A stretch of DNA of 64,000 nt from Malus domestica (taxonomy: Eukaryota > Streptophyta > Magnoliopsida > Rosales > Rosaceae): NCBI RefSeq assembly GCF_042453785.1, contig NC_091670.1, forward strand, positions 37,645,501 through 37,709,500. The letters run 5' to 3'. Position numbers and translations under genes: made by a program. The notes under the pieces were generated by a model that was not told the DNA's origin, made no database searches, and saw only the letters and a list, made by a program, of their open reading frames with translations. Of the stretch, positions 1-64,000 are shown piece after piece. The first letter of the stretch is position 1; each line of letters begins with the position of its first letter.

Positions 1-1304
1 TAAGGAAACATTTGCACTGGTGGCCAAGATGAACTCAGTCAGGGTTTTACTTTCAGTTGCAATCAATTGTGGGTGGTCACTCTACCAAATGAACGTGAAG
101 AATGCTTTCCTTCACGGAGAGTTGCTGGAAAAAGTGTATATATAACCTCCTCCAGGCTATGATGGTATCAAAGGCAACATGGTTTGTAAATTGCACAAGA
201 TAATATACGGATTGAAACAATCACCAAGAGCTTGGTATGCCAAGCTAAGTTATGTTCTGGAAAAGGCTGGATTCGTGCGAAGTAATGTTTATTCTTCATT
301 ATTTGTGAGAACTGGCACCAGTGGGAAGTTGGTGGTCCTCATCTACGTTGATGATCTTATCATCATTGGAGATAATATCGTGGAGATTGAGGCACTAAAA
401 CTCTCACTACGTCAAACTTTCGTTATCAAAGATTTGGGGAGGTTAAAGTATTTTTTGGGGATCGAAATGGCAACATCTTCAAAATGACTGTTTCTACATC
501 AACAGAAATATGTATTGAACCTTCTTCAAGAAGCAAAAATGCTTGACTGCAAGCCTGCTATCACTCCCGTTGACTGTAAACTGAACCTCAGCATAGATGG
601 AGAAGCCATGCATAATGTAACCTACTATCAACGATTAGTAGGCAAGCTCATATACCTCACCATCACTCGTCCAGATATCACTTATGCAGTGAGCTTGGCT
701 AGTCAGTTTATGCACTCTCCCACTGTTGATCACCTTAACATTGTTAAGAGAATCCTTCGTTATCTCAAGGGTTCAATAGGGCAAGGAATCATAATGCACA
801 ACAATCAATCAACTGTCATTAGTGGCTACACAAATGCAGACTGGGCATGTAATGTAATTGATAGGAAATCAACCACAAGCTATTGTACATTTGTTGGTGG
901 AAACCTTGTCACATGGAAGAGTAAGAAGCAACAGATAATTGCTCGTTCCAGCGCAGAGGCTGAGTATCGATCCATGGCAGCCACTGCTTGTGAACTCATT
1001 TGGCTTAAAGAGCTTCTTTCAGATTTAGGGTTTCCTAGTTCTACTCATATGTTGCTTATGTGTGATAATCAGGCAGCCATGCACATTGCTGCCAACCCTG
1101 TGTTCCATGAAAGAACCAAACATATTGAAGTGGACTGTCATTTCATTAGAGCTCAAGTTTAAACTCAAATTATCCAGACCGTGTTCACACGAAGCCATGA
1201 TCAACTGGCAGATCTCTTTACAAAGGCATTGGCATCCGCTCAGTTTCATCGATTATTGGGCAAGCTGGGTTCAGTGAACCTTCTTGATCCATCTTGAGGG
1301 GGAG
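1..1304 (+). pseudogene. Ty1/copia reverse transcriptase-RNase H remnant
   Basis: This is the 3' half of a copia polyprotein and it runs off the left window edge. Readable blocks are the RT palm (NAFLHGELLEKVY, YGLKQSPRAWY, IYVDDLIII), the connection region (RPDITYAVSLASQFMHSP) and RNase H ([38 protein letters not shown]), ending in DQLADLFTKAL. The frame is broken by stops near 143, 485 and 1160, so it cannot make a full product. It ends about eight bases before a polypurine tract (GAGGGGGAG) that abuts the 3' LTR. Family assignment is firm; the exact 5' extent is outside the window. Confidence 0.93.
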
Positions 1305-1685
1305 TGTTGAAAGTGTTGAGTATATTTTGGCCTCTAGAGTAAGCTACCATGTTCTCTAGGGGTAATCTTTTCCTTGATTTAAGTGAGATGATTGATTGGT
1401 GAAAATTGATGTTGTAAGGTTTAGACTAGGCTACTTTGTTGTAAGGCTTAGACTAGGCTAGCTTAGACTAGGCTACTTTCTTTTCCTTGATTTAAGGGAG
1501 ATGATTGATTGATGAAAGTTGTTGTTGTTGTAAGGCTTAGACTAGGCTAGTTAGCTTTGCTTTTTTCTTTGTCTTTGTCGGCTGCTTGCAGCAACCATTT
1601 CACCTTTCTTTCTTATTCTTTCTTTCTTCCTCCTTCCTCGTATATACCTGAACCATTGTACATTAAACTTATGAAATACATTACA
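1305..1685 (+). repeat. 3' LTR of the copia remnant
   Basis: The LTR starts with TGTTGAAAG directly after the polypurine tract and probably ends at TACATTACA. Inside it a short GTAAGGCTTAGACTAGGCTA motif is repeated three to four times between about 1410 and 1550. The partner 5' LTR is outside the window, so the right border is an estimate from the TG...CA rule. Confidence 0.6.
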
Positions 1686-2643
1686 ATTTAAAGCCATAAT
1701 TTCTATAAAAATGAACATTGCAAAGTTGTAAGTAAAAAACATGAACATACCACACTAGTCTCCGACCGATCGCTGTTCTTAGGGTCGACAACATAAGCAA
1801 CAGACAGACCATCCATTGCTATCAAACTCTTGGTGATGGCCTTCCAAGGAACCTCAGGGGACCGTACCATGACAATATCTTCGACACCGATTCTGTCGAA
1901 CCGGCGCGTTCAGCCAAGCACCGGCAAGGCCGATGGTCAGGAGCATGCTGGGACCGTAGCACTGCACACACGGAATCACAACCCCTTTCGTGGTTTTGGT
2001 CATTTTTTTCCCTCGGCTCATTGAGTTTAAATCATTGAGTTTAAAGTCCCAAAAAATAATCAGTTAACAGTTACTAGAGCGACGGTGAGGAGGTGTGTGT
2101 TGGTGACTTGGAATGACGTCGCTTACTTCTCTCCCTGCATTTTCGAATGCCTCCGAAGCCAGAAACTGCCTCATGTATCCCAGCGCCATGAGAGAGCAGT
2201 TCAGAGAGAGAGAGATGTTGAACGTTTTGGATAAATTTCTAAGGGCCACCATTTTGTACAAATGAGTTTGGAACAGTGAAAATGCAAACGGAGTATCGAA
2301 TTCAGGACTTTGAATGTTGAATGTTTTTAACTAACTGAGCTAGAAGATCAAATGGAGCTCCTAATGTGCTCATTTCGATGGGCCACCGTTTTGTTCCAAA
2401 GGGTTTGGAAGTAGTGTAAATCCAGTCATGCTGTTATGTTTTTTTATATTTCGAAAGAGGAACAAGTCTAGAAACGCGTTCAATTGATGCAATATCAATG
2501 TACCTAGAAAAGTGCTAAATGTTTCGCGACAACATGAATTATTAATAACTAATTCTTCAAATAATTACCTCTCATTTTTAATTTCAATGCAAAACTCCTT
2601 TCATGATGTTGCGGTCACATTTATTTGATGCCAATACAAGTAT
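1686..2643. other. Intergenic stretch with no supported gene
   Basis: No complete gene is visible. The minus strand between about 2000 and 1750 is GC-richer than its surroundings and can be read as short coding-like pieces in two frames (for example VIPCVQCYGPSMLLTIGL and IMVRSPEVPWKAITKSL is approximate), but I do not recognise them and the frame breaks. The remainder is AT-rich. Confidence 0.4.
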
Positions 2644-3037
2644 TGTAACATTCCCCATCGCTTAAGGGAGTGGATCTTGTAAGTTTTATATGTATATTCT
2701 TATCTCTACCTAGCACGAGACCTTTTGGGAGCTCACTGGCTTCGGGTTCCGCAGGACCTCCGAAGTTAAGTGAGAAAGGGGCCAGAGCATTTCTAGGATG
2801 GGTGACCCATTGGGAAGTTCTGCTCCCTTAAGTTCCCAGAAACAAAACCGTGAGGGCGTGGTCATGGCCAAAAGCGGACAATATCGTGTTACGGCGGAGT
2901 CGAGCCCGGGATGTGATGGATCGCGTGAGTTCCTAGAAACAAAACCGTGAGGGCGTGGTCGGGATCCAAAGCAGACAATATCGTGCTACGGCATAATCAA
3001 GCCTGGAATGTGATGGAACACGGGTCGGGATGTGACA
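2644..3037 (+). mobile_element. Cassandra-type solo LTR with target duplication
   Basis: The sequence begins TGTAACATTCCCCATCGC and ends CGGGATGTGACA, and it is flanked on both sides by the same 5-bp target duplication AGTAT (2639-2643 and 3038-3042). It contains a 5S rRNA-like domain, the hallmark of Cassandra TRIM elements. No internal region or second LTR follows, so it is a solo LTR left by LTR-LTR recombination. A segment of about 100 bp beginning AGAAACAAAACCGTGAGGGC is present twice in tandem (from about 2838 and about 2934), which is not part of the usual LTR layout. Confidence 0.85.
2713..2829 (+). other. 5S rRNA-like domain inside the LTR
   Basis: The stretch resembles the 3' two-thirds of plant 5S rRNA: CTCCGAAGTTAAGTGAG is followed by AGAGCATTTCTAGGATGG and GTGACCCATTGGGAAGTTC. 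The GGATGGGTGACC block (2797-2808) corresponds to the pol III box C region. It is a retrotransposon-borne copy, not a genomic 5S gene: the normal 5S array context is absent and the sequence diverges from functional 5S in the loop A/helix regions. Confidence 0.75.
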
Positions 3038-3162
3038 AGTATCATTTGCAGTTATTAGATAAATAGGATCTTAAAACTACCACAAATTCTTTTAACAATT
3101 TGCAATAATAATAAAAAATTGCAACAATTGCAACTATACATAAGACATTGGAATAAGCTAAA

Positions 3163-4330
3163 GGGAAATTTTAATTGAACCCATATAACCTTTTTCTACA
3201 CCCAACTTAAACTTTAAATGTGAATTGTCTCTTTTATCCTATTACATAATTACCATCAAGTACAAAATGAAACAACAATAAAACTAAAATTTATCAATAA
3301 ACTCACACCCAATAATCAAATCTTACCATCATGCAATCTTTATCCTACGTTAATTATGGCTAAAAGTTTAAGAGCTCTCATAGGCTAAATTCGTTTTAGG
3401 CATTAGAGATTCTTTGGTCCTATCTTGATTAGCTTGTGCAAATCATTAATCTTCCTTGAATTTTGGTGGTTGATTTCGAGGATGTAAAGTTCAATCTTCA
3501 AGCTTGACAAAAGAAGAATTCCAATAGATGCCAAAAGCCTTGGATCCAACTCCAAAACAAGGAACATTGATGAATCGATCTATAAACACTATAACTACCT
3601 AAAAAATAATGGGAACTAGAGGCTAGCAAGATGATTGATGCTTTTGAAGGCCCGTCTCAAATGCAAGTTGAGCAACACAGCCAACTAGAAAGGGAATGAC
3701 ATAAACCAAGGGCGGAAGGGAATGACAAAAACCAAGGGCGGAAAGCCAAGTATTGGCCAGGTTACATACACAGCAAACATAAGAGCCATGACCTTGAATC
3801 TCGTGGTAAAGAAATCAGATGTCAAGTATCCTCTTATGCCGGTAATGAGACCCCATCTATTTGGACTGAACTGCAGATATGGTTTTTGCACTCTATCAGT
3901 TACAAGCAGGAATGTTGCAAGACCCATATAAAATATGAAAGCAGGCATATGAAAGCACGGAACTTTATGTTTATGAAACTAAAATTGTGGGGACATGGAT
4001 ATCAAGAAAACAAGATATCGAAGTGTTATGTATATGGAATATTCATAAACAAGTAGAAACTTCACCAAATTATTCAACTTGTCCATAAAATTCGAACTCC
4101 AGAAAGCTTTTATTCTCATAAACAAGTACAACCTTTACCAAATTATTCATTTGGGATTTTATTTTCTAAATGGCGTAAAGATAATTTACATTTTAAATTG
4201 GGTTTGTTAGGGTAATTTAGGTAGTAAATTTGGGTTTAAAGAGATATTAGTTCTTTAATTAAAAATACTATGGGTATAAAGAGTAAGTTGGGTATAGAAA
4301 GAGGTTAGATGAGTTCAAATAAAATTTCCC
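3163..4330. mobile_element. Mutator-like element carrying a gene fragment (Pack-MULE)
   Basis: The two ends are long inverted repeats: the left end GGGAAATTTTAATTGAACCC is matched by the reverse complement of the right end, GGGAAATTTTATTTGAACTC, and the similarity continues for roughly 50 bp. The flanks are 9-bp near-identical direct repeats, TAAGCTAAA (3154-3162) and TAAACTAAA (4331-4339). Long TIRs with a 9-bp duplication are diagnostic of Mutator-like elements. No transposase is encoded; the interior instead holds an exon of a host membrane-protein gene on the minus strand. A related, end-truncated copy lies at 12163-12750. Confidence 0.82.
3623..3948 (-). pseudogene. Captured membrane-protein exon, frameshifted
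   Basis: On the minus strand a hydrophobic reading frame starts around MPAFIFYMGLATFLLVTD and contains RGYLTSDFFTTRFKVMALMF followed by VYVTWPILGFPPLVFVIPF, i.e. three to four likely membrane segments. A 26-bp tandem duplication (3693-3718 and 3719-3744 on the plus strand) shifts the frame and creates an early stop. Reading across it, the natural continuation is PFLVGCVAQLAFETGLQK and a stop at 3623. I believe it is the terminal exon of a conserved plant membrane protein, but I cannot name the family. It lies wholly within the Mutator-like element, which suggests capture. Confidence 0.6.
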
Positions 4331-4339
4331 TAAACTAAA

Positions 4340-6370
4340 ATACCAGGTAATGAAATTGTTTTTGTTTTCTTAAATTATTTGCAAAACCAATAACTGGATC
4401 TAAAATTTTAAAATGAACTAACTACTAATCTATGATTAGCTCGGGATCTCCATCGTTTTGGTTGACTTAAACACAAATGAAAGAAGAATGTACACAAAAA
4501 ATGCACAAAACAAAATATTTTAAGTGAAATTGAATTTTGTTTTTCTGTTTTTGTTTTGGAGGTGAAATATGTTGATCGGAGAATTATAGCTAGAATCTCT
4601 TGGAATTTCATAAACCAAAGTAACAAATTTGAATAAGAGGTTTTGGTTGATTTTTGACATATCTTACGAAATAGTAGTAAGCCTTATGTGTGCCGGCTGG
4701 TTCCCATCTTAATCTGCCCCAAGCCAGAAGGTTTGGGACTGGGTCCCCATCTTTATCTGCACCAAGCTAGATAATAACCATGTATGCAATTATTATATTT
4801 TTGCTCACCACTCTAGTTATCATTGTTGTATAAATTTAAATTTCGTGATATGTGTAGTGGATAGATAAAAATCTAAAAATATAAACTAATTCACTGATGA
4901 TAAATTGGGTGGTAAACTTATTATATATATGACGGTTGTTTCCGTTGTTATTCTTCCTTCGTCATCTTTTCCACTAACAAAAGGGTCCTAGACTCGAAAC
5001 ATGAAGCTTGCAGCAATGGTGGTAGCTACTTACTCATGTCTGTGGTAGATAGGATGTTGACGTAAAAGTTTACAAAGGATGCCAATTCAAAAAAATATAA
5101 AAAAAGTAGAAAACAACGTATATTAACATGGTGCATGTGGGTTAATGTCTTAGTGGATAGGGTATTGAGTTTCTGTCGATGCGTCTCGGATTTGAAACTC
5201 TCCATCTCCTAAATTATTATAAAAGTTTCAAACTCTCTCATTTTCCTAATAGTAAATTTATAAAACAAAATACATTGACATGGCTGAGATTTCATAAAAC
5301 TAGAACATGGAAGGAAATTTCATGACCAAGTTAGCTGCTAATTATACCATATATATGGGTCAGAGTCTGGATTTAATTAACTGACTAATTTGTTTGCATG
5401 TATATATTTTGTAATTTCATCTATTTTCACTATATTAAATAAAAATAAACAAAAGAAATATAGAGATAATATACTCATTTCTGTTCATTTTATGAGCTTA
5501 AAAAAATATATCCAAAAGAATTTGAAGAACATATAAGATCTCAACACAATGATATACGTATCTATAAACACATTTTTTTAGAAAATGAGAAGGAGAGAGG
5601 GAGAGAGAACGTGAGGGGGTGGGAGGTTTTTTATTTTTTATTTTTTTTATTTTTTAATATTAAAGATATTTTAACATCACCAGTAGGTGAGGTTTCAATA
5701 AAAAACAGTAAAATTTAGATATGTGAAATTACATTGTTGCCCATCTTCTTTTTTTTTTGTGATAGATGATTAAGTTGTCTTTTCATCTTTATTTTTATTG
5801 ACAAAAAGGAATTCATTAATTAATAGAGAAGAGATAAAAGAAAATAAGATCAGAAATCCCAATTCAAAAGAACAAGGAGATAAGATGTGTAGGTAAGATA
5901 AATTCTTATTAGTTTCTTTCTCATAACTATTATTTGAATTCACATCGAAAAGGTTAATCATGGTTTCCCTATATATGTATACACACACATTCTAGTATTC
6001 GACAAGGTGGGTAATTCTGCACCTTTTTTTTTTTTTTTAATGAAAAATGCACCAAAGTTAAGGGGGTGATGAAAAACACTTCTATGAGAATTTGTTGATC
6101 CCCACTACGGCACTACCACAATATTACTGGGTTATTGTAATTTTTGATGCATTGTGGATGCTTGTAGTTTAGTTTGCCTTCACAACATGCAGACAAATCT
6201 TAAGGATGACTACATTAATTTTTTTTCAAAGATATACATGTTTGTTTAAAAGTGTTTTTAAAATGACTGAAAGTGTTTTTGTGAAATTTATTTTGAAAGA
6301 AGCACCATGTACATACTTTTTGTAAAAACCACTTTTAAGGGATTTTCTAAGATCAACTTGAATTTTTAAA
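4340..6370. other. AT-rich intergenic DNA
   Basis: Apart from the short beta-xylosidase relic near 5 kb, no gene is supported. The stretch is low-complexity AT-rich DNA with a poly(T)/TTTTTA block at about 5625-5660. Confidence 0.5.
4977..5068 (+). pseudogene. Relic of beta-xylosidase exon 1
   Basis: This short stretch matches, with deletions, the start of the intact downstream gene: GGGTCCTAGACTCGAAACAT corresponds to the region coding RVLDSK, AATGGTGGTAGC to NNGGS, and GTGGTAGATAGGATG to LVDRM. Some 300 bp upstream a TACGAAATAGTAGT motif (from about 4666) is also shared with the promoter-proximal region of the intact gene (about 8133). It is a degenerate trace of a tandem copy rather than a functional unit. 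Confidence 0.55.
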
Positions 6371-6520
6371 AGGGAACTTTAACGAAAAGTTTCCGGTACT
6401 GTTCATTTTAATGAAAAACCACATTTTTACACTAAAAAGTCAATCTTGGTACTATTCGTCCCTTTATTTTGTCCTTATTTTTAAAACTCAAAGTTTTCAA
6501 ACCATTTTCATTAATTTTTT
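6371..6520. mobile_element. MITE, family shared with 21837-21942
   Basis: It begins AGGGAACTTTAACGAAAA and ends near CATTTTCATTAATT, with an interior (CACATTTTTACACTAAAAAG) nearly identical to the copy in intron 1 of the X8 gene. The ends are imperfect inverted repeats. No coding capacity. Confidence 0.65.
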
Positions 6521-6681
6521 TTTAATAAGGATTATTTCAAAAACACTTTCAAACTAGTTTATAATAAAAGAAGGCCACGTCCGATGACCAAACCAAATAA
6601 AACTTTTCAAGAGTCAAATAGTTTTGGTCAAATCCATATCATATATCTCCAGGACAGATAGCATTGACTTTATCTAGTAAT

Positions 6682-6934
6682 TGTTGGGAAATATAGAGGA
6701 AAATATTTTAGAGATTTGATATGATTTAATTAGGGATTTGATATGATATGATTTGATTTGGTATAGGTTTTCTTGTCTTGTGGACAAATGATCGTTTTGA
6801 TTTATTTTCTAGTATTGCTGCTTTATAATCTTATAAATACTTTCTTATAGAGAATAATAAAGTAATGAAATTGTATTTGAAAATTGTGAGATTGTAGAGA
6901 ATTCTAAATGTTTCCTAAACTTTTATTTTTAACT
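6682..6934 (+). repeat. 5' LTR of the TRIM-like element
   Basis: It starts TGTTGGGAAATATAGAGG and ends TTTTATTTTTAACT. Shared blocks with the 3' LTR include GAGATTTGATATGATTTAAT and AGAGAATAATAAAGTAATGA. Confidence 0.8.
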
Positions 6935-7179
6935 TGGTATCAAAACAGAGTTAGATTTTTAGTTGAACTTTGTTGTAAGTGCTTTCCTGTTGATGCATGA
7001 AGCTGACTTTCTTCGTGCACCCACAAGCTATGAACTTGAGAGTGAAGATTATTTATGAATGTTAGAAGAGAAATAGAAGTTAAAGTATTGTTGTTGCCAT
7101 GAAGAAGGAAAAAAATTGTTTTCTAGCTTCCTTAAGGAAGGAAAAAAAAAACAAGAATAATGAAAAAATTGCAGGAAAA

Positions 7180-7640
7180 AGATATTTGGTGGTTGGGGCT
7201 TCTAAAAAGAGGCATTAATTTCAGTTGGGTTTTTGAAAAGATTATCGTTTATTCCAACTGGACTTTCGAAAAGAGAAGTTTGTTCTAACATATCAAAAGA
7301 TTTATTTACTGCTTTTTTGTAAAAAGACGTTGGTTCTAATTGGGTTTTTGAAAAGATTAGCGTTAGTTCCACGGATTACGATTTGTTAGTTGGGCTTTCG
7401 AAAATAATTGTTTGTTCTAGTTGGGTTTTCCAAAAGATTGGCGCTAGTTATAGCTGGGCATTCGAGCAGAGGTGTTAGTTTAGATAGATTGTGATAAGCT
7501 GAGCTTTCAAAAAGATTGGCGCTAGTTCCACCTGGGTATTAAAAAGAGATGTTGGTTCCAATAGATTGTGATTAGCTGAGCTTACAAAAAAACTTGTGTT
7601 AGTTTCAGCATATCATTGAAGATTTTATGCACGTGTGGCT
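7180..7640 (+). repeat. Degenerate internal repeats of the TRIM-like element
   Basis: A motif of roughly 50-70 bp with core GTTGGGTTTTTGAAAAGATT followed by GCGTTAGTTCCA recurs about seven times with drift. It explains most of the internal region and has no open frame. Confidence 0.6.
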
Positions 7641-7752
7641 CACTTAATGCGTGATTCCACGTGAAGGGGGTGTTGAATTTACTAAGTTTCAAATTAGATC
7701 TTTTTTTCTTCTTGGCAAACTCATGATTCCTAGTCATGAGTTTGAGTGGGGG

Positions 7753-7985
7753 TGTTGAAAAATAATAAAATATAAAGGAAAGTATGTTAGAGATTTAATA
7801 TGATTTAATTAGGAATTTGATATGATATGATTTGACTTGATTGGGTATAAGGATTGTTTTGATTTATTCTCCTTTATAATTTTATAAATACGTTCTTATA
7901 GAGAATAATAAAATAATGAAGTTGTATTTAAAAATTGTGAGATTGTAGAGAATTCTAAATTTATCCTAAGCTTTTATTTTCAACT
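7753..7985 (+). repeat. 3' LTR of the TRIM-like element
   Basis: It starts TGTTGAAAAATAATAAAA after the polypurine tract and ends TTTTCAACT next to the GTAAT target duplication. Confidence 0.8.
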
Positions 7986-8159
7986 GTAATATCCGAAATG
8001 TGTAAGTGAATTCAAGTTGAATTGAATTTGACTGAACAAACTATCTTAATTCTCGGGAAAAACAAACAAACTATCTTATTAGGTAAGCTTTCGTGAGATT
8101 TAAAAAACAGAAAGTAACCATCTGGATAAGGGGAGCTTCTTTACGAAATAGTAGTTTGC

Positions 8160-8187
8160 GTCTATATACATATAAATATATGCCCGT
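8160..8187 (+). promoter_or_regulatory. Putative TATA region of the beta-xylosidase gene
   Basis: TCTATATACATATAAATATA lies about 35-55 bp before the start codon, the only TATA-like tract close to the gene. The distance implies a short leader. Inference from position and composition only. Confidence 0.4.
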
Positions 8188-8216
8188 CAATCATCATCAT
8201 CAATCAGATAGTAACC

Positions 8217-11200
8217 ATGGCTATCAATATTTTTAATTTTCTTGTTTGTTTCTCTATTGCTTCCTTTGTCATTTCTTCCAATGCCAGAAGAGTTCTAGAC
8301 TCGAAAAATGTAGACGGTAACAATGGCGGTAGCAATTTCACTCATGTATGTGATCCTTCAAGGTTTTCCGACCTTGGCTTGGATGTGTCAACCTTTGGCT
8401 TCTGCGACTCCAAATTGTCGTATGACGATAGGGCCAAGGATCTGGTAGATAGGATGACATTGGCAGAGAAAGTGAGGCAACTAGGAAATAGTGCAAAGGG
8501 GGTTCCGAGGTTGGGGTTGCCTAAGTATGAGTGGTGGTCTGAGGCACTCCATGGTGTGTCGAATGTTGGTCCCGGGACTTATTTCGATGATCTTATTCCG
8601 GGTGCAACAAGCTTTCCCACTGTTATTCTTACAACCGCAGCATTCAATGAGTCATTGTGGAAGCAAATTGGTCAGGTATACATTATCATCACTACATTTT
8701 TGGTTGTAAAAGATGACATGAAAAGCCATGGAAGTTACTTTTCACTAACAAAAAAATGCTCAAAGTTACTTTTCGTTTGCTTGTACTAAATGGTTTTTGT
8801 TCCTTATGAATATTTAGGCTGTTTCAACAGAAGCAAGAGCCATGTACAATCTAGGAAGAGCCGGATTGACATATTGGAGTCCCAACGTTAATGTCGTGAG
8901 GGATCCAAGGTGGGGAAGAGCCACGGAAACACCCGGTGAAGACCCTTACGTTGTTGGCGTTTATGCCTCTAACTACGTCAGAGGCTTGCAGGATGTTAAG
9001 GGCACAGAGAATGCCACAGATTTGAACTCTAGACCTCTAAAAGTTTCCTCATGCTGCAAGCATTATGCCGCCTACGATGTAGACAACTGGCTCGGTGTCG
9101 ATCGTTACCATTTTGATGCGAGGGTAAGTCTATAATATATGTTAGATAATAAACCACATGAGTTTGTTAACACATTAATAACTCATGTGTCTTCTAGCAT
9201 TTTTCATTTAAAACGAAGTTTCATCATGTCAAATTAAGTTCATTTTCCTATTTTCCTTTTTGTTATGAAAGGTGACAGAGCAAGATATGGCGGAAACTTT
9301 CCTAAAACCATTCGAGATGTGTATTAAGGATGGTGATGTAAGCAGTGTAATGTGCTCTTATAACCGTGTTAACGGCATCCCCACTTGTGCTGATCCGAAG
9401 CTCTTGAAAGAAACCATTAGAGGAGATTGGGATCTTCATGGGTACGTATACTAATCACCTTTAAATTTTTCCGCTAGTCTTCATGCAGGAATTTAATTTT
9501 TTTATTTTTTATTTTTATGTCTTGCAGATATATAGTCTCGGATTGTGACTCTCTTGAAGTTATGGTGAACGGCCACAAATGGCTCGGCGACACCAAGGAG
9601 GATGCTGCTGCACAAGCTTTGAAAGCAGGCTAGTACTCCTTACAAAATTAACTTATTGAACCGTTTCTGTTTGGGAATACTTATGTTCTTGCTATTTCGT
9701 CCTTAATTACTAGGTTTGATTAATTAAGTTCCATGTTAATTACTTTAGGGATGGATTTGGACTGTGGAGTCTACTACACAAACTTCACTCAGAATTCGGT
9801 GAGGCAAGGGAAAGTGAAGGAGGTAGAAATCGACCGGTCACTCAAGAACCTTTATGTGGTGCTTATGAGGCTAGGTTTCTTCGATGGGAATCCCACTTTC
9901 AAGTCTCTCGGCAAGAAGGATGTGTGCTCGAAACAACATATTGAATTAGCAACAGAAGCGGCAAGAGAAGGAATCGTTTTATTGAAGAATGTCAATGAAA
10001 CTTTGCCGTTGAAATCTAAGAAAATAAAAAAACTAGCCGTCGTTGGGCCTCATGCCAATGCTACAGCAGCAATGATTGGAAACTATGCAGGTATTGAATC
10101 TAAACATACGATTTCAATTAAGTTGTACATCTTTAACATGATATGCTCTTCAACTAAACATACCGTTCAATTTTGTGTTAAGGTATTCCTTGTCAATTCA
10201 CTTCACCTCTCGATGCATTTTCATCCTACGGAGAAGTCAAGTATGAAATGGGATGTGATGGAGTTGCATGTGCAAATGATAGTCTGATATTCCCTGCCAT
10301 GAAAGCCGCAAAGCATGCAGATGCAACCATAATTTTTGCTGGTTTGGACTTATCAGTTGAGGCAGAGAGCTTGGATAGGGTGGATCTGCTTCTTCCTGGC
10401 TACCAAACCCTGTTTATCAATCAGGTCGCTCAAGTCTCCAAGGGTCCGGTAATTCTTGTAATTATGTCTGCTGGTGGTGTTGATATCAGTTTTGCCAAAC
10501 AAAATGATAACATCAATGCAATATTGTGGGCTGGGTACCCGGGGGAGGAAGGCGGCCATGCCATTGCAGATGTTGTTTTTGGACATTACAATCCTGGTAC
10601 GTAACGCTAAAAGAATCACATTTTTAGTCCAATTTGATGATAATGTTGCATCATTTAGCATAATTTTTGCCTAAATGTATATCTTAGCTTTTAACTTGCT
10701 CACTACGATATAATGTAAATGTTTACTATGTTACAGGAGGAAGATTGCCTCTTACATGGTACGAAGCTGGTTATGTGGATATGCTACCCATGACATCCAT
10801 GAAATTGAGGCCAATCGATAGCCTAGGCTATCCCGGTCGTACATACAAATTCTACAATGGCTCCACAGTTTACCCATTTGGATATGGCCTTAGCTACACC
10901 CAGTTCAACTACACCCTGCGATCTGCAGAGAGATCTCTGGATATAAAGTTGAGAAAGTCCCAACACTGCCGTGACATAGAGTACAAGGATAATGAATACA
11001 AGCCACCTTGCCCTTCAATCCTTATCGACGACTTGGAATGCAACCATGAATTTGGGTTCGGGATTGAAGTAAAAAATGTGGGTAAGAGAGATGGAAGTGA
11101 AGTCATCATCGTTTACTCAAAACCACCTATTGGCATCGCCGCTACGCATACCAAGCAGGTGATTGGGTTTAAGAGGGTCTTTGTGAAAGCCGGAAAGAGC

Positions 11201-11347
11201 GAAACTGTTAACTTTGTGTTCAATGCCTGCAAGAGCTTGGGAGTTGTCAACTACAATGCTTACAATCTTCTAACATCAGGCAGACACACTATTATGCTTG
11301 GAGATGATGTCGTCTCCTTCCCCATTCAACTCAACATTAAAGAGTGA
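8217..11347 (+). CDS. Beta-D-xylosidase / alpha-L-arabinofuranosidase (GH3)
   Basis: Seven exons join in frame: 8217-8675, 8818-9123, 9272-9441, 9528-9628, 9749-10090, 10183-10596, 10737-11347, giving 800 residues, the usual size for plant BXL proteins (about 770-800). Residues 1-24 form a signal peptide ([20 protein letters not shown]), so the enzyme should enter the secretory path to the wall. The GH3 N-domain has [16 protein letters not shown] with the expected nucleophile Asp317; CCKHYAAYD and [16 protein letters not shown] are family blocks. The C-domain has [20 protein letters not shown] around 513-532, where the acid/base Glu is expected, and a fibronectin III-like tail after [10 protein letters not shown]. 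Family knowledge: such enzymes trim xylose or arabinose from xylan and arabinan side chains. Odd: intron 4 uses a GC donor (CAG|GCTAGT), and the usual EGLDR is ESLDR. BXL3/4-like is my best guess for subgroup. Confidence 0.93.
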
Positions 11348-12162
11348 ATTGTTATTGTAATGAACTCGGACTGGTCTTAGGCTCATTGTGAGTAAATAAT
11401 TATTTAGTGGAATAACCAGTAGGCTTGCTGCTGATGCACCTCCTTTCCCTCTTCAGATCAGTTTGTAAACAGTAGCCAGTTGAGTTTCTTGATTTCTGAT
11501 TTTCATCCACTTCATGTCTATTTGATCTTCTATTGACGCTACACGATTTCTAAACAATTCCTCTTACCACTCGTATATTTTCTACTGAACTCTATTACCG
11601 GAGGGGTGATTTGAACTCAGGTGCAAGGAGGTGGGCACACATCTGCTTACCACTCATAAATTCAAAAGCATATTTTGTGCTAAGAAAATCAATCTAAACC
11701 AATGCAAAATGCATATATATATATATATATATATATATAATTCCAAACGAGGTAGAAGTAGAACAGAACTCCAAATTAAACAGTTCCAAAATTTCTTATA
11801 TGTACAAAATCGACAATTTTGATGACTAACTATGAAACCAATGTTTGTGAAATAAAAGTTTGGACCAAATTAAGAAATGTGGCCAGCAATGACACAATAG
11901 CAATGTCTTTGATCAAGTCAATCTAGGTTCAATTAACAGAGCCAAAGAATTTGGTAAATTATATGCAGTCTTGTCCAACTGCTATTTGTTTTACTCCTGT
12001 TTCTTGGCATCAAACGCGCGTTTCCATAGTTTTTTCAGTTTCCAAGCTATTTCCTCGGCCATTCAAATATTTCTTTTACAATATACTGACTGCTACTAGT
12101 CCAGATTATATCTGAACTGGTAAGATTTTGGGCGAGATTTAATGGCTGAGTCGCTGAAGGTA
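11348..12162. other. 3' flank of the beta-xylosidase gene
   Basis: No gene is supported. It holds the presumed 3' UTR and an (AT)n microsatellite at about 11710-11738. Confidence 0.5.
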
Positions 12163-12750
12163 TCCATATATCCAAATTAAATTTTAAATGTGGATTGTCT
12201 TCTTAATCCTATTGCATAATCACCATTAAGTACAATTAACAATAAAACTAAAATTTATCAATAAACTCACACCCAATAATTTAAACGAAAGAGCAAATAA
12301 TAACAGAAATCGAAAAGGAAGTGAAGCTTACACTTCGGTTTGGAAGGGTAATAAAGTGAAGGTGATGTAGGGCCGGATGATTTTCAACGTGTTTTGGATG
12401 GACCAAAATAGAAGAATTTTTTAAGATTATGCAGGAACTGGTTTTGAAGAGCTTTGGGACATAATTAGGTTTCTGTCAGCCCTCTAGGCTTCTGTTTCTC
12501 ACGAGTTCACGTGAATTTCCATCTCCTTAATTAATTTGGGTGGATTGGAAGGCAACTTCCTTTTAGTTTGTGACTTTGTGTTTGATTTCTATTAAATCAT
12601 AAAGGATTGAACGGAAAGACGACAGACCTAGCGGAAGGAGGGAACGTCAGAGGAGAGAACATATGCTTTGAGTTTGGTTTTTTATATTTTAAATGGGTGT
12701 AAAGATAAAATTACATATTAAATTGAGTTTGTGATGATAGTAAACTTTAT
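12163..12750. mobile_element. Truncated relative of the Mutator-like element
   Basis: The left part (12163-12283) matches the subterminal region of the element at 3163-4330, including AAACTAAAATTTATCAATAA and CTCACACCCAATAAT. The right part (about 12680-12750) matches its other end (GGTGTAAAGATAAAATTACA against GGCGTAAAGATAATTTACAT). The outermost TIR tips are not recognisable. Its right edge coincides with the 5' break of the beta-xylosidase pseudogene. Confidence 0.6.
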
Positions 12751-12752
12751 GT

Positions 12753-13535
12753 TTTGCTTATGAGGGTAGGCTACTTCGACGGAAACCCTACTTTCAAATC
12801 TCTTGGCAATAAGGATATATGCAACAAAGAACATATTGAGTTAGCCACAGAAGCAGCAAGAGAAGGAAATGTTTTGTTAAAGAATGCCAATGAAACTGCC
12901 TCTGAACTCTGCTAAGTTTAAAACCCAGCTGTCGTCGGGCCTCATGACAATGATACCAAGGTCATGATCGGAAACATGGCTTAAGAATGGATCTCCTAGG
13001 AAGCTGATGCAACCATAGTTTGGTGGGTTGGACTTATCAGTTGAGGCAGAGGGCTTGGACACAGTGGACCTCCTGCTTCCTGGTTTCCAAACTCAACTTA
13101 TCAACCAAGTCGCTAGAGTCTATAAGGGTCCAGTAATTCTTGTAGTCATGTCTGCCGGTTGTGTTGACCTCAATTTCGCCAAACAAAATGATTAAGTCAG
13201 AGACATCTTGTGGGCAGGGTACCGGGGGAGGAAGGTTTCCTTGTCATTGCAGATATTAACGGATTAGGCAGGTGGTAATTACAACTTAAGGACAGTGTCA
13301 GTGTCGTTTGAGTGGGGCTCCCTCAGGTCAGTCTATCTAAAATTCCAACATCTACGTTTACCCATTTGGTTATGGCCTTAGCTACGCTTAATTCAACTAC
13401 ACCCTAACAACTGCAGATAAATTGATGAATATTTTGTTGAACAAGACCCAAAACTTGCCACGAAATTAAGTACGACGATGAAGCACACAGACCAGCTTGC
13501 CCTGCAGTCCTCGTAGATGACTTGTATCACAACTG
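12753..13535 (+). pseudogene. Beta-xylosidase pseudogene (3' half, disrupted)
   Basis: The sequence corresponds to exons 5-7 of the intact gene at 8217. Recognisable blocks are [69 protein letters not shown] and [10 protein letters not shown]. It has stops (for example after the NANET block near 12913), several frameshifts, and a deletion that removes most of the segment between the NYAG-equivalent and ADATI. Exons 1-4 are missing. It keeps EGLD where the intact gene has ESLD, so it is not a simple derivative of the present intact allele. It is non-functional. Confidence 0.9.
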
Positions 13536-14455
13536 TACAAATACCAATCTCTACCAGAAAGTATGGTTAAAATCCTGCATATTTTCTAAGTAAATCGTTA
13601 TTAGCACTTTAAAAAAGTTATCATGCATTTATTTAGTCGTTCCTCTTTTATTGTTCTATTATATAATTGTGTACTGATAACTTTTTTAGAGTGTGCGTTG
13701 CATCTCCCTTTCTATATAATAGTAATAACACACCAGGTATGCAAGAATCGATCTCCACGAGACAGAATCTTGTTGCTATGATGAAAATCAATTTCTTCCA
13801 ATATAACCAAAGAAAAGACTTTACCTTACAACTAATAAGTAATAGTTCCCATGATTACATCCAACTGAGGATGGCTTCCATCCAAATGTAAGAGCCAAGG
13901 AAACATGAACACAAAATTTAAGTAAAAATTACATTTTTTTTTCTTTCCTTTGTTTCAAAATATTGAAGGGCGAGATTGGGCGGAACAGAAAGTTTACTCC
14001 TTTGTGACTGAAAGGTCACGAATTCAAATCGTGAAAAACATCTTTGCAAAACAAGAGTACAACTACACAGTCCCCCGACAATCTCGTAAAACAGTAAGCC
14101 TTATTAACTTAAAGTCGCCCTTCCTTTCAAAACCTTCAAAAGTAAATAAAGTAGAATATGGATGAGCAAAAAGCCACCATAACAGACGGACCAAAAAATA
14201 AAGTGAACTGCAAGAGATGATGGGCAGGGGAGTCCCAACTTGACCAAAAATGATCCCAAAGAGTGGGGCCAAAAAGGCACAAAAATTAGAGAGCAAGAAG
14301 TATGGGGGTAAGTGGGAAAAAAGTCTTCAATGGTGCGCCACCATCCCCAAATCTTATTGGAACTTCAAACAAATGTACAGGGATGGGAGGAGGCAATACC
14401 TCCGTCCATCCTTGTCCCAACTATTTCCAGCACCTTAAAAAGTTAATAAAAAACC
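13536..14455. other. Intergenic, possible SINE-like fragment
   Basis: No gene is supported. At about 13985-14060 a segment with AAAGGTCACGAATTCAAATC followed by GTGAAAAACATCTTTGCAAA looks like a degenerate tRNA-derived SINE (a box B-like core and the typical CTTTGCAAAAC trailer). This is a weak call based on resemblance alone. Confidence 0.3.
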
Positions 14456-14653
14456 GAATTGGATCCTCTCCTGAGCCTAAAGAGAGGATCTTCCTGATCA
14501 AGAAATGTGGATCGTTAGATTTTCATTCAACGATTATAATTATTATAACTTTAAAAGAACCTTTATTTGTTGTAGCCGTTGAATAAAAATCCAATGGCTC
14601 ACGTTCCTTGGTCAGGAGGATCCTCTCCTTGGACTCAGGAGAGGGTCCAATTC
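14456..14653. mobile_element. MITE with GATCCTCTCC-type inverted repeats
   Basis: The left end GAATTGGATCCTCTCCTGAG is matched by the reverse complement of the right end, GAATTGGACCCTCTCCTGAG; pairing continues through AGAGAGGATC, CCTGATCAAG and TTCAACG with some mismatches. The element is about 200 bp and non-coding. A clear target duplication could not be fixed because both flanks are poly(A)-rich. Confidence 0.75.
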
Positions 14654-15547
14654 CATAAAAAAAACCATACAAATTAAAGAGTATTTGAAAAAATTAAAAA
14701 AAGAAAAGAAAAAAAAAGACAGTGACACGGAATTGAACAAGTCATGCTCACATAAAGCAACCAGTGATCATCAGAATCTTGTATAAAAAAGAGAGGAGTT
14801 TTTAACCGAATCCAGCACCAAATACAAACACGAAAGCTTATTGGTTATGAGGGAAGACGCAAGAATTCACCTTACATGCATGATCGTGATGTTCGTGTTC
14901 CGGGATTTCGAATCGTTGAGTGTGAGAGCTATGGAAAGGAGACATAGCAGCGACATCACTGACACGTCTTTGTGATTCATTCGACAGGGATTAAACAGAG
15001 ATCGTTATGGCTCGTTTGGTGCTCGAATTGGATTGAACTGGATAACTAACAAAATTTGAACCACGTTGAAAAAATTTTGTCCGACTTGAAGGTAGACTAT
15101 TAATTTTACAGACCAAAGAAGCTCATCATTTTCAATCCCCACAAGATTTTCGGATTCCTTCATTAATCCCTTCTGATCACCTCAAAATAAAAAATCAATT
15201 CATCTCCGCTTTCAATATACGTTGAATTTTTTTAATTATCTAATTCAATTCAATTGCAAGACGAATATAAGCAAAAATGGAACATCAATTATAACTAACA
15301 GAAGCAAACTGATTTATTAACCAAGCGAGGGTGGCGAAAATAGTGCATAGTTACATAGCAGTCGATAGCTGCAACTTACCATACGAAATTAACTGAAAAG
15401 AAGAAAATGAGCATCCATACTACAAATCAGAGAGCTCCGAAATCAGATTCGAGTGACAACATGAGGGATAATCGCCTTCGTTCAAAAGAGAGGGGAGTGA
15501 AAAAAACAAGAGAGTACGTTCTTACCACCGTAGCTTCAAGTGCACAT
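14654..15547. other. Downstream flank of the bHLH gene
   Basis: No gene is supported. It presumably contains the 3' UTR of the minus-strand bHLH gene near 15450-15547; the rest is AT-rich. Confidence 0.4.
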
Positions 15548-16279
15548 TTAGTCGTTCAAATTCTCAACTCCAAGCTTCTGCAGCTCAACCTTGAGAGATT
15601 TCAAGTACTGAACAGCTTCGTCTAGAACGGCGACAGTGTTCATTTCATTCGCACCAGGAACAATCCCTCTCAGCGTCCTCACCATCTTCTTCATTTTTTG
15701 GCGTTTCCTTTCACTATTGCAGCTGCTACTGCTACCAATGGCAGTAGATTTTTCAAGTGAAGAACACAGCCTTTCCTTCTTGGTTTTCAAACCATAACTG
15801 GAGCAAGAATCAGAGAATGAGCTCCCATAATTTCCACGAGTTCGTGCTGTACTGACCTCTTCCTCATCATAATCTTCCAGCTCTTCCTCTTCCAGGCTCA
15901 ACAATGCATCAATATCATCGGAGTCCTCCTTCAGAGTAGACGATGCTTCTCTATTGTCAATATTTCCCTCGTTCAATCCCAGATTGTCTTGGATGTAAGC
16001 TGCACAGAGGTTAAAGGCAGGACCAGTAATTTTGTGGGAAATTTCAGGATTGAACATAATCTGACTTCGATGATCAGTCTGGTCGAAGATAATGAAATTC
16101 TTCGGGCAGATGCTAGAGGTTTGAAATTCAACACCATGGAAAGGTCTAAAGTGATTTGCGTCATTAGGTAAAACTGCCCCACACCCAGAAGCAACTGGAA
16201 TATGCATGTAATTATTACCCACTTGATTTGAAAACGGCGGAGCTGCCTTGTTGGGGTCAAATTGCTGGTCACTCTGCAT
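15548..16279 (-). CDS. Atypical bHLH transcription factor, bHLH144/SAC51-like
   Basis: The main ORF from ATG at 16279 encodes 243 residues in one exon. An acidic stretch (DDIDALLSLEEEELEDYDEE) precedes a C-terminal helix-loop-helix (RKRQKMKKMVRTLRGIVPG, then NEMNTVAVLDEAVQYLKSL) with a weak basic region, typical of the SAC51/SACL group thought not to bind DNA well. Known biology of the family: these proteins dimerise with LONESOME HIGHWAY-type bHLHs and restrain xylem cell proliferation, and their translation is raised by thermospermine through a conserved upstream ORF. That uORF is present here, 260 nt upstream. An in-frame TTG at 16321 extends the frame but is not a credible start. Subgroup bHLH144/SACL3 is inferred from the HLH segment. 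Confidence 0.88.
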   Translation of the reverse strand: MQSDQQFDPNKAAPPFSNQVGNNYMHIPVASGCGAVLPNDANHFRPFHGVEFQTSSICPKNFIIFDQTDHRSQIMFNPEISHKITGPAFNLCAAYIQDNLGLNEGNIDNREASSTLKEDSDDIDALLSLEEEELEDYDEEEVSTARTRGNYGSSFSDSCSSYGLKTKKERLCSSLEKSTAIGSSSSCNSERKRQKMKKMVRTLRGIVPGANEMNTVAVLDEAVQYLKSLKVELQKLGVENLND

Positions 16280-16538
16280 CAGAAATTCTAAGTAATTAAA
16301 GCTTAACAGACGGCGTTTCAACTGAAGTGTCAGATTCTTTGACTTCTAACTGGATGAAGGTTCGCAAAGATAATACGAGAACTGTTTACAAATCAAGTTA
16401 TTTCCATTTTGGTCACGAGAGCCACCTATTCCCAACCAAAAGCAACCACAACAACTACAACTGCCTTCTTATGTATAAATACCGCAAGAGTGCCAGTTTA
16501 TACCAAATCCCCGAGTCCAGAGGGCTTTTGATATAATA

Positions 16539-17086
16539 CTACGTAACAGGTTTAAGCAACTGACGGAAATATTCAGCCTGTGAGAGCAAAGAAAGAGGAT
16601 ATCAAAAAATTTGTTTTAACATCTTGATAGTGGTACAATCAAGCATGCAAGTCAAGAACAATCATTTGAATGCATATCAATACGTAGTCCTGGTAAAGAC
16701 AGCAAACATGTTTTTCCATTGAATTTAATAACTACTTAATTACTGCTTGGGAAATGGGAATAATAGTTAAATAAACTAGTATCCTGCCCGCAGCTCACCC
16801 AAATTTGTAAAGTATGCCAATAACTATGGAATTCCAAATGAAATCGAACTGACAATCTTATTTCATGCTTAATGTAAGTGAATTCCGCGGAAAGAAGTAT
16901 TATTGCAATCAATCGAAGCTGAAAGAAGATGAACAACAACATAATGCCACGGCAGGGAAATAAGAATATCAGATGTACCTGACAAACTTGCATCTGGTGA
17001 GAGTAGGCAATTACCCCAACACTCATTAAAATCTTCCCAACTTCCTTTATAGCTCGATATTTCTTTACGTTTACCCCAATGTTCAT
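16539..17086 (-). CDS. Conserved SAC51-type upstream ORF, split by an intron
   Basis: Two exons, 17086-16979 and 16577-16539 on the minus strand, splice (GTACAT donor, CTCTCACAG acceptor) to a 48-residue peptide. Its C-terminus QAEYFRQLLKPVT followed by a stop is the signature end of the SAC51-family uORF, and the preceding KKYRAIKEVGKIL ... GVIAYSHQMQVC aligns loosely with the usual RFRALK...RVIACFQP region. In the family, the peptide represses translation of the downstream bHLH ORF and thermospermine relieves it. The first codon is chosen as the most 5' ATG in this exon; a further upstream exon could extend it, because GATTTTTAG just upstream resembles an acceptor. Confidence 0.8.
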
Positions 17087-18264
17087 TCTCACTCTTCCAA
17101 CCAGCCCTAAAAATCACCAAATAAAAGGATCCTTCCAAAACAGAGTTTCACCTGCAGCAGTCGATCCACAAAGCCGCATTGTTAGAATGAGACTGAAAGA
17201 GCAATTAGAAACCGAACTACAATGCCACATTTGATAAGAAGTACAGACACATCAACTTGTCCCCAATAACTTAAAGCACAAAGGAATCAACGAACTGACG
17301 TTTTTGTTCTACAACAATCAAACAATTAAAATAAACATATAAGAAATCATTCGGTTTCCTCTAAAAAATCGGTAGCAAGCCCGTAGGGGAAATCGGATAC
17401 ACTGGAGGTAAATGCGTAATCAAGTTTCGATTTTTACACAAAATAACTTGATCCTGTCAGCCGAATCAACAACACAAAACTATCTTGAACAAAGCAAATG
17501 AAGGCACAATAAACTGCAATACAGAATGTGTGTAATCTCACCAAAGTGAAGCAATTTACAGTATGACACGGAAGAACACCACCAAGCGAACGCAGTTCCT
17601 GTTGTAATTCACAAAAGAAGACGTCCACGGCATCTTGATTTTATTTCTTCAATGCCAAATTAATAGTAAGTCCTCTCAATCTTCCACTGGGAAAAACTAA
17701 ATGGAAACAAAATCCCAAAGTTAATCAAATATTATCCAACATTTATGCCTTCACACCAGTCACTTAACACAATAAACACACAAATAAAGATAAATTTGCC
17801 TAATCAGAAAACTGCAAAGAAAAAAAAAATCAAATTAAAATAATTTATTAATTTGAGCAGTTTCCTAGCAACATAAACAGAAGCTAATTACACAGAAACA
17901 CTCAGAAAATAAAAAATTACTTAAACAATTAATCCCAATTCAAAACCCTAGATTATGGATCCAAAACAAACCAAATCATTCATTTATATTATATCATCCA
18001 GTGAATCAACAGGAACGACCTCAAAAGCAAACAAATCAACCTTCAAGTCCCTCAAAAACCACAACCCACAAAAAATTACAGCAGAAAAAATGTAAAGGTG
18101 AAAACTTTCAGAGCAAAACCTAGGTTTTAAGAAGAAGACAGAAGATTTGAACCAGATTATCGATTGCAGAAGATCAGATTTCGGATTTGGGAAATGAGTA
18201 CTTTTCTCTGAGCAAAAATTTCCCTGGATACGCGCTGCTGAACAAGATCTACCACTACTGGCTC
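17087..18264 (-). other. Long intron-containing 5' leader of the bHLH gene
   Basis: The transcript probably starts near 18250: a pyrimidine-rich, ATG-poor stretch runs to AAAACCTAG|GTTTTG at about 18118, a plausible first-exon donor. Further short ATG-initiated ORFs occur on the minus strand inside this region (for example around 17612), but I cannot tell leader exon from intron without transcripts. Confidence 0.45.
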
Positions 18265-18316
18265 TGAGAGAGAGAGAGAGAGAGTGTGTGTGTGTGAGAG
18301 AGGAGAGAGAGAGAGA
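18265..18316. repeat. (GA)n/(GT)n microsatellite
   Basis: Runs of GAGAGA interrupted by GTGTGTGTGTG next to the presumed transcription start of the bHLH gene. Confidence 0.9.
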
Positions 18317-20489
18317 TAAATGGGAGGGCGTGTTTGGGGAGTGGTGGGTATTTAATTTTGGGGTTTTCGTTGGGATGTGTGAAGGGACCGAGACAGAGAG
18401 GAGTCAAACACGGAGCGTGTGAGCCGTCGGATTGGGGGCCTTGGAAATGCTTTCCGTCTATTGCGGATGCAATGATGCCCGTCGGATGGAGCACGCGTGC
18501 AGGGGCAATGTGGGGCCCCTTCTCGAGGTTTGACGAATGCGTACGTATCGTGGAAAAATGACTCCTCTACTCTTTGCCCGTGTGAATGCTCCATTTGCCT
18601 TTATTTATTACCCCCTACTCTCTTCAATTATGCTTTCCATAATTTTGCTTTTGCTTTAGTTAGCTCAAAAAAATTTGGGCAAAAATAATATTAAGAAATT
18701 AAACGATAAACTAACAAGTTTTCATTTATAATTTTTATGCAAACAATATTATAAGTCATTAAGATTAAATTTGTCCACGACGAGATTTTATATTATGAAA
18801 ATGTGTCAAGATAGTTTAATTGTTAATACAGGAAAAAACGTATGTTTCAGTAAAAAATACTAAACTATCATTTAACCATTCCGAATTAGAGTGGAACTAT
18901 TCAAAATAGGATTTCCGAACTATTAGGTGATTTTCGTTTGTACTATTGTTCCATACTTGTAATTTCAACACATCAATTAATGAAAACAAAAATCATATTC
19001 ACGAAGCTAAAATAATATAAACTAATCAACATACCATAAAATCAATGTCAGAAAACTTATAAAATTGCATCCCAATAATCATACTATAATATATTATGAA
19101 TCTAAAATATTCAACAAATACACATCAACTTTTATGTTTAACATCCTATATTATTAATTTAAATTAATATTAGAAAAATTACTTTAAATTTGAAATTAGA
19201 GAATTAGGTGATGTTGGAAAGAAGTGGACCAGGTGGTCGTGGTCTGGTGGGTGGCGAAGTTGAGAGAGGTGGAGCAAGTGGTGGTGGCTACCTGGTGGGG
19301 ATGAATAGGGAATCAATGGAAAAAGAGAATAGGGTTGGGGAATTTTCAATTAGGGGTCTGTAAAAAAATTGGGATTCGTTGGGATTTATTTATGACTTGT
19401 TAATAATTAAATTATATTGTTGTTTATAAATTTAACTCCTATCTGTGTCTGTGTGTTTTCTTTTTTCGTTTTTGTGTTGCATGTGATATTTTTGACGAAT
19501 TTATTCATACGTGAATACGACCCCTCAAGCTCAAGGTGCATGAATGACGAGGGAAGATGGCGATGTGTGTGTCAAATTGTTAATTCGTGGCAATATAATT
19601 GGCTGCCAAGTGGCAATAAACTTCTAGTTCTAAACCACATACCAAACTTTGAATTGACAGAAGTGGAATAAAATTCATGTACTATTATATGTCACGCTTT
19701 ATCTACGTAAACAATGGTCGGATCGGATGGATGATATTAATAAGTGGTTTTACAAGTAAAAACAAAATTCAAGTTACTTCTGAGTTTGTGTTTCTTGTAA
19801 GGTGGTGATGTTAGAGAGATTATCTGCTTGAATAATATAAAAAATGGGTTTAAAAAGAAAATTAAACACAAAACTTCAAGTGCATGAATGAATTAATACT
19901 TTCAACATATGAGTTGAGGTACAAGCTGCTTGATCTCAATACTAGACTTTAAAATTAATACAAGTATTTTCTTCATTTAATTATGTATTTTGATTTTATC
20001 TTACTTTTTCTTTATAAACTATGGTGTTAATTAGTTAAATTGTTAGTTGGTAGGGAATAAGAGGATAGGTGGGGATCGAACTCACGCCAGACTATATAGA
20101 CATAATTACTTTCCATCAATGCAATAAAACGCGATATGCTTGATTTTATGTTACTTATTTCCCTGTTTGTTTTTCAATGTGTATCACTAAGTTAAGTCCA
20201 ACCGAATCTTGTTACATAAATATCAAGCTAAGTCAAGCAACTCATCCCAAATACAAGCCGAGTTGAGACACAGTGACAAACTCATCATACTCATACGTTC
20301 TAGCAAAGTTTAAGCAGTACTAATCAATCTCTGCCTCTGGATTTCAACACTTCAACTAAGCTCAAGCTTCGGAGATTAACAGTCGAATCAAATTATAGCT
20401 AAGGTACAGTCCACAGTCCCCACAATTGGGACAAATTTATTAGACTACAAAAGAAGCAAACACGATAACAGAAAAACGCTTTGATAGTC
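18317..20489. other. Intergenic, no supported gene
   Basis: 18330-18560 is GC-rich and resembles a promoter-proximal region of the bHLH gene. The remainder is AT-rich with no recognisable coding or mobile sequence; short ORFs here have no coding character. Confidence 0.5.
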
Positions 20490-22421
20490 TCAGACATAGA
20501 CGCAATCACCCAAACCTGCAGTATATAACAAGCACGTTTTGTTAGAATCATAGCAATGAGGTAAAGGAAAAAATAAAAATACAAGATATGCAGTGTGTTA
20601 TGCTAAACAAATTGGCTTACTTGGATTCGTCACGACGACTTGGCCAGCACCGTTGAAGTCGCAATTGTATTGTCCGTCAGCCTTATAGTAAAGATTCATG
20701 GCAAATGAGGCATGGCTTATCAGTGTATTTGGCAAAAAACATGAACCATGTTCTTGTATCTTGCTGCAATCTTTTAGTACTCCACAAGCGAAGTCAATGA
20801 TTTCCTGCAACGCAGGATCTGGGATTCCTGGCTTAGCCACACACCAAGTGTCCTGCAAACCCAAAAAAACATATTAACTGTTTGAATGATTTAAGATTTT
20901 GGTTTAAATGAGTTATGTTTTTGTGAGGGAGAAATTAGGTTTGATTAATTACCTTTTTCTGTGGCAGTGGAGGTCCTGATCCTCCTGCCAAATACAAGGG
21001 ATAAGAAAGCACAAATATAAAGAGATACAAATATTATTTACATACGAAACGTAAAGGAAAATACTTGGCTCTACCCATGGACGAAGCCATTCTTACTTAC
21101 ATGCCAATCAAAGATGATATCTGTGGCAAAAAAAAATTATTTTCGTGTTTTTATCAAATTTTATTTTGCAATGGATCAAATTGTGAATTGCAAGTAGAAG
21201 AATGACTTATCCTGAGGAGCCGATAAGTGTCAAAATGTATAACTTGTTGAAAACACATACCGCTCACAAATGTGCAGCTGGCATAATAACCTGCAACAAT
21301 ATGGTACAGCCTTAAAACGTTTAATTAATTTGTTGGAAATAAACTTTTAAAATTTGAAACAAATTAAATTGTTTGTATTTGTTTAATTAAATTATATGAA
21401 ATTGAAATGGCCTACTTGGATCAGTCAAGGAAATGAGACCAGTATTGGTGAAATGGCAATTCCATTGCTTTCTTCCCATCTTTTGGTAGTAAGCATTCAT
21501 GGCGTATGAGGCATGGTGCACTGATGTATCTGGATAAAAGCAACAGCCTCCTTTCACTGTTGGGGTGCAGTCTACATAACTGCATGCATAATCCACTGCT
21601 GAATGTAGGGCTTCTTCTTGTGCTGCAGGATTTGCTACACACCAAGCATTCTACAAAACCATGCAGATTAATTAAATTGTAATTAAATTAATCTAAGTAT
21701 TTGTTGATTGTTATGAAAATATGGTTTCAGCTGGCTTAATTACCTGTGCATTCACCACCATGGAAATCTCTCCTGCAAAAATAATTGAAGTTAAGGATTA
21801 TAATTAAGCTATTTTGCTGACAAAGGATTATAATTAGGGAACTTTAACGAAAAACTACATTTTTACACTAAAAAGTCAATCCTAGTACTATTCACTTTAT
21901 CCTTTATTTTAAAGTTTTCAAACCATTTTCATTAGTTTTCCTTTATAATTATTAGTTTGGGCAAAACACCTTTTTAGTCCTTTCACAAAGTCACACTTTC
22001 GTTATATTTACCATTACATTCAATTTGGTATCCGATGGCATCCGACAATTCCGTTAATTCCTTGTAGGAAATCGTCATGCACTTGGCAGATCAGAGGTAA
22101 ATTTGACGGATTTCATACAAGCTACAGGGACCAAATTCGTTGCAATTGAAAACCATCTATGAAAATGTAACCTTATGAAAACTATAGGAACTAATTAGGT
22201 AAGGGCCGAGACGAAATGATCAAAAACCAATTTCAGATTTTGAGAGAGTGCAGAAAAAGGGGAAATTTACAAATGTAAAATGCTGCATAGAGTTAAGAAA
22301 ATAAAAAGGATCAAAACTAGTTTTGCAGCTTAAGATGGAATCGAAGAATCTTGATCATACCTGAGAAGACGAACAGAAGAAGGATAGAAATAATAGGAGA
22401 CGGTAGAGCTAACTCAGCCAT
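20490..22421 (-). CDS. Secreted protein with two X8 (CBM43) domains
   Basis: Seven exons on the minus strand (22421-22361, 21772-21744, 21650-21416, 21290-21261, 20984-20953, 20852-20621, 20515-20490) join in frame to 214 residues. Residues 1-29 form a signal peptide (LPSPIISILLLFVFSG). Two X8 modules follow: NAWCVANPAAQEEALHSAVD ... CCFYPDTSVHHASYAMNAYY and DTWCVAKPGIPDPALQEIID ... CFLPNTLISHASFAMNLYY, each with the conserved W-C-V-A start, paired cysteines and a short separate exon for the last Cys-Thr/Val block. They are linked by GGSGPPLPQKK. X8 modules bind beta-1,3-glucan (callose). No glucanase domain and no GPI-anchor tail are present, so a free wall/apoplastic binding protein is likely; precise role unknown. 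Confidence 0.88.
21837..21942. mobile_element. MITE in intron 1 of the X8 gene
   Basis: GGGAACTTTAACGAAAAACT ... CATTAGTTTTCCT with imperfect terminal inverted repeats, flanked by the 9-bp direct repeat TTATAATTA (21828-21836 and 21943-21951). The 9-bp duplication hints at mobilisation by a Mutator-type transposase. Same family as 6371-6520. Confidence 0.72.
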
Positions 22422-23629
22422 TTTTTCTGTACTACGTGAACTAGTACTCTAACTCTGTGATATGGAATTCATGAAGAGGGAAGATGGGGTATTTGTAGCA
22501 GTTACAATCTCATATGCTCCATTTAGTCCAGATTGCACATGAAGGTTGGCATGACAGTACTTTGAGGCCACCTGTTGCACATTTCTTTGTTCTTTTCTTG
22601 GTCAAACGGCTTTTTTATCGGTTACTAGATATTACAATAACCAAGGGTCCAATTTTTTCATGATGTTGTGCCCTTTTTTCTTTAATACTAGTGCTGTCTT
22701 AGATAGTGCTGAGGATTATGTTAATATGTCAAATTAATTACTTGTTCAAGGCTTCAAGCTATCTCATTTATGAAGAGAATCTGAGCAAATTTGCAGACTT
22801 GGATAGAATTGGGAAAGCATTCCTTTTTAAGACAGCTAATTATAAGAGATAACGTTCTGGAATTGTGGCATGCATACAGGTGGATAGCCTGCATGCACTG
22901 CAACCAGTGGCAAGTGTGGATGCAAATTTCCGTCTTCTCCTTCTTGGACGAAAATGTACCTGCAAAACAATTAACACCTTAGGTCAAGGCCAAGAGTCTC
23001 ACACGCCCACGATGAATTGGGAGGCAGGGGGGAGCTTTGACCAAAGAACCTCTGATGCCAAAGTTAGAATTTGAGAGAGAGTATTTAGAGAAATTTGGAG
23101 AATTTTAGAAGAGAATTGGACTTAGGTTTTTGGAGAAATGAGGTAGTATTTATAAGGTGTGGCCGGCCCCATTTGGAGAGATGGGAACCGGCCACATATG
23201 GTGGTTTCTGGGTGTAATTGCAAGATATTATGTCAAAATAATATCTTGCAATTAATTAGGAAATTAATCAATTAATTTAGGGAATTAATCCTATTTTGAA
23301 TGAATTGAAGGTTGAGGATTTGATGAGGATGGATGAAATAGGTTTTGAATAAATACCTCTTTTGATCACTGTTGACCTTGATTATGCCATGATTGTCCGC
23401 TGCTTGTATATAGAAGTTCCGGTGTGCCTCAAGGGTAATATTATCCTTTTAACCCAAAAGTACACGAGTCGCCTCCATAATTTTCCTCATTATATTTTAC
23501 TCCATAGAAAAAACAGGTGGTTATGCCTCTAGTGATCACAGGGAAACAATGGGGCATATATATACTGAGCAGCTTGACATAGTATTATAATAAATCTCCT
23601 GATGTCTATGCTAGATGAGACATGACTAT
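22422..23629. other. 5' flank of the X8 gene and intergenic DNA
   Basis: No gene is supported. It contains a perfect inverted repeat at 23216-23253. Confidence 0.45.
23216..23253. repeat. Perfect 16-bp inverted repeat
   Basis: AATTGCAAGATATTAT (23216-23231) and its exact reverse complement (23238-23253) are separated by six bases. It could be a cruciform or hairpin, or the core of a worn MITE. Confidence 0.85.
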
Positions 23630-23820
23630 CATAGAACCTGAAAAATATGAAGAAGCAGCTATGAATGAAGATGGAAGTTGAAATGTCCATGATTGAGAAT
23701 TATCAGATTCCACTTGGAGTTAGTAGATAGGCCTTTTGACAAACTCTATAGTTGGTGTCAAATGGGTTTTAATCTGGATGGTACAATTCAGAAGCATGAG
23801 GACAGACTGGTAGTTAAGGC
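23630..23820 (+). pseudogene. Older copia remnant, left part (interrupted)
   Basis: Frames give EPEKYEEAAMNEDG, then after breaks VKWVL and LDGTIQKHEDRLVVKA, which correspond to the start of the copia RT domain (usual form: KWVFRTKLNPDGTIQKHKARL). The sequence stops at the LTR of the nested element and resumes at 30634 with QLDVKS. Confidence 0.75.
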
Positions 23821-24870
23821 TGTAAGAATAACTTTACAAGGATAAAGATTCAATCAATTGAATCACAATTCTCAAAACCATAATAAGAAAAATGTAAATC
23901 TATAAGTATGAAACTAACCTGCAGAGTTTGCTCCAGACGATGATGCCATTGCAGCAATATGAACTCGAAACCTTCTACCCTTTAACAAGACTCGATAGCT
24001 CTCTCAATCAATAGGACTTGAGATCTCAATGAACCGTATTCTTGTAAGGGCAGTGGCTCAAGACTTATATATTACTCCTTTAACCATTCCCTATAAGAAT
24101 AGGTTTAGGATTCAGACTTAACCACTAACACCGAAACACCAGTCCCAAATCAATTCTGGTACGGAGTTCCAATCACACAAGGTTTATGCAGAATCTCAAT
24201 GTACTTTTCCTGCATAAATACCAATAGATAATAGCTTGCAGATTTGGACTTTTCTATATCAATCTTAAACACCATAATTAGTTCCATATTCATACTCATA
24301 ATCTTACATTCTCCCACTTGAGTATGAAACCTGAGAACCAATCTTTCAAGATTTATAGAAGTGATCACTAAGTCCAAATTCAAGAAAAGCTTATCATCAT
24401 GTATTGACATAGACATACATTTCAAAGTATGGAACTCTAGAACCTAATCTGCACATTGCAGAATCGATTCAAAAGTTACTGCATACCTGATCTGTATCTC
24501 ATATCCATAGTAATATCAAAAGAATTCCTCCCATTGTTGTCAGCCAAAACTTGTTTCAACAAAATCAAGTTTTCAGTCAACAGTAACATTCAAAACATCA
24601 TTCCAAATAGTTTCAAAAGAATGCATCAACAAAATCACCAGACGATTTTCTAGCAAACCAAAACTATTATTAATAAAACTTGTTTTCTGGAACAATTCAT
24701 CACAAATTGGAAAAATTGAACACTAAACGAAAACCAAAAAACTAAATAAACACATTTGGCTTGTCTTAACTAAAACAATCATGACTAACTTTTAAGATCA
24801 ACTTCCTTACTTGAAAATCGCAGCCTCAACAATCAGGAAGCAGCAACAATAGTCTCCAAGTTTCAAAACA
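23821..24870 (-). repeat. 3' LTR (complete) of the young copia element
   Basis: Bounded by TGTAAGAATAACTTTACAAG and TTTCAAAACA on the plus strand; the latter directly precedes the polypurine tract on the minus strand. Confidence 0.85.
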
Positions 24871-24872
24871 AC

Positions 24873-27800
24873 TCACTCCCACTTATCAAAAGACTCTAAG
24901 ACACCCATCTGTTCAACATGCCCTTTGAACACAATATTAGGCAGCGCTTTTGTGAGAGGATCGGCATTCATTGCAGTTGTTGATAGATACTGAATTTCTA
25001 TCTCTCCCTTCTTCACCTTTTCCCTAACCTTGAGGAACTTTACATCCATCAACCTCGAGGCTGACGTCCTCTTGTTATTTTTCGAGAAGAATACAGCAGC
25101 ATTATTATCACAATACATCTTCACTGGTCTCTTTACTGAGTCAACAATCTTCATGTCGGCTATGAAGTTTCTAAGCCAAACGGCCTGCTTCATACCTTCA
25201 AAACAAGCCACAAACTCAGCTTCCATTGTTGATGTTGATATGATAGTTTGCTTAGCACTCTTCCATGAAACAGCCCCTCCATTTAGTTTGAAAATGTATC
25301 CACCAGTCGACTTTCTTTCATCCATATCTCCAGCAAGGTCTGAATCGGTAAAGCCAACTAATTCCAATGAATCATCTCTGCCATAAACTAACATGAAATC
25401 CTTAGTTCTCTGCAAGTATCTCAATACCTTCTTCGCTGCCACCCAATGAGCTTCTTCAGGATTTGATTGAAACCTTCCCAAAAGGCCAACAATGAACGCC
25501 AAGTCCGGCCTAGTGCAAATGTTAGCATACATAAGGCTGCCAACTAGTGAAGCATAAGGTTTCATCTTCATCAATTCAATTTCATGCTCATTCTTTGGAC
25601 ACTGGTCTCGGGAGAACTTATCTCCCTTGTTCACTGGAACATCAGCTTTATTGCAATGTTCCATGTTAAATCTGTTGAGTACTCTTTCAATATAGCCTTT
25701 CTGAGACAATCCAAGACATCTTCTTTGCCTATCTCGAACTATCTCAATGCCGAGAACATAATAGGCTTCTCCAAGATCTTTCATTTCAAAGTTTGTGCTC
25801 AACATGTGCTTTGTTTCATTCAATAGTTGTCTGTCCGAGCTTGCAAGTAAGATGTCATCAACGTAGAGAACAAGGAAAATAAATCTTGACCCTCTTATTT
25901 TGAGATAGATGCAATCATCCATCTTATTTTCTATGAAACCATGTGAAGTCACAACTTGATCAAATTTTAAGAACCATTGCCTTGATGCCTGTTTTAGTCC
26001 ATAGATTGATTTCTGTAACTTACAAACCATATCTTCCTTCCCCCTTTTAACAAATCCAGGAGGTTGAACCATGAAAATGTCTTCATACAGATCTCCATTT
26101 AAGAATGCAGTCTTGACATCCATTTGGTGCAGTTCTAAATCAAAATGTGCTGTTAAAGCCATGATCACTCTCATTGAATCCTTGGAAGACACAGGGGAAA
26201 AAGTGTCATTGTAGTCAACCCCTTCCCTTTGTGTGAAACCCTTTGCAACAAGCCTTGCTTTATATCTTTCGATCCTTCCCTCTGCATCCCTTTTGGTTTT
26301 GAAGACCCACTTGCAGCCGATTGCTTTGATGTTAGGTGGTGATTGCACCAGAGACCAAACTGAGTTCTTGGACATTGAATTGAGTTCTTCCTTCATTGCC
26401 GCCTGCCATAGAACCTTTTGAGGACTCTGCATGGCTTGGTGATATGTCATAGGATCATCAATGTCTCCAAAATCAAACTCTGTCTCTTGAAGATACACAT
26501 AGTCTGAAGAAATAACTGGCTTTCTAATTCTGTTGGACTTCCTCAGATTTTGTTGATCAAGTGAGTTGGCAGGAGCATTAGAATTGGTTGCCTGAATATC
26601 AGTGACCGGACTTTGATTAAAAACAGCATTGTTTTGATCTTCATCACACACAGTTTCTGTTGGAATCTCAGTCTCACCCATTACTTCATCAATGTGAGTA
26701 TTAATACTCAATCTCGGGAAAACTGGTATGCGGTTATAGTCTAACCGTGAGGAATCATCATCCATTTGCCTTGCTTCTTCAAATTCAAAGTTTTCTGGAG
26801 CCAAATTCGAAACATCTTCATCTTCTAGGAAGATAGCATTATGAGTTTCTTGTATTCTTGTGTGGGATTGAGTACAGAAAAACTTAAACCCTTTTGACTT
26901 CTCAGAATAACCAATGAAGAAGCAAGTTGTGGTCCTTGAGTCTAATTTCTTTTCACTTGGATTGTAGAACTTTGCTTCTGCCTTACATCCCCAGACATGA
27001 AAATAATCGAAACTTGGTTGTCTTCCATTCCACAGCTCAAATGGTGTCTTAGGCACTGCTTTGGACGGCACTCTATTAAGTATATAATTTGCTGTCTTCA
27101 ATGCCTCTCCCCAAAGAAAACCAGGAAGTTTGGACCTGGAAATCATGCTTCTCACCATCCCCATGAGAGTTCTATTTCTCCTCTCTGCCACTCCATTTTG
27201 TTGGGGTGTGCCAGGAGTGGTGTATTGAGCTATAATGCCTTGGCTTTCAAGAAAACATACAAAATGACCCTTTTTCTGTCCTGTTTCTGTGTACCTGCCA
27301 AAATATTCCCCTCCTCTATCTGATCTAACAAGTTTAATCACACGGTCTAACTGTTTTTCAACTTCACTTTTGAAGGTTTTGAAGCATTCAAGGACTGAGG
27401 ACTTTTCACTAATAAGGAAAACATAACTGTATCTAGAGTAGTCATCTATGAAATTCACAAAATAAGAGTTCCCACATATGGTTTTGATAGGAAAAGGTCC
27501 ACAAACATCTGTATGTATGATTTCTAATAGGCCATGACTTCTTTTAGCATCTAGTTTCCTAACATTTGTCATCTTCCCCTTCATACAATCAATACACTCA
27601 ATTGCACTCTTGAAATCAATAGCCGGAATCAAGTTCATTTTGGACAACTGAAAAACCCTTTCTTTTGAAATGTGTCCTAATCTTTTGTGCCAAAGCATGA
27701 AAGTTTGATCAAAACCATGCATTCTTTTAGTTGCAGTATTTAGGACATGTAAATGGTCAGTTTCTACAATACAATCTATTTTCCAAAGTTGATCATGCAA

Positions 27801-29120
27801 AAAGGCCTTTCCTTGTAGAGAACCTTTTCTAATAAACTTGACACATTCATTATCTCCCATGAAAACATAGCCTTGTTTTATTATCCTGGATGCTGAAAGT
27901 AAATTTCTTCTCATTGCAGGCACAAATAGGACATCATTCAATTGCATTATCATGCCAGTAGATAGTTTCAGTTTAACAATACCAATGGCTTCGACAAACA
28001 CTTTGGTTCCCTCACCAACAAAAACATTAAAACAGTTTGTTTTCTTTTGTTTTTCAAAACCATGTAATGAATTAGTGATGTGCACAGATGACCCAGTATC
28101 AAACCACCAAGAGTTAGCAGGAATATCAATGAAATTCGACTCCTCACACACATAGACATCAGCTTTTCCTTTAGCCCTTAACCAATCCTTGAAAATTTCA
28201 CAGTCCCTCCTATAATGACCTTTAGATTTGCAGTGATGACACCTAATCTTTTCAATGTTTTTAGTCTTGACCTTAAAATTTTTAGATTTAGAGGAGTTGG
28301 AATTTTTAGCAGATATAACAGACTTATCATGTTGCTGAGGTTTAGAAGCATTACCAGGATTTGTGTCCCTCTTTCCCTTTGCAATTTGCACATAATTGAC
28401 AGCTTCAGTCTCTTTGCTCTTTTCTTGCTTTTGACGGTTTTCTTCTTGGACACACTGAGCAATCAACTCATCCACTGTCCAGGTCTTGTCTTGAGTGTTA
28501 TAAGACACCTTTAGTTGACTGAATTTCTGCGGTAATGCTTGTAGAATCATGAACACCAATTGCTTTTCACCAATGTTGACATCCATTGAATTAAGTTTCT
28601 CGGCTGCATCGGTTATCTTCATAATGTGGTCTCGGATTGAACCTCCACCCTCAAATTTGTAAGATGTCAAAAGGAACATGTACTGAGCGATTTCAGCCTT
28701 TTCAGATTCTTTGAATTTGTTCTCCACAGCAGTTAGATAATCCTTTGCTAGTTCACACTTCTTGATTCCTCCTCGCACCGTGTCTGTCATGCCACTTTCA
28801 AGAATGGATAGAGCCACTTTATTAGCCCTGGTCCATCTCTCAAACTCAGCCTTTTCAGTCTTTGTGCTTTTGTCGGTCAAAGCCGTAGGCTTTGGCATGT
28901 CAAGTGCAATATCAAACTCATTTAGTGTCAAAAGCAACTCAATTTCTCTTCTCCACTTCTTGTAATTGCTCCCACCAGTGAGTATTGGTACTGCACCTAA
29001 ACTGATTGACTTTAATGAAACTGCAGAGTACACAAACGAAATCAAAACTTTGAATCGAGAGTGATTCTTGATTTCGGTCTTTCTCACCACAAAATGAGTG
29101 CATTGAATCAACTTAATCAT
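24873..29120 (-). CDS. Copia gag-pol polyprotein, uninterrupted
   Basis: A single 1415-residue frame with all copia domains in order: UBN2-type gag ([16 protein letters not shown]), zinc knuckle [14 protein letters not shown] (C-X2-C-X4-H-X4-C, around residue 293), protease with [17 protein letters not shown]-pre-integrase ([14 protein letters not shown]), integrase ([34 protein letters not shown]), reverse transcriptase ([30 protein letters not shown]) and RNase H ([32 protein letters not shown]), ending [10 protein letters not shown] ... [11 protein letters not shown]. No stop or frameshift interrupts it. It is plausibly still able to encode functional proteins, although its 5' LTR is shortened, which would remove the upstream part of the LTR promoter region. 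Confidence 0.96.
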
Positions 29121-29783
29121 ATATATAGCCTTTCATGTTGAAGACATATATAGAATAAACAATTCAAGCTCACTAAAGTCAATCGCATAAAATCTGCAGA
29201 GCTTCTTTAAGTTTGATGTTGCAGAGTTTGGTTAACACAAAATACAATATGCAATGATAGAACACACACTAATCCGTGAAAATTCAAGGCTTTTGTGTTG
29301 ATTATAGCAGCGGAAGCATTATAACAGCTACAAAATATATTAATCTTGAAAAGAGGAATTGAACCAGCAGATAAACTTAGTTATTCAATCATATTATCTT
29401 AATATGGGCATCAATGTCGAGTAAGGTCAGTTTTACATAGAAAGAAAACATACCTTTTCAAGAGCAATGTCTTACAGTGGCTTATTTTTAGCATTAGACT
29501 TTGAATTGCAACCAGAACCCAAAAAATCAAGATCACAAGGAGAACTTTTCAAATAACAAGCAACAAACTCAAAAAATAAAAATAAAAACCCAAAACATAA
29601 CGGTCAGATTTTTAAAAGAACCTTTTCGAGAGTTATAACGGCTCTTTAATGAAACGGCACCGTTTATGGACAAGTTTTTTTTTTTTTTATTAGGTTTCGA
29701 TCCCAGTTTCTGATCTTTTTCAGCAAACTGAAAGATTTTATGAATCGAATTCAATGATTAGAACCTAGGGCTCTGATACCACA

Positions 29784-30633
29784 TGTAAGAATAACTTTAC
29801 AAGGATAAAGATTCAATCAATTGAATCACAATTCTCAAAACCATAATAAGAAAAATGTAAATCTATAAGTATGAAACTAACCTGCAGAGTTTGCTCCAGA
29901 CGATGATGCCATTGCAGCAATATGAACTCGAAACCTTCTACCCTTTAACAAGACTCGATAGCTCTCTCAATCAATAGGACTTGAGATCTCAATGAACCGT
30001 ATTCTTGTAAGGGCAGTGGCTCAAGACTTATATATTACTCCTTTAACCATTCCCTATAAGAATAGGTTTAGGATTCAGACTTAACCACTAACACCGAAAC
30101 ACCAGTCCCAAATCAATTCTGGTACGGAGTTCCAATCACACAAGGTTTATGCAGAATCTCAATGTACTTTTCCTGCATAAATACCAATAGATAATAGCTT
30201 GCAGATTTGGACTTTTCTATATCAATCTTAAACACCATAATTAGTTCCATATTCATACTCATAATCTTACATTCTCCCACTTGAGTATGAAACCTGAGAA
30301 CCAATCTTTCAAGATTTATAGAAGTGATCACTAAGTCCAAATTCAAGAAAAGCTTATCATCATGTATTGACATAGACATACATTTCAAAGTATGGAACTC
30401 TAGAACCTAATCTGCACATTGCAGAATCGATTCAAAAGTTACTGCATACCTGATCTGTATCTCATATCCATAGTAATATCAAAAGAATTCCTCCCACTGT
30501 TGTCAGCCAAAACTTGTTTCAACAAAATCAAGTTTTCAGTCAACAGTAACATTCAAAACATCATTCCAAATAGTTTCAAAAGAATGCATCAACAAAATCA
30601 CCAGACGATTTTCTAGCAAACCAAAACTATTAT
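29784..30633 (-). repeat. 5' LTR (outer 200 bp missing)
   Basis: Matches 23821-24670 almost perfectly, then breaks off at CTATTAT and continues straight into the older copia remnant. Confidence 0.88.
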
Positions 30634-31230
30634 ATCAACTTGATGTAAAGTCTTTTTTAATGGAGTTCTACAGGAGGAAGTCAATGTAGGCCAACCTGGG
30701 GGTTTTTTGATTTCAGGGGATCAGAGAGTAGGTTTATAAACTGAATAAGGCTCTCGATTGTCTGAAGCAAGTACCAAGGACTTGGTATGAAGAAATCAAA
30801 TCTTATTTGCTCAATTGTGGTTTTCATAGAAGTCCAAGTGAAGCAAAACTCTATATCAAATTCAAAGATGCAGAATCACTCACCGTGTCAATTTACGTAG
30901 ATGGCTTTGTGTATACAGGAAGCAGCAATGAACTAATTGCAGATTCAAAGAAGAACGATGAGAAGGTATGAGACTGATCTTAGCTTGTTATACTATTTTC
31001 TTCGCATGAGAATTGTGCAATCTGAGCATGTCATCTTCATAAATAAAAAGAAATATGCTCTAGCCTTATTAGAGAAGTTTGGATTAAAAGATTGCAAGCA
31101 TAAAAGTATACCTCTTGTTGTCAATGAATAATCGATAAAGTTGCCTCCTCCTAGTCGTAAGATCACAAGATGAATTTTCCATTTTAGAATTCTTAAGGGT
31201 GTGAAATACTCTGATTCTATGGCGGAATTC
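30634..31230 (+). pseudogene. Older copia remnant, right part
   Basis: In shifting frames it reads QLDVKSFFNGVLQEEVNVGQ, then LNKALDCLKQVPRTWYEEIK, VSIYVDGFVYTGSSNE (the YVDD block degraded to YVDG) and KYALALLEKFGLKDCK, all typical of copia RT. Multiple stops and frame changes make it dead. It is the continuation of 23630-23820. Confidence 0.82.
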
Positions 31231-31357
31231 ATGAAACGGAAATGAAGGTTAACATTTCAATTTATGTAGACATCTTTGTCTAATAATAATTGTCAACTCT
31301 CTGGCTGCTGGAAGGTGTTGTTGAATATGAAGCTTGCAGCACCGGAACTTATACTTT

Positions 31358-31933
31358 ATGATTCATATCAGTTTAAGTTGGGGATTGTTTGGGAAATGGA
31401 TTTTCTTAAACATAGGATATTTATCAAGTACGTTAGCAGCACAAATTACCGACGCCACGACGGAGTCTGCTCTGGTTGCTCTCAAATCCCATATCACCAA
31501 TGATCCACAAAACATCTTGACAATCAACTGGTCCGCTACTACCTCCGTTTGCAGTTGGGTTGGCGTTACTTGCAACCTACGCTACCATAGAGTCATGACC
31601 TTGAACCTCTCTTTCATGATTCTCACTGGAACCATTCCACCAAATCTAGGAAACCTTTCATTTCTTGTTAGGTGGAGCCTCAGAAATAACAGTTTCCACG
31701 GTACCTTGCCTCATGAATTAACCCGTTTACGCGGACTGAAGTTGATTATCTTTACAAACAACAACTTTACGGGAAATATTCCACCATGGTTTGGGTCCTT
31801 GTCCAAACTTCAAGCCTTCAGTTTAGATGGCAACCAGTTTTCAGGTTCTATACCCACTGCTATCTGTAACTTACCTGCACTGCAACTAATTATAATGGAA
31901 TTGAGGGAAAATCAGCTGTCAGGTAATACCTAG
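31358..31933 (+). pseudogene. Truncated LRR receptor-like kinase, N-terminal part
   Basis: From ATG at 31358 the frame gives a hydrophobic start, then the LRRNT-type segment (ALVALKSHITNDPQNIL, WVGVTCN) and about four LRRs (LTGTIPPNLGNLSFLVRWSL, FTGNIPPWFGSLSKLQAFSL, FSGSIPTAICNLPALQ). It stops after NQLSGNT. No more LRRs, membrane segment or kinase is found downstream. This resembles the XA21/At3g47570 class of receptor kinases. Either it is a 5' fragment left by rearrangement, or the final LSG|GTAATA is a lost splice site; in both cases no full receptor can be made here. Confidence 0.78.
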
Positions 31934-33141
31934 CTAGCTTAACAACCATCAAGAATTAATTTAGGAAAAAGTAGGATCTAGTCCCTTGTTGTCGCTAATG
32001 TTTATAGACTCAAATCTTATTGGTTTTCAGTTTTTTTTTTATTTTTTTTTTATTTTTTTATTTTATCAAAGTCTCTTGACTAGTTGACTTTGTACACATC
32101 AGCATTTTACTAATAACATAGTTCCATGTCATCTTTTTTAACAAATTTTAATTTATAATTTCACCCACTTGATCATGTTCAAAAGGTTGAATAACTTTTG
32201 TAGCTGAAAATCCCAAAATTCTCTCACTCAAATTTATGTTTATATTCAAATTCAAGATTATTATACGAAATATGTATCTTCAAATTTAAATTTTGCCAAA
32301 ATTTTTTCAAACTTATTTTTTCTCCATGACCATCTTATTGCAAAATCATAACAAATGACCATTATATTGCTATGAACGCAATTTTAATTTTATTGTGTAC
32401 AGTCTCTTCTCTTGTTCCTTAATCCATGTACCCAACTTTTATTCTATACTACCATTGTAACTTTTTCTTCTAAATTGTTTTATACCCATTTATAACTTTT
32501 TCTTATAAAATTTATATAGTATGTACCCTTATGTAATACGGTCTTATGGTTTGCTTCCATTTTTCTATCCTTTAATCATTTTTGACATTAAGAATTTATA
32601 TTGGTACAATTAATGTTTTTTTTTTGTCACAAATGGATTTTAATATTTGAAATTGTATATGGTACATTCTTATGAATTACTATAATTGTACATTGGTACA
32701 TTCTTATGGGAACATGCATTTATCTTTTATCATGACATTTTTTCTTCTTATTAATTTACAACTACTATAAAAAAAATAAACACGCAATTGCTAGAACAAT
32801 GTGCTCTGCTTCGAATCACTTAACCCTGTAATTTTTTTTAAATAATATTTTAAACAATATTAATTTACGTACAAATTTACTTAACTTATATTTGCTGCTG
32901 TGAGATTAAATTCACTGTCTTCCTTTAATGTAGGTAGTATCGTTTGTTACAAAAATAAAAAATAAAAACTCGTATTTGCTCTCTTCTCGTAATTCAGAAC
33001 AGATTAAAGATTGTCCGAAAAAATATTGATATATTGAAAAAAATAGAAATTTACTCCAACATCAACAAATTTTCCACGCTCAAATCCACACTCAAACAAA
33101 AGGGACTCACAACAAGTCTTCAATTCTTCTCATACTCTCAC
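31934..33141. other. AT-rich intergenic DNA
   Basis: No gene is supported. Poly(T)/TTTTTA blocks at about 32030-32060. The last 120 bases before 33142 are the 3' flank of the minus-strand LHCB1 gene. Confidence 0.5.
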
Positions 33142-33936
33142 TCACTTTCCGGGAACAAAGTTTGTGGCATAGTTCCAGGCATTGTTGGCGACTGGGTCCG
33201 CAAGGTGGTCGGCAAGGTTCTCCAATGGTCCCTTACCGGTGACAATGGCCTGCACAAAGAATCCGAACATGGAGAACATGGCCAACCTTCCATTCTTGAG
33301 CTCCTTCACCTTGAGCTCAGCAAAGGCTTCTGGGTCGTCAGCAAGACCCAATGGGTCGAAGCTTCCGCCGGGGTAAAGTGGGTCGGTCACCTCTCCGAGG
33401 GGGCCGCCGGCAATTCTGTATCCCTCAACTGCGCCCATCAACACCACTTGGGTAGCCCAGATGGCCAAGATGCTCTGTGCATGGACCAAGCTAGGGTTTC
33501 CCAAGTAGTCGAGACCGCCCTCGCTGAAGATCTGGGCTCCGGCCTTGAACCACACGGCTTCGCCGAACTTAACACCGTTGCGGGACAAGAGCTCTGGGAA
33601 AACGCATCCAAGAGCTCCGAGCATGGCCCATCTGGAGTGGATCACTTCGAGCTCACGGTTCTTGGCGAAGGTCTCTGGGTCAGCTGAGAGTCCGGCGGTG
33701 TCCCAGCCGTAGTCACCGGGGAACTCGCCGGTGAGGTAGCTTGGGGGCTCACCGGAGAATGGCCCCAAGTACTTGACTCTGTCAGGGCCGTACCATGGGC
33801 TGCCAGAGGAGACTTTTTTGGTAGCAGTTTTCCTCATGGACACTCTTCCGTTTCCAAAAAGCTCGGTGGCTCCCGGGGAAAGTTGCACGGCTTTGCCGGC
33901 GAAGGTTGGGGAAGAGAGAGCCATGGAAGCTGCCAT
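33142..33936 (-). CDS. LHCB1: Chlorophyll a/b-binding protein of LHCII type 1, copy A
   Basis: Intronless 264-residue protein, the usual LHCB1 form. Residues 1 to about 34 are a chloroplast transit peptide rich in Ser/Ala/Thr, followed by RKTATKK, the region of the phosphorylatable N-terminal threonine. The trimerisation motif WYGPDR is at 48-53. Three thylakoid helices are visible: [38 protein letters not shown] and [20 protein letters not shown], with the chlorophyll-ligating E/R pairs. It binds chlorophyll a, b and xanthophylls in the major PSII antenna and takes part in state transitions. It sits head to head with copy B, whose encoded protein differs only by one inserted Thr near the start. 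Upstream on its own strand are CCAAT, GATAAGG and TATTTAAG elements. Confidence 0.97.
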
Positions 33937-35247
33937 TGCAAAACAAATGTGATACTAATAGAATGATAAACCAGTTAAAGGAAGAGAGGATGATAGGTGG
34001 TTGTGATTGGCTTCATGGCTTAAATAGGACAGTGCCCTTATCCTAGAAAATCAATAGCTTTACTCTCATTGGTTGTTGTGACATTCTGAAGTTCGATTTT
34101 TCTTGTCTAGTTGGCAGTGGCACCCTCTACCACCAGTAGTACCAACAGTCGCTAGATTATACAGTTTGTACTGGTGTTTGAAAAATCTCAAGACAATAAT
34201 GCACGGGTACCACTAGTTTGTCCAATCGGACAGTGCCACTTGTCCAATTGGATAGGCTTTCTGTGCTCGGAGATAGTAGAGGATTTCCTCTGTAGGACCA
34301 AACCCTAATTCGACCATGCAACTGTACACCTCCGTATTTCCAAATTCTGGACCTCTCAGAACATTGCTGCATCGCTAGCCATGAATGAATGAAGTCACTT
34401 ATAATTCTAAACAAATTGTATGTTTCTTATTTACAATGCATCAGTTGTCTAGACTTGAGAGATTTTTTAACAAACTCAACAATGCAACAGTTGTCTAGAC
34501 TTGAGAGATTTTTTTTAAGAATGCACTTGAAGATTACTTTGGACCCTACAAAACTGTACAAAATTTTCACAACAAGACGATTTTCTGAACTATTAACTTA
34601 CGAGAATGAGAATGCTATCTTAGTACAAGAATGCCGGTAAGGCACACTGTCTTAACCAACTGACTTAACTTACAAAATAAGTTTTTACTTTGAAATCATG
34701 ATTCCTGTTTAACAAAAGGCAATATAAAAAATAGTAAATACCATTTAGCAATGAATGTAATTTGGATGTTGACAAACTCAATCCATATATGCAGGAGCAC
34801 CCTATTCTTCAACATTTGTGACTATAATCATATAATGCATGTATTAACTCCGTGCAAACTAACATGTATGCTTCTGATCTTATTTTTAGGGAGAGATATT
34901 TTTTGGGTCGGATAAGATTGAAGAGCTCAAGCCAAATTTCTTGCATCCAAATTATAATCCGGTTTTCGTGAAAGTGAGTTTGAGATGTGGACCAAGATCA
35001 TCCAATATTTTCACAAAGATTTTTTCTTCTCCTCCTGCAGAGATATTTTCCTCACACGCCCTCTGCCTACCACTCGATTGTTCTTTTAACTTTTTTCTGA
35101 AGGGTGAAAATTTTACTTCCTAATTACCATATCAACCCTAACATTCGACCGTTGAGAAGGCACTGTCACGACTCCTCTAGGTTGTAACACTCCAACCGAT
35201 AGAATGCACCCAACGTACCCAGCTTGTAGATTTTTTCAAGATTGTTT

Positions 35248-35283
<36 letters not shown>

Positions 35284-35557
35284 CCAATATTCTGGTGGCT
35301 GAGAGTAATCATGGAGAGCCCACATTGGTTATAGGCCAGGGAAATGAATCTGAGGACGTGGTGGATTAGAGAGACTGACACGTAGGCAAACAAAAACAGA
35401 AGAAAAATCTTGGCAGTCCAATGAAATTAAAGCTTTAGATAACATAAGATAAGTGGCTTTGATATCATGCCACTATAAGTACGTACCAAATCGGCCACCA
35501 TCAATCACTACTCTCATACTTGAACTGTCAATCAAACCTCAATCCTTTCTTTCAACT
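33937..35557. promoter_or_regulatory. Divergent intergenic region between two LHCB1 genes
   Basis: Both LHCB1 genes start outward from this 1.6-kb gap. For copy A (minus strand) the order toward the gene is CCAAT (34068-34072), GATAAGGG (34035-34042), then TATTTAAG (about 34018-34026). For copy B (plus strand) it is CCAAT (35418-35422), GATAAG (35448-35453) and TATAAG (35474-35479). CCAAT plus GATA/I-box ahead of TATA is the known light-responsive Lhcb layout. Copy B has ACGT cores further up (GGACGTGG, GACACGTAGG at about 35350-35385). A (GA)n microsatellite is at 35250-35280. A 40-bp direct repeat (CAGTTGTCTAGACTTGAGAG) occurs at about 34443 and 34490. Confidence 0.6.
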
Positions 35558-36355
35558 ATGGCTGCTTCCACAATGGCTCTGTCTTCCCCAACCTTCGCCG
35601 GCAAAGCCGTGCAACTTTCCCCGGGAGCCACCGAGCTTTTCGGAAATGGAAGAGTCTCCATGAGGAAAACTGCTACCAAAAAAGTCTCCTCTGGCAGCCC
35701 ATGGTACGGCCCTGACAGAGTCAAGTACTTGGGCCCATTCTCCGGCGAGCCCCCAAGCTACCTCACCGGCGAGTTCCCCGGTGACTACGGCTGGGACACC
35801 GCCGGACTCTCAGCTGACCCAGAGACCTTCGCCAAGAACCGTGAGCTCGAAGTGATCCACTCCAGATGGGCCATGCTCGGAGCTCTTGGATGCGTTTTCC
35901 CAGAGCTCTTGTCCCGCAACGGTGTCAAGTTCGGCGAAGCCGTGTGGTTCAAGGCCGGAGCCCAGATCTTCAGCGAGGGCGGTCTCGACTACTTGGGAAA
36001 CCCTAGCTTGGTCCATGCACAGAGCATCTTGGCCATCTGGGCTACCCAAGTGGTGTTGATGGGCGCAGTTGAGGGATACAGAATTGCCGGCGGACCCCTC
36101 GGAGAGGTGACCGACCCTCTTTACCCCGGAGGAAGCTTCGACCCGTTGGGCCTTGCCGATGACCCAGAAGCCTTTGCTGAGCTCAAGGTGAAGGAGCTCA
36201 AGAATGGAAGGTTGGCCATGTTCTCCATGTTTGGATTCTTTGTCCAGGCCATCGTCACCGGAAAGGGACCATTGGAGAACCTTGCCGACCACCTTGCCGA
36301 CCCGGTCGCCAACAATGCCTGGAACTATGCCACAAACTTCGTTCCCGGAAAGTGA
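35558..36355 (+). CDS. LHCB1: Chlorophyll a/b-binding protein of LHCII type 1, copy B
   Basis: Intronless, 265 residues from the ATG in CAACTATGGCTGCTTC. The in-frame codons upstream to 35453 are the 5' leader, not coding: the start at 35558 matches copy A and gives a normal transit peptide. All LHCB1 marks are present: WYGPDR at 49-54, the three membrane helices and the C-terminal [11 protein letters not shown]. Role as for copy A: major trimeric PSII antenna in the thylakoid. The coding sequence is highly similar to copy A although silent differences exist (for example around 36075-36150), pointing to a recent inverted duplication or gene conversion. Confidence 0.97.
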
Positions 36356-37344
36356 GAGCTCGGAATTGTTTTGTACTTTTGTTTGTAGTGTTGTCGGTGA
36401 TGTAAATTTGGTACCAAGTAATGGACAACAATTGATTTGAACTATTTCGATCTTTTCGCTTTTGAACAATCTCTTAATTGGTCGAAATTCGTACCAGAAA
36501 ACTTTGAAATATTGCCTGCTAGGGCAAAGCAAAACTGAACTGAGAAATGCAACTGGAAGATATGAACTATGAGATTACATGGTTCAGATTCACCTAAAAC
36601 CTTTCCTTCAAAAGACCTCGGTGCAATTTAAGCGAAAATCTACCCCCTAATAACAATCATTTCTAACACAGGCTACAACGTGTGGCAATTGTATTTGATC
36701 CACAATTTCTAACACAGGCTATCTTGGACATGTAGGGGGGATGGGAACGGAAATGCCATATCCATCCTCATAACCATGAAAATTAACCATCCTTACTCCC
36801 TAGGTAATAGGCAGGATCCAAATAAATTTGTTCCGAGTCTACGAGCAATGCGAGCTCAGATACTCTGCTTTTAAGAAGAAAATGATACAATAATTAGAAG
36901 AATAAACATGATTTTGAATATTTATTTGCTTCATATCTCTTGTATAGTTTGCGTGGAGATATTTATGTATTCAATTAATGTGCCCGAAAGGTATACGAGT
37001 TTTGTAATTAAATTAAGAACCTAGTAATTAGTATACAACTAAACTGGTTTTATGAACAAATAAATGGTGATCGAATGTAAAAGAATGAACAATTGGCCGA
37101 AGGCGCATCGATTCTTAAAACCACCTCTGTCGCTTCGAGCATTTAATTTAACATTTGCAGAACTTGAAAACATTCAATCTCAAGCTTCTGGTGTGCTCGC
37201 TAGTCAGATAACTTTCGTTCAAAACATGCATCCATATATCGACCTTACCTGTCCGAGCTCCAACTTGCCAGAGACGAAGCCACATTTGTTTCGCTAAATA
37301 AAGCACGGACGTACCTGGCTTACATAGCAAGGCATCATAAAGCT
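36356..37344. other. Intergenic region between convergent LHCB1 and SSIV
   Basis: LHCB1 copy B and starch synthase IV are transcribed toward each other here. No gene is supported; 3' UTRs of both are expected. Confidence 0.5.
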
Positions 37345-40300
37345 TTAAGCGTGAGCGACAGCCCTTGCTCTGGCCAGAGACTTGGAGTAGAGTTCTTCGT
37401 ACCGTGATGCAGAAGTATCCCAACTGAAATCTATATTCATGACCTTCTGAACAAGCTGCTGCCAACTATCCGGCTTATTCATGTAGAGGGCGAATGCACG
37501 TCCCAAGGCCCCGTTGAATCCCTGTTGGCGTTTCCAAGTCAGGATACAGTAAATCATGGACAAGAAAAACTAGAATAACATACTGGAGTGGAGAAAAATC
37601 ACAACACGAGGAAAGGATCTACGATCAAATTGCAAGCCTTGAGCACCAATGCCAGATCAAAAACGAAAGAAAAGGAAAGAAGAATGTATATGGATGGGCT
37701 TTACCTGTTCGTTAGGAGTCAAGAATGAATATCCATTCCGAAACTGAAGAGGTACGGTGTCGTCATCAACATCAAAAACACTGCACATTAAGTATTTTAG
37801 GAGTTAAGGTTCCTCTAGAAGGAATAACCTAAATCGCTAGTAGAACCGATAAAATAGGTCAGGCAGTGGATACTCACCTATCATTTAGACCACCAGTTTT
37901 TCTTACAATGGGTATAGAACCGTATCTCATGGCTATCATCTGCCCAAGAAAAAGCACAAGTTAATCCAGCATGATGTAGCGAGTAATGTGCTGAAGTTTT
38001 GCGCAGGAAAGAGAACAGACTTTACCTGTGTAAGTCCACAAGGCTCAAAGATAGACGGGATGATGAACATATCAGAAGCAGCAAAAATGGCATGGGAAAG
38101 AGAGTCGTCGTACTTCAATATCAAACGAACATGATCATGATTCTCAAAATGGCTTGCAAGACCCTCAAATTCGCTCTACAATAGCAAACAACACAACAAA
38201 AAACCTTTCAGTTATAGATTAGATCATCAGATAATGAAGAGACTACTAAGTATTTACATCTACCGTACGGGAGAATCCAGCGTATTTATAACTTCAATCA
38301 ATTTGAAACATTTATATCCATTTGTTAATTAAATAAGCATGACAAACAAACTATAAAGAACACGATATTAAATTGGACTTTTCTATCGCATTGGACTTGA
38401 ACTCAGAATCTTAGCAACATATTGGATTAGAGAATAGGTATTATGTTTGATACTGCTTTCAACTTAGCGATACATTAATATGGTTAGAGACAACAGAGAT
38501 ACATTCCCTGCTTGAGCATAAAATAACAGCGTAATTTTCTAACAGTAACGAACATAGCCAGGATATAATATCAAAACGGAAGATAGAGCAGTGCCTGAAT
38601 ATGATGCACTGGGCTAGAACCCAGAAGTACAAACTGTCCTCCGAGCTCCAATGTTCGATATATCGCATGTCTGATAAGATGTACACCTTTCTGTGGCACC
38701 AATCTTGTTATGCAGCCCACCTATTAAAGGTTTGATCAAACAATTTCAATTAAGTATTCACTCATCTGGATTACCGAAAATAGAATAATGATGTCATTTT
38801 ATAGAGTACCAGATATGATTCCAAGTGCAGAGAAAATTTAACAGAAAATTGAATTACCAATGGCCTCTTGACATCTGCCGAAGAAAGCCCCAGAGTTCTT
38901 CTTAAAGCTTCCTTATTTTCTGCTTTCCCCTGACGATCATTAGCACTGTACTGTACTTTGAGATACGCATCAGTGGCAGGATTCCATGCATCAGCATCAA
39001 TACCATTTAGAACTCCATTGAACTTCTTAGAATGAAAATTTAGTGTTGAATGGAGACCGTGTCCTCCCTGTGATCATAAATAAACAACTACTTTTTTACA
39101 AACGGAAGTTCAAGAATTCGAAAAATTGGCTAACTACACAAAACTTTTCACCCATAGCATCTTAATCAATTTCAGGGCTGTCTGCCGTAAAGTTATTTTG
39201 ACCGTCACGAAAGTCCAAAACAGAGACTACGTCTATGATGTATTTTTTACATGAGTAGGGAAGAGATATATTGTTCTCTTTTCTCATCTGTGAAGTGTAC
39301 TAATGCCCAAAAACAGAATAAAAGTGGGATGTTGAGTAGCCAACATGAAGAACCTTTTGATTAGGAGCCACAAAATTTACTAGAGGTCCAACAACTGATG
39401 ACTTCTATATCAAAGCTCTCTTAGAAAAGCACAATTTTGAAATTTTTTCTTTCATCTGAAGAGGCCAACAACATCTTAACACAAATCCACAAACAAAATC
39501 ATACACTTAGATGTTGATATTTCTAACGTGTGTGGAATCTGGATTACTATGTATACAAGAGAGACATATTTACACAATTTATGATGGAAACTTACATTTG
39601 ATGAAAATAATTAGATTCTCCAAAATCAAATGTTAAAAGGAAACAATGCCTATAGGCTGGGTCGGGACAAGAAATTTGAATTTGAATCTGATATCTATAG
39701 GAAATTGTTAGTATGAGCAAAAGCCATACCTCAGAAGTCAGCACCTCTTGTGCATAGGTGGGTGATACTGTTGTCACGATATTAGAGAATACAACTGCAC
39801 CCTTAAAGAGAGAAGTACAAAAATGATAATGGAATCAGAAAAGCTTTTGCCAACTCCCGAAATGCTGGTAATAAATGAATCAACAATTGCTATACCTTAA
39901 CAGCATTGATCCTATCATGTGCTGAGTTGTCCTGCATTCTATCTGGTCTATTTAGCTGGTGGACATCAAGACCACAAGAAGCCAATTCTGAAGCAGGTGC
40001 AATCCCTTGGTATTCAAAGTTGTGGCATGTAAAACATATTCTAGCTGAGTTCAATCCCTTTGGCGCATATAGGTCCCAGTAAAGTGGAGCCTAAGAACAG
40101 CAACAAGTTAGGGGGGGAGAGAGAGAGAGAGAGCATGGTAAAGGAAAATGAAGGTTTAAGGGTCCATACAACAAAAGCTGTCTGCCAATCATGGCAGTGA
40201 ATTATGTCTGGTTGCTTGCCAGATTGAAGAAGCAACTCAAGGGCTGCACGACTGAAAAAGGAAAATCGCTTGAAATCATCATGTTCCCCATAAAACTGTC

Positions 40301-43300
40301 CTCTCCAGAAAAACTTATCAGGATGCAGAGGCTCAATAAAATAAACAGGAAGACCTGCATAATCAACACCAGAGTGAGCATTCAAGACTACAGTAAGAAT
40401 CCAAGACAATAATATGTCATGCAAACGAAACTTTCAATGTACAAACCTTCAACAGTGCCAACCCAGACTTTATTTTTGAATAGTTGACCGTCAAAGTATG
40501 ACTCTAACACCAGATCTAGGGCCTGCATGTTAAAGTGTAATGAAACTCAAGTAGAAAATGCATCTTTTCTAAAATTAATTAACTATTCAACGTACCCTTA
40601 GGTCAGGAACACGATCGTACTGCATGCAGTCATATTTGGGAAGAACAATTTCCACAAGGTGTCCCTTCTTCTGCAGTGCTTTACCAAGACCAGCCACAAC
40701 ATCCCCCAAACCACCAACCTGTAAAATTAACTAGTTATGTTGATGGTTTGTTTATCAAAACAAAATGGAAGATCTTTGAGATGTCCCTATACATTTAGAC
40801 ATGAATATTAAACAGTGTTTAACAAATTCCTGAATCTGAACTACTGTAATAAAAGTAAATATAGCTTAACAAGTAAGAAACCCCGCTCAATTATCTTAAT
40901 AGAATAAAGCAAAGAAAGATAAAAATTTATAGAGGCAAGCTGAACTCGCCTTAGCAACTGGTGCCATCTCTGCTGCAATATGAACGACATGCAATCCTGG
41001 ACTAAAAAATCAACAAACTCACAGATTAAATAAAAGCTTAAACACAAAAATCAACAAACTAGCAATATGAACGACATGCAATCCTGCATTCTTCTAATAC
41101 TAGAAAGTTCATACCTTGTTTGTGATGATATCAGTTTGAGAAATGTAGACACAGCATCATGCTTGTTCTTTTCCTTGCAGGCCATGTATGAGTCATGAAT
41201 TCGTCTCTCTCTCTTCCAAACCATTTCTCTCAACACCTGAGCATCATCAATTGATATTTTGTTCTCAAACAACCAACCATCGATCATAAGCAATAAACGA
41301 CTCCAAAATTCCCATGGCATATCATCCACAAGTTCATCAACTGCCCTTCTCTTGCTTTCTTCTTTTAGAGTATTTAGTGTATCTTGAAATTCCTCCACAG
41401 ATTCTTGATATAATTGAACATAAGAATGTATCTCTTCGTCAGATCTTTGAAGCCGGTCCTCCATAAGTTTTACTTTCTGTTGCATCAGCTCATTATATCG
41501 TTGCATCTTTTCTGATGACTCTCTATAGACATTAGCTGTTTCAAGAGATTCTTCTAATTTATCAACTTTCTTTTGAATCTCTTGGTTCTGCTGTAAAACT
41601 ACAATAGCTTGATCTGCCTGTTTGGTTGACTTATCTAGCAGTAGCTGCAAATTCTCCACCTTCTCCCATAATCCTTTGCATTCAACTTTAAGATTGGATA
41701 GTTTGGACACATCTTCCTGAGAAACTGACAATTTTGATTCCAACTCTTTCAACGCAGACTCTAAAGTCGACCGTTGATTTTCCAGCATTACCACCCGTTC
41801 ATCCGTATTCTTCACATAGCTAAGCTCCTCCCTGAGTGCTTCTACATCATTCTTTAGGGATTGATTTTCCAATCTCAATGCATTCAGATTGGCAACAAGA
41901 GCATTGATGCTAGTTCTGTATGGTAGAGGAGCTTCTTCGTTAAACAGCTGGTCTTCATTCTCAAAAATCTCCACCTGACCTCTTTCAACACCACCGTCAC
42001 CATTGAGATTCAGTTCATTCCGCATCTTATCTAACTGGTTTTCCAAAAGTTCCACCTTTATTTTTTCCTGGGCAGCTACTCTAATCCGCGCATCGGTCTC
42101 TGCCAATCTCATCTCCAAGGCATTCATCTGTCCTTGCAATGCCTCCTTCTCACCGAGAATCTTGTCAAGGTCTTCAAGCGCATTAACCCGCGCCCGGTTG
42201 AGAAGATGGATATCTAAGGCCACAAAAGAGATATACATGTTTCACAAATCTAATAAATGAGGAATAAACAGTAAGGCCTGTTTGGGACTGCTTATAGGAT
42301 GCTAAAAGCACTTTTGACCATGTTTGAAAGAAAACTTAGAAACACTTATACATAAATCAAGTGCTTTCTTATCATAAAAGTGGTTTCTTAACTGCTTTCC
42401 ATAAAGCACTAGAATTTCTAATAGAAAATTCGAAGTTTTCAAATAAAGGTGCTAGAAGTGCTTATGCACGAAAGTGCTTCTTACAAAAGCAGTCCCAAAC
42501 GGACCATAATTGAAGGCAAATGAACAGGGCAGAGTAATAACCTACTTTTCTCTGCATTTCTAATCATGCCAACCAAATCCTGAGTATTATACGCCTGTAA
42601 AGCCAACAAGCAATCAAACTCATAACAATAATTTAATAATTAACACGAACTCTTGAGTGTTGATAAGCAAAGATGAAGAGTTACCGAAGGATTTGCTTGA
42701 TTAGACGGAGTTAAAGTTGTCAAAATCGAATCGTTTCCATTGGCAGTGGGAGCTTCATGATCAGATACGCTTTCAATGGGGACGATGACGCCCGCCGAAG
42801 AAGCACCGTCAGATTCGGAGTCGTCGTTGCCATTGAACCGGAAATCTGTAGTCGTCGAAGGCTGTTCAACCGAGCCTTTCTTCCTTAGTCTATGCCTCTT
42901 ATTCACGCAATTGCAACTTCAAAAGTCGAAGTCGAATCAAAATTATCATCAATCACTCGATCAAGCAGATTGAAGTTTCAGAATTTGATCGATAAACGAT
43001 TTCAGAGAGAAAGAGAGGAGGGAGAGAGAGAGAGAGGAGGGGGAAGGTATTAAACTGGATTGAATATTTTTCCTTACTCTTCTGCTGCAATAGCAGCAGA
43101 TATTTATATACATCATATTACACACGCATGCAATAAAGAACTATATTAGAAGAGGCATCTTTGCTGTCAACAAAGCTGCAGTCCATGTGAAGACCCTTGC
43201 TGTCCACGATGCACTGTGAGTGGAGCATCTCCGACAGAAGAGAATGGCTCCCATTAGAATAAGCCATTAGAATAATCTTCTCATATCCTTTTCAATTCAA

Positions 43301-46300
43301 CAGACTTCATCTAACAGCCCCCCGCAAGCTAACAGGGGGTGGTACAACTGGGAGCTTGGAGATAAGGAACTGAAATCTGGACGAAGACAATCCTTTAGTG
43401 AAAATGTCAGCAAGTTGGTCCTGGGAACACACATAATTGACCAACAACTGACCACGAACAACCTTCTCACGAACATAATGATAGTCAACCTCAAGATGCT
43501 TGGTTCTCGAATGAAAAACCGGATTGGACGCAAGGGCAATTGAAGAAACATTGTCACACCAAATGGTTGGTTGAACCAGATGGAGATGGAGATCTTTATA
43601 AAGAGACCTTAACCATGATAACTCTGCTGCAGTATAAGCTAACTGCCTATACTCTGCCTCTGCACTCGACCTCGATACTGTCTTTTGCTTTTTTGAACTC
43701 CAGGATACAAGGTTGGAACCCAAATAAACACAGAAACCACCTGTGGAGTGACGAGTATCGGGGTTGCCAGCATAATCTGCATCAGAATAAGCTGTCAACT
43801 TCGCAGTTCCTGGTTTATACAATAGCCCATGATTATACGTAGCCTTCAGATACCGTAGGATTCTCTTTACAGCCATCCAGTGCGTTGTTTGTGGAGAGTG
43901 CATGAACTGGCACACTTGATTCACAGCATATGATAAATCAGGCCGAGTTATCGTAAGATACTGTAGTGCCCCAACAACACTACGATACATCTCTGGATTG
44001 GCAAAAGGATCTCCAGCATAGGCACTCAACTTCTGACCAGACGGCACTGGAGTGGAAATGGGCTTTGCGTCTGTGAATTTAGTTCGAGTCAGTAGGTCCA
44101 GAGCATATTTGGACTGACAGAGATGCATGAAATCACCAGTATACTTGACCTCAATACCCAGGAAATAACTTAGTGGTCCCAAATCCTTCATTGAAAACAA
44201 ACTACCAAGTTTCTTAATCAAATGATCCATCTGGCGAGAACTATTCCCTGTGAGGAGAATGTCATCAACATAGATTAAAAGAATGAGATATACACCCCGT
44301 TGATTATACACAAACAAACTGTAATCACATGTGGACTCCTCAAAGCCCAGTTGAAGCAAGAAATCTGAGAAGCGTTGGAACCAAGCCCTAGGTGCTTGTT
44401 TTAAACCATAAATAGAACGTTGTAGCTTACAAACATGATGTGGAAACTGTTTGTCAATGAACCCTGATGGTTGCCGCATGTAAACATGTTCATTTAAGTA
44501 GCCATGCAAGAACGCATTTGATACATCCAGTTGGCGTACAGGCCACTTCTTGGACACAGCAAGACTTAAGACAAAACGAATGGTGCTGTGTTTAACCACC
44601 GGACTGAAAGTCTCAGTGTAATCCACGCCAGCCTTCTGATGAAAACCATTAGCCACTAACCGAGCTTTATGACGCTCAACAGTACCATCGGCTTTGCGCT
44701 TAATTTTGAACACCCATTTGTTTGGCAGTACGTTCATGTCAGATTGTTGTGGAACTAAACTCCACGTGCCACACCTTTGTAATGCATTAAATTCTTGCAC
44801 CATAGCGTCCCTCCACTCATGATGCTTGACTGCCTGACTGAAGCAAGTTGGTTCAACAGGAATATCTTTAATGGTAACATGCATAGCATACTTTGGATTG
44901 GGTTTGACAACTCCAGACTTGGAACGTGTAGTCATAGAGTGGCCAGTATCACTAGACACATTAGCTGGCAAAGATTGTGAATTGACTAACACTTGCTCAT
45001 GTGATTGTAGTGGGGGTCCTAAGGAATGGTTAGATGGTAATGGTATTGGGGTTGGACATGTTAGATCAGGAGAGGAAGAAATATGTGGCGTGATGGAAGT
45101 ATCAAGAGAGGACTGGGCACTATGGGTATTGGTTGTAGAAGAACACACGGGAACAGTTGTGGTTAAGGGAAAAGTAAATAATAATGGGGGTAAAAAAATT
45201 GTTACCTTGTGATGCAACGCTTTCAGGAGGAGATGTGAGTCCCTTAAAAGGGAAAAAATCCTCATCGAATAGGACATGGCGAGACAAGTAAACTCGTCTT
45301 GTGGACAGATCCAAACATTTGTATCCTTGATGATCAAGAGAATACCCAAGAAAGACACATGACTTGGATTTTTGTTGTAATTTATTTTGATTATATGGTG
45401 TTAACCAAGGAAAACAACGACAACCAAAAACTTTTAACATGGCATAATTTGGTTTTCTTTGAAACAATTTCTCAAAAGGAGATATGTTTGATATTACACG
45501 AGTTGGCAGACGGTTTATCAAGTATGTAGCAGTTAAGCATGCATCAAACCAAAACTTATTAGGCATATGAGATTGAGAAAGCATAACAATACTGGTTTCG
45601 ACAATGTGTCGCTGTTTCCGTTCTGCCAATCCATTTTGTTCAGGATGTTTTGGACAAGAAAAACGTTGAGAAATTCCATGAACGCCAAGAAAATTTTGAA
45701 AGGCATGACTTTTATATTCACCACCTTCATCACATTGAAGGGTTTTAATTGAACAATTAAACATCTTTTCAACCTTAACTTTAAACTTTACAAATATGTC
45801 AAAAACTTCAGATTTTTGTTTCATGGGAAAGATCCAAGAATATCGGGAATAATCATCCACAAACAACAGGTAATAACGAAAACCTTCATTAGAAATAATT
45901 GGAGAACACCACACATCAGAATGTAAAAGTTGCAAAGGAAATTGAGAGACAGATTCAGACTTACTGAAAGGTAACCTAGTACTCTTTCCTAAAGGACATG
46001 ACTCACAAAAGATGACATTAGATGTACCATGAATTGGTACAAATTTATTTGAAATTAAAAACTTGATTATTGGTTTGGCAGGGTGACCAAGACGAGCATG
46101 CCACTTTTGAACAGACACCCTAACTCCCACAAACGCAGAAACTGGATACTTGAGTGGACCACTGCCATTTGGAAATGGGTATAACCCATTCTCACATCTC
46201 CCTCGGAAAAGCGTCTTCCGTGTCTTGAGGTCCTTAACAAGGAAAAAATGTGGAAAGATTAGTAAATAACAGTCATTGTCTAAGGTGAACCTATGGGCGG

Positions 46301-48004
46301 AGATAATATTGGTAGAGGCAGTAGGGCAATGAAGGATATCTTGTAAAGCAAATGAGCAAGCAGTAGTATTAAGTTGAGTGGAACCACAATGGGCAATAGA
46401 AATTCCAGAAGTATTACCTATACCTCCCACACCATCTTTACCAATATAGTCTTTAGGATTTACCAAATTCTGAAAGTCTGGAGTAATATGTGCGTTGGCA
46501 CCTGTGTCTAGGAGCCAAGTTCCATTTTGCTGCTTGTTGATGGGGATGGTGGAGGACGTCATTGCCGAGAGACGTTGGGCAGGGATTCGGCCTTCAAAAG
46601 CAGTATTCATGCGGTGATAGCAGTCAAGAGCGGGATGTCCAGGTTTGCCGCAGATTTGGCAAACAATGCGATCACCATATGAAGCAGATCTTTCAATATT
46701 ACCTGAAGGATTGCGCTGATAATTATTATTGCGTGGGTTGTAGCTTCTTTGAGCACCACGAGTGGATGGAGAGGTGCCTCGTCCATTTCCACGAGAGCGG
46801 CCTCCACCACGGCCTCTAGACGCAATGAAGGCATTGACAGTAGCACCTTCCACCAAAGGGACAGTTTGGTCCGCCATTCTTCTTTCGGTTGTGAGCAGGA
46901 GTGCTTCAAGAGTGGGATATGTGATAGGATTATCACGAGCTTGTGCAGCACTTACTGTCATCTCAAAGGCCGGTCCAAGATTGTTCAACACAATCTGCAC
47001 GAGCTCATCATCACTCACAGGATGCCCAGCTAGGGCAAGGTTATCAGCTATCGCATTCATGCGATCCAGGTAATCCGCCACAAATAGATCACCTTTCTTG
47101 GTCTGCAACAACTCATTTCTCAAAAACAAAATTCTATTTTGAGAAGTAGAGGCATACCTTTGCTCAAGAGCTTCCCAGGTTGCTCGAGCAGTTCGTTTGC
47201 TTGCCACCACAGACAAGACAGAGGCAGTTAGAGAACCATTTATCCAACTGAGGATCATTTGATCCTGTTGTACCCAGGCAGTGTACGCTGGGTTCAGAGT
47301 GGTTGCACCAGTCACATTCTTTGGAGGACACACCAGCGTGCCATCAACATATCCCATCAAGTCCCTACTTTTTAGGATAGGGAGTATTTGAGCCAACCAC
47401 AGTGGGTAGTTGGTTCTATCAAGTTTGATATTAACAACAGTAGAAAACGGATGAAAAGAGTTGTTTGGGAGGGTGGATGAACTAGCGGGAACATTGTTTT
47501 CAGCCATGGAAGCGAGGATGGGAAGGATAGGAAACTAGGATCGTTGTCGTTAGACAAAAAAGGCTCTAGAAACCATATTAAACTGGATTGAATATTTTTC
47601 CTTACTCTTCTGCTGCAATAGCAGCAGATATTTATATACATCATATTACACACGCATGCAATAAAGAACTATATTAGAAGAGGCATCTTTGCTGTCAACA
47701 AAGCTGCAGTCCATGTGAAGACCCTTGCTGTCCACGATGCACTGTGAGTGGAGCATCTCCGACAGAAGAGAATGGCTCCCATTAGAATAAGCCATTAGAA
47801 TAATCTTCTCATATCCTTTTCAATTCAACAGACTTCATCTAACAGAAGGTACCTGAGATTACGGTGCCGGGGCTTGCAGGAAGAAGCAGGAGAGCAGTGA
47901 AACGAAAAGCGAGCGTTTGAATATGAGCGGTGGCGGGAGGTGGAGTTGGAGCCGGTACTGCTGAGCCCCTGGGTGACGAACCAGGTCGTTACTCTGACCG
48001 CCAT
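37345..48004 (-). CDS. SS4: Starch synthase IV, chloroplastic
   Basis: Sixteen coding exons on the minus strand: 48004-47853, 42916-42685, 42594-42546, 42213-41115, 41001-40950, 40718-40596, 40522-40447, 40354-40170, 40090-39896, 39801-39730, 39067-38858, 38720-38595, 38175-38026, 37939-37878, 37780-37705, 37521-37345; 1011 residues, close to the family's ~1040. Exon 1 is a Ser/Arg-rich transit peptide ([16 protein letters not shown]). Residues ~145-510 are long coiled coils, the SSIV-specific part used for granule initiation and partner binding. The GT5 domain has the ADP-glucose motif KVGGL (528-532), [24 protein letters not shown] and KTGGL (921-925). It elongates glucan primers and starts starch granules. 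Introns 5 and 12 have GC donors. Intron 1 (4.9 kb) contains a whole copia element. No coding damage seen. Confidence 0.94.
43048..43316 (-). repeat. 3' LTR of the SS4-intron copia element
   Basis: Plus-strand ends TATTAAACTGGATTG and CTTCATCTAACA. Confidence 0.93.
43307..45200 (-). pseudogene. Copia pol C-part (RT and RNase H), out of frame with gag
   Basis: This frame, open from 45358, carries RT ([49 protein letters not shown]) and RNase H ([38 protein letters not shown]), ending at 43307 by the polypurine tract. It is separated from the gag-protease-integrase frame by one frameshift near a run of seven T residues around 45196-45202. Everything else looks intact, so the frameshift is either a single mutation or an assembly/sequencing error. 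Confidence 0.85.
45120..47507 (-). pseudogene. Copia gag-protease-integrase frame
   Basis: From ATG at 47507: gag ([17 protein letters not shown]), zinc knuckle [14 protein letters not shown], protease [17 protein letters not shown]-pre-integrase ([13 protein letters not shown]), integrase ([31 protein letters not shown]). The frame stops at 45120, but homology switches to the adjacent frame near 45200, so the last 25 or so residues are not natural. The element cannot make a full polyprotein as read. Confidence 0.86.
47576..47844 (-). repeat. 5' LTR of the SS4-intron copia element
   Basis: Identical by eye to 43048-43316; followed on the minus strand by the primer-binding site. Confidence 0.93.
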
Positions 48005-48769
48005 TGATGATCAACTCAATCTTTCTCTCTCCTCTTTCGGTGGAGAGAGAGAAGAAGAAGAAGTGGTTTCTTTGGCACAACGACTAACAGTCGTTTTATC
48101 GTACGACTCGGGGCCGAATATAAGCAGAGGATGTCTCCCGTCCAAGGAAAGTAATCGAATATTCTAACTTTTTTACTTTTCTATTTTAATCATTCTGTTG
48201 GAATTAATAAAAATAAAAATAAAAATTGGATTAGTAAGCGAATGAGGATGCTCTTTGTGAGGATACGAAGATTTTTAAATCATATCTGTTTATTGTATAT
48301 TGTATAGTTAATTTTGTTCATGTACTATTTATATTTAATTTTACATAAAAATATTTAAAATAATTTTTATTTACACAAGGTACAATGAGACACAATTTAA
48401 ATTTTTTTTAAATCCCCGTAAAAAGAATCCGGAAAGCATCATCTTCCTTAGTAAGCAATATTAAGGAGGGTGAGGTGGAGAATGTAGATGGAAACCGAGG
48501 TGAGTGAGTCACCTTATCTAAATCGAACGGTGATGGGGGTGTGGGCCAAGGTCCATAACAGGTGGGCCCTTCCACAAAAAATTTCTTATGATAAAAACCT
48601 ACCACGAAATTTGGAAGTTGGATAATTGAAAGCGAATAAGTTGGGAAGTTCGTTTCTAATGGATGAAGTTCTTAATATATCTTTAGATTTAATAGAAATA
48701 AAAAAGATGGCGTTAGTAAAAATGATAATAGTGCAACACATTGTAAGTTTGAAGATTAAATAAATTAAT
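48005..48769. other. 5' flank of SS4
   Basis: Contains the SS4 leader and promoter; a GAGAGAGAAGAAGAAGAAG tract at about 48043-48062 is probably transcribed leader. No separate gene is supported. Confidence 0.45.
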
Positions 48770-48774
48770 ATGAG

Positions 48775-49886
48775 TGTAGACATCGAAATTTCGGTAAATA
48801 AATGTTGACCGATAAATGAAAGTGTCAACACTCATGTATTACATAAATTTTACACGTAGCGTGTGACTCAACGAAAATTGAAATGAGTTGGAAAAGTCAT
48901 CAAATAAGACACGTGTCAACACCTGGCAGAAACGACTTATTTCATCTGGGATATTATATTCAAAATTAGGCATTGGAAAATTCTATAAATACAAGCCTAT
49001 TTCATTCATTTTGGGGGGGGACCAATTTCATATTACACCTTGAAGCTCTGAAGCTCTGAAACTCCGAAGCTCTCAAGCATCCAGGTTCCCGAAGAATCGA
49101 GAAAGCTCTCTTCGTTCTTCGTTCATCGTTCTTCCAAGATCAAGCCCAAACGGCCCTTTGGATCAACAATCATCCACCAATTCAAGATCAAGCCCCGACG
49201 GCCCTTGAAGAAAGTGTTCTTCGTTCTTCGTTCATCGTTCTTCCAAGATCAAGCCCAAACGGCCCTTTGGATCAACGATCATCCACCAATTCAAGATCAA
49301 GCCCCGACGGCCCTTGAAGAAAGTGTTCTTCGTTCTTCGTTCATCGTTCTTTCAAGATCAAGCCCCGACGGCCCTTGAAGAAAGCCCCATCGTTCATCAT
49401 CCGTTCATCCAAGATCAAGCCCCAACGGCCCCTTTGGATTAACAACGTCGACAAATCCACACATCCAACCGTTCTTCAAGATCAAGCCCAAAAGCCCTTG
49501 AAGATCCGTCCATCACTGTTCTTCAAGATCAAGCCCAAACGCCCTTGAAGATCTGCTCATTACCGTTATTCAAGATCAAGCCTCAAACGGCCCTTGAAGA
49601 AACATTCATCCTCAAGATCAAGCCCCAACGGCTCCTTGAAGATCCGCTCAAATCCACCTCCAAAGATCAAGCCCACGACCCTTTGAAGAAACTTCCAACA
49701 GTTCATCCAAGATCAAGCCTTGACGGCCCTTGGATCAACGAAATATCCACCAATCAACACCTTACGGAGATCGAATCAGAGGATCAAAATAGAGAGAGAT
49801 TGTAACCCAAAATCATCAAAAATACAAATATTTGTTTGTGCGCGTTGTTCTTGTCTCTTTCGTTTCAGGAATTTTCCGTGTTCACA
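48775..49886 (+). repeat. 5' LTR of the chimeric gypsy element
   Basis: Starts TGTAGACATCGAAATTTCGG, ends TTTTCCGTGTTCACA. A TATA-like TCTATAAATACAAGCC lies at about 48981-48997. Confidence 0.93.
49130..49745 (+). repeat. Hairpin-forming repeat array inside the LTR
   Basis: About a dozen units share CAAGATCAAGCC followed, after a few variable bases, by CGGCCCTTGAAGA. Each unit pairs with itself (TTCAAG with CTTGAA, GCC with GGC). Spacers such as GTTCTTCGTTCTTCGTTCAT alternate with the units at the 5' side. The array is present in both LTRs, and similar units recur at 57545-58075. Confidence 0.85.
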
Positions 49887-49906
49887 AATTGGCACGCCCG
49901 GTGGGA
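49887..49906 (+). other. Primer-binding site of the gypsy element
   Basis: AATTGGCACGCCCGGTGGGA immediately follows the 5' LTR. The matching tRNA was not determined. Confidence 0.6.
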
Positions 49907-49965
49907 TAATCTCTGCCTCTCATCTCTTTCTCCGTTCAAGAAATTCAAGCGCACTTCCAAAATTA

Positions 49966-51882
49966 ATGGCATCAAGGAAGGCTCAAACTGTTCCCGCAAC
50001 CGGCGCAAAGAACAAAAGCGTCCTCGTCGCAACTGGTGTCACTTTGGGCATCACGACTCGAAGCATGGCAAGAGCTACTTCTGCCGCCTCTTTCACCTCT
50101 GCATCAACTCTGCCAAGGGAACAAAAGCACCCAAGGCACGAGCCTTTGATCACCTTAGCCTCACTAAGGGCACCAAGGGGGGAAAACCCAAGGAAATACT
50201 CCGAATCCATGCTCTCCGAAGCCGATTCAAGCGACAGTTCAGCCATGCAAGTCATGACCATTGGAGCAACCTCAATCGATGAGCAGCTGGCTCAAATGAA
50301 TGAAGCAATCGCAAGGCTAACCCGAACTGTGGAAGAAAAAGACTTGCAAATCGCTGCACTCGTCAGCCGACTGGAGCCACAGGACGACGAGAACCCTAAC
50401 CCAGAAGATGAGCCTCAGGTGGAGAAAAACGATGCGAAGCCGGAGCCAGACCAAGCAGCGGCACTCATGGGATCTCTTTCTATCCAGCAGCTGCAAGAGA
50501 TGATCACCAACACCATCAAGGCACAGTACGAAGGGAGCTCAAATACCTCCGGGTTGTACTCAAAGCCGTATTCAAAGAAGATCGACGCCTTAAGGATGCC
50601 GAGGGGTTATCAACCACCAAAGTTCATGCAATTTGATGGAAAGGGAAACCCGAAACAGCACGTTGCCCACTTCGTTGAAACTTGCAACAACGCGGGGACG
50701 GAGGGAGACTACCTCGCCAAGCAGTTTGTGCGCTCGCTGAAAGGAAACGCCTTTGAGTGGTACACAGACCTAGAACCTGAGACCATCAACAGCTGGGAGC
50801 AATTAGAGCGGGAATTCCTCAACCGCTTCTATAGCACCCGCCGCACTGTGAGCATGCTAGAGCTAACAAGCACAAAGCAGTGGAAGGACGAGCCAGTCAT
50901 TGACTACATCAACAGATGGCGCACTCTAAGCCTCGACTGTAAAGACAGGCTCTCGGAAACCTCTTCAATCGAGATGTGCATCCAAGGCATGCAATGGGGT
51001 TTGCAATACATCCTTCAAGGCATTAAACCACGGACCTTCGAGGAATTGGCCACTCGCGCCCATGACATGGAGTTGAGCATCGCCCATCATGGGAAGAAAG
51101 AATCGATCGCCGACTACAAGAACGACAAAGTTCTTGGGACAAAGGTGGAAAAGGCTGCATGGAAACCCACCAAGGAAGCGATGACGGTCAACACATCTCC
51201 CGTCAAAATATCCACACGAGGCAAGACGATTCAAACCGAAGCTTTTCGTGATCAAGAGACACGTAGACGCACTTTGAAGGAGCTTGAGGAGAAGACTTAT
51301 CCATTCCCCGACTCTGATGTGGTTGCCATGCTAGATGACCTGTTGGACAAGAAGGTGATCAGTTTGCCTGAGTGCAGACGGCCGGAAGAGATGAATCGTA
51401 CTGACAGTCCAAGATACTGTAAATTCCACCGCTTCATCAGTCATCCGACAGAAAAGTGCTTCGTGCTGAAAGATCTCATCATGAAGCTGGCTCAGAAAGG
51501 AATCATCGAGCTAGATCTTGACGATGTGGTGAAGTCAAACTATACCACCTTCACTTCTGGCTCTTCCGACTCAAAATTTTCACCTCAACCGCTGGGGGCA
51601 TCGTCCAAGACAAGCAAAGTTGAAGGATGGACTCAAGTCACTCCTAAGAAATTGCACAAGAAGCATACGTCTCCTCCACAAGTCCGCCAATCGGAAAGGG
51701 GGCAAAGCAGCTCTTGTCAACCTTCAAAGCAACGTGAACGTGTTGAAGATGATGAAATTTCGACACATAGATCGTCCGTCCCCATCACGATGCGCGACTT
51801 CTTGCCCGAAGACTTCTTCAATCACGCGGTCAAAGCTCATTGCTATGAAAATTGTGGGGAACGCCTCTCCCGGATTGTTTGA
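49966..51882 (+). CDS. Gypsy-type Gag protein
   Basis: The ATG at 49966 follows the primer-binding site and gives 638 residues; the frame is open upstream into the LTR (to 49720), but that part is LTR sequence. A central Retrotrans_gag domain (about residues 215-330) contains FMQFDGKGNPKQHVAHFVET, LKGNAFEWYTDLEPETINSW and EFLNRFYSTRRTVSML. A predicted coiled segment (DEQLAQMNEAIARLTRTVEE) precedes it. Around residue 485 there is CKFHRFISHPTEKCFVLK, a Cys/His cluster in place of a standard zinc knuckle. The frame ends where autonomous relatives would run on into protease; pol does not follow. Gag forms the particle that packages element RNA, so this non-autonomous element may still supply its own coat. 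Confidence 0.88.
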   Translation: MASRKAQTVPATGAKNKSVLVATGVTLGITTRSMARATSAASFTSASTLPREQKHPRHEPLITLASLRAPRGENPRKYSESMLSEADSSDSSAMQVMTIGATSIDEQLAQMNEAIARLTRTVEEKDLQIAALVSRLEPQDDENPNPEDEPQVEKNDAKPEPDQAAALMGSLSIQQLQEMITNTIKAQYEGSSNTSGLYSKPYSKKIDALRMPRGYQPPKFMQFDGKGNPKQHVAHFVETCNNAGTEGDYLAKQFVRSLKGNAFEWYTDLEPETINSWEQLEREFLNRFYSTRRTVSMLELTSTKQWKDEPVIDYINRWRTLSLDCKDRLSETSSIEMCIQGMQWGLQYILQGIKPRTFEELATRAHDMELSIAHHGKKESIADYKNDKVLGTKVEKAAWKPTKEAMTVNTSPVKISTRGKTIQTEAFRDQETRRRTLKELEEKTYPFPDSDVVAMLDDLLDKKVISLPECRRPEEMNRTDSPRYCKFHRFISHPTEKCFVLKDLIMKLAQKGIIELDLDDVVKSNYTTFTSGSSDSKFSPQPLGASSKTSKVEGWTQVTPKKLHKKHTSPPQVRQSERGQSSSCQPSKQRERVEDDEISTHRSSVPITMRDFLPEDFFNHAVKAHCYENCGERLSRIV

Positions 51883-51884
51883 CA

Positions 51885-52170
51885 AAATTCACAAATTCTC
51901 CTCGCCCGCACGAGTCTAAACTGTATGGCACAAAGCTCCTGGTCTGCACGAGCATAAAAGGCAACATCAAGGCTCCTCGCCTGCACGAGCCTAAACTGCA
52001 TGGCACAACGCTCCTGGTCTGCACGAGCATAAAAGGCAACACCAACGCTCCTTGCCTGCACTAGCTGAAACTGCAACACGGCACCAAATGCTCCTTGTCT
52101 GCACGAGTTGAAACTGCAAATGACACCAACACTCTTTGCCTGCATGAGTTAAAATTGCAAACGGCACAAA
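51885..52170 (+). repeat. Tandem repeats of about 37 bp downstream of gag
   Basis: About seven drifting units of GCTCCTGGTCTGCACGAGC followed by ATAAAAGGCAACACCAAC or by CTAAACTGCATGGCACAA. They start just after the gag stop and show no coding constraint. Confidence 0.8.
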
Positions 52171-52360
52171 AAAAAGAAAAAAAAATATGTATGTTTTGAA
52201 CTACGTTTTGACTTGATCTCTTTCTTTGGAAGGGTACGTAGGCAGCTTGAATATTCAATTTCAAGTTCAGTCACATCAAAATATAAATAAATGTTTTATT
52301 AGAAAAAAAGATGAATACATATGTTTATGTATAAAAAAAAAAAATGTTATTAATGTATTA

Positions 52361-52368
<8 letters not shown>

Positions 52369-52425
<57 letters not shown>
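52369..52425. repeat. (TA)n microsatellite
   Basis: An uninterrupted TATATA run between a poly(A)-rich stretch and the captured gene segment. Confidence 0.95.
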
Positions 52426-52428
<3 letters not shown>

Positions 52429-52813
52429 TAGTGGGCTAGATTGTTAGGAATGAAGCCAAAACCGTGAGCCCAATGAGCACTCAACGGCTTGAAGCCTAAA
52501 ACCTTGAGTTCCTCCTCAAACAGAAGGAGCCCATCTTCAACCACTCCCTCGTCATCAACATCTAGGCCCATCTTCACTTGACTCCAAACTAATGAGCTTG
52601 CTGTGCAAGGAGCTTCTCAAAACCCAAAATCCACTTGGACCAAGCTCTCCAAACCTAGCAAGAAGCCCAAATCCAGGCCTTCCTTCCACTTCAAGCTCGG
52701 GTCCAGTTCATCATCATCATCATCTCCCATCGACTCGTTCCGGCGGTACAGCCGCGACTCAGTTAACCACAAGAACCAGTTCAACAGCTACGCAGGTGGT
52801 GCCAAAGAAGGCG

Positions 52814-53128
52814 ATGGCAAGCAGTGGCAGTGGCCAAGCATCGCCTTACAGGCCCTACCGCCACCTCAAGACCCTCCGCGGGCACGAAGACCCCGTCGCC
52901 TGCGTCAAATACTCCAACGACGGCACCCTTTTGGCCTCGGCGTCCCTCGACAAGACCGTAATCCTCTGGTCCGCCTCCACGCTATCCGGGCTCACTCGAT
53001 GCCTCTGACCGCCGTGAGCTTCAATCGCGACGGTTCGATTGTCGTCTCCGCCAGCCACGACGGGTCCTGTAAGATTTGGGACACCGAGTCGGGGACTCTG
53101 CTGAAGACGCTGATTGACGATAAACCAG
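52814..53128 (+). pseudogene. Captured WDR5-like WD40 fragment with internal deletion
   Basis: From ATG at 52814 the frame reads [20 protein letters not shown], then [20 protein letters not shown], the first WD repeat of plant WDR5 (COMPASS H3K4 methyltransferase subunit). It then jumps, with a frame change at GCTATCCGGGCTCACTCG, to [20 protein letters not shown] and [20 protein letters not shown], a later WD repeat, skipping about 100 residues. It ends at LIDDKPA, where SHMT-like sequence begins. It has no introns. It lies on the same strand as gag. No functional beta-propeller can form from it. The 52600-52813 stretch upstream ([20 protein letters not shown] in one frame) may be another captured piece, unidentified. 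Confidence 0.85.
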
Positions 53129-54213
53129 CCTCCTTCGGTTGCGGACCCGGAGGTCCATGAAATTATGGAGAAGAAAAAAACATCGGCAGTTCAAAGGTAT
53201 TGAATTGGTTGCTTCTGAGAATTTTGTGTGCAGAGCTGTGATGGAAGCTCTTGGCGGCCACTTGACGAACAAGTACTCCGAGGGTATGCCCGGAGCGAGA
53301 TACTACACAGGCAATCAGCATATTGATCAGATTGAATTGCTATGTCATGAACGCGCATTGGTAGCTTTTGGTCTTGATCCTGAGAAATGGGGTGTCAATG
53401 TCCAGCCTTATTCTTGTACCTCTGCGAATATCGCAGTCTACACCGGTCTTTTGCTCCCAAATGATAGGATTATGGGCTTGGATTCGCCTTCGGGAGGGCA
53501 TATGAGTCATGGGTATTATACTTCAGGTGGGAAGAAGGTAACGACTGCCTCGATATTCTTTGATAGTTTCCCTTACAAGGTAAATCCGCAAACAGGGTCC
53601 ATTGATTTTGATAAGCTTGAGGAGAGGGCGGTTGATTATCGTCCCAAGATACTTATTTGCGGTGGTAGCTCATACCCCAGGGAGTGGGATTATGCCAGGT
53701 TTAGGCATATTGCAGATAAATGCGGAGCTGTGTTGATGTGTGACATGGCTCATATTAGCGGTCTTGTGGCAGCCAAGGAATGTGCAAGCCCGTTTTGATT
53801 ATTGTGATATTGTTACGTCAACAACGCACAAAAGTCTCCGGGGTCCTAGAGGAGGTATTATTTTCTACAGAAAAGGCACAAAATTAAGGAAGCAAGGTGT
53901 ACATCCTACTGATGAGGGTAGTAACAATTATGATTTAGAGGAAAAGATAAACTTTGCCGTTTTTTCCCATCCCTACAAGGAGGTCCTCACAACAATTATA
54001 TTGCTGCTCTTGCCATCGCCTTAAAACAAGTAGCTACTCCAGAGTATAAAGCATACATGAACCAGGTGAAGAGAAATGCACAGGCCTTGGCTAATGCTTT
54101 GTTGAGAAGAAAATGCAGATTGGTGGCTGGGGGTACCAATAATCACTTGCTGCTTTGGGATCTGACTGGTCTTGGTATAACAGAGGAATGCCAGAAAATA
54201 TGTTGCCGATTAT
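53129..54213 (+). pseudogene. Captured serine hydroxymethyltransferase cDNA fragment
   Basis: The sequence follows plant SHMT (SHM6/SHM7-like) without introns: [92 protein letters not shown], then the PLP-lysine motif [12 protein letters not shown] and [20 protein letters not shown]. It starts about 100 residues inside the normal protein and lacks the C-terminal part. A small indel near 53175, one extra T near 53796 and two extra bases near 53963 break the frame. Loss of introns shows capture through spliced RNA. It is joined directly, and out of frame, to the WDR5 piece. It is not expected to be an active enzyme. Confidence 0.93.
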
Positions 54214-55470
54214 CAGAAGTAATCCATGGCTCCCACGCACTCATACCCACCTGGACCTGCAAGCTGAGAACCAGCAATAGCAGTGATGGATGCACACGCC
54301 GCAACCACCACTCTCAACCGTCGTCTCCGTCAGAACCACCGTCAAAGACCCTGACAACCACAAGAAGGTCTCCCACCTCACAGCACTACAAGAGTTGAGC
54401 CTCCCGCATCTCCTCCTTGCCGTTGAAGTAGACCAAGTCGCCATCTCCGCCGCTTAAGCCGTTCATAGTGATCAGCCTGCTGTCAACTCCTCCTCCCCGA
54501 CCGCATCGGCAACATCAGCACGGGCAGTGCACTTCTGGACTCAAAGCTCAGCAACAGCGGCGGCACCGGCAGCTTCGAGGTCGAGTCTCGGAAGCTCCCT
54601 TCCTCCAAGTACAAAAGCGTGGTCCCGTAGCCAAACGGACGCCAGGGCCCACAACGTTGCTGCACAACGCTTCCGTCGCCACAACGCCGGCATCAACTTC
54701 GAGTCTTCATCTACTGAACCCAGCTCCCGGTCTTAGCACTTCGCCTCGCCAAGTCCACCTTCATCACTGCAGGATCGTTCCCAAGCAGAAGTTGGTCCCC
54801 GCAAGGTTCGAGGTAAGGATGTACTTGGGAATGCCGTGGTGGCTGCTCTAAACCACTATACATCAAACAAAAAAAAAAAAAAAAACTTGTGAATGCATGG
54901 GGCAACCCAATCTCAAACGCCATCGAGCGGGACTCCTTCTCCGTCATCTCCTGCTACTTCCAAAGCTGCACCGTTCCTCTTTGCCCATCTTCCACCGCAG
55001 CTGCCAACGACTTCAACGACCGCCGTCAAACGACTAGCCGGTCGTGAAGCTCGAAGCACCATCTTCTCCGTCCTCCTTGCTCCGCTGCCTGCAAATTTCT
55101 TTACCCATCATCAACATTTATACAAAAAAAGATATATTAAAAAAAATAGGATGGTGCAGCAAAGCAAAGTGGTGCATCTGGCACCACGTGAAAAAAAAGA
55201 GGAATGGTGGATCAAAGATGGGGTACAGCCCCATGGCAGATCAAAAGTTTCTGGTGGTGCATGGGCACCATGTGCGGAAAGAAAAAAAAAAATTGTAAAA
55301 AAAAAATTAAAAAAAAAAAAAAAAAAAAAAACAAATGCATAGAGAGAAATAAAAGGTCCATTTTATTTATTTTTCTGGAAATTTTACATAAATTTGCATT
55401 ATACATAAAAAAAAAATAAATAAATAAAAAAAATCAAATCAAATCAAATCAAATTTACAAGAGGGGATAT
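54214..55470. other. Unidentified GC-rich insert and poly(A)-rich DNA in the element
   Basis: 54240-54850 has coding-like composition and may be further captured host sequence (one frame reads STGSALLDSKLSNSGGTGSF), but I do not recognise it and it contains stops. From 54860 to 55440 the DNA is broken by A-rich runs (54870-54886, 55270-55330, 55405-55450), as would be left by poly(A) tails or slippage. Confidence 0.5.
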
Positions 55471-56082
55471 TCAAGGACGATCAGGTGGCGCCTCACAACT
55501 CGGCAGAGCTCCAGGAAGAGAAGGCGTCGGAGGTTGGCTATTTGAAGCCTCAGCAGTCGGTACAGCCCCAGAAGACGAAGGTAAATGCTGCTGGAACAAA
55601 CCCACAAACCTCCGATGATCAAGTAAAATCTGACCATCAGATTCCTGCATCTGGTCAATTTTCCTCTTCATGTTTGTGGCATAGTTGTGTGCAAGCTTGT
55701 GCAACTGTTTATTCTCCTGCTTGAGCCCTCTAATCTCCTGTTTGAGACTCATCACTTCAGCCGCCAATGATTCAACTTGACGGGTTCGAGCAAATAGGCG
55801 TTGGGCCATATTAGACACAGAACCTGCACACTGCACACTGAGAGCCAGAGAATCCTTAACAGCCAACTCATCAGACCGTTTGGAAAGTAGTCTGTTATCT
55901 CTGGGAGTGACAAGGTTCCGGGCCACCACCGCAGCGGTCATATCATTTTTCATCACCGAATCCCCAACGGTAAGAGGACCAGTAGGGGATATGAAGGATG
56001 GGCGCCATATGTTGTCTGGAGAAGGCGGGACTGCCTCTTCACCAAGATTCAAGTCAAAACGACGGTCGGAGGGTCCAGACAT
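55471..56082 (-). CDS. Antisense ORF of the gypsy element (coiled-coil protein)
   Basis: An uninterrupted 203-residue frame on the strand opposite to gag, from ATG at 56082 (MSGPSDRRFDLNLGEEAVPP). The middle is a likely coiled coil (TRQVESLAAEVMSLKQEIRG, LKQENKQLHKLAHNYATNMK) and the end is Pro/Ser-rich. The open frame also runs to a TTG at 56121. Extra antisense ORFs between pol and the 3' LTR are known from Tat-lineage gypsy elements of plants; function unknown. Being open while neighbouring DNA is degenerate suggests recent selection or recent origin. I have a memory of similar Rosaceae proteins but cannot verify it here. Confidence 0.65.
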   Translation of the reverse strand: MSGPSDRRFDLNLGEEAVPPSPDNIWRPSFISPTGPLTVGDSVMKNDMTAAVVARNLVTPRDNRLLSKRSDELAVKDSLALSVQCAGSVSNMAQRLFARTRQVESLAAEVMSLKQEIRGLKQENKQLHKLAHNYATNMKRKIDQMQESDGQILLDHRRFVGLFQQHLPSSSGAVPTAEASNSQPPTPSLPGALPSCEAPPDRP

Positions 56083-56299
56083 TTTCAAAGTGTTAAAGGA
56101 AGAAGAGATCGGACAAATCAAGATCTTAGAAGTACAAGAGGGGAGTTTTCACAAGCGAAGTGTGCTTTGAAACGAACTGCGTGCCTCTATAAAATCAACA
56201 CTCGACGGCATTTCAGAGATCGAAGAGGTGAGCTCAGAGTTCGAAAATGCCGATTCAAAAATCGAAGAGGCAAGCTCAGAAATCAGAGAAGCATCTTGC

Positions 56300-56590
56300 T
56301 TTTCCAGACGCGTTAGCACCCGTCACATGCAAACTCAGCTTTGCGGAAATCACGGGCAATTTGTTAAAGCGCCAATCCCAGATATCGAAGAGGCGCCAGT
56401 CTTTTTCAGCCTCGTCAGCACCCGTCACGCGCAAACTCAGCTTTGCGGAAATCACGGGTAATTTGTCGAAGCGCCGATCCCAGATATCGAAGAGGCGCCA
56501 GTCTTTTTCAGCCGCGTCATCACCTGTCATATGCACACTCAACTTTGCGCAAATCACGGGCAATTTGTCGAAGATTTTCGGTGAAGGAGA
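56300..56590 (+). repeat. 102-bp tandem repeat, nearly three units
   Basis: Units beginning near 56315, 56417 and 56519 share CTCAGCTTTGCGGAAATCAC, GGGCAATTTGTCGAAGCGCC and CCCAGATATCGAAGAGGCGC. The period is a multiple of three and the strand is open in two frames, but no protein family is recognisable. Confidence 0.85.
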
Positions 56591-57132
56591 AAGCACGTGA
56601 AGTTTACTGTTCAATCACGCGTTAGTTGCCGACACGAGTGAAAGAATAATACCTCTACAGGTATTAAGAGACCTCCTATAACTGTCCACCTTCACCTTCC
56701 ATAGCAAGGCAGACATACAGAGCCTTTCTTCATCTCCAAAAATGCTTTCCCAACGAAACCTCTCGAGTCATTCAGTGTTCCTTATTCCTTGGGGTACCTC
56801 TGCAAGCCAATGACTCCAAAGCAAAAGTATCTCATATCACCAGGGTAGAAGGCAAGAGTATCTCATATCATGTGTTCTCCCTGTCCTTTCCTTTGTCCTT
56901 GTTCTTACCTACAAAGACAAGGATAAAGAAAACAATATGCCGGAACTTCCACTCAAACTCGGGTAAGGAATCGACCGCTTGGAACCCTTCCCTGATTGCC
57001 TACCTAGCACTGCTCTCGAGTACTCGCCTTCCACTGCTGCTGTACTTTCAAAGAAGCTGCCACATCTGCTTGGAGGACAGATAAGGCAAGTGAAAATGAT
57101 ACCTTGCAGCATGTGGAGACAAGGTGCAGAAG

Positions 57133-57320
57133 GAACAAGCAGAGAAGAATGCGGTCTGCACGATCAACTCAGCAGAAGGAGTCCGAACTGAGGAACTCGA
57201 GAAGCTGCCACATCTGCCTAAAGAAACAAGCAGAGAAGAATGCAGCATGCACAGTTAACTCAGCAGAAAGAGTCTGAGATGAAGAACTCGAGAAGATGCC
57301 GCATCTGCCTGAGGACGGTG
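57133..57320 (+). repeat. 91-bp tandem duplication
   Basis: Two units share ACAAGCAGAGAAGAATGC, CAACTCAGCAGAA and GAACTCGAGAAG, 91 bp apart. Confidence 0.75.
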
Positions 57321-57544
57321 AACTCGTTTTGACCCTCAAATTCTTGGGTCGACTTACTAGGCGTTGTAGGCTGCACGTGTCGATTCACCACCCTTGAATC
57401 AAATCCTTAAAGATCAAGTCACCAACTGGAAGAAAAGCCCATCAATCTTGAAGATCATACCGTTGACCAAACTGCTCAGGTGAATTAGAAAGATTGAACA
57501 AAGAAACAGGTTGTCACCTTTACCTCGTGCCTGCTTGCCATGTG

Positions 57545-58075
57545 TTCGAGTCAACCTTCAAGAATCAAGCCTCAACGGCCCTTGAAGAAGCTTCCAGCCA
57601 AATTCAAAATCAAGCATCGACGACCTTTGAGGAAATTACAAGTCCGATTCAAGATTAAGTGTCTACCACCCTTGAATCAAAACCTAGTTCAAGAATAAGT
57701 GTCTACCACCCTTGAATCAAAACCTAGTTCAAGAATAAGCTGTGGAAAATCAACAATTGGAGGAATCCAGAAAATCCTTCAACACAGTTCAAGATCAAAG
57801 CTGTGGAAAGTCAACAAGCGCAACAAAATACGTGCCGATTCACCCACTACCAAAGCCAAAGATCATCTACCACATGAAGTTCCTTGTGGTTCAATTTCAA
57901 CCTTCAAGATCAAGCCTCGACGGCCCTCGAAGAAATTTCAAACAAAAAATTCAAGAACAAGCCTCAACAGCCCTTGAAGAAATCTCAAGCCCAATTCAAG
58001 ATCAAGCCTCAAACGGCCCTTGAAGAAATCTCCAGCCCAATCCAAGATCAAGCCTCGAATGGCCCTTGGATCGAC
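57545..58075 (+). repeat. Hairpin repeat units before the 3' LTR
   Basis: Five to six copies of the LTR-type unit (CAAGATCAAGCCTC ... CGGCCCTTGAAGAA) lie in the internal region, plus two direct copies of AGAATAAGTGTCTACCACCC at about 57680-57730. They suggest that part of an LTR-like array was duplicated inward. Confidence 0.75.
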
Positions 58076-58155
58076 ATCTACAGTAAGGGACTTCAAAACG
58101 CATCTCCTACACGTGACAATCACATGTATACGACACGCTTTGAAGTGGGGGCATT

Positions 58156-59266
58156 TGTAGACATCGAAATTTCGGTAAATAAATGTTGACCGATAAATGA
58201 AAGTGTCAACGCTCATGTATTACATAAATTTTACACGTAGCGTGTGACTCAACGAAAATTGAAATGAGTTGGAAAAGTCATCAAATAAGACACGTGTCAA
58301 CACCTGGCAGAAACGACTTATTTCATCTGGGATATTATATTCAAAATTAGGCATTGGAAAATTCTATAAATACAAGCCTATTTCATTCATTTTGGGGGGG
58401 GGACCAATTTCATATTACACCTTGAAGCTCTGAAGCTCTGAAACTCCGAAGCTCTCAAGCATCCAGGTTCCCGAAGAATCGAGAAAGCTCTCTTCGTTCT
58501 TCGTTCATCGTTCTTCCAAGATCAAGCCCAAACGGCCCTTTGGATCAACAATCATCCACCAATTCAAGATCAAGCCCCGACGGCCCTTGAAGAAAGTGTT
58601 CTTCGTTCTTCGTTCATCGTTCTTCCAAGATCAAGCCCAAACGGCCCTTTGGATCAACGATCATCCACCAATTCAAGATCAAGCCCCGACGGCCCTTGAA
58701 GAAAGTGTTCTTCGTTCTTCGTTCATCGTTCTTTCAAGATCAAGCCCCGACGGCCCTTGAAGAAAGCCCCATCGTTCATCATCCGTTCATCCAAGATCAA
58801 GCCCCAACGGCCCCTTTGGATTAACAACGTCGACAAATCCACACATCCAACCGTTCTTCAAGATCAAGCCCAAAAGCCCTTGAAGATCCGTCCATCACTG
58901 TTCTTCAAGATCAAGCCCAAACGCCCTTGAAGATCTGCTCATTACCGTTATTCAAGATCAAGCCTCAAACGGCCCTTGAAGAAACATTCATCCTCAAGAT
59001 CAAGCCCCAACGGCTCCTTGAAGATCCGCTCAAATCCACCTCCAAAGATCAAGCCCACGACCCTTTGAAGAAACTTCCAACAGTTCATCCAAGATCAAGC
59101 CTTGACGGCCCTTGGATCAACGAAATATCCACCAATCAACACCTTACGGAGATCGAATCAGAGGATCAAAATAGAGAGAGATTGTAACCCAAAATCATCA
59201 AATCCAAATATTTGTTTGTGCGCGTTGTTCTTGTCTCTTTCGTTTCAGGAATTTTCCGTGTTCACA
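58156..59266 (+). repeat. 3' LTR of the chimeric gypsy element
   Basis: Nearly identical to 48775-49886; preceded by the polypurine tract GTGGGGGCATT and followed by the ATGAG target duplication. Confidence 0.93.
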
Positions 59267-59271
59267 ATGAG

Positions 59272-62200
59272 ATTTCAGAACCTCAATGCAAATTTTTTAT
59301 CTGTATATATAAATAGACAAGATAAAATTGATCAAGCTTTCATAATAGTCAAATTACCTTTCTCTCATTAGAATTAAAAATAATAATAATAATAATCACC
59401 AAAAACCACACACATAGTGAAATTGTGGTCGGTTACGTTCATTATTTTCTAAATATATTTTAATAAAATTAGTAATATTAAAAAACAATAAAAGAGTAAA
59501 AAAAAACAATTACCACGCAGGAGTGTGACAGGAGACTAGTCTATATATAAAGTTAGCATTTTTTTTGTATCTCCTATAAGAGCAGCTCCACCAGAGCTGA
59601 TAGCCATGTGGACAGGGGACCAATTCAACCCAATCCCTTCCCTTCCTTGCTCCAGCCTATGAGGGCTATTGGGCTAAGGGGGCTCGTGTGAGAGGGGAGG
59701 TAGGAGTCCAAAGCCTGAGCGCTTGAGGCCTGTCTGATGCAAAGATGACGTCAAGCACGTTATAATTTTTTTTTGCATAAGGCGCGTGCATCACATGTGC
59801 GCGTGGGGGCGCGTCACCGACTAGATTTTAGTCAATGGGACCCGCAGTTTGAATTCTGAAACGTTACTTTTGTGGGTGCCACGTGGCAACCTCAAGGCTG
59901 TTGGATTTCAATAGATACTTTTTTTGGACCATTGGATTTCCAATGGTAAAAAAAAATATTCAAACCTCCCCCAACGACTAGATGATATGGCACAATCTCA
60001 GTTGTTGGATTTCAGCTCAACGGTCCACGTTATTTGCCTTTAAAAATTTCAAAAAAAAATCAGATATATTACCGTTGTGCCACGTGGCACAATCTGGAAG
60101 GTTGGATTTCAATTTTTCTTTAATCCAACAACAGAAATTAATTAAGTTAATAAAAAATGTAAAAAGTTATTTTTTTATTATTTTATAAAATAAAAAAATA
60201 CTAATATTTTATTGTCTATTGCCATGACTATTTAGTTTAGAGGTGGAGATGCAAAAGATAATTATTGTTCATTAAAGGTAATTACTATTCACTGGAAGAG
60301 ATTCAATCAGTTGCCCTCAGGGCCTTCCAACACTAGAAGTTCTCTAAGTAAAGTTAGCACCTTAAAATAATAAATTTTTCTATATCTATACAAAGAATGT
60401 CTCTCTCTAATTAGAATGTTAAAATAAAAGTATTAATTTAAAAAATTACTTAAAGATTCTGAAAAATAAAAGATTCCAACATAGTGGGCATTATTTCTTT
60501 GAAATTTAAAATAACTATGAAATCAATATTTTAAATAAATTACAAAATAAATTTGAAAAACTCAATTATCACATGAGTTAATCGGTGACAAGAGGCTAGT
60601 TTTATATACACCATATATTAACAATAATCATAACTCAAACTTTTATTCACGATTTAACTCAAATTTATGAAATTTAAGTTGACCACTTTTTTTATATTTT
60701 ATTTTTTTGCACAAAATTTATGTTGATTATTACGATTGGGAAATTGTTACTCTTTCCACAAGCTGTGATCAGCAAAGCCACTGACACTCCTGATGAACAA
60801 ATCCACCAATTACCCATCTTTTTCTTTGCGCTTCTGCTCCTCCCCCTGCCGTTCCGCCGTCCAATCTCCGCCTGCTCAGCCGTCGCAGGACCTCGCCGCC
60901 TTCATAGCCTTCCTGCAACACGCGCCCGACCCCACAAAACACACACTCTGAAACACTGTTCACTGCGCGCTTCCTGTTTTACCCCTGCCAAGTTTGCATT
61001 ATTACATTTCTTCTTGCCTCCAAGCAGGCAGCCACTTTGCTCCGGATCTTTCACATTGAAATTCCTCTCCTTCTACCTTTGCATGTTGAATTTCACATCA
61101 ACAACATCTCCCTATAAGCTAGGAGCTTTGTTCTGTAAAAGTTCTAGTGAATGACAATGAGTGTTTGATATTACTTGAATGACAAGTAACTTGTTTACCG
61201 GTTATTTGTTATAAAAGTGATATAGTTGATCTCCAACTCATAAGGATTATGGAGTCTGATATTCATGCAGCTAACTTGATCAAATCCTGATAAGGGTTTA
61301 ATGCAAAGATATTGAATCATGATAGGACTCTTTCATCATTTAGATGATAAGGGTATGCGACCGTTGATAGGCCGATGACGTAACCCTAACTGATATATAT
61401 AAATATATGAAGTTGTAGTCCGTGCTCCCATACGTGAAAAACCCTAAATATTGCTTAAACCTATTCACACAGTAAGGGAGCTATTGAGTAGTGGGAGTAG
61501 AAGACTGACTTGCGTTACAATCATGGCATCAAATACAAGTAGGTGTTCCTGCAATTAATTTTTGATATACACTACTATATATTCTGTATGAGTTAGTTGT
61601 ATTGTAACCCTAGTACCTAGTTGTTGTAGTTTGGCTTATGAGTTTTATAGAACTGCTTACATGTTTGGCTTCAAGCTTTCCGACGGTAATTGGACGATTC
61701 CTCCAACGCCCGCCATCAAGGTTAGTCTCAAACTATTCCTACCTTATTGACCTTTTGCATCTCAAAATATGCTTCAAATTTGTGATTTAATATAATTGGG
61801 CTTTAGTCTAATCCAATTTAACGATAAGAAATTCCGGCTGGGGATGGGACTGCAATTTCATCTGCTCCAAACAAATAGATTCCTTTTAATCTGAATTTAG
61901 AAAATTATATTCGAATTTTTTTTATATATGTGAGCTGCTTTTCTAGGTTTTTGTCTTAAAGAGTTCATCTTGATCATACACACGAGTCTGACATTATCAA
62001 GTAAGATGCCCGAGTCCTCTTGCATTCATATAATTACATTTGTGAGCTGCTTTTCTGGGTTTTTGTGACATATGAAGCAGGCTCTTGTATATTACACTAA
62101 AATAAAATTGTCTCTTTTTCTATTTTCCCTTAAAAAAATGGAAGGTAGAAAAAAATAATATATATTTTGAGGGGAATAAACCGAAAATTCCCTTTGTTTC

Positions 62201-62282
62201 TTCATTTTCATCTGAGAGTCGCTTTCATTTTCCCAAAAGTCCTCACCTTTGCCGGAAACAAAAGCCTTTCGATTCCCCAATC
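59272..62282. other. Intergenic DNA with possible worn transposons
   Basis: No gene is supported. 59578-60345 begins AGAGCAGCTCCACCAGAGCT and ends CCAACACTAGAAGTTCTCT, which might be degraded inverted repeats of a DNA element. Inside, a phrase with TTGGATTTCAA near CACGTGGCA recurs about three times. At 60720-61160 a 144-codon frame looks accidental. Around 61180-61550 a TATA-like stretch (TGATATATATAAATATATG) followed by transcription-start-like sequence resembles a solo LTR or a promoter, but I found no partner. Confidence 0.4.
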
Positions 62283-63161
62283 ATGGGCTGTGCCGTTGCA
62301 ATCACTCTTCTGATCGCCGCCGCAACGCTGATCGTCACTCGCCTGCTCTACGTATTGCACCGAACCGGCAAACCCCACAAACCCCCCAAACCCAGCAGCT
62401 CAAAAGGCTCAGCTCCCCAACCCCTCAGCACCCTAATCGTCTTGGGCTCTGGAGGCCACACGGCGGAGATGATCAACCTCTTGTCCGTCCTTCAAAGAGA
62501 CAGATTTGCCCCTAGGTTCTACATCGCCGCCGCCACTGATAACATGAGCCTCCAGAAAGCTCGCCTGCTGGAAGAGAACGCCGATGAGAGTTCGAGCTCG
62601 CAGTTCATGCAGATCTACCGTAGTAGGGAAGTGGGTCAGTCTTATTTCACCTCTGTTTTGACCACTTTGATTGCTTTGGCTCATGGGCTCTGGCTAATGA
62701 TCAGAATCCGACCCCAAGTGGTAATCTTTTCGCCTTTACGGAGTTTCGCATTTTCGCAATTTGTTTCAGTTGATATGAGACATTGGAGATTAAATTGTCG
62801 ATGATCAGTGCTGTTGGTTTCGCAGATTCTGTGCAATGGGCCTGGGACTTGTGTTCCACTTTGTGTAATTGCATTCATATTCAAGGTTTGGATTGACCAT
62901 TTTGAATCTGTTGTCATTTTTCTTTGTTAAGTCTTTTACCATTTTGTTCTGTTATGAATTTCGGGACCTTTTCGATATGTGCAGGTTGTGGGGATTCGAT
63001 GGTCGTCTGTGTTTTATGTTGAGAGTATAGCAAGAGTGCAGAGGCTCTCCCTGAGCGGCTTGCTTCTTTACAAGTTACGGATAGCGGATCAATTCTTTGT
63101 CCAGTGGCCTCAGCTACAGAAGAAATATCCCCGAGCTCACTATGTTGGTTGTCTCATGTAG
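62283..63161 (+). CDS. ALG14: UDP-N-acetylglucosamine transferase subunit ALG14
   Basis: Three exons (62283-62720, 62826-62885, 62985-63161) join in frame to 224 residues, the usual ALG14 size. An N-terminal membrane anchor (GCAVAITLLIAAATLIVTRL) is followed by the nucleotide-sugar/interaction motif TLIVLGSGGHTAEMINLL at about residues 50-67, the block FYIAAATDNMSLQKA, then NGPGTCVPLCVIAF, WSSVFYVESIARVQRLSLSG and the C-terminus HYVGCLM. ALG14 anchors the soluble catalytic partner ALG13 at the ER membrane; together they add the second GlcNAc of the dolichol-linked N-glycan precursor. All splice sites are GT-AG. The alternative frame at 62249 is a shadow. Confidence 0.95.
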
Positions 63162-64000
63162 TTGATCCGATTCTGCTGCTGCTATACATGCTCTAACGTC
63201 CAACTTTTCGCAATGTAATGTGCGTTTCTCAAGGTTTTAACTTCTACAGTTTATTTTGTTTCGTCGACCATAGTTGCCAACATTTTAGCTTCTTGCTAAT
63301 TGAAGAAGAGACTGATATCATTGCATTGATGAGGAAAGTGTAAAGATTGTCGAAATTTATAGTACTTTTTAGGGCATACCTGATCAAAAGTTAAGCATTA
63401 CTGGGTTCAACTTGTAATCTTGTATGCTAGATAATTTAACAGTGATCGCATTCTGGTTTATCGAAACTAGGCTTTGTATCTTTACCTTTTAATTTCTCTA
63501 TCCTTCTTCTTATGTTATCGTTGAAGAATATTAATTACAGCTAGAACTGGAATGAAGGGCAAGCCGGAAGCACTCATGACATTGGAGAATAAAGAATGAC
63601 ACCTCAAAAATCAATCCAATGAATAGCATAGAGATGGTGATGCGCACCCACCAGGTAAAATCTCTGGGCTGAGAAATTGCTGCTTGTTGGGAGATTTTCT
63701 TAAACTCAAGTGTATTATCTTCTTCAGCTTCTTCAGCTGGTATGAAACACATATTTGGATTACCATGGAGGTAGCTTCATCTATGATTTAGTTCATCAGT
63801 AAAATCACAAATTTTCTTTTAGTAGCATACGAATATAATCGATCTGTCAACTATTTGGTGTTTTTTCTTCGTTTCTTTTCAACATAATGTGCTGTTTACA
63901 ATTTCTGTTACATGCAATCTATCATTTAATGTATGAGATATTATCTAGCCGTTCAGGTTCCTCCATTGCAGATATATGCTGTAATTCTACTGCTTCAGAG
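63162..64000. other. 3' flank of ALG14 and unassigned DNA
   Basis: The ALG14 3' UTR is expected in the first 300 bases. A possible minus-strand terminal exon lies at 63531-63736; otherwise nothing is supported. Confidence 0.4.
63531..63736 (-). CDS. Possible terminal exon of a minus-strand gene
   Basis: A minus-strand frame after a plausible acceptor (TTTCATACCAG) reads EEAEEDNTLEFKKISQQAAI, then SQPRDFTWWVRITISMLFIG and LIFEVSFFILQCHECFRLAL, an acidic stretch followed by one membrane segment, then a stop. The remaining exons would lie to the right, outside or near the edge of the window. I do not recognise the family. It could also be a chance frame. Confidence 0.25.

Follow-up and report, generated by a model that had tools for sequence, protein, structure and literature searches.

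Host gene fragments in a common slot of a probable Retand-type LTR retrotransposon family of apple

What is known of gene capture by LTR elements comes mostly from individual cases and from surveys. Bs1 of maize is described as an LTR element in which three host genes are represented by fragments (PMC13317346). A maize survey gives 425 LTR elements with gene fragments, which derive from at least 189 captures, and reports no element that combines fragments of two or more standard nuclear genes (PMC2774510). For rice and sorghum, 672 and 1343 captured genes are given, respectively (PMC3726574). Within the LTR elements, the Tat lineage is defined by two RNase H domains, of which the second is located between RNase H and integrase in Ogre and Retand (PMC6317226). 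Retand is marked by antisense open reading frames (ORFs) before the 3' LTR, with Transposase_28 in the antisense ORF of 97% of Retand clusters (PMC11963269).

This work describes an apple element at positions 48775-59266 of the window, i.e. the whole 64,000-nt stretch that was analysed (G000:C10:37645501-37709500 of a 651-Mb Malus domestica assembly with 19 contigs). This C10 copy is compared with its sisters, 11 further two-LTR elements fetched via an LTR search of the genome in which 40 of 2523 first-look candidates were scored; counts among sisters are lower bounds. The closest mode of action is that of Bs1, likewise an LTR element in which gag is retained beside several truncated pieces of host genes (PMC13317346), but at the scale of a family and with several genes per element. 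Whereas Bs1 has one captured set, at least seven further sisters hold different host fragments in one slot here, pol-bearing members exist and cargo has been exchanged between LTR subfamilies. As in the capturing elements of maize, rice and sorghum, host fragments lie inside intact LTR elements and are amplified together (PMC2774510, PMC3726574). Unlike in the maize survey, single elements join at least two genes, both in the C10 copy and in the sisters at C15, C11:29.60 Mb and C11:36.64 Mb. BARE-2 and Veju are described as chimeric elements that arose by switching between packaged RNAs, but with element-to-element or unknown sequence, while host mRNA would be involved here as well (PMC13317346). 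Pack-MULEs and Helitrons also occur as many copies with different multi-gene chimeras; they are described as capturing at the DNA level, in contrast to the LTRs, 5-bp duplications and spliced donor found here (PMC13317346). A literature search, mostly of titles and abstract openings, returned no LTR family that as a whole has varied multi-gene cargo in a single slot, although one may be in print.

Structure and placement of the element

The C10 copy contains an open gag, sequence derived from WDR5b and SHMT, and an antisense ORF. Its features are:

48770..48774, no strand: target-site duplication ATGAG, 5' side (flank comparison)
48775..49886, + strand: 5' LTR, 1112 bp, TG...CA ends (LTR comparison; relatives genome-wide)
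49889..49906, + strand: putative primer-binding site (same motif past the 5' LTR in sisters)
49966..51882, + strand: gag, open, 638 aa, ATG at 49966 (Retrotrans_gag 8e-14)
51896..52346, + strand: short tandem-repeat region common to sisters; 5' border of the cargo slot
52796..53136, + strand: cargo 1, WDR5b fragment from a C3 gene (188/192 and 161/164 identical)
53123..54183, + strand: cargo 2, SHMT fragment (SHM6/7-type) from a C4 gene (646/656 and 399/408 identical)
54339..54870, + strand: cargo 3, segment recurring in 8 other fetched loci
54988..55400, + strand: A-rich segment common to sisters; 3' border of the cargo slot
55471..56148, - strand: antisense ORF of the element family, 225 codons from stop to stop
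56201..58141, + strand: 3' non-coding region with tandem repeats, common to sisters
58142..58155, + strand: purine-rich tract ahead of the 3' LTR (PPT)
58156..59266, + strand: 3' LTR, 1111 bp (LTR comparison)
59267..59271, no strand: target-site duplication ATGAG, 3' side (flank comparison)

The initial annotation had described a young element with two near-identical 1.1-kb LTRs, a 5-bp duplication, a primer-binding site and gag, and this description holds. ATGAG is present on both sides, and the LTR pair shows 2 substitutions in 1110 compared positions and 2 indel events. At a rate of 1.3e-8 substitutions per site and year, this divergence would date the insertion to about 70,000 years ago. 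The tRNA search of the window for a primer match found no tRNA in the window, and the repeat scan of the window for inverted repeats returned one AT-rich pair. Neither the ORF list nor Pfam revealed a pol domain or pol-sized ORF between gag and the 3' LTR of the C10 copy. Bs1 is not known to have a pol of its own either. The gag had 623 matches; among the best 120 listed, one cluster represents 552 member sequences, and Malus domestica is the source of most of the top relatives that carry a name (best 120 of 623). Some gag frames, namely those of the relatives P0015 and P0037 and of L011:1130-3955, are lengthened by an insert ahead of the C-terminus.

The TG..CA ends, near-identical LTR pair and target-site duplication are those of an LTR retrotransposon. 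Placement in Ty3/gypsy is based on Retrotrans_gag in the C10 copy and on the RT-RNaseH-INT order in pol-bearing relatives, as the C10 copy has no pol; at C11:31.03 Mb this order is found with pol all in one frame. Both pol-bearing sisters have the Tat feature of RVT_3 (the second RNase H, aRH) after RT_RNaseH, and in the pol at C11:31.03 Mb the aRH (1317-1436) lies between RH (1162-1265) and INT (1534-1702). Retand features are the aRH between RNase H and INT, a position common to Ogre, and the antisense ORF before the 3' LTR. Transposase_28 (PF04195) was not found by Pfam in the antisense ORF, which gave only weak coiled-coil matches, and the wording Retand-type is therefore used rather than Retand. 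The C10 copy is best read as gag-only and as belonging to a Retand-type Ty3/gypsy family of the Tat lineage that has been active recently. The long 3' region with tandem repeats and the presence of non-autonomous members likewise agree with Retand, as do the extra RNase H and antisense ORF; the differences are the lack of Transposase_28 and the host-gene cargo, which the Retand descriptions, as far as accessible, do not name (PMC11963269, PMC6317226). Compared to TR-GAG elements (LTRs and gag, no other coding domain), the C10 copy has gag plus cargo plus antisense ORF. HODOR (KX869746), described as a high-copy apple LTR element of 9,716 bp, resembles the C10 copy, by description only, as an apple/pear LTR element of similar size (PMC6901071, PMC13334179, PMC8558331).

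Cargo of the C10 copy and its donors

Donors were mapped for this one cargo, with the WDR5b piece traced to the C3 gene at 34.87 Mb and the SHMT piece to the C4 gene at 21.48 Mb, both at 98% identity. Two unrelated host genes are thus joined in a young element that kept its gag, as originally proposed. Read-through from a single neighbouring gene at the 3' side was considered and ruled out, since the donors sit on C3 and C4. The WDR5-like sequence falls in two frames, and 274 nt of the C3 gene are skipped, with the 8-nt repeat GCCTCCAC at both borders of the skip. At the transition from WDR5b to SHMT, 14 nt (53123-53136) align to both donors. The SHMT piece has Pfam matches of 9.5e-92 and 5.1e-24. 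A duplicate SHMT gene on C12 is more distant (93-94%), so the C4 gene is the donor or nearest to the donor. The 827-nt GT..AG intron of the C4 gene is missing from the cargo and its flanking exons are joined exactly. Host exons joined without their intron inside an LTR element, as in a Bs1-like transduction, are thus present for one intron of one gene, SHMT.

The SHMT piece stops at 54183, which is an exact donor exon end, and continues into sequence other than the donor intron. Such a stop is not expected from simple template switching and counts against our best explanation; an alternatively spliced or fused transcript was perhaps the source. Small frame disruptions in the host pieces sit at homopolymer runs. 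Both pieces are frame-disrupted fragments that would hardly code for working proteins.

Cargo 3 occurs in 8 other fetched loci, each with different upstream cargo. We take it to resemble pieces of anthocyanidin reductase and pectin methylesterase. The Pectinesterase Pfam match in 54735-54851 is weak (E 0.036), and the pectin methylesterase reading of this stretch found no PDB match.

The slot in sister elements and the movement of cargo

All 11 sisters have a gag (80-94% identical) and the antisense ORF, whose main matching piece is 91-96% identical; the 3' region of the C10 copy is also common to sisters. The initial annotation had correctly recognized the antisense ORF but placed it in the captured block, whereas it is a family feature, and its reading as a captured host gene is ruled out by its presence in 11/11 sisters. 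The WDR5b-SHMT cargo was found in none of the 11. Their slot, which extends from gag or pol to the antisense ORF, holds sequence other than the cargo of the C10 copy. In nine sisters gag is directly followed by the repeat region, without pol. The other two, at C10:4.53 Mb and C11:31.03 Mb, have pol, which at C10:4.53 Mb comprises RT, RNase H, second RNase H and integrase, with cargo downstream. A pol-bearing partner with similar LTRs, for which a search had been suggested, is thus found at C10:4.53 Mb (LTR 94% like that of the C10 copy). With a Pfam threshold of E 1e-3 or better, host domains in sense of the element were detected in 7/11 sister slots; loci reached via cargo 3 have further Pfam matches:

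C1: malic enzyme 1.6e-92, sense
C15:52.31 Mb: DUF1218 2.8e-27 and CDC20 6.5e-23, sense
C10:4.53 Mb: HMG-CoA reductase 3.7e-43, sense
C11:29.60 Mb: WDR5 4.1e-63, GST_C 3.7e-10 and EF1G (eEF1B-gamma) 1.1e-33, sense
C13 and C6: HVA22 1.8e-25, sense
C11:36.64 Mb: FPP 9.5e-18 and aldolase 4.9e-12, sense
Loci reached via cargo 3: EF1_GNE 2e-23 (L040), RmlD 4.1e-7 (L045), POX 1.1e-4 (L051) and Epimerase 3.3e-4 (L038)

The slots at C14, C2 and C11:33.73 Mb gave no host Pfam match at E 1e-3. In the relative at C11:31.03 Mb, which is 19 kb long, the stretch from pol to the antisense ORF contains PMD (Plant mobile domain) and PPR sequence in antisense, perhaps a nested element. As an orientation control, ORFs of at least 100 aa on both strands were compared for 10 slots, leaving out C11:31.03 Mb with its two antisense matches. 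Pfam matches were found for at least 11 of 49 sense ORFs (two of the 11 being the HVA22 cargo common to C13 and C6) versus 1 of 31 antisense ORFs. This lone antisense match is UBA_4 (6.7e-4; L032:945-1337, - strand), and the rest of the cargo in that slot is sense. Within the scope of the sequence comparison, four points are established: slot contents vary at one position, fragments are of host origin, one intron was lost and one jump occurred at an 8-nt repeat.

C15:4.80 Mb (L029, L030), with tandem LTR pieces and no gag, was left out of the counts. Two tandem pairs of LTR pieces with equal spacing lie about 13 kb apart there, gag is unmatched, and the arrangement looks like a local duplication.

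The genome search with the block scored 40 of 101 candidates. The whole 2440-bp block is present again at C17:29.43 Mb, 99.3% identical with 16 substitutions. This copy has its own duplication, ATAAT versus ATGAG on C10, and 7 differences in 834 between its two LTRs. Compared with the C10 copy, identity is only 76.8% for the LTR (over 793 columns), 90-94% for gag and 96% for the antisense ORF; near-identity extends from about 52.1 to 54.95 kb of the window. That the C17 copy has a separate target duplication and an LTR with just 77% identity indicates that the cargo moved after capture. A copy with a different duplication, of the kind that the initial annotation had asked for, thereby exists, and the single-copy case that it named as contrary does not apply. 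Its suggestion that fragments of WDR5 and SHMT are spread by a mobile family is correct for this cargo; the family overall spreads many different host fragments.

Matching target duplications were found at both ends in 13/16 elements examined. At C14 the expected place showed no match, no start of the 5' LTR was located for C6, and the fetched stretch of C11:31.03 Mb does not reach the 3' end. LTR differences within elements range from 0 in 1024 (C13) to 45 in 1104 (C11:33.73 Mb). Elements at C16:17.76 Mb (duplication AAAAC), C10:34.50 Mb (GTTAT) and C10:2.07 Mb (AAACT) share one eEF1B-type cargo. The compared LTR parts are identical within each of these elements (329, 508 and 743 bp) but only 87-95% alike between them, and the cargo at C16:17.76 and C10:34.50 Mb is 99.6% identical over 2.36 kb. 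Between C13 and C6, identity is 98-99.6% from gag up to a position within the cargo, past which it falls to 95% or less (antisense ORF 95%, 3' region 82-91%, LTR 84-86%). Because U3 of both LTRs derives from the RNA 3' end, one minus-strand switch between two RNAs would suffice for this pattern. Judged by these identities and flanks, repeated insertion of one cargo with different duplications, mosaic copies and cargo identity far above LTR identity are demonstrated.

Origin of the cargo

We consider it probable that spliced host mRNAs enter this Retand-type Tat family through template switching and that the cargo is reassorted between LTR subfamilies. Weighing against this reading are the demonstration of intron loss for a single intron of one gene, the three sister slots with no host match at E 1e-3, and the antisense matches at C11:31.03 Mb and L032. 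In family copies, cargo sits in a slot bordered by gag (or pol) on one side and by the antisense ORF on the other, and pol-bearing relatives would supply virus-like particles, presumably through complementation and packaging. Within these, reverse transcriptase may jump at short homologies from element RNA to a co-packaged spliced host mRNA and back, the timing of the switch being conjectural, so that truncated pieces of several host genes, intronless and in sense orientation, would remain in the slot. Cargo-bearing copies would then retrotranspose further, and switching between two packaged element RNAs could swap cargo, whole or cut, between LTR subfamilies.

Intronless, truncated, microhomology-joined pieces would likewise be expected if host cDNA had served as repair filler at a break in an integrated copy, outside the particle, with later amplification of that copy. 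We regard this as unlikely: it offers no reason for one slot in many copies or for the sense-strand preference, and the single switch point inside the cargo of C13 and C6 resembles copy choice between two element RNAs. Multi-gene chimeras are described as typical of Pack-MULEs and Helitrons (PMC13317346), and Pack-type DNA transposons could have brought host fragments into the LTR element and moved with it. The antisense PMD and PPR coding sequence in the long copy at C11:31.03 Mb would suit this origin. It is nonetheless decidedly unlikely, as the exact loss of the SHMT donor intron is not expected from copying of genomic DNA and almost every recognisable fragment in the 10 slots is sense to the element; given this one lost intron and the sense bias, DNA transposons fit less well than template switching.

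The initial annotation had read the C10 copy as an element that swapped pol for host gene fragments, i.e. one chimeric lineage, in line with its gag, its lack of pol and the host sequence where pol might lie. This reading is very improbable, and the order of events that it implies is already contradicted. Nine of the 11 sisters lack pol yet have other cargo, and the cargo at C10:4.53 Mb lies past pol, from which it follows that pol loss and capture are separate events; with pol in 2/11 sisters, at least one of which also has cargo, the cargo did not replace pol. An assembly artefact or chimeric contig has a negligible probability. Frame disruptions at homopolymer runs may be sequencing errors, but the whole block is found at the second locus on C17, and annotations of other Malus domestica assemblies include a WD40-SHMT gene model of 344 aa (P0121, with 12 member sequences). 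About 5% of residues differ between P0121 and the C10 copy, and no other chimera cluster occurs among the best 120 of 7504 matches. It is a warning for annotators that such chimeras stand as apple genes.

Returning to template switching, a young family with varied multi-gene cargo, known donors and cargo exchange would be a natural record of this process. Host mRNA entry into plant particles, switch sites, the rate of new gene chimeras and whether cargo feeds small RNAs back on donor genes are now testable. The broader proposal, which we hold to be evenly balanced, is that the standing capture slot may act as an RNA-level exon-shuffling machine, with recurrent uptake of spliced mRNAs, fusion of several per element, copy-choice reassortment between LTR subfamilies and dispersal as new chimeric transcription units under LTR and antisense-ORF promoters.

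Other features were observed in the window. An open frame of 1419 codons at 24873-29132 (- strand) looks by eye like a copia-type polyprotein, as do two overlapping long frames at 43307-47534 (- strand), which form another one. Near-identical ORFs at 33142-33954 (- strand) and 35453-36355 (+ strand) lie in opposite orientation and constitute an inverted duplication; we presume that they resemble light-harvesting chlorophyll a/b proteins.
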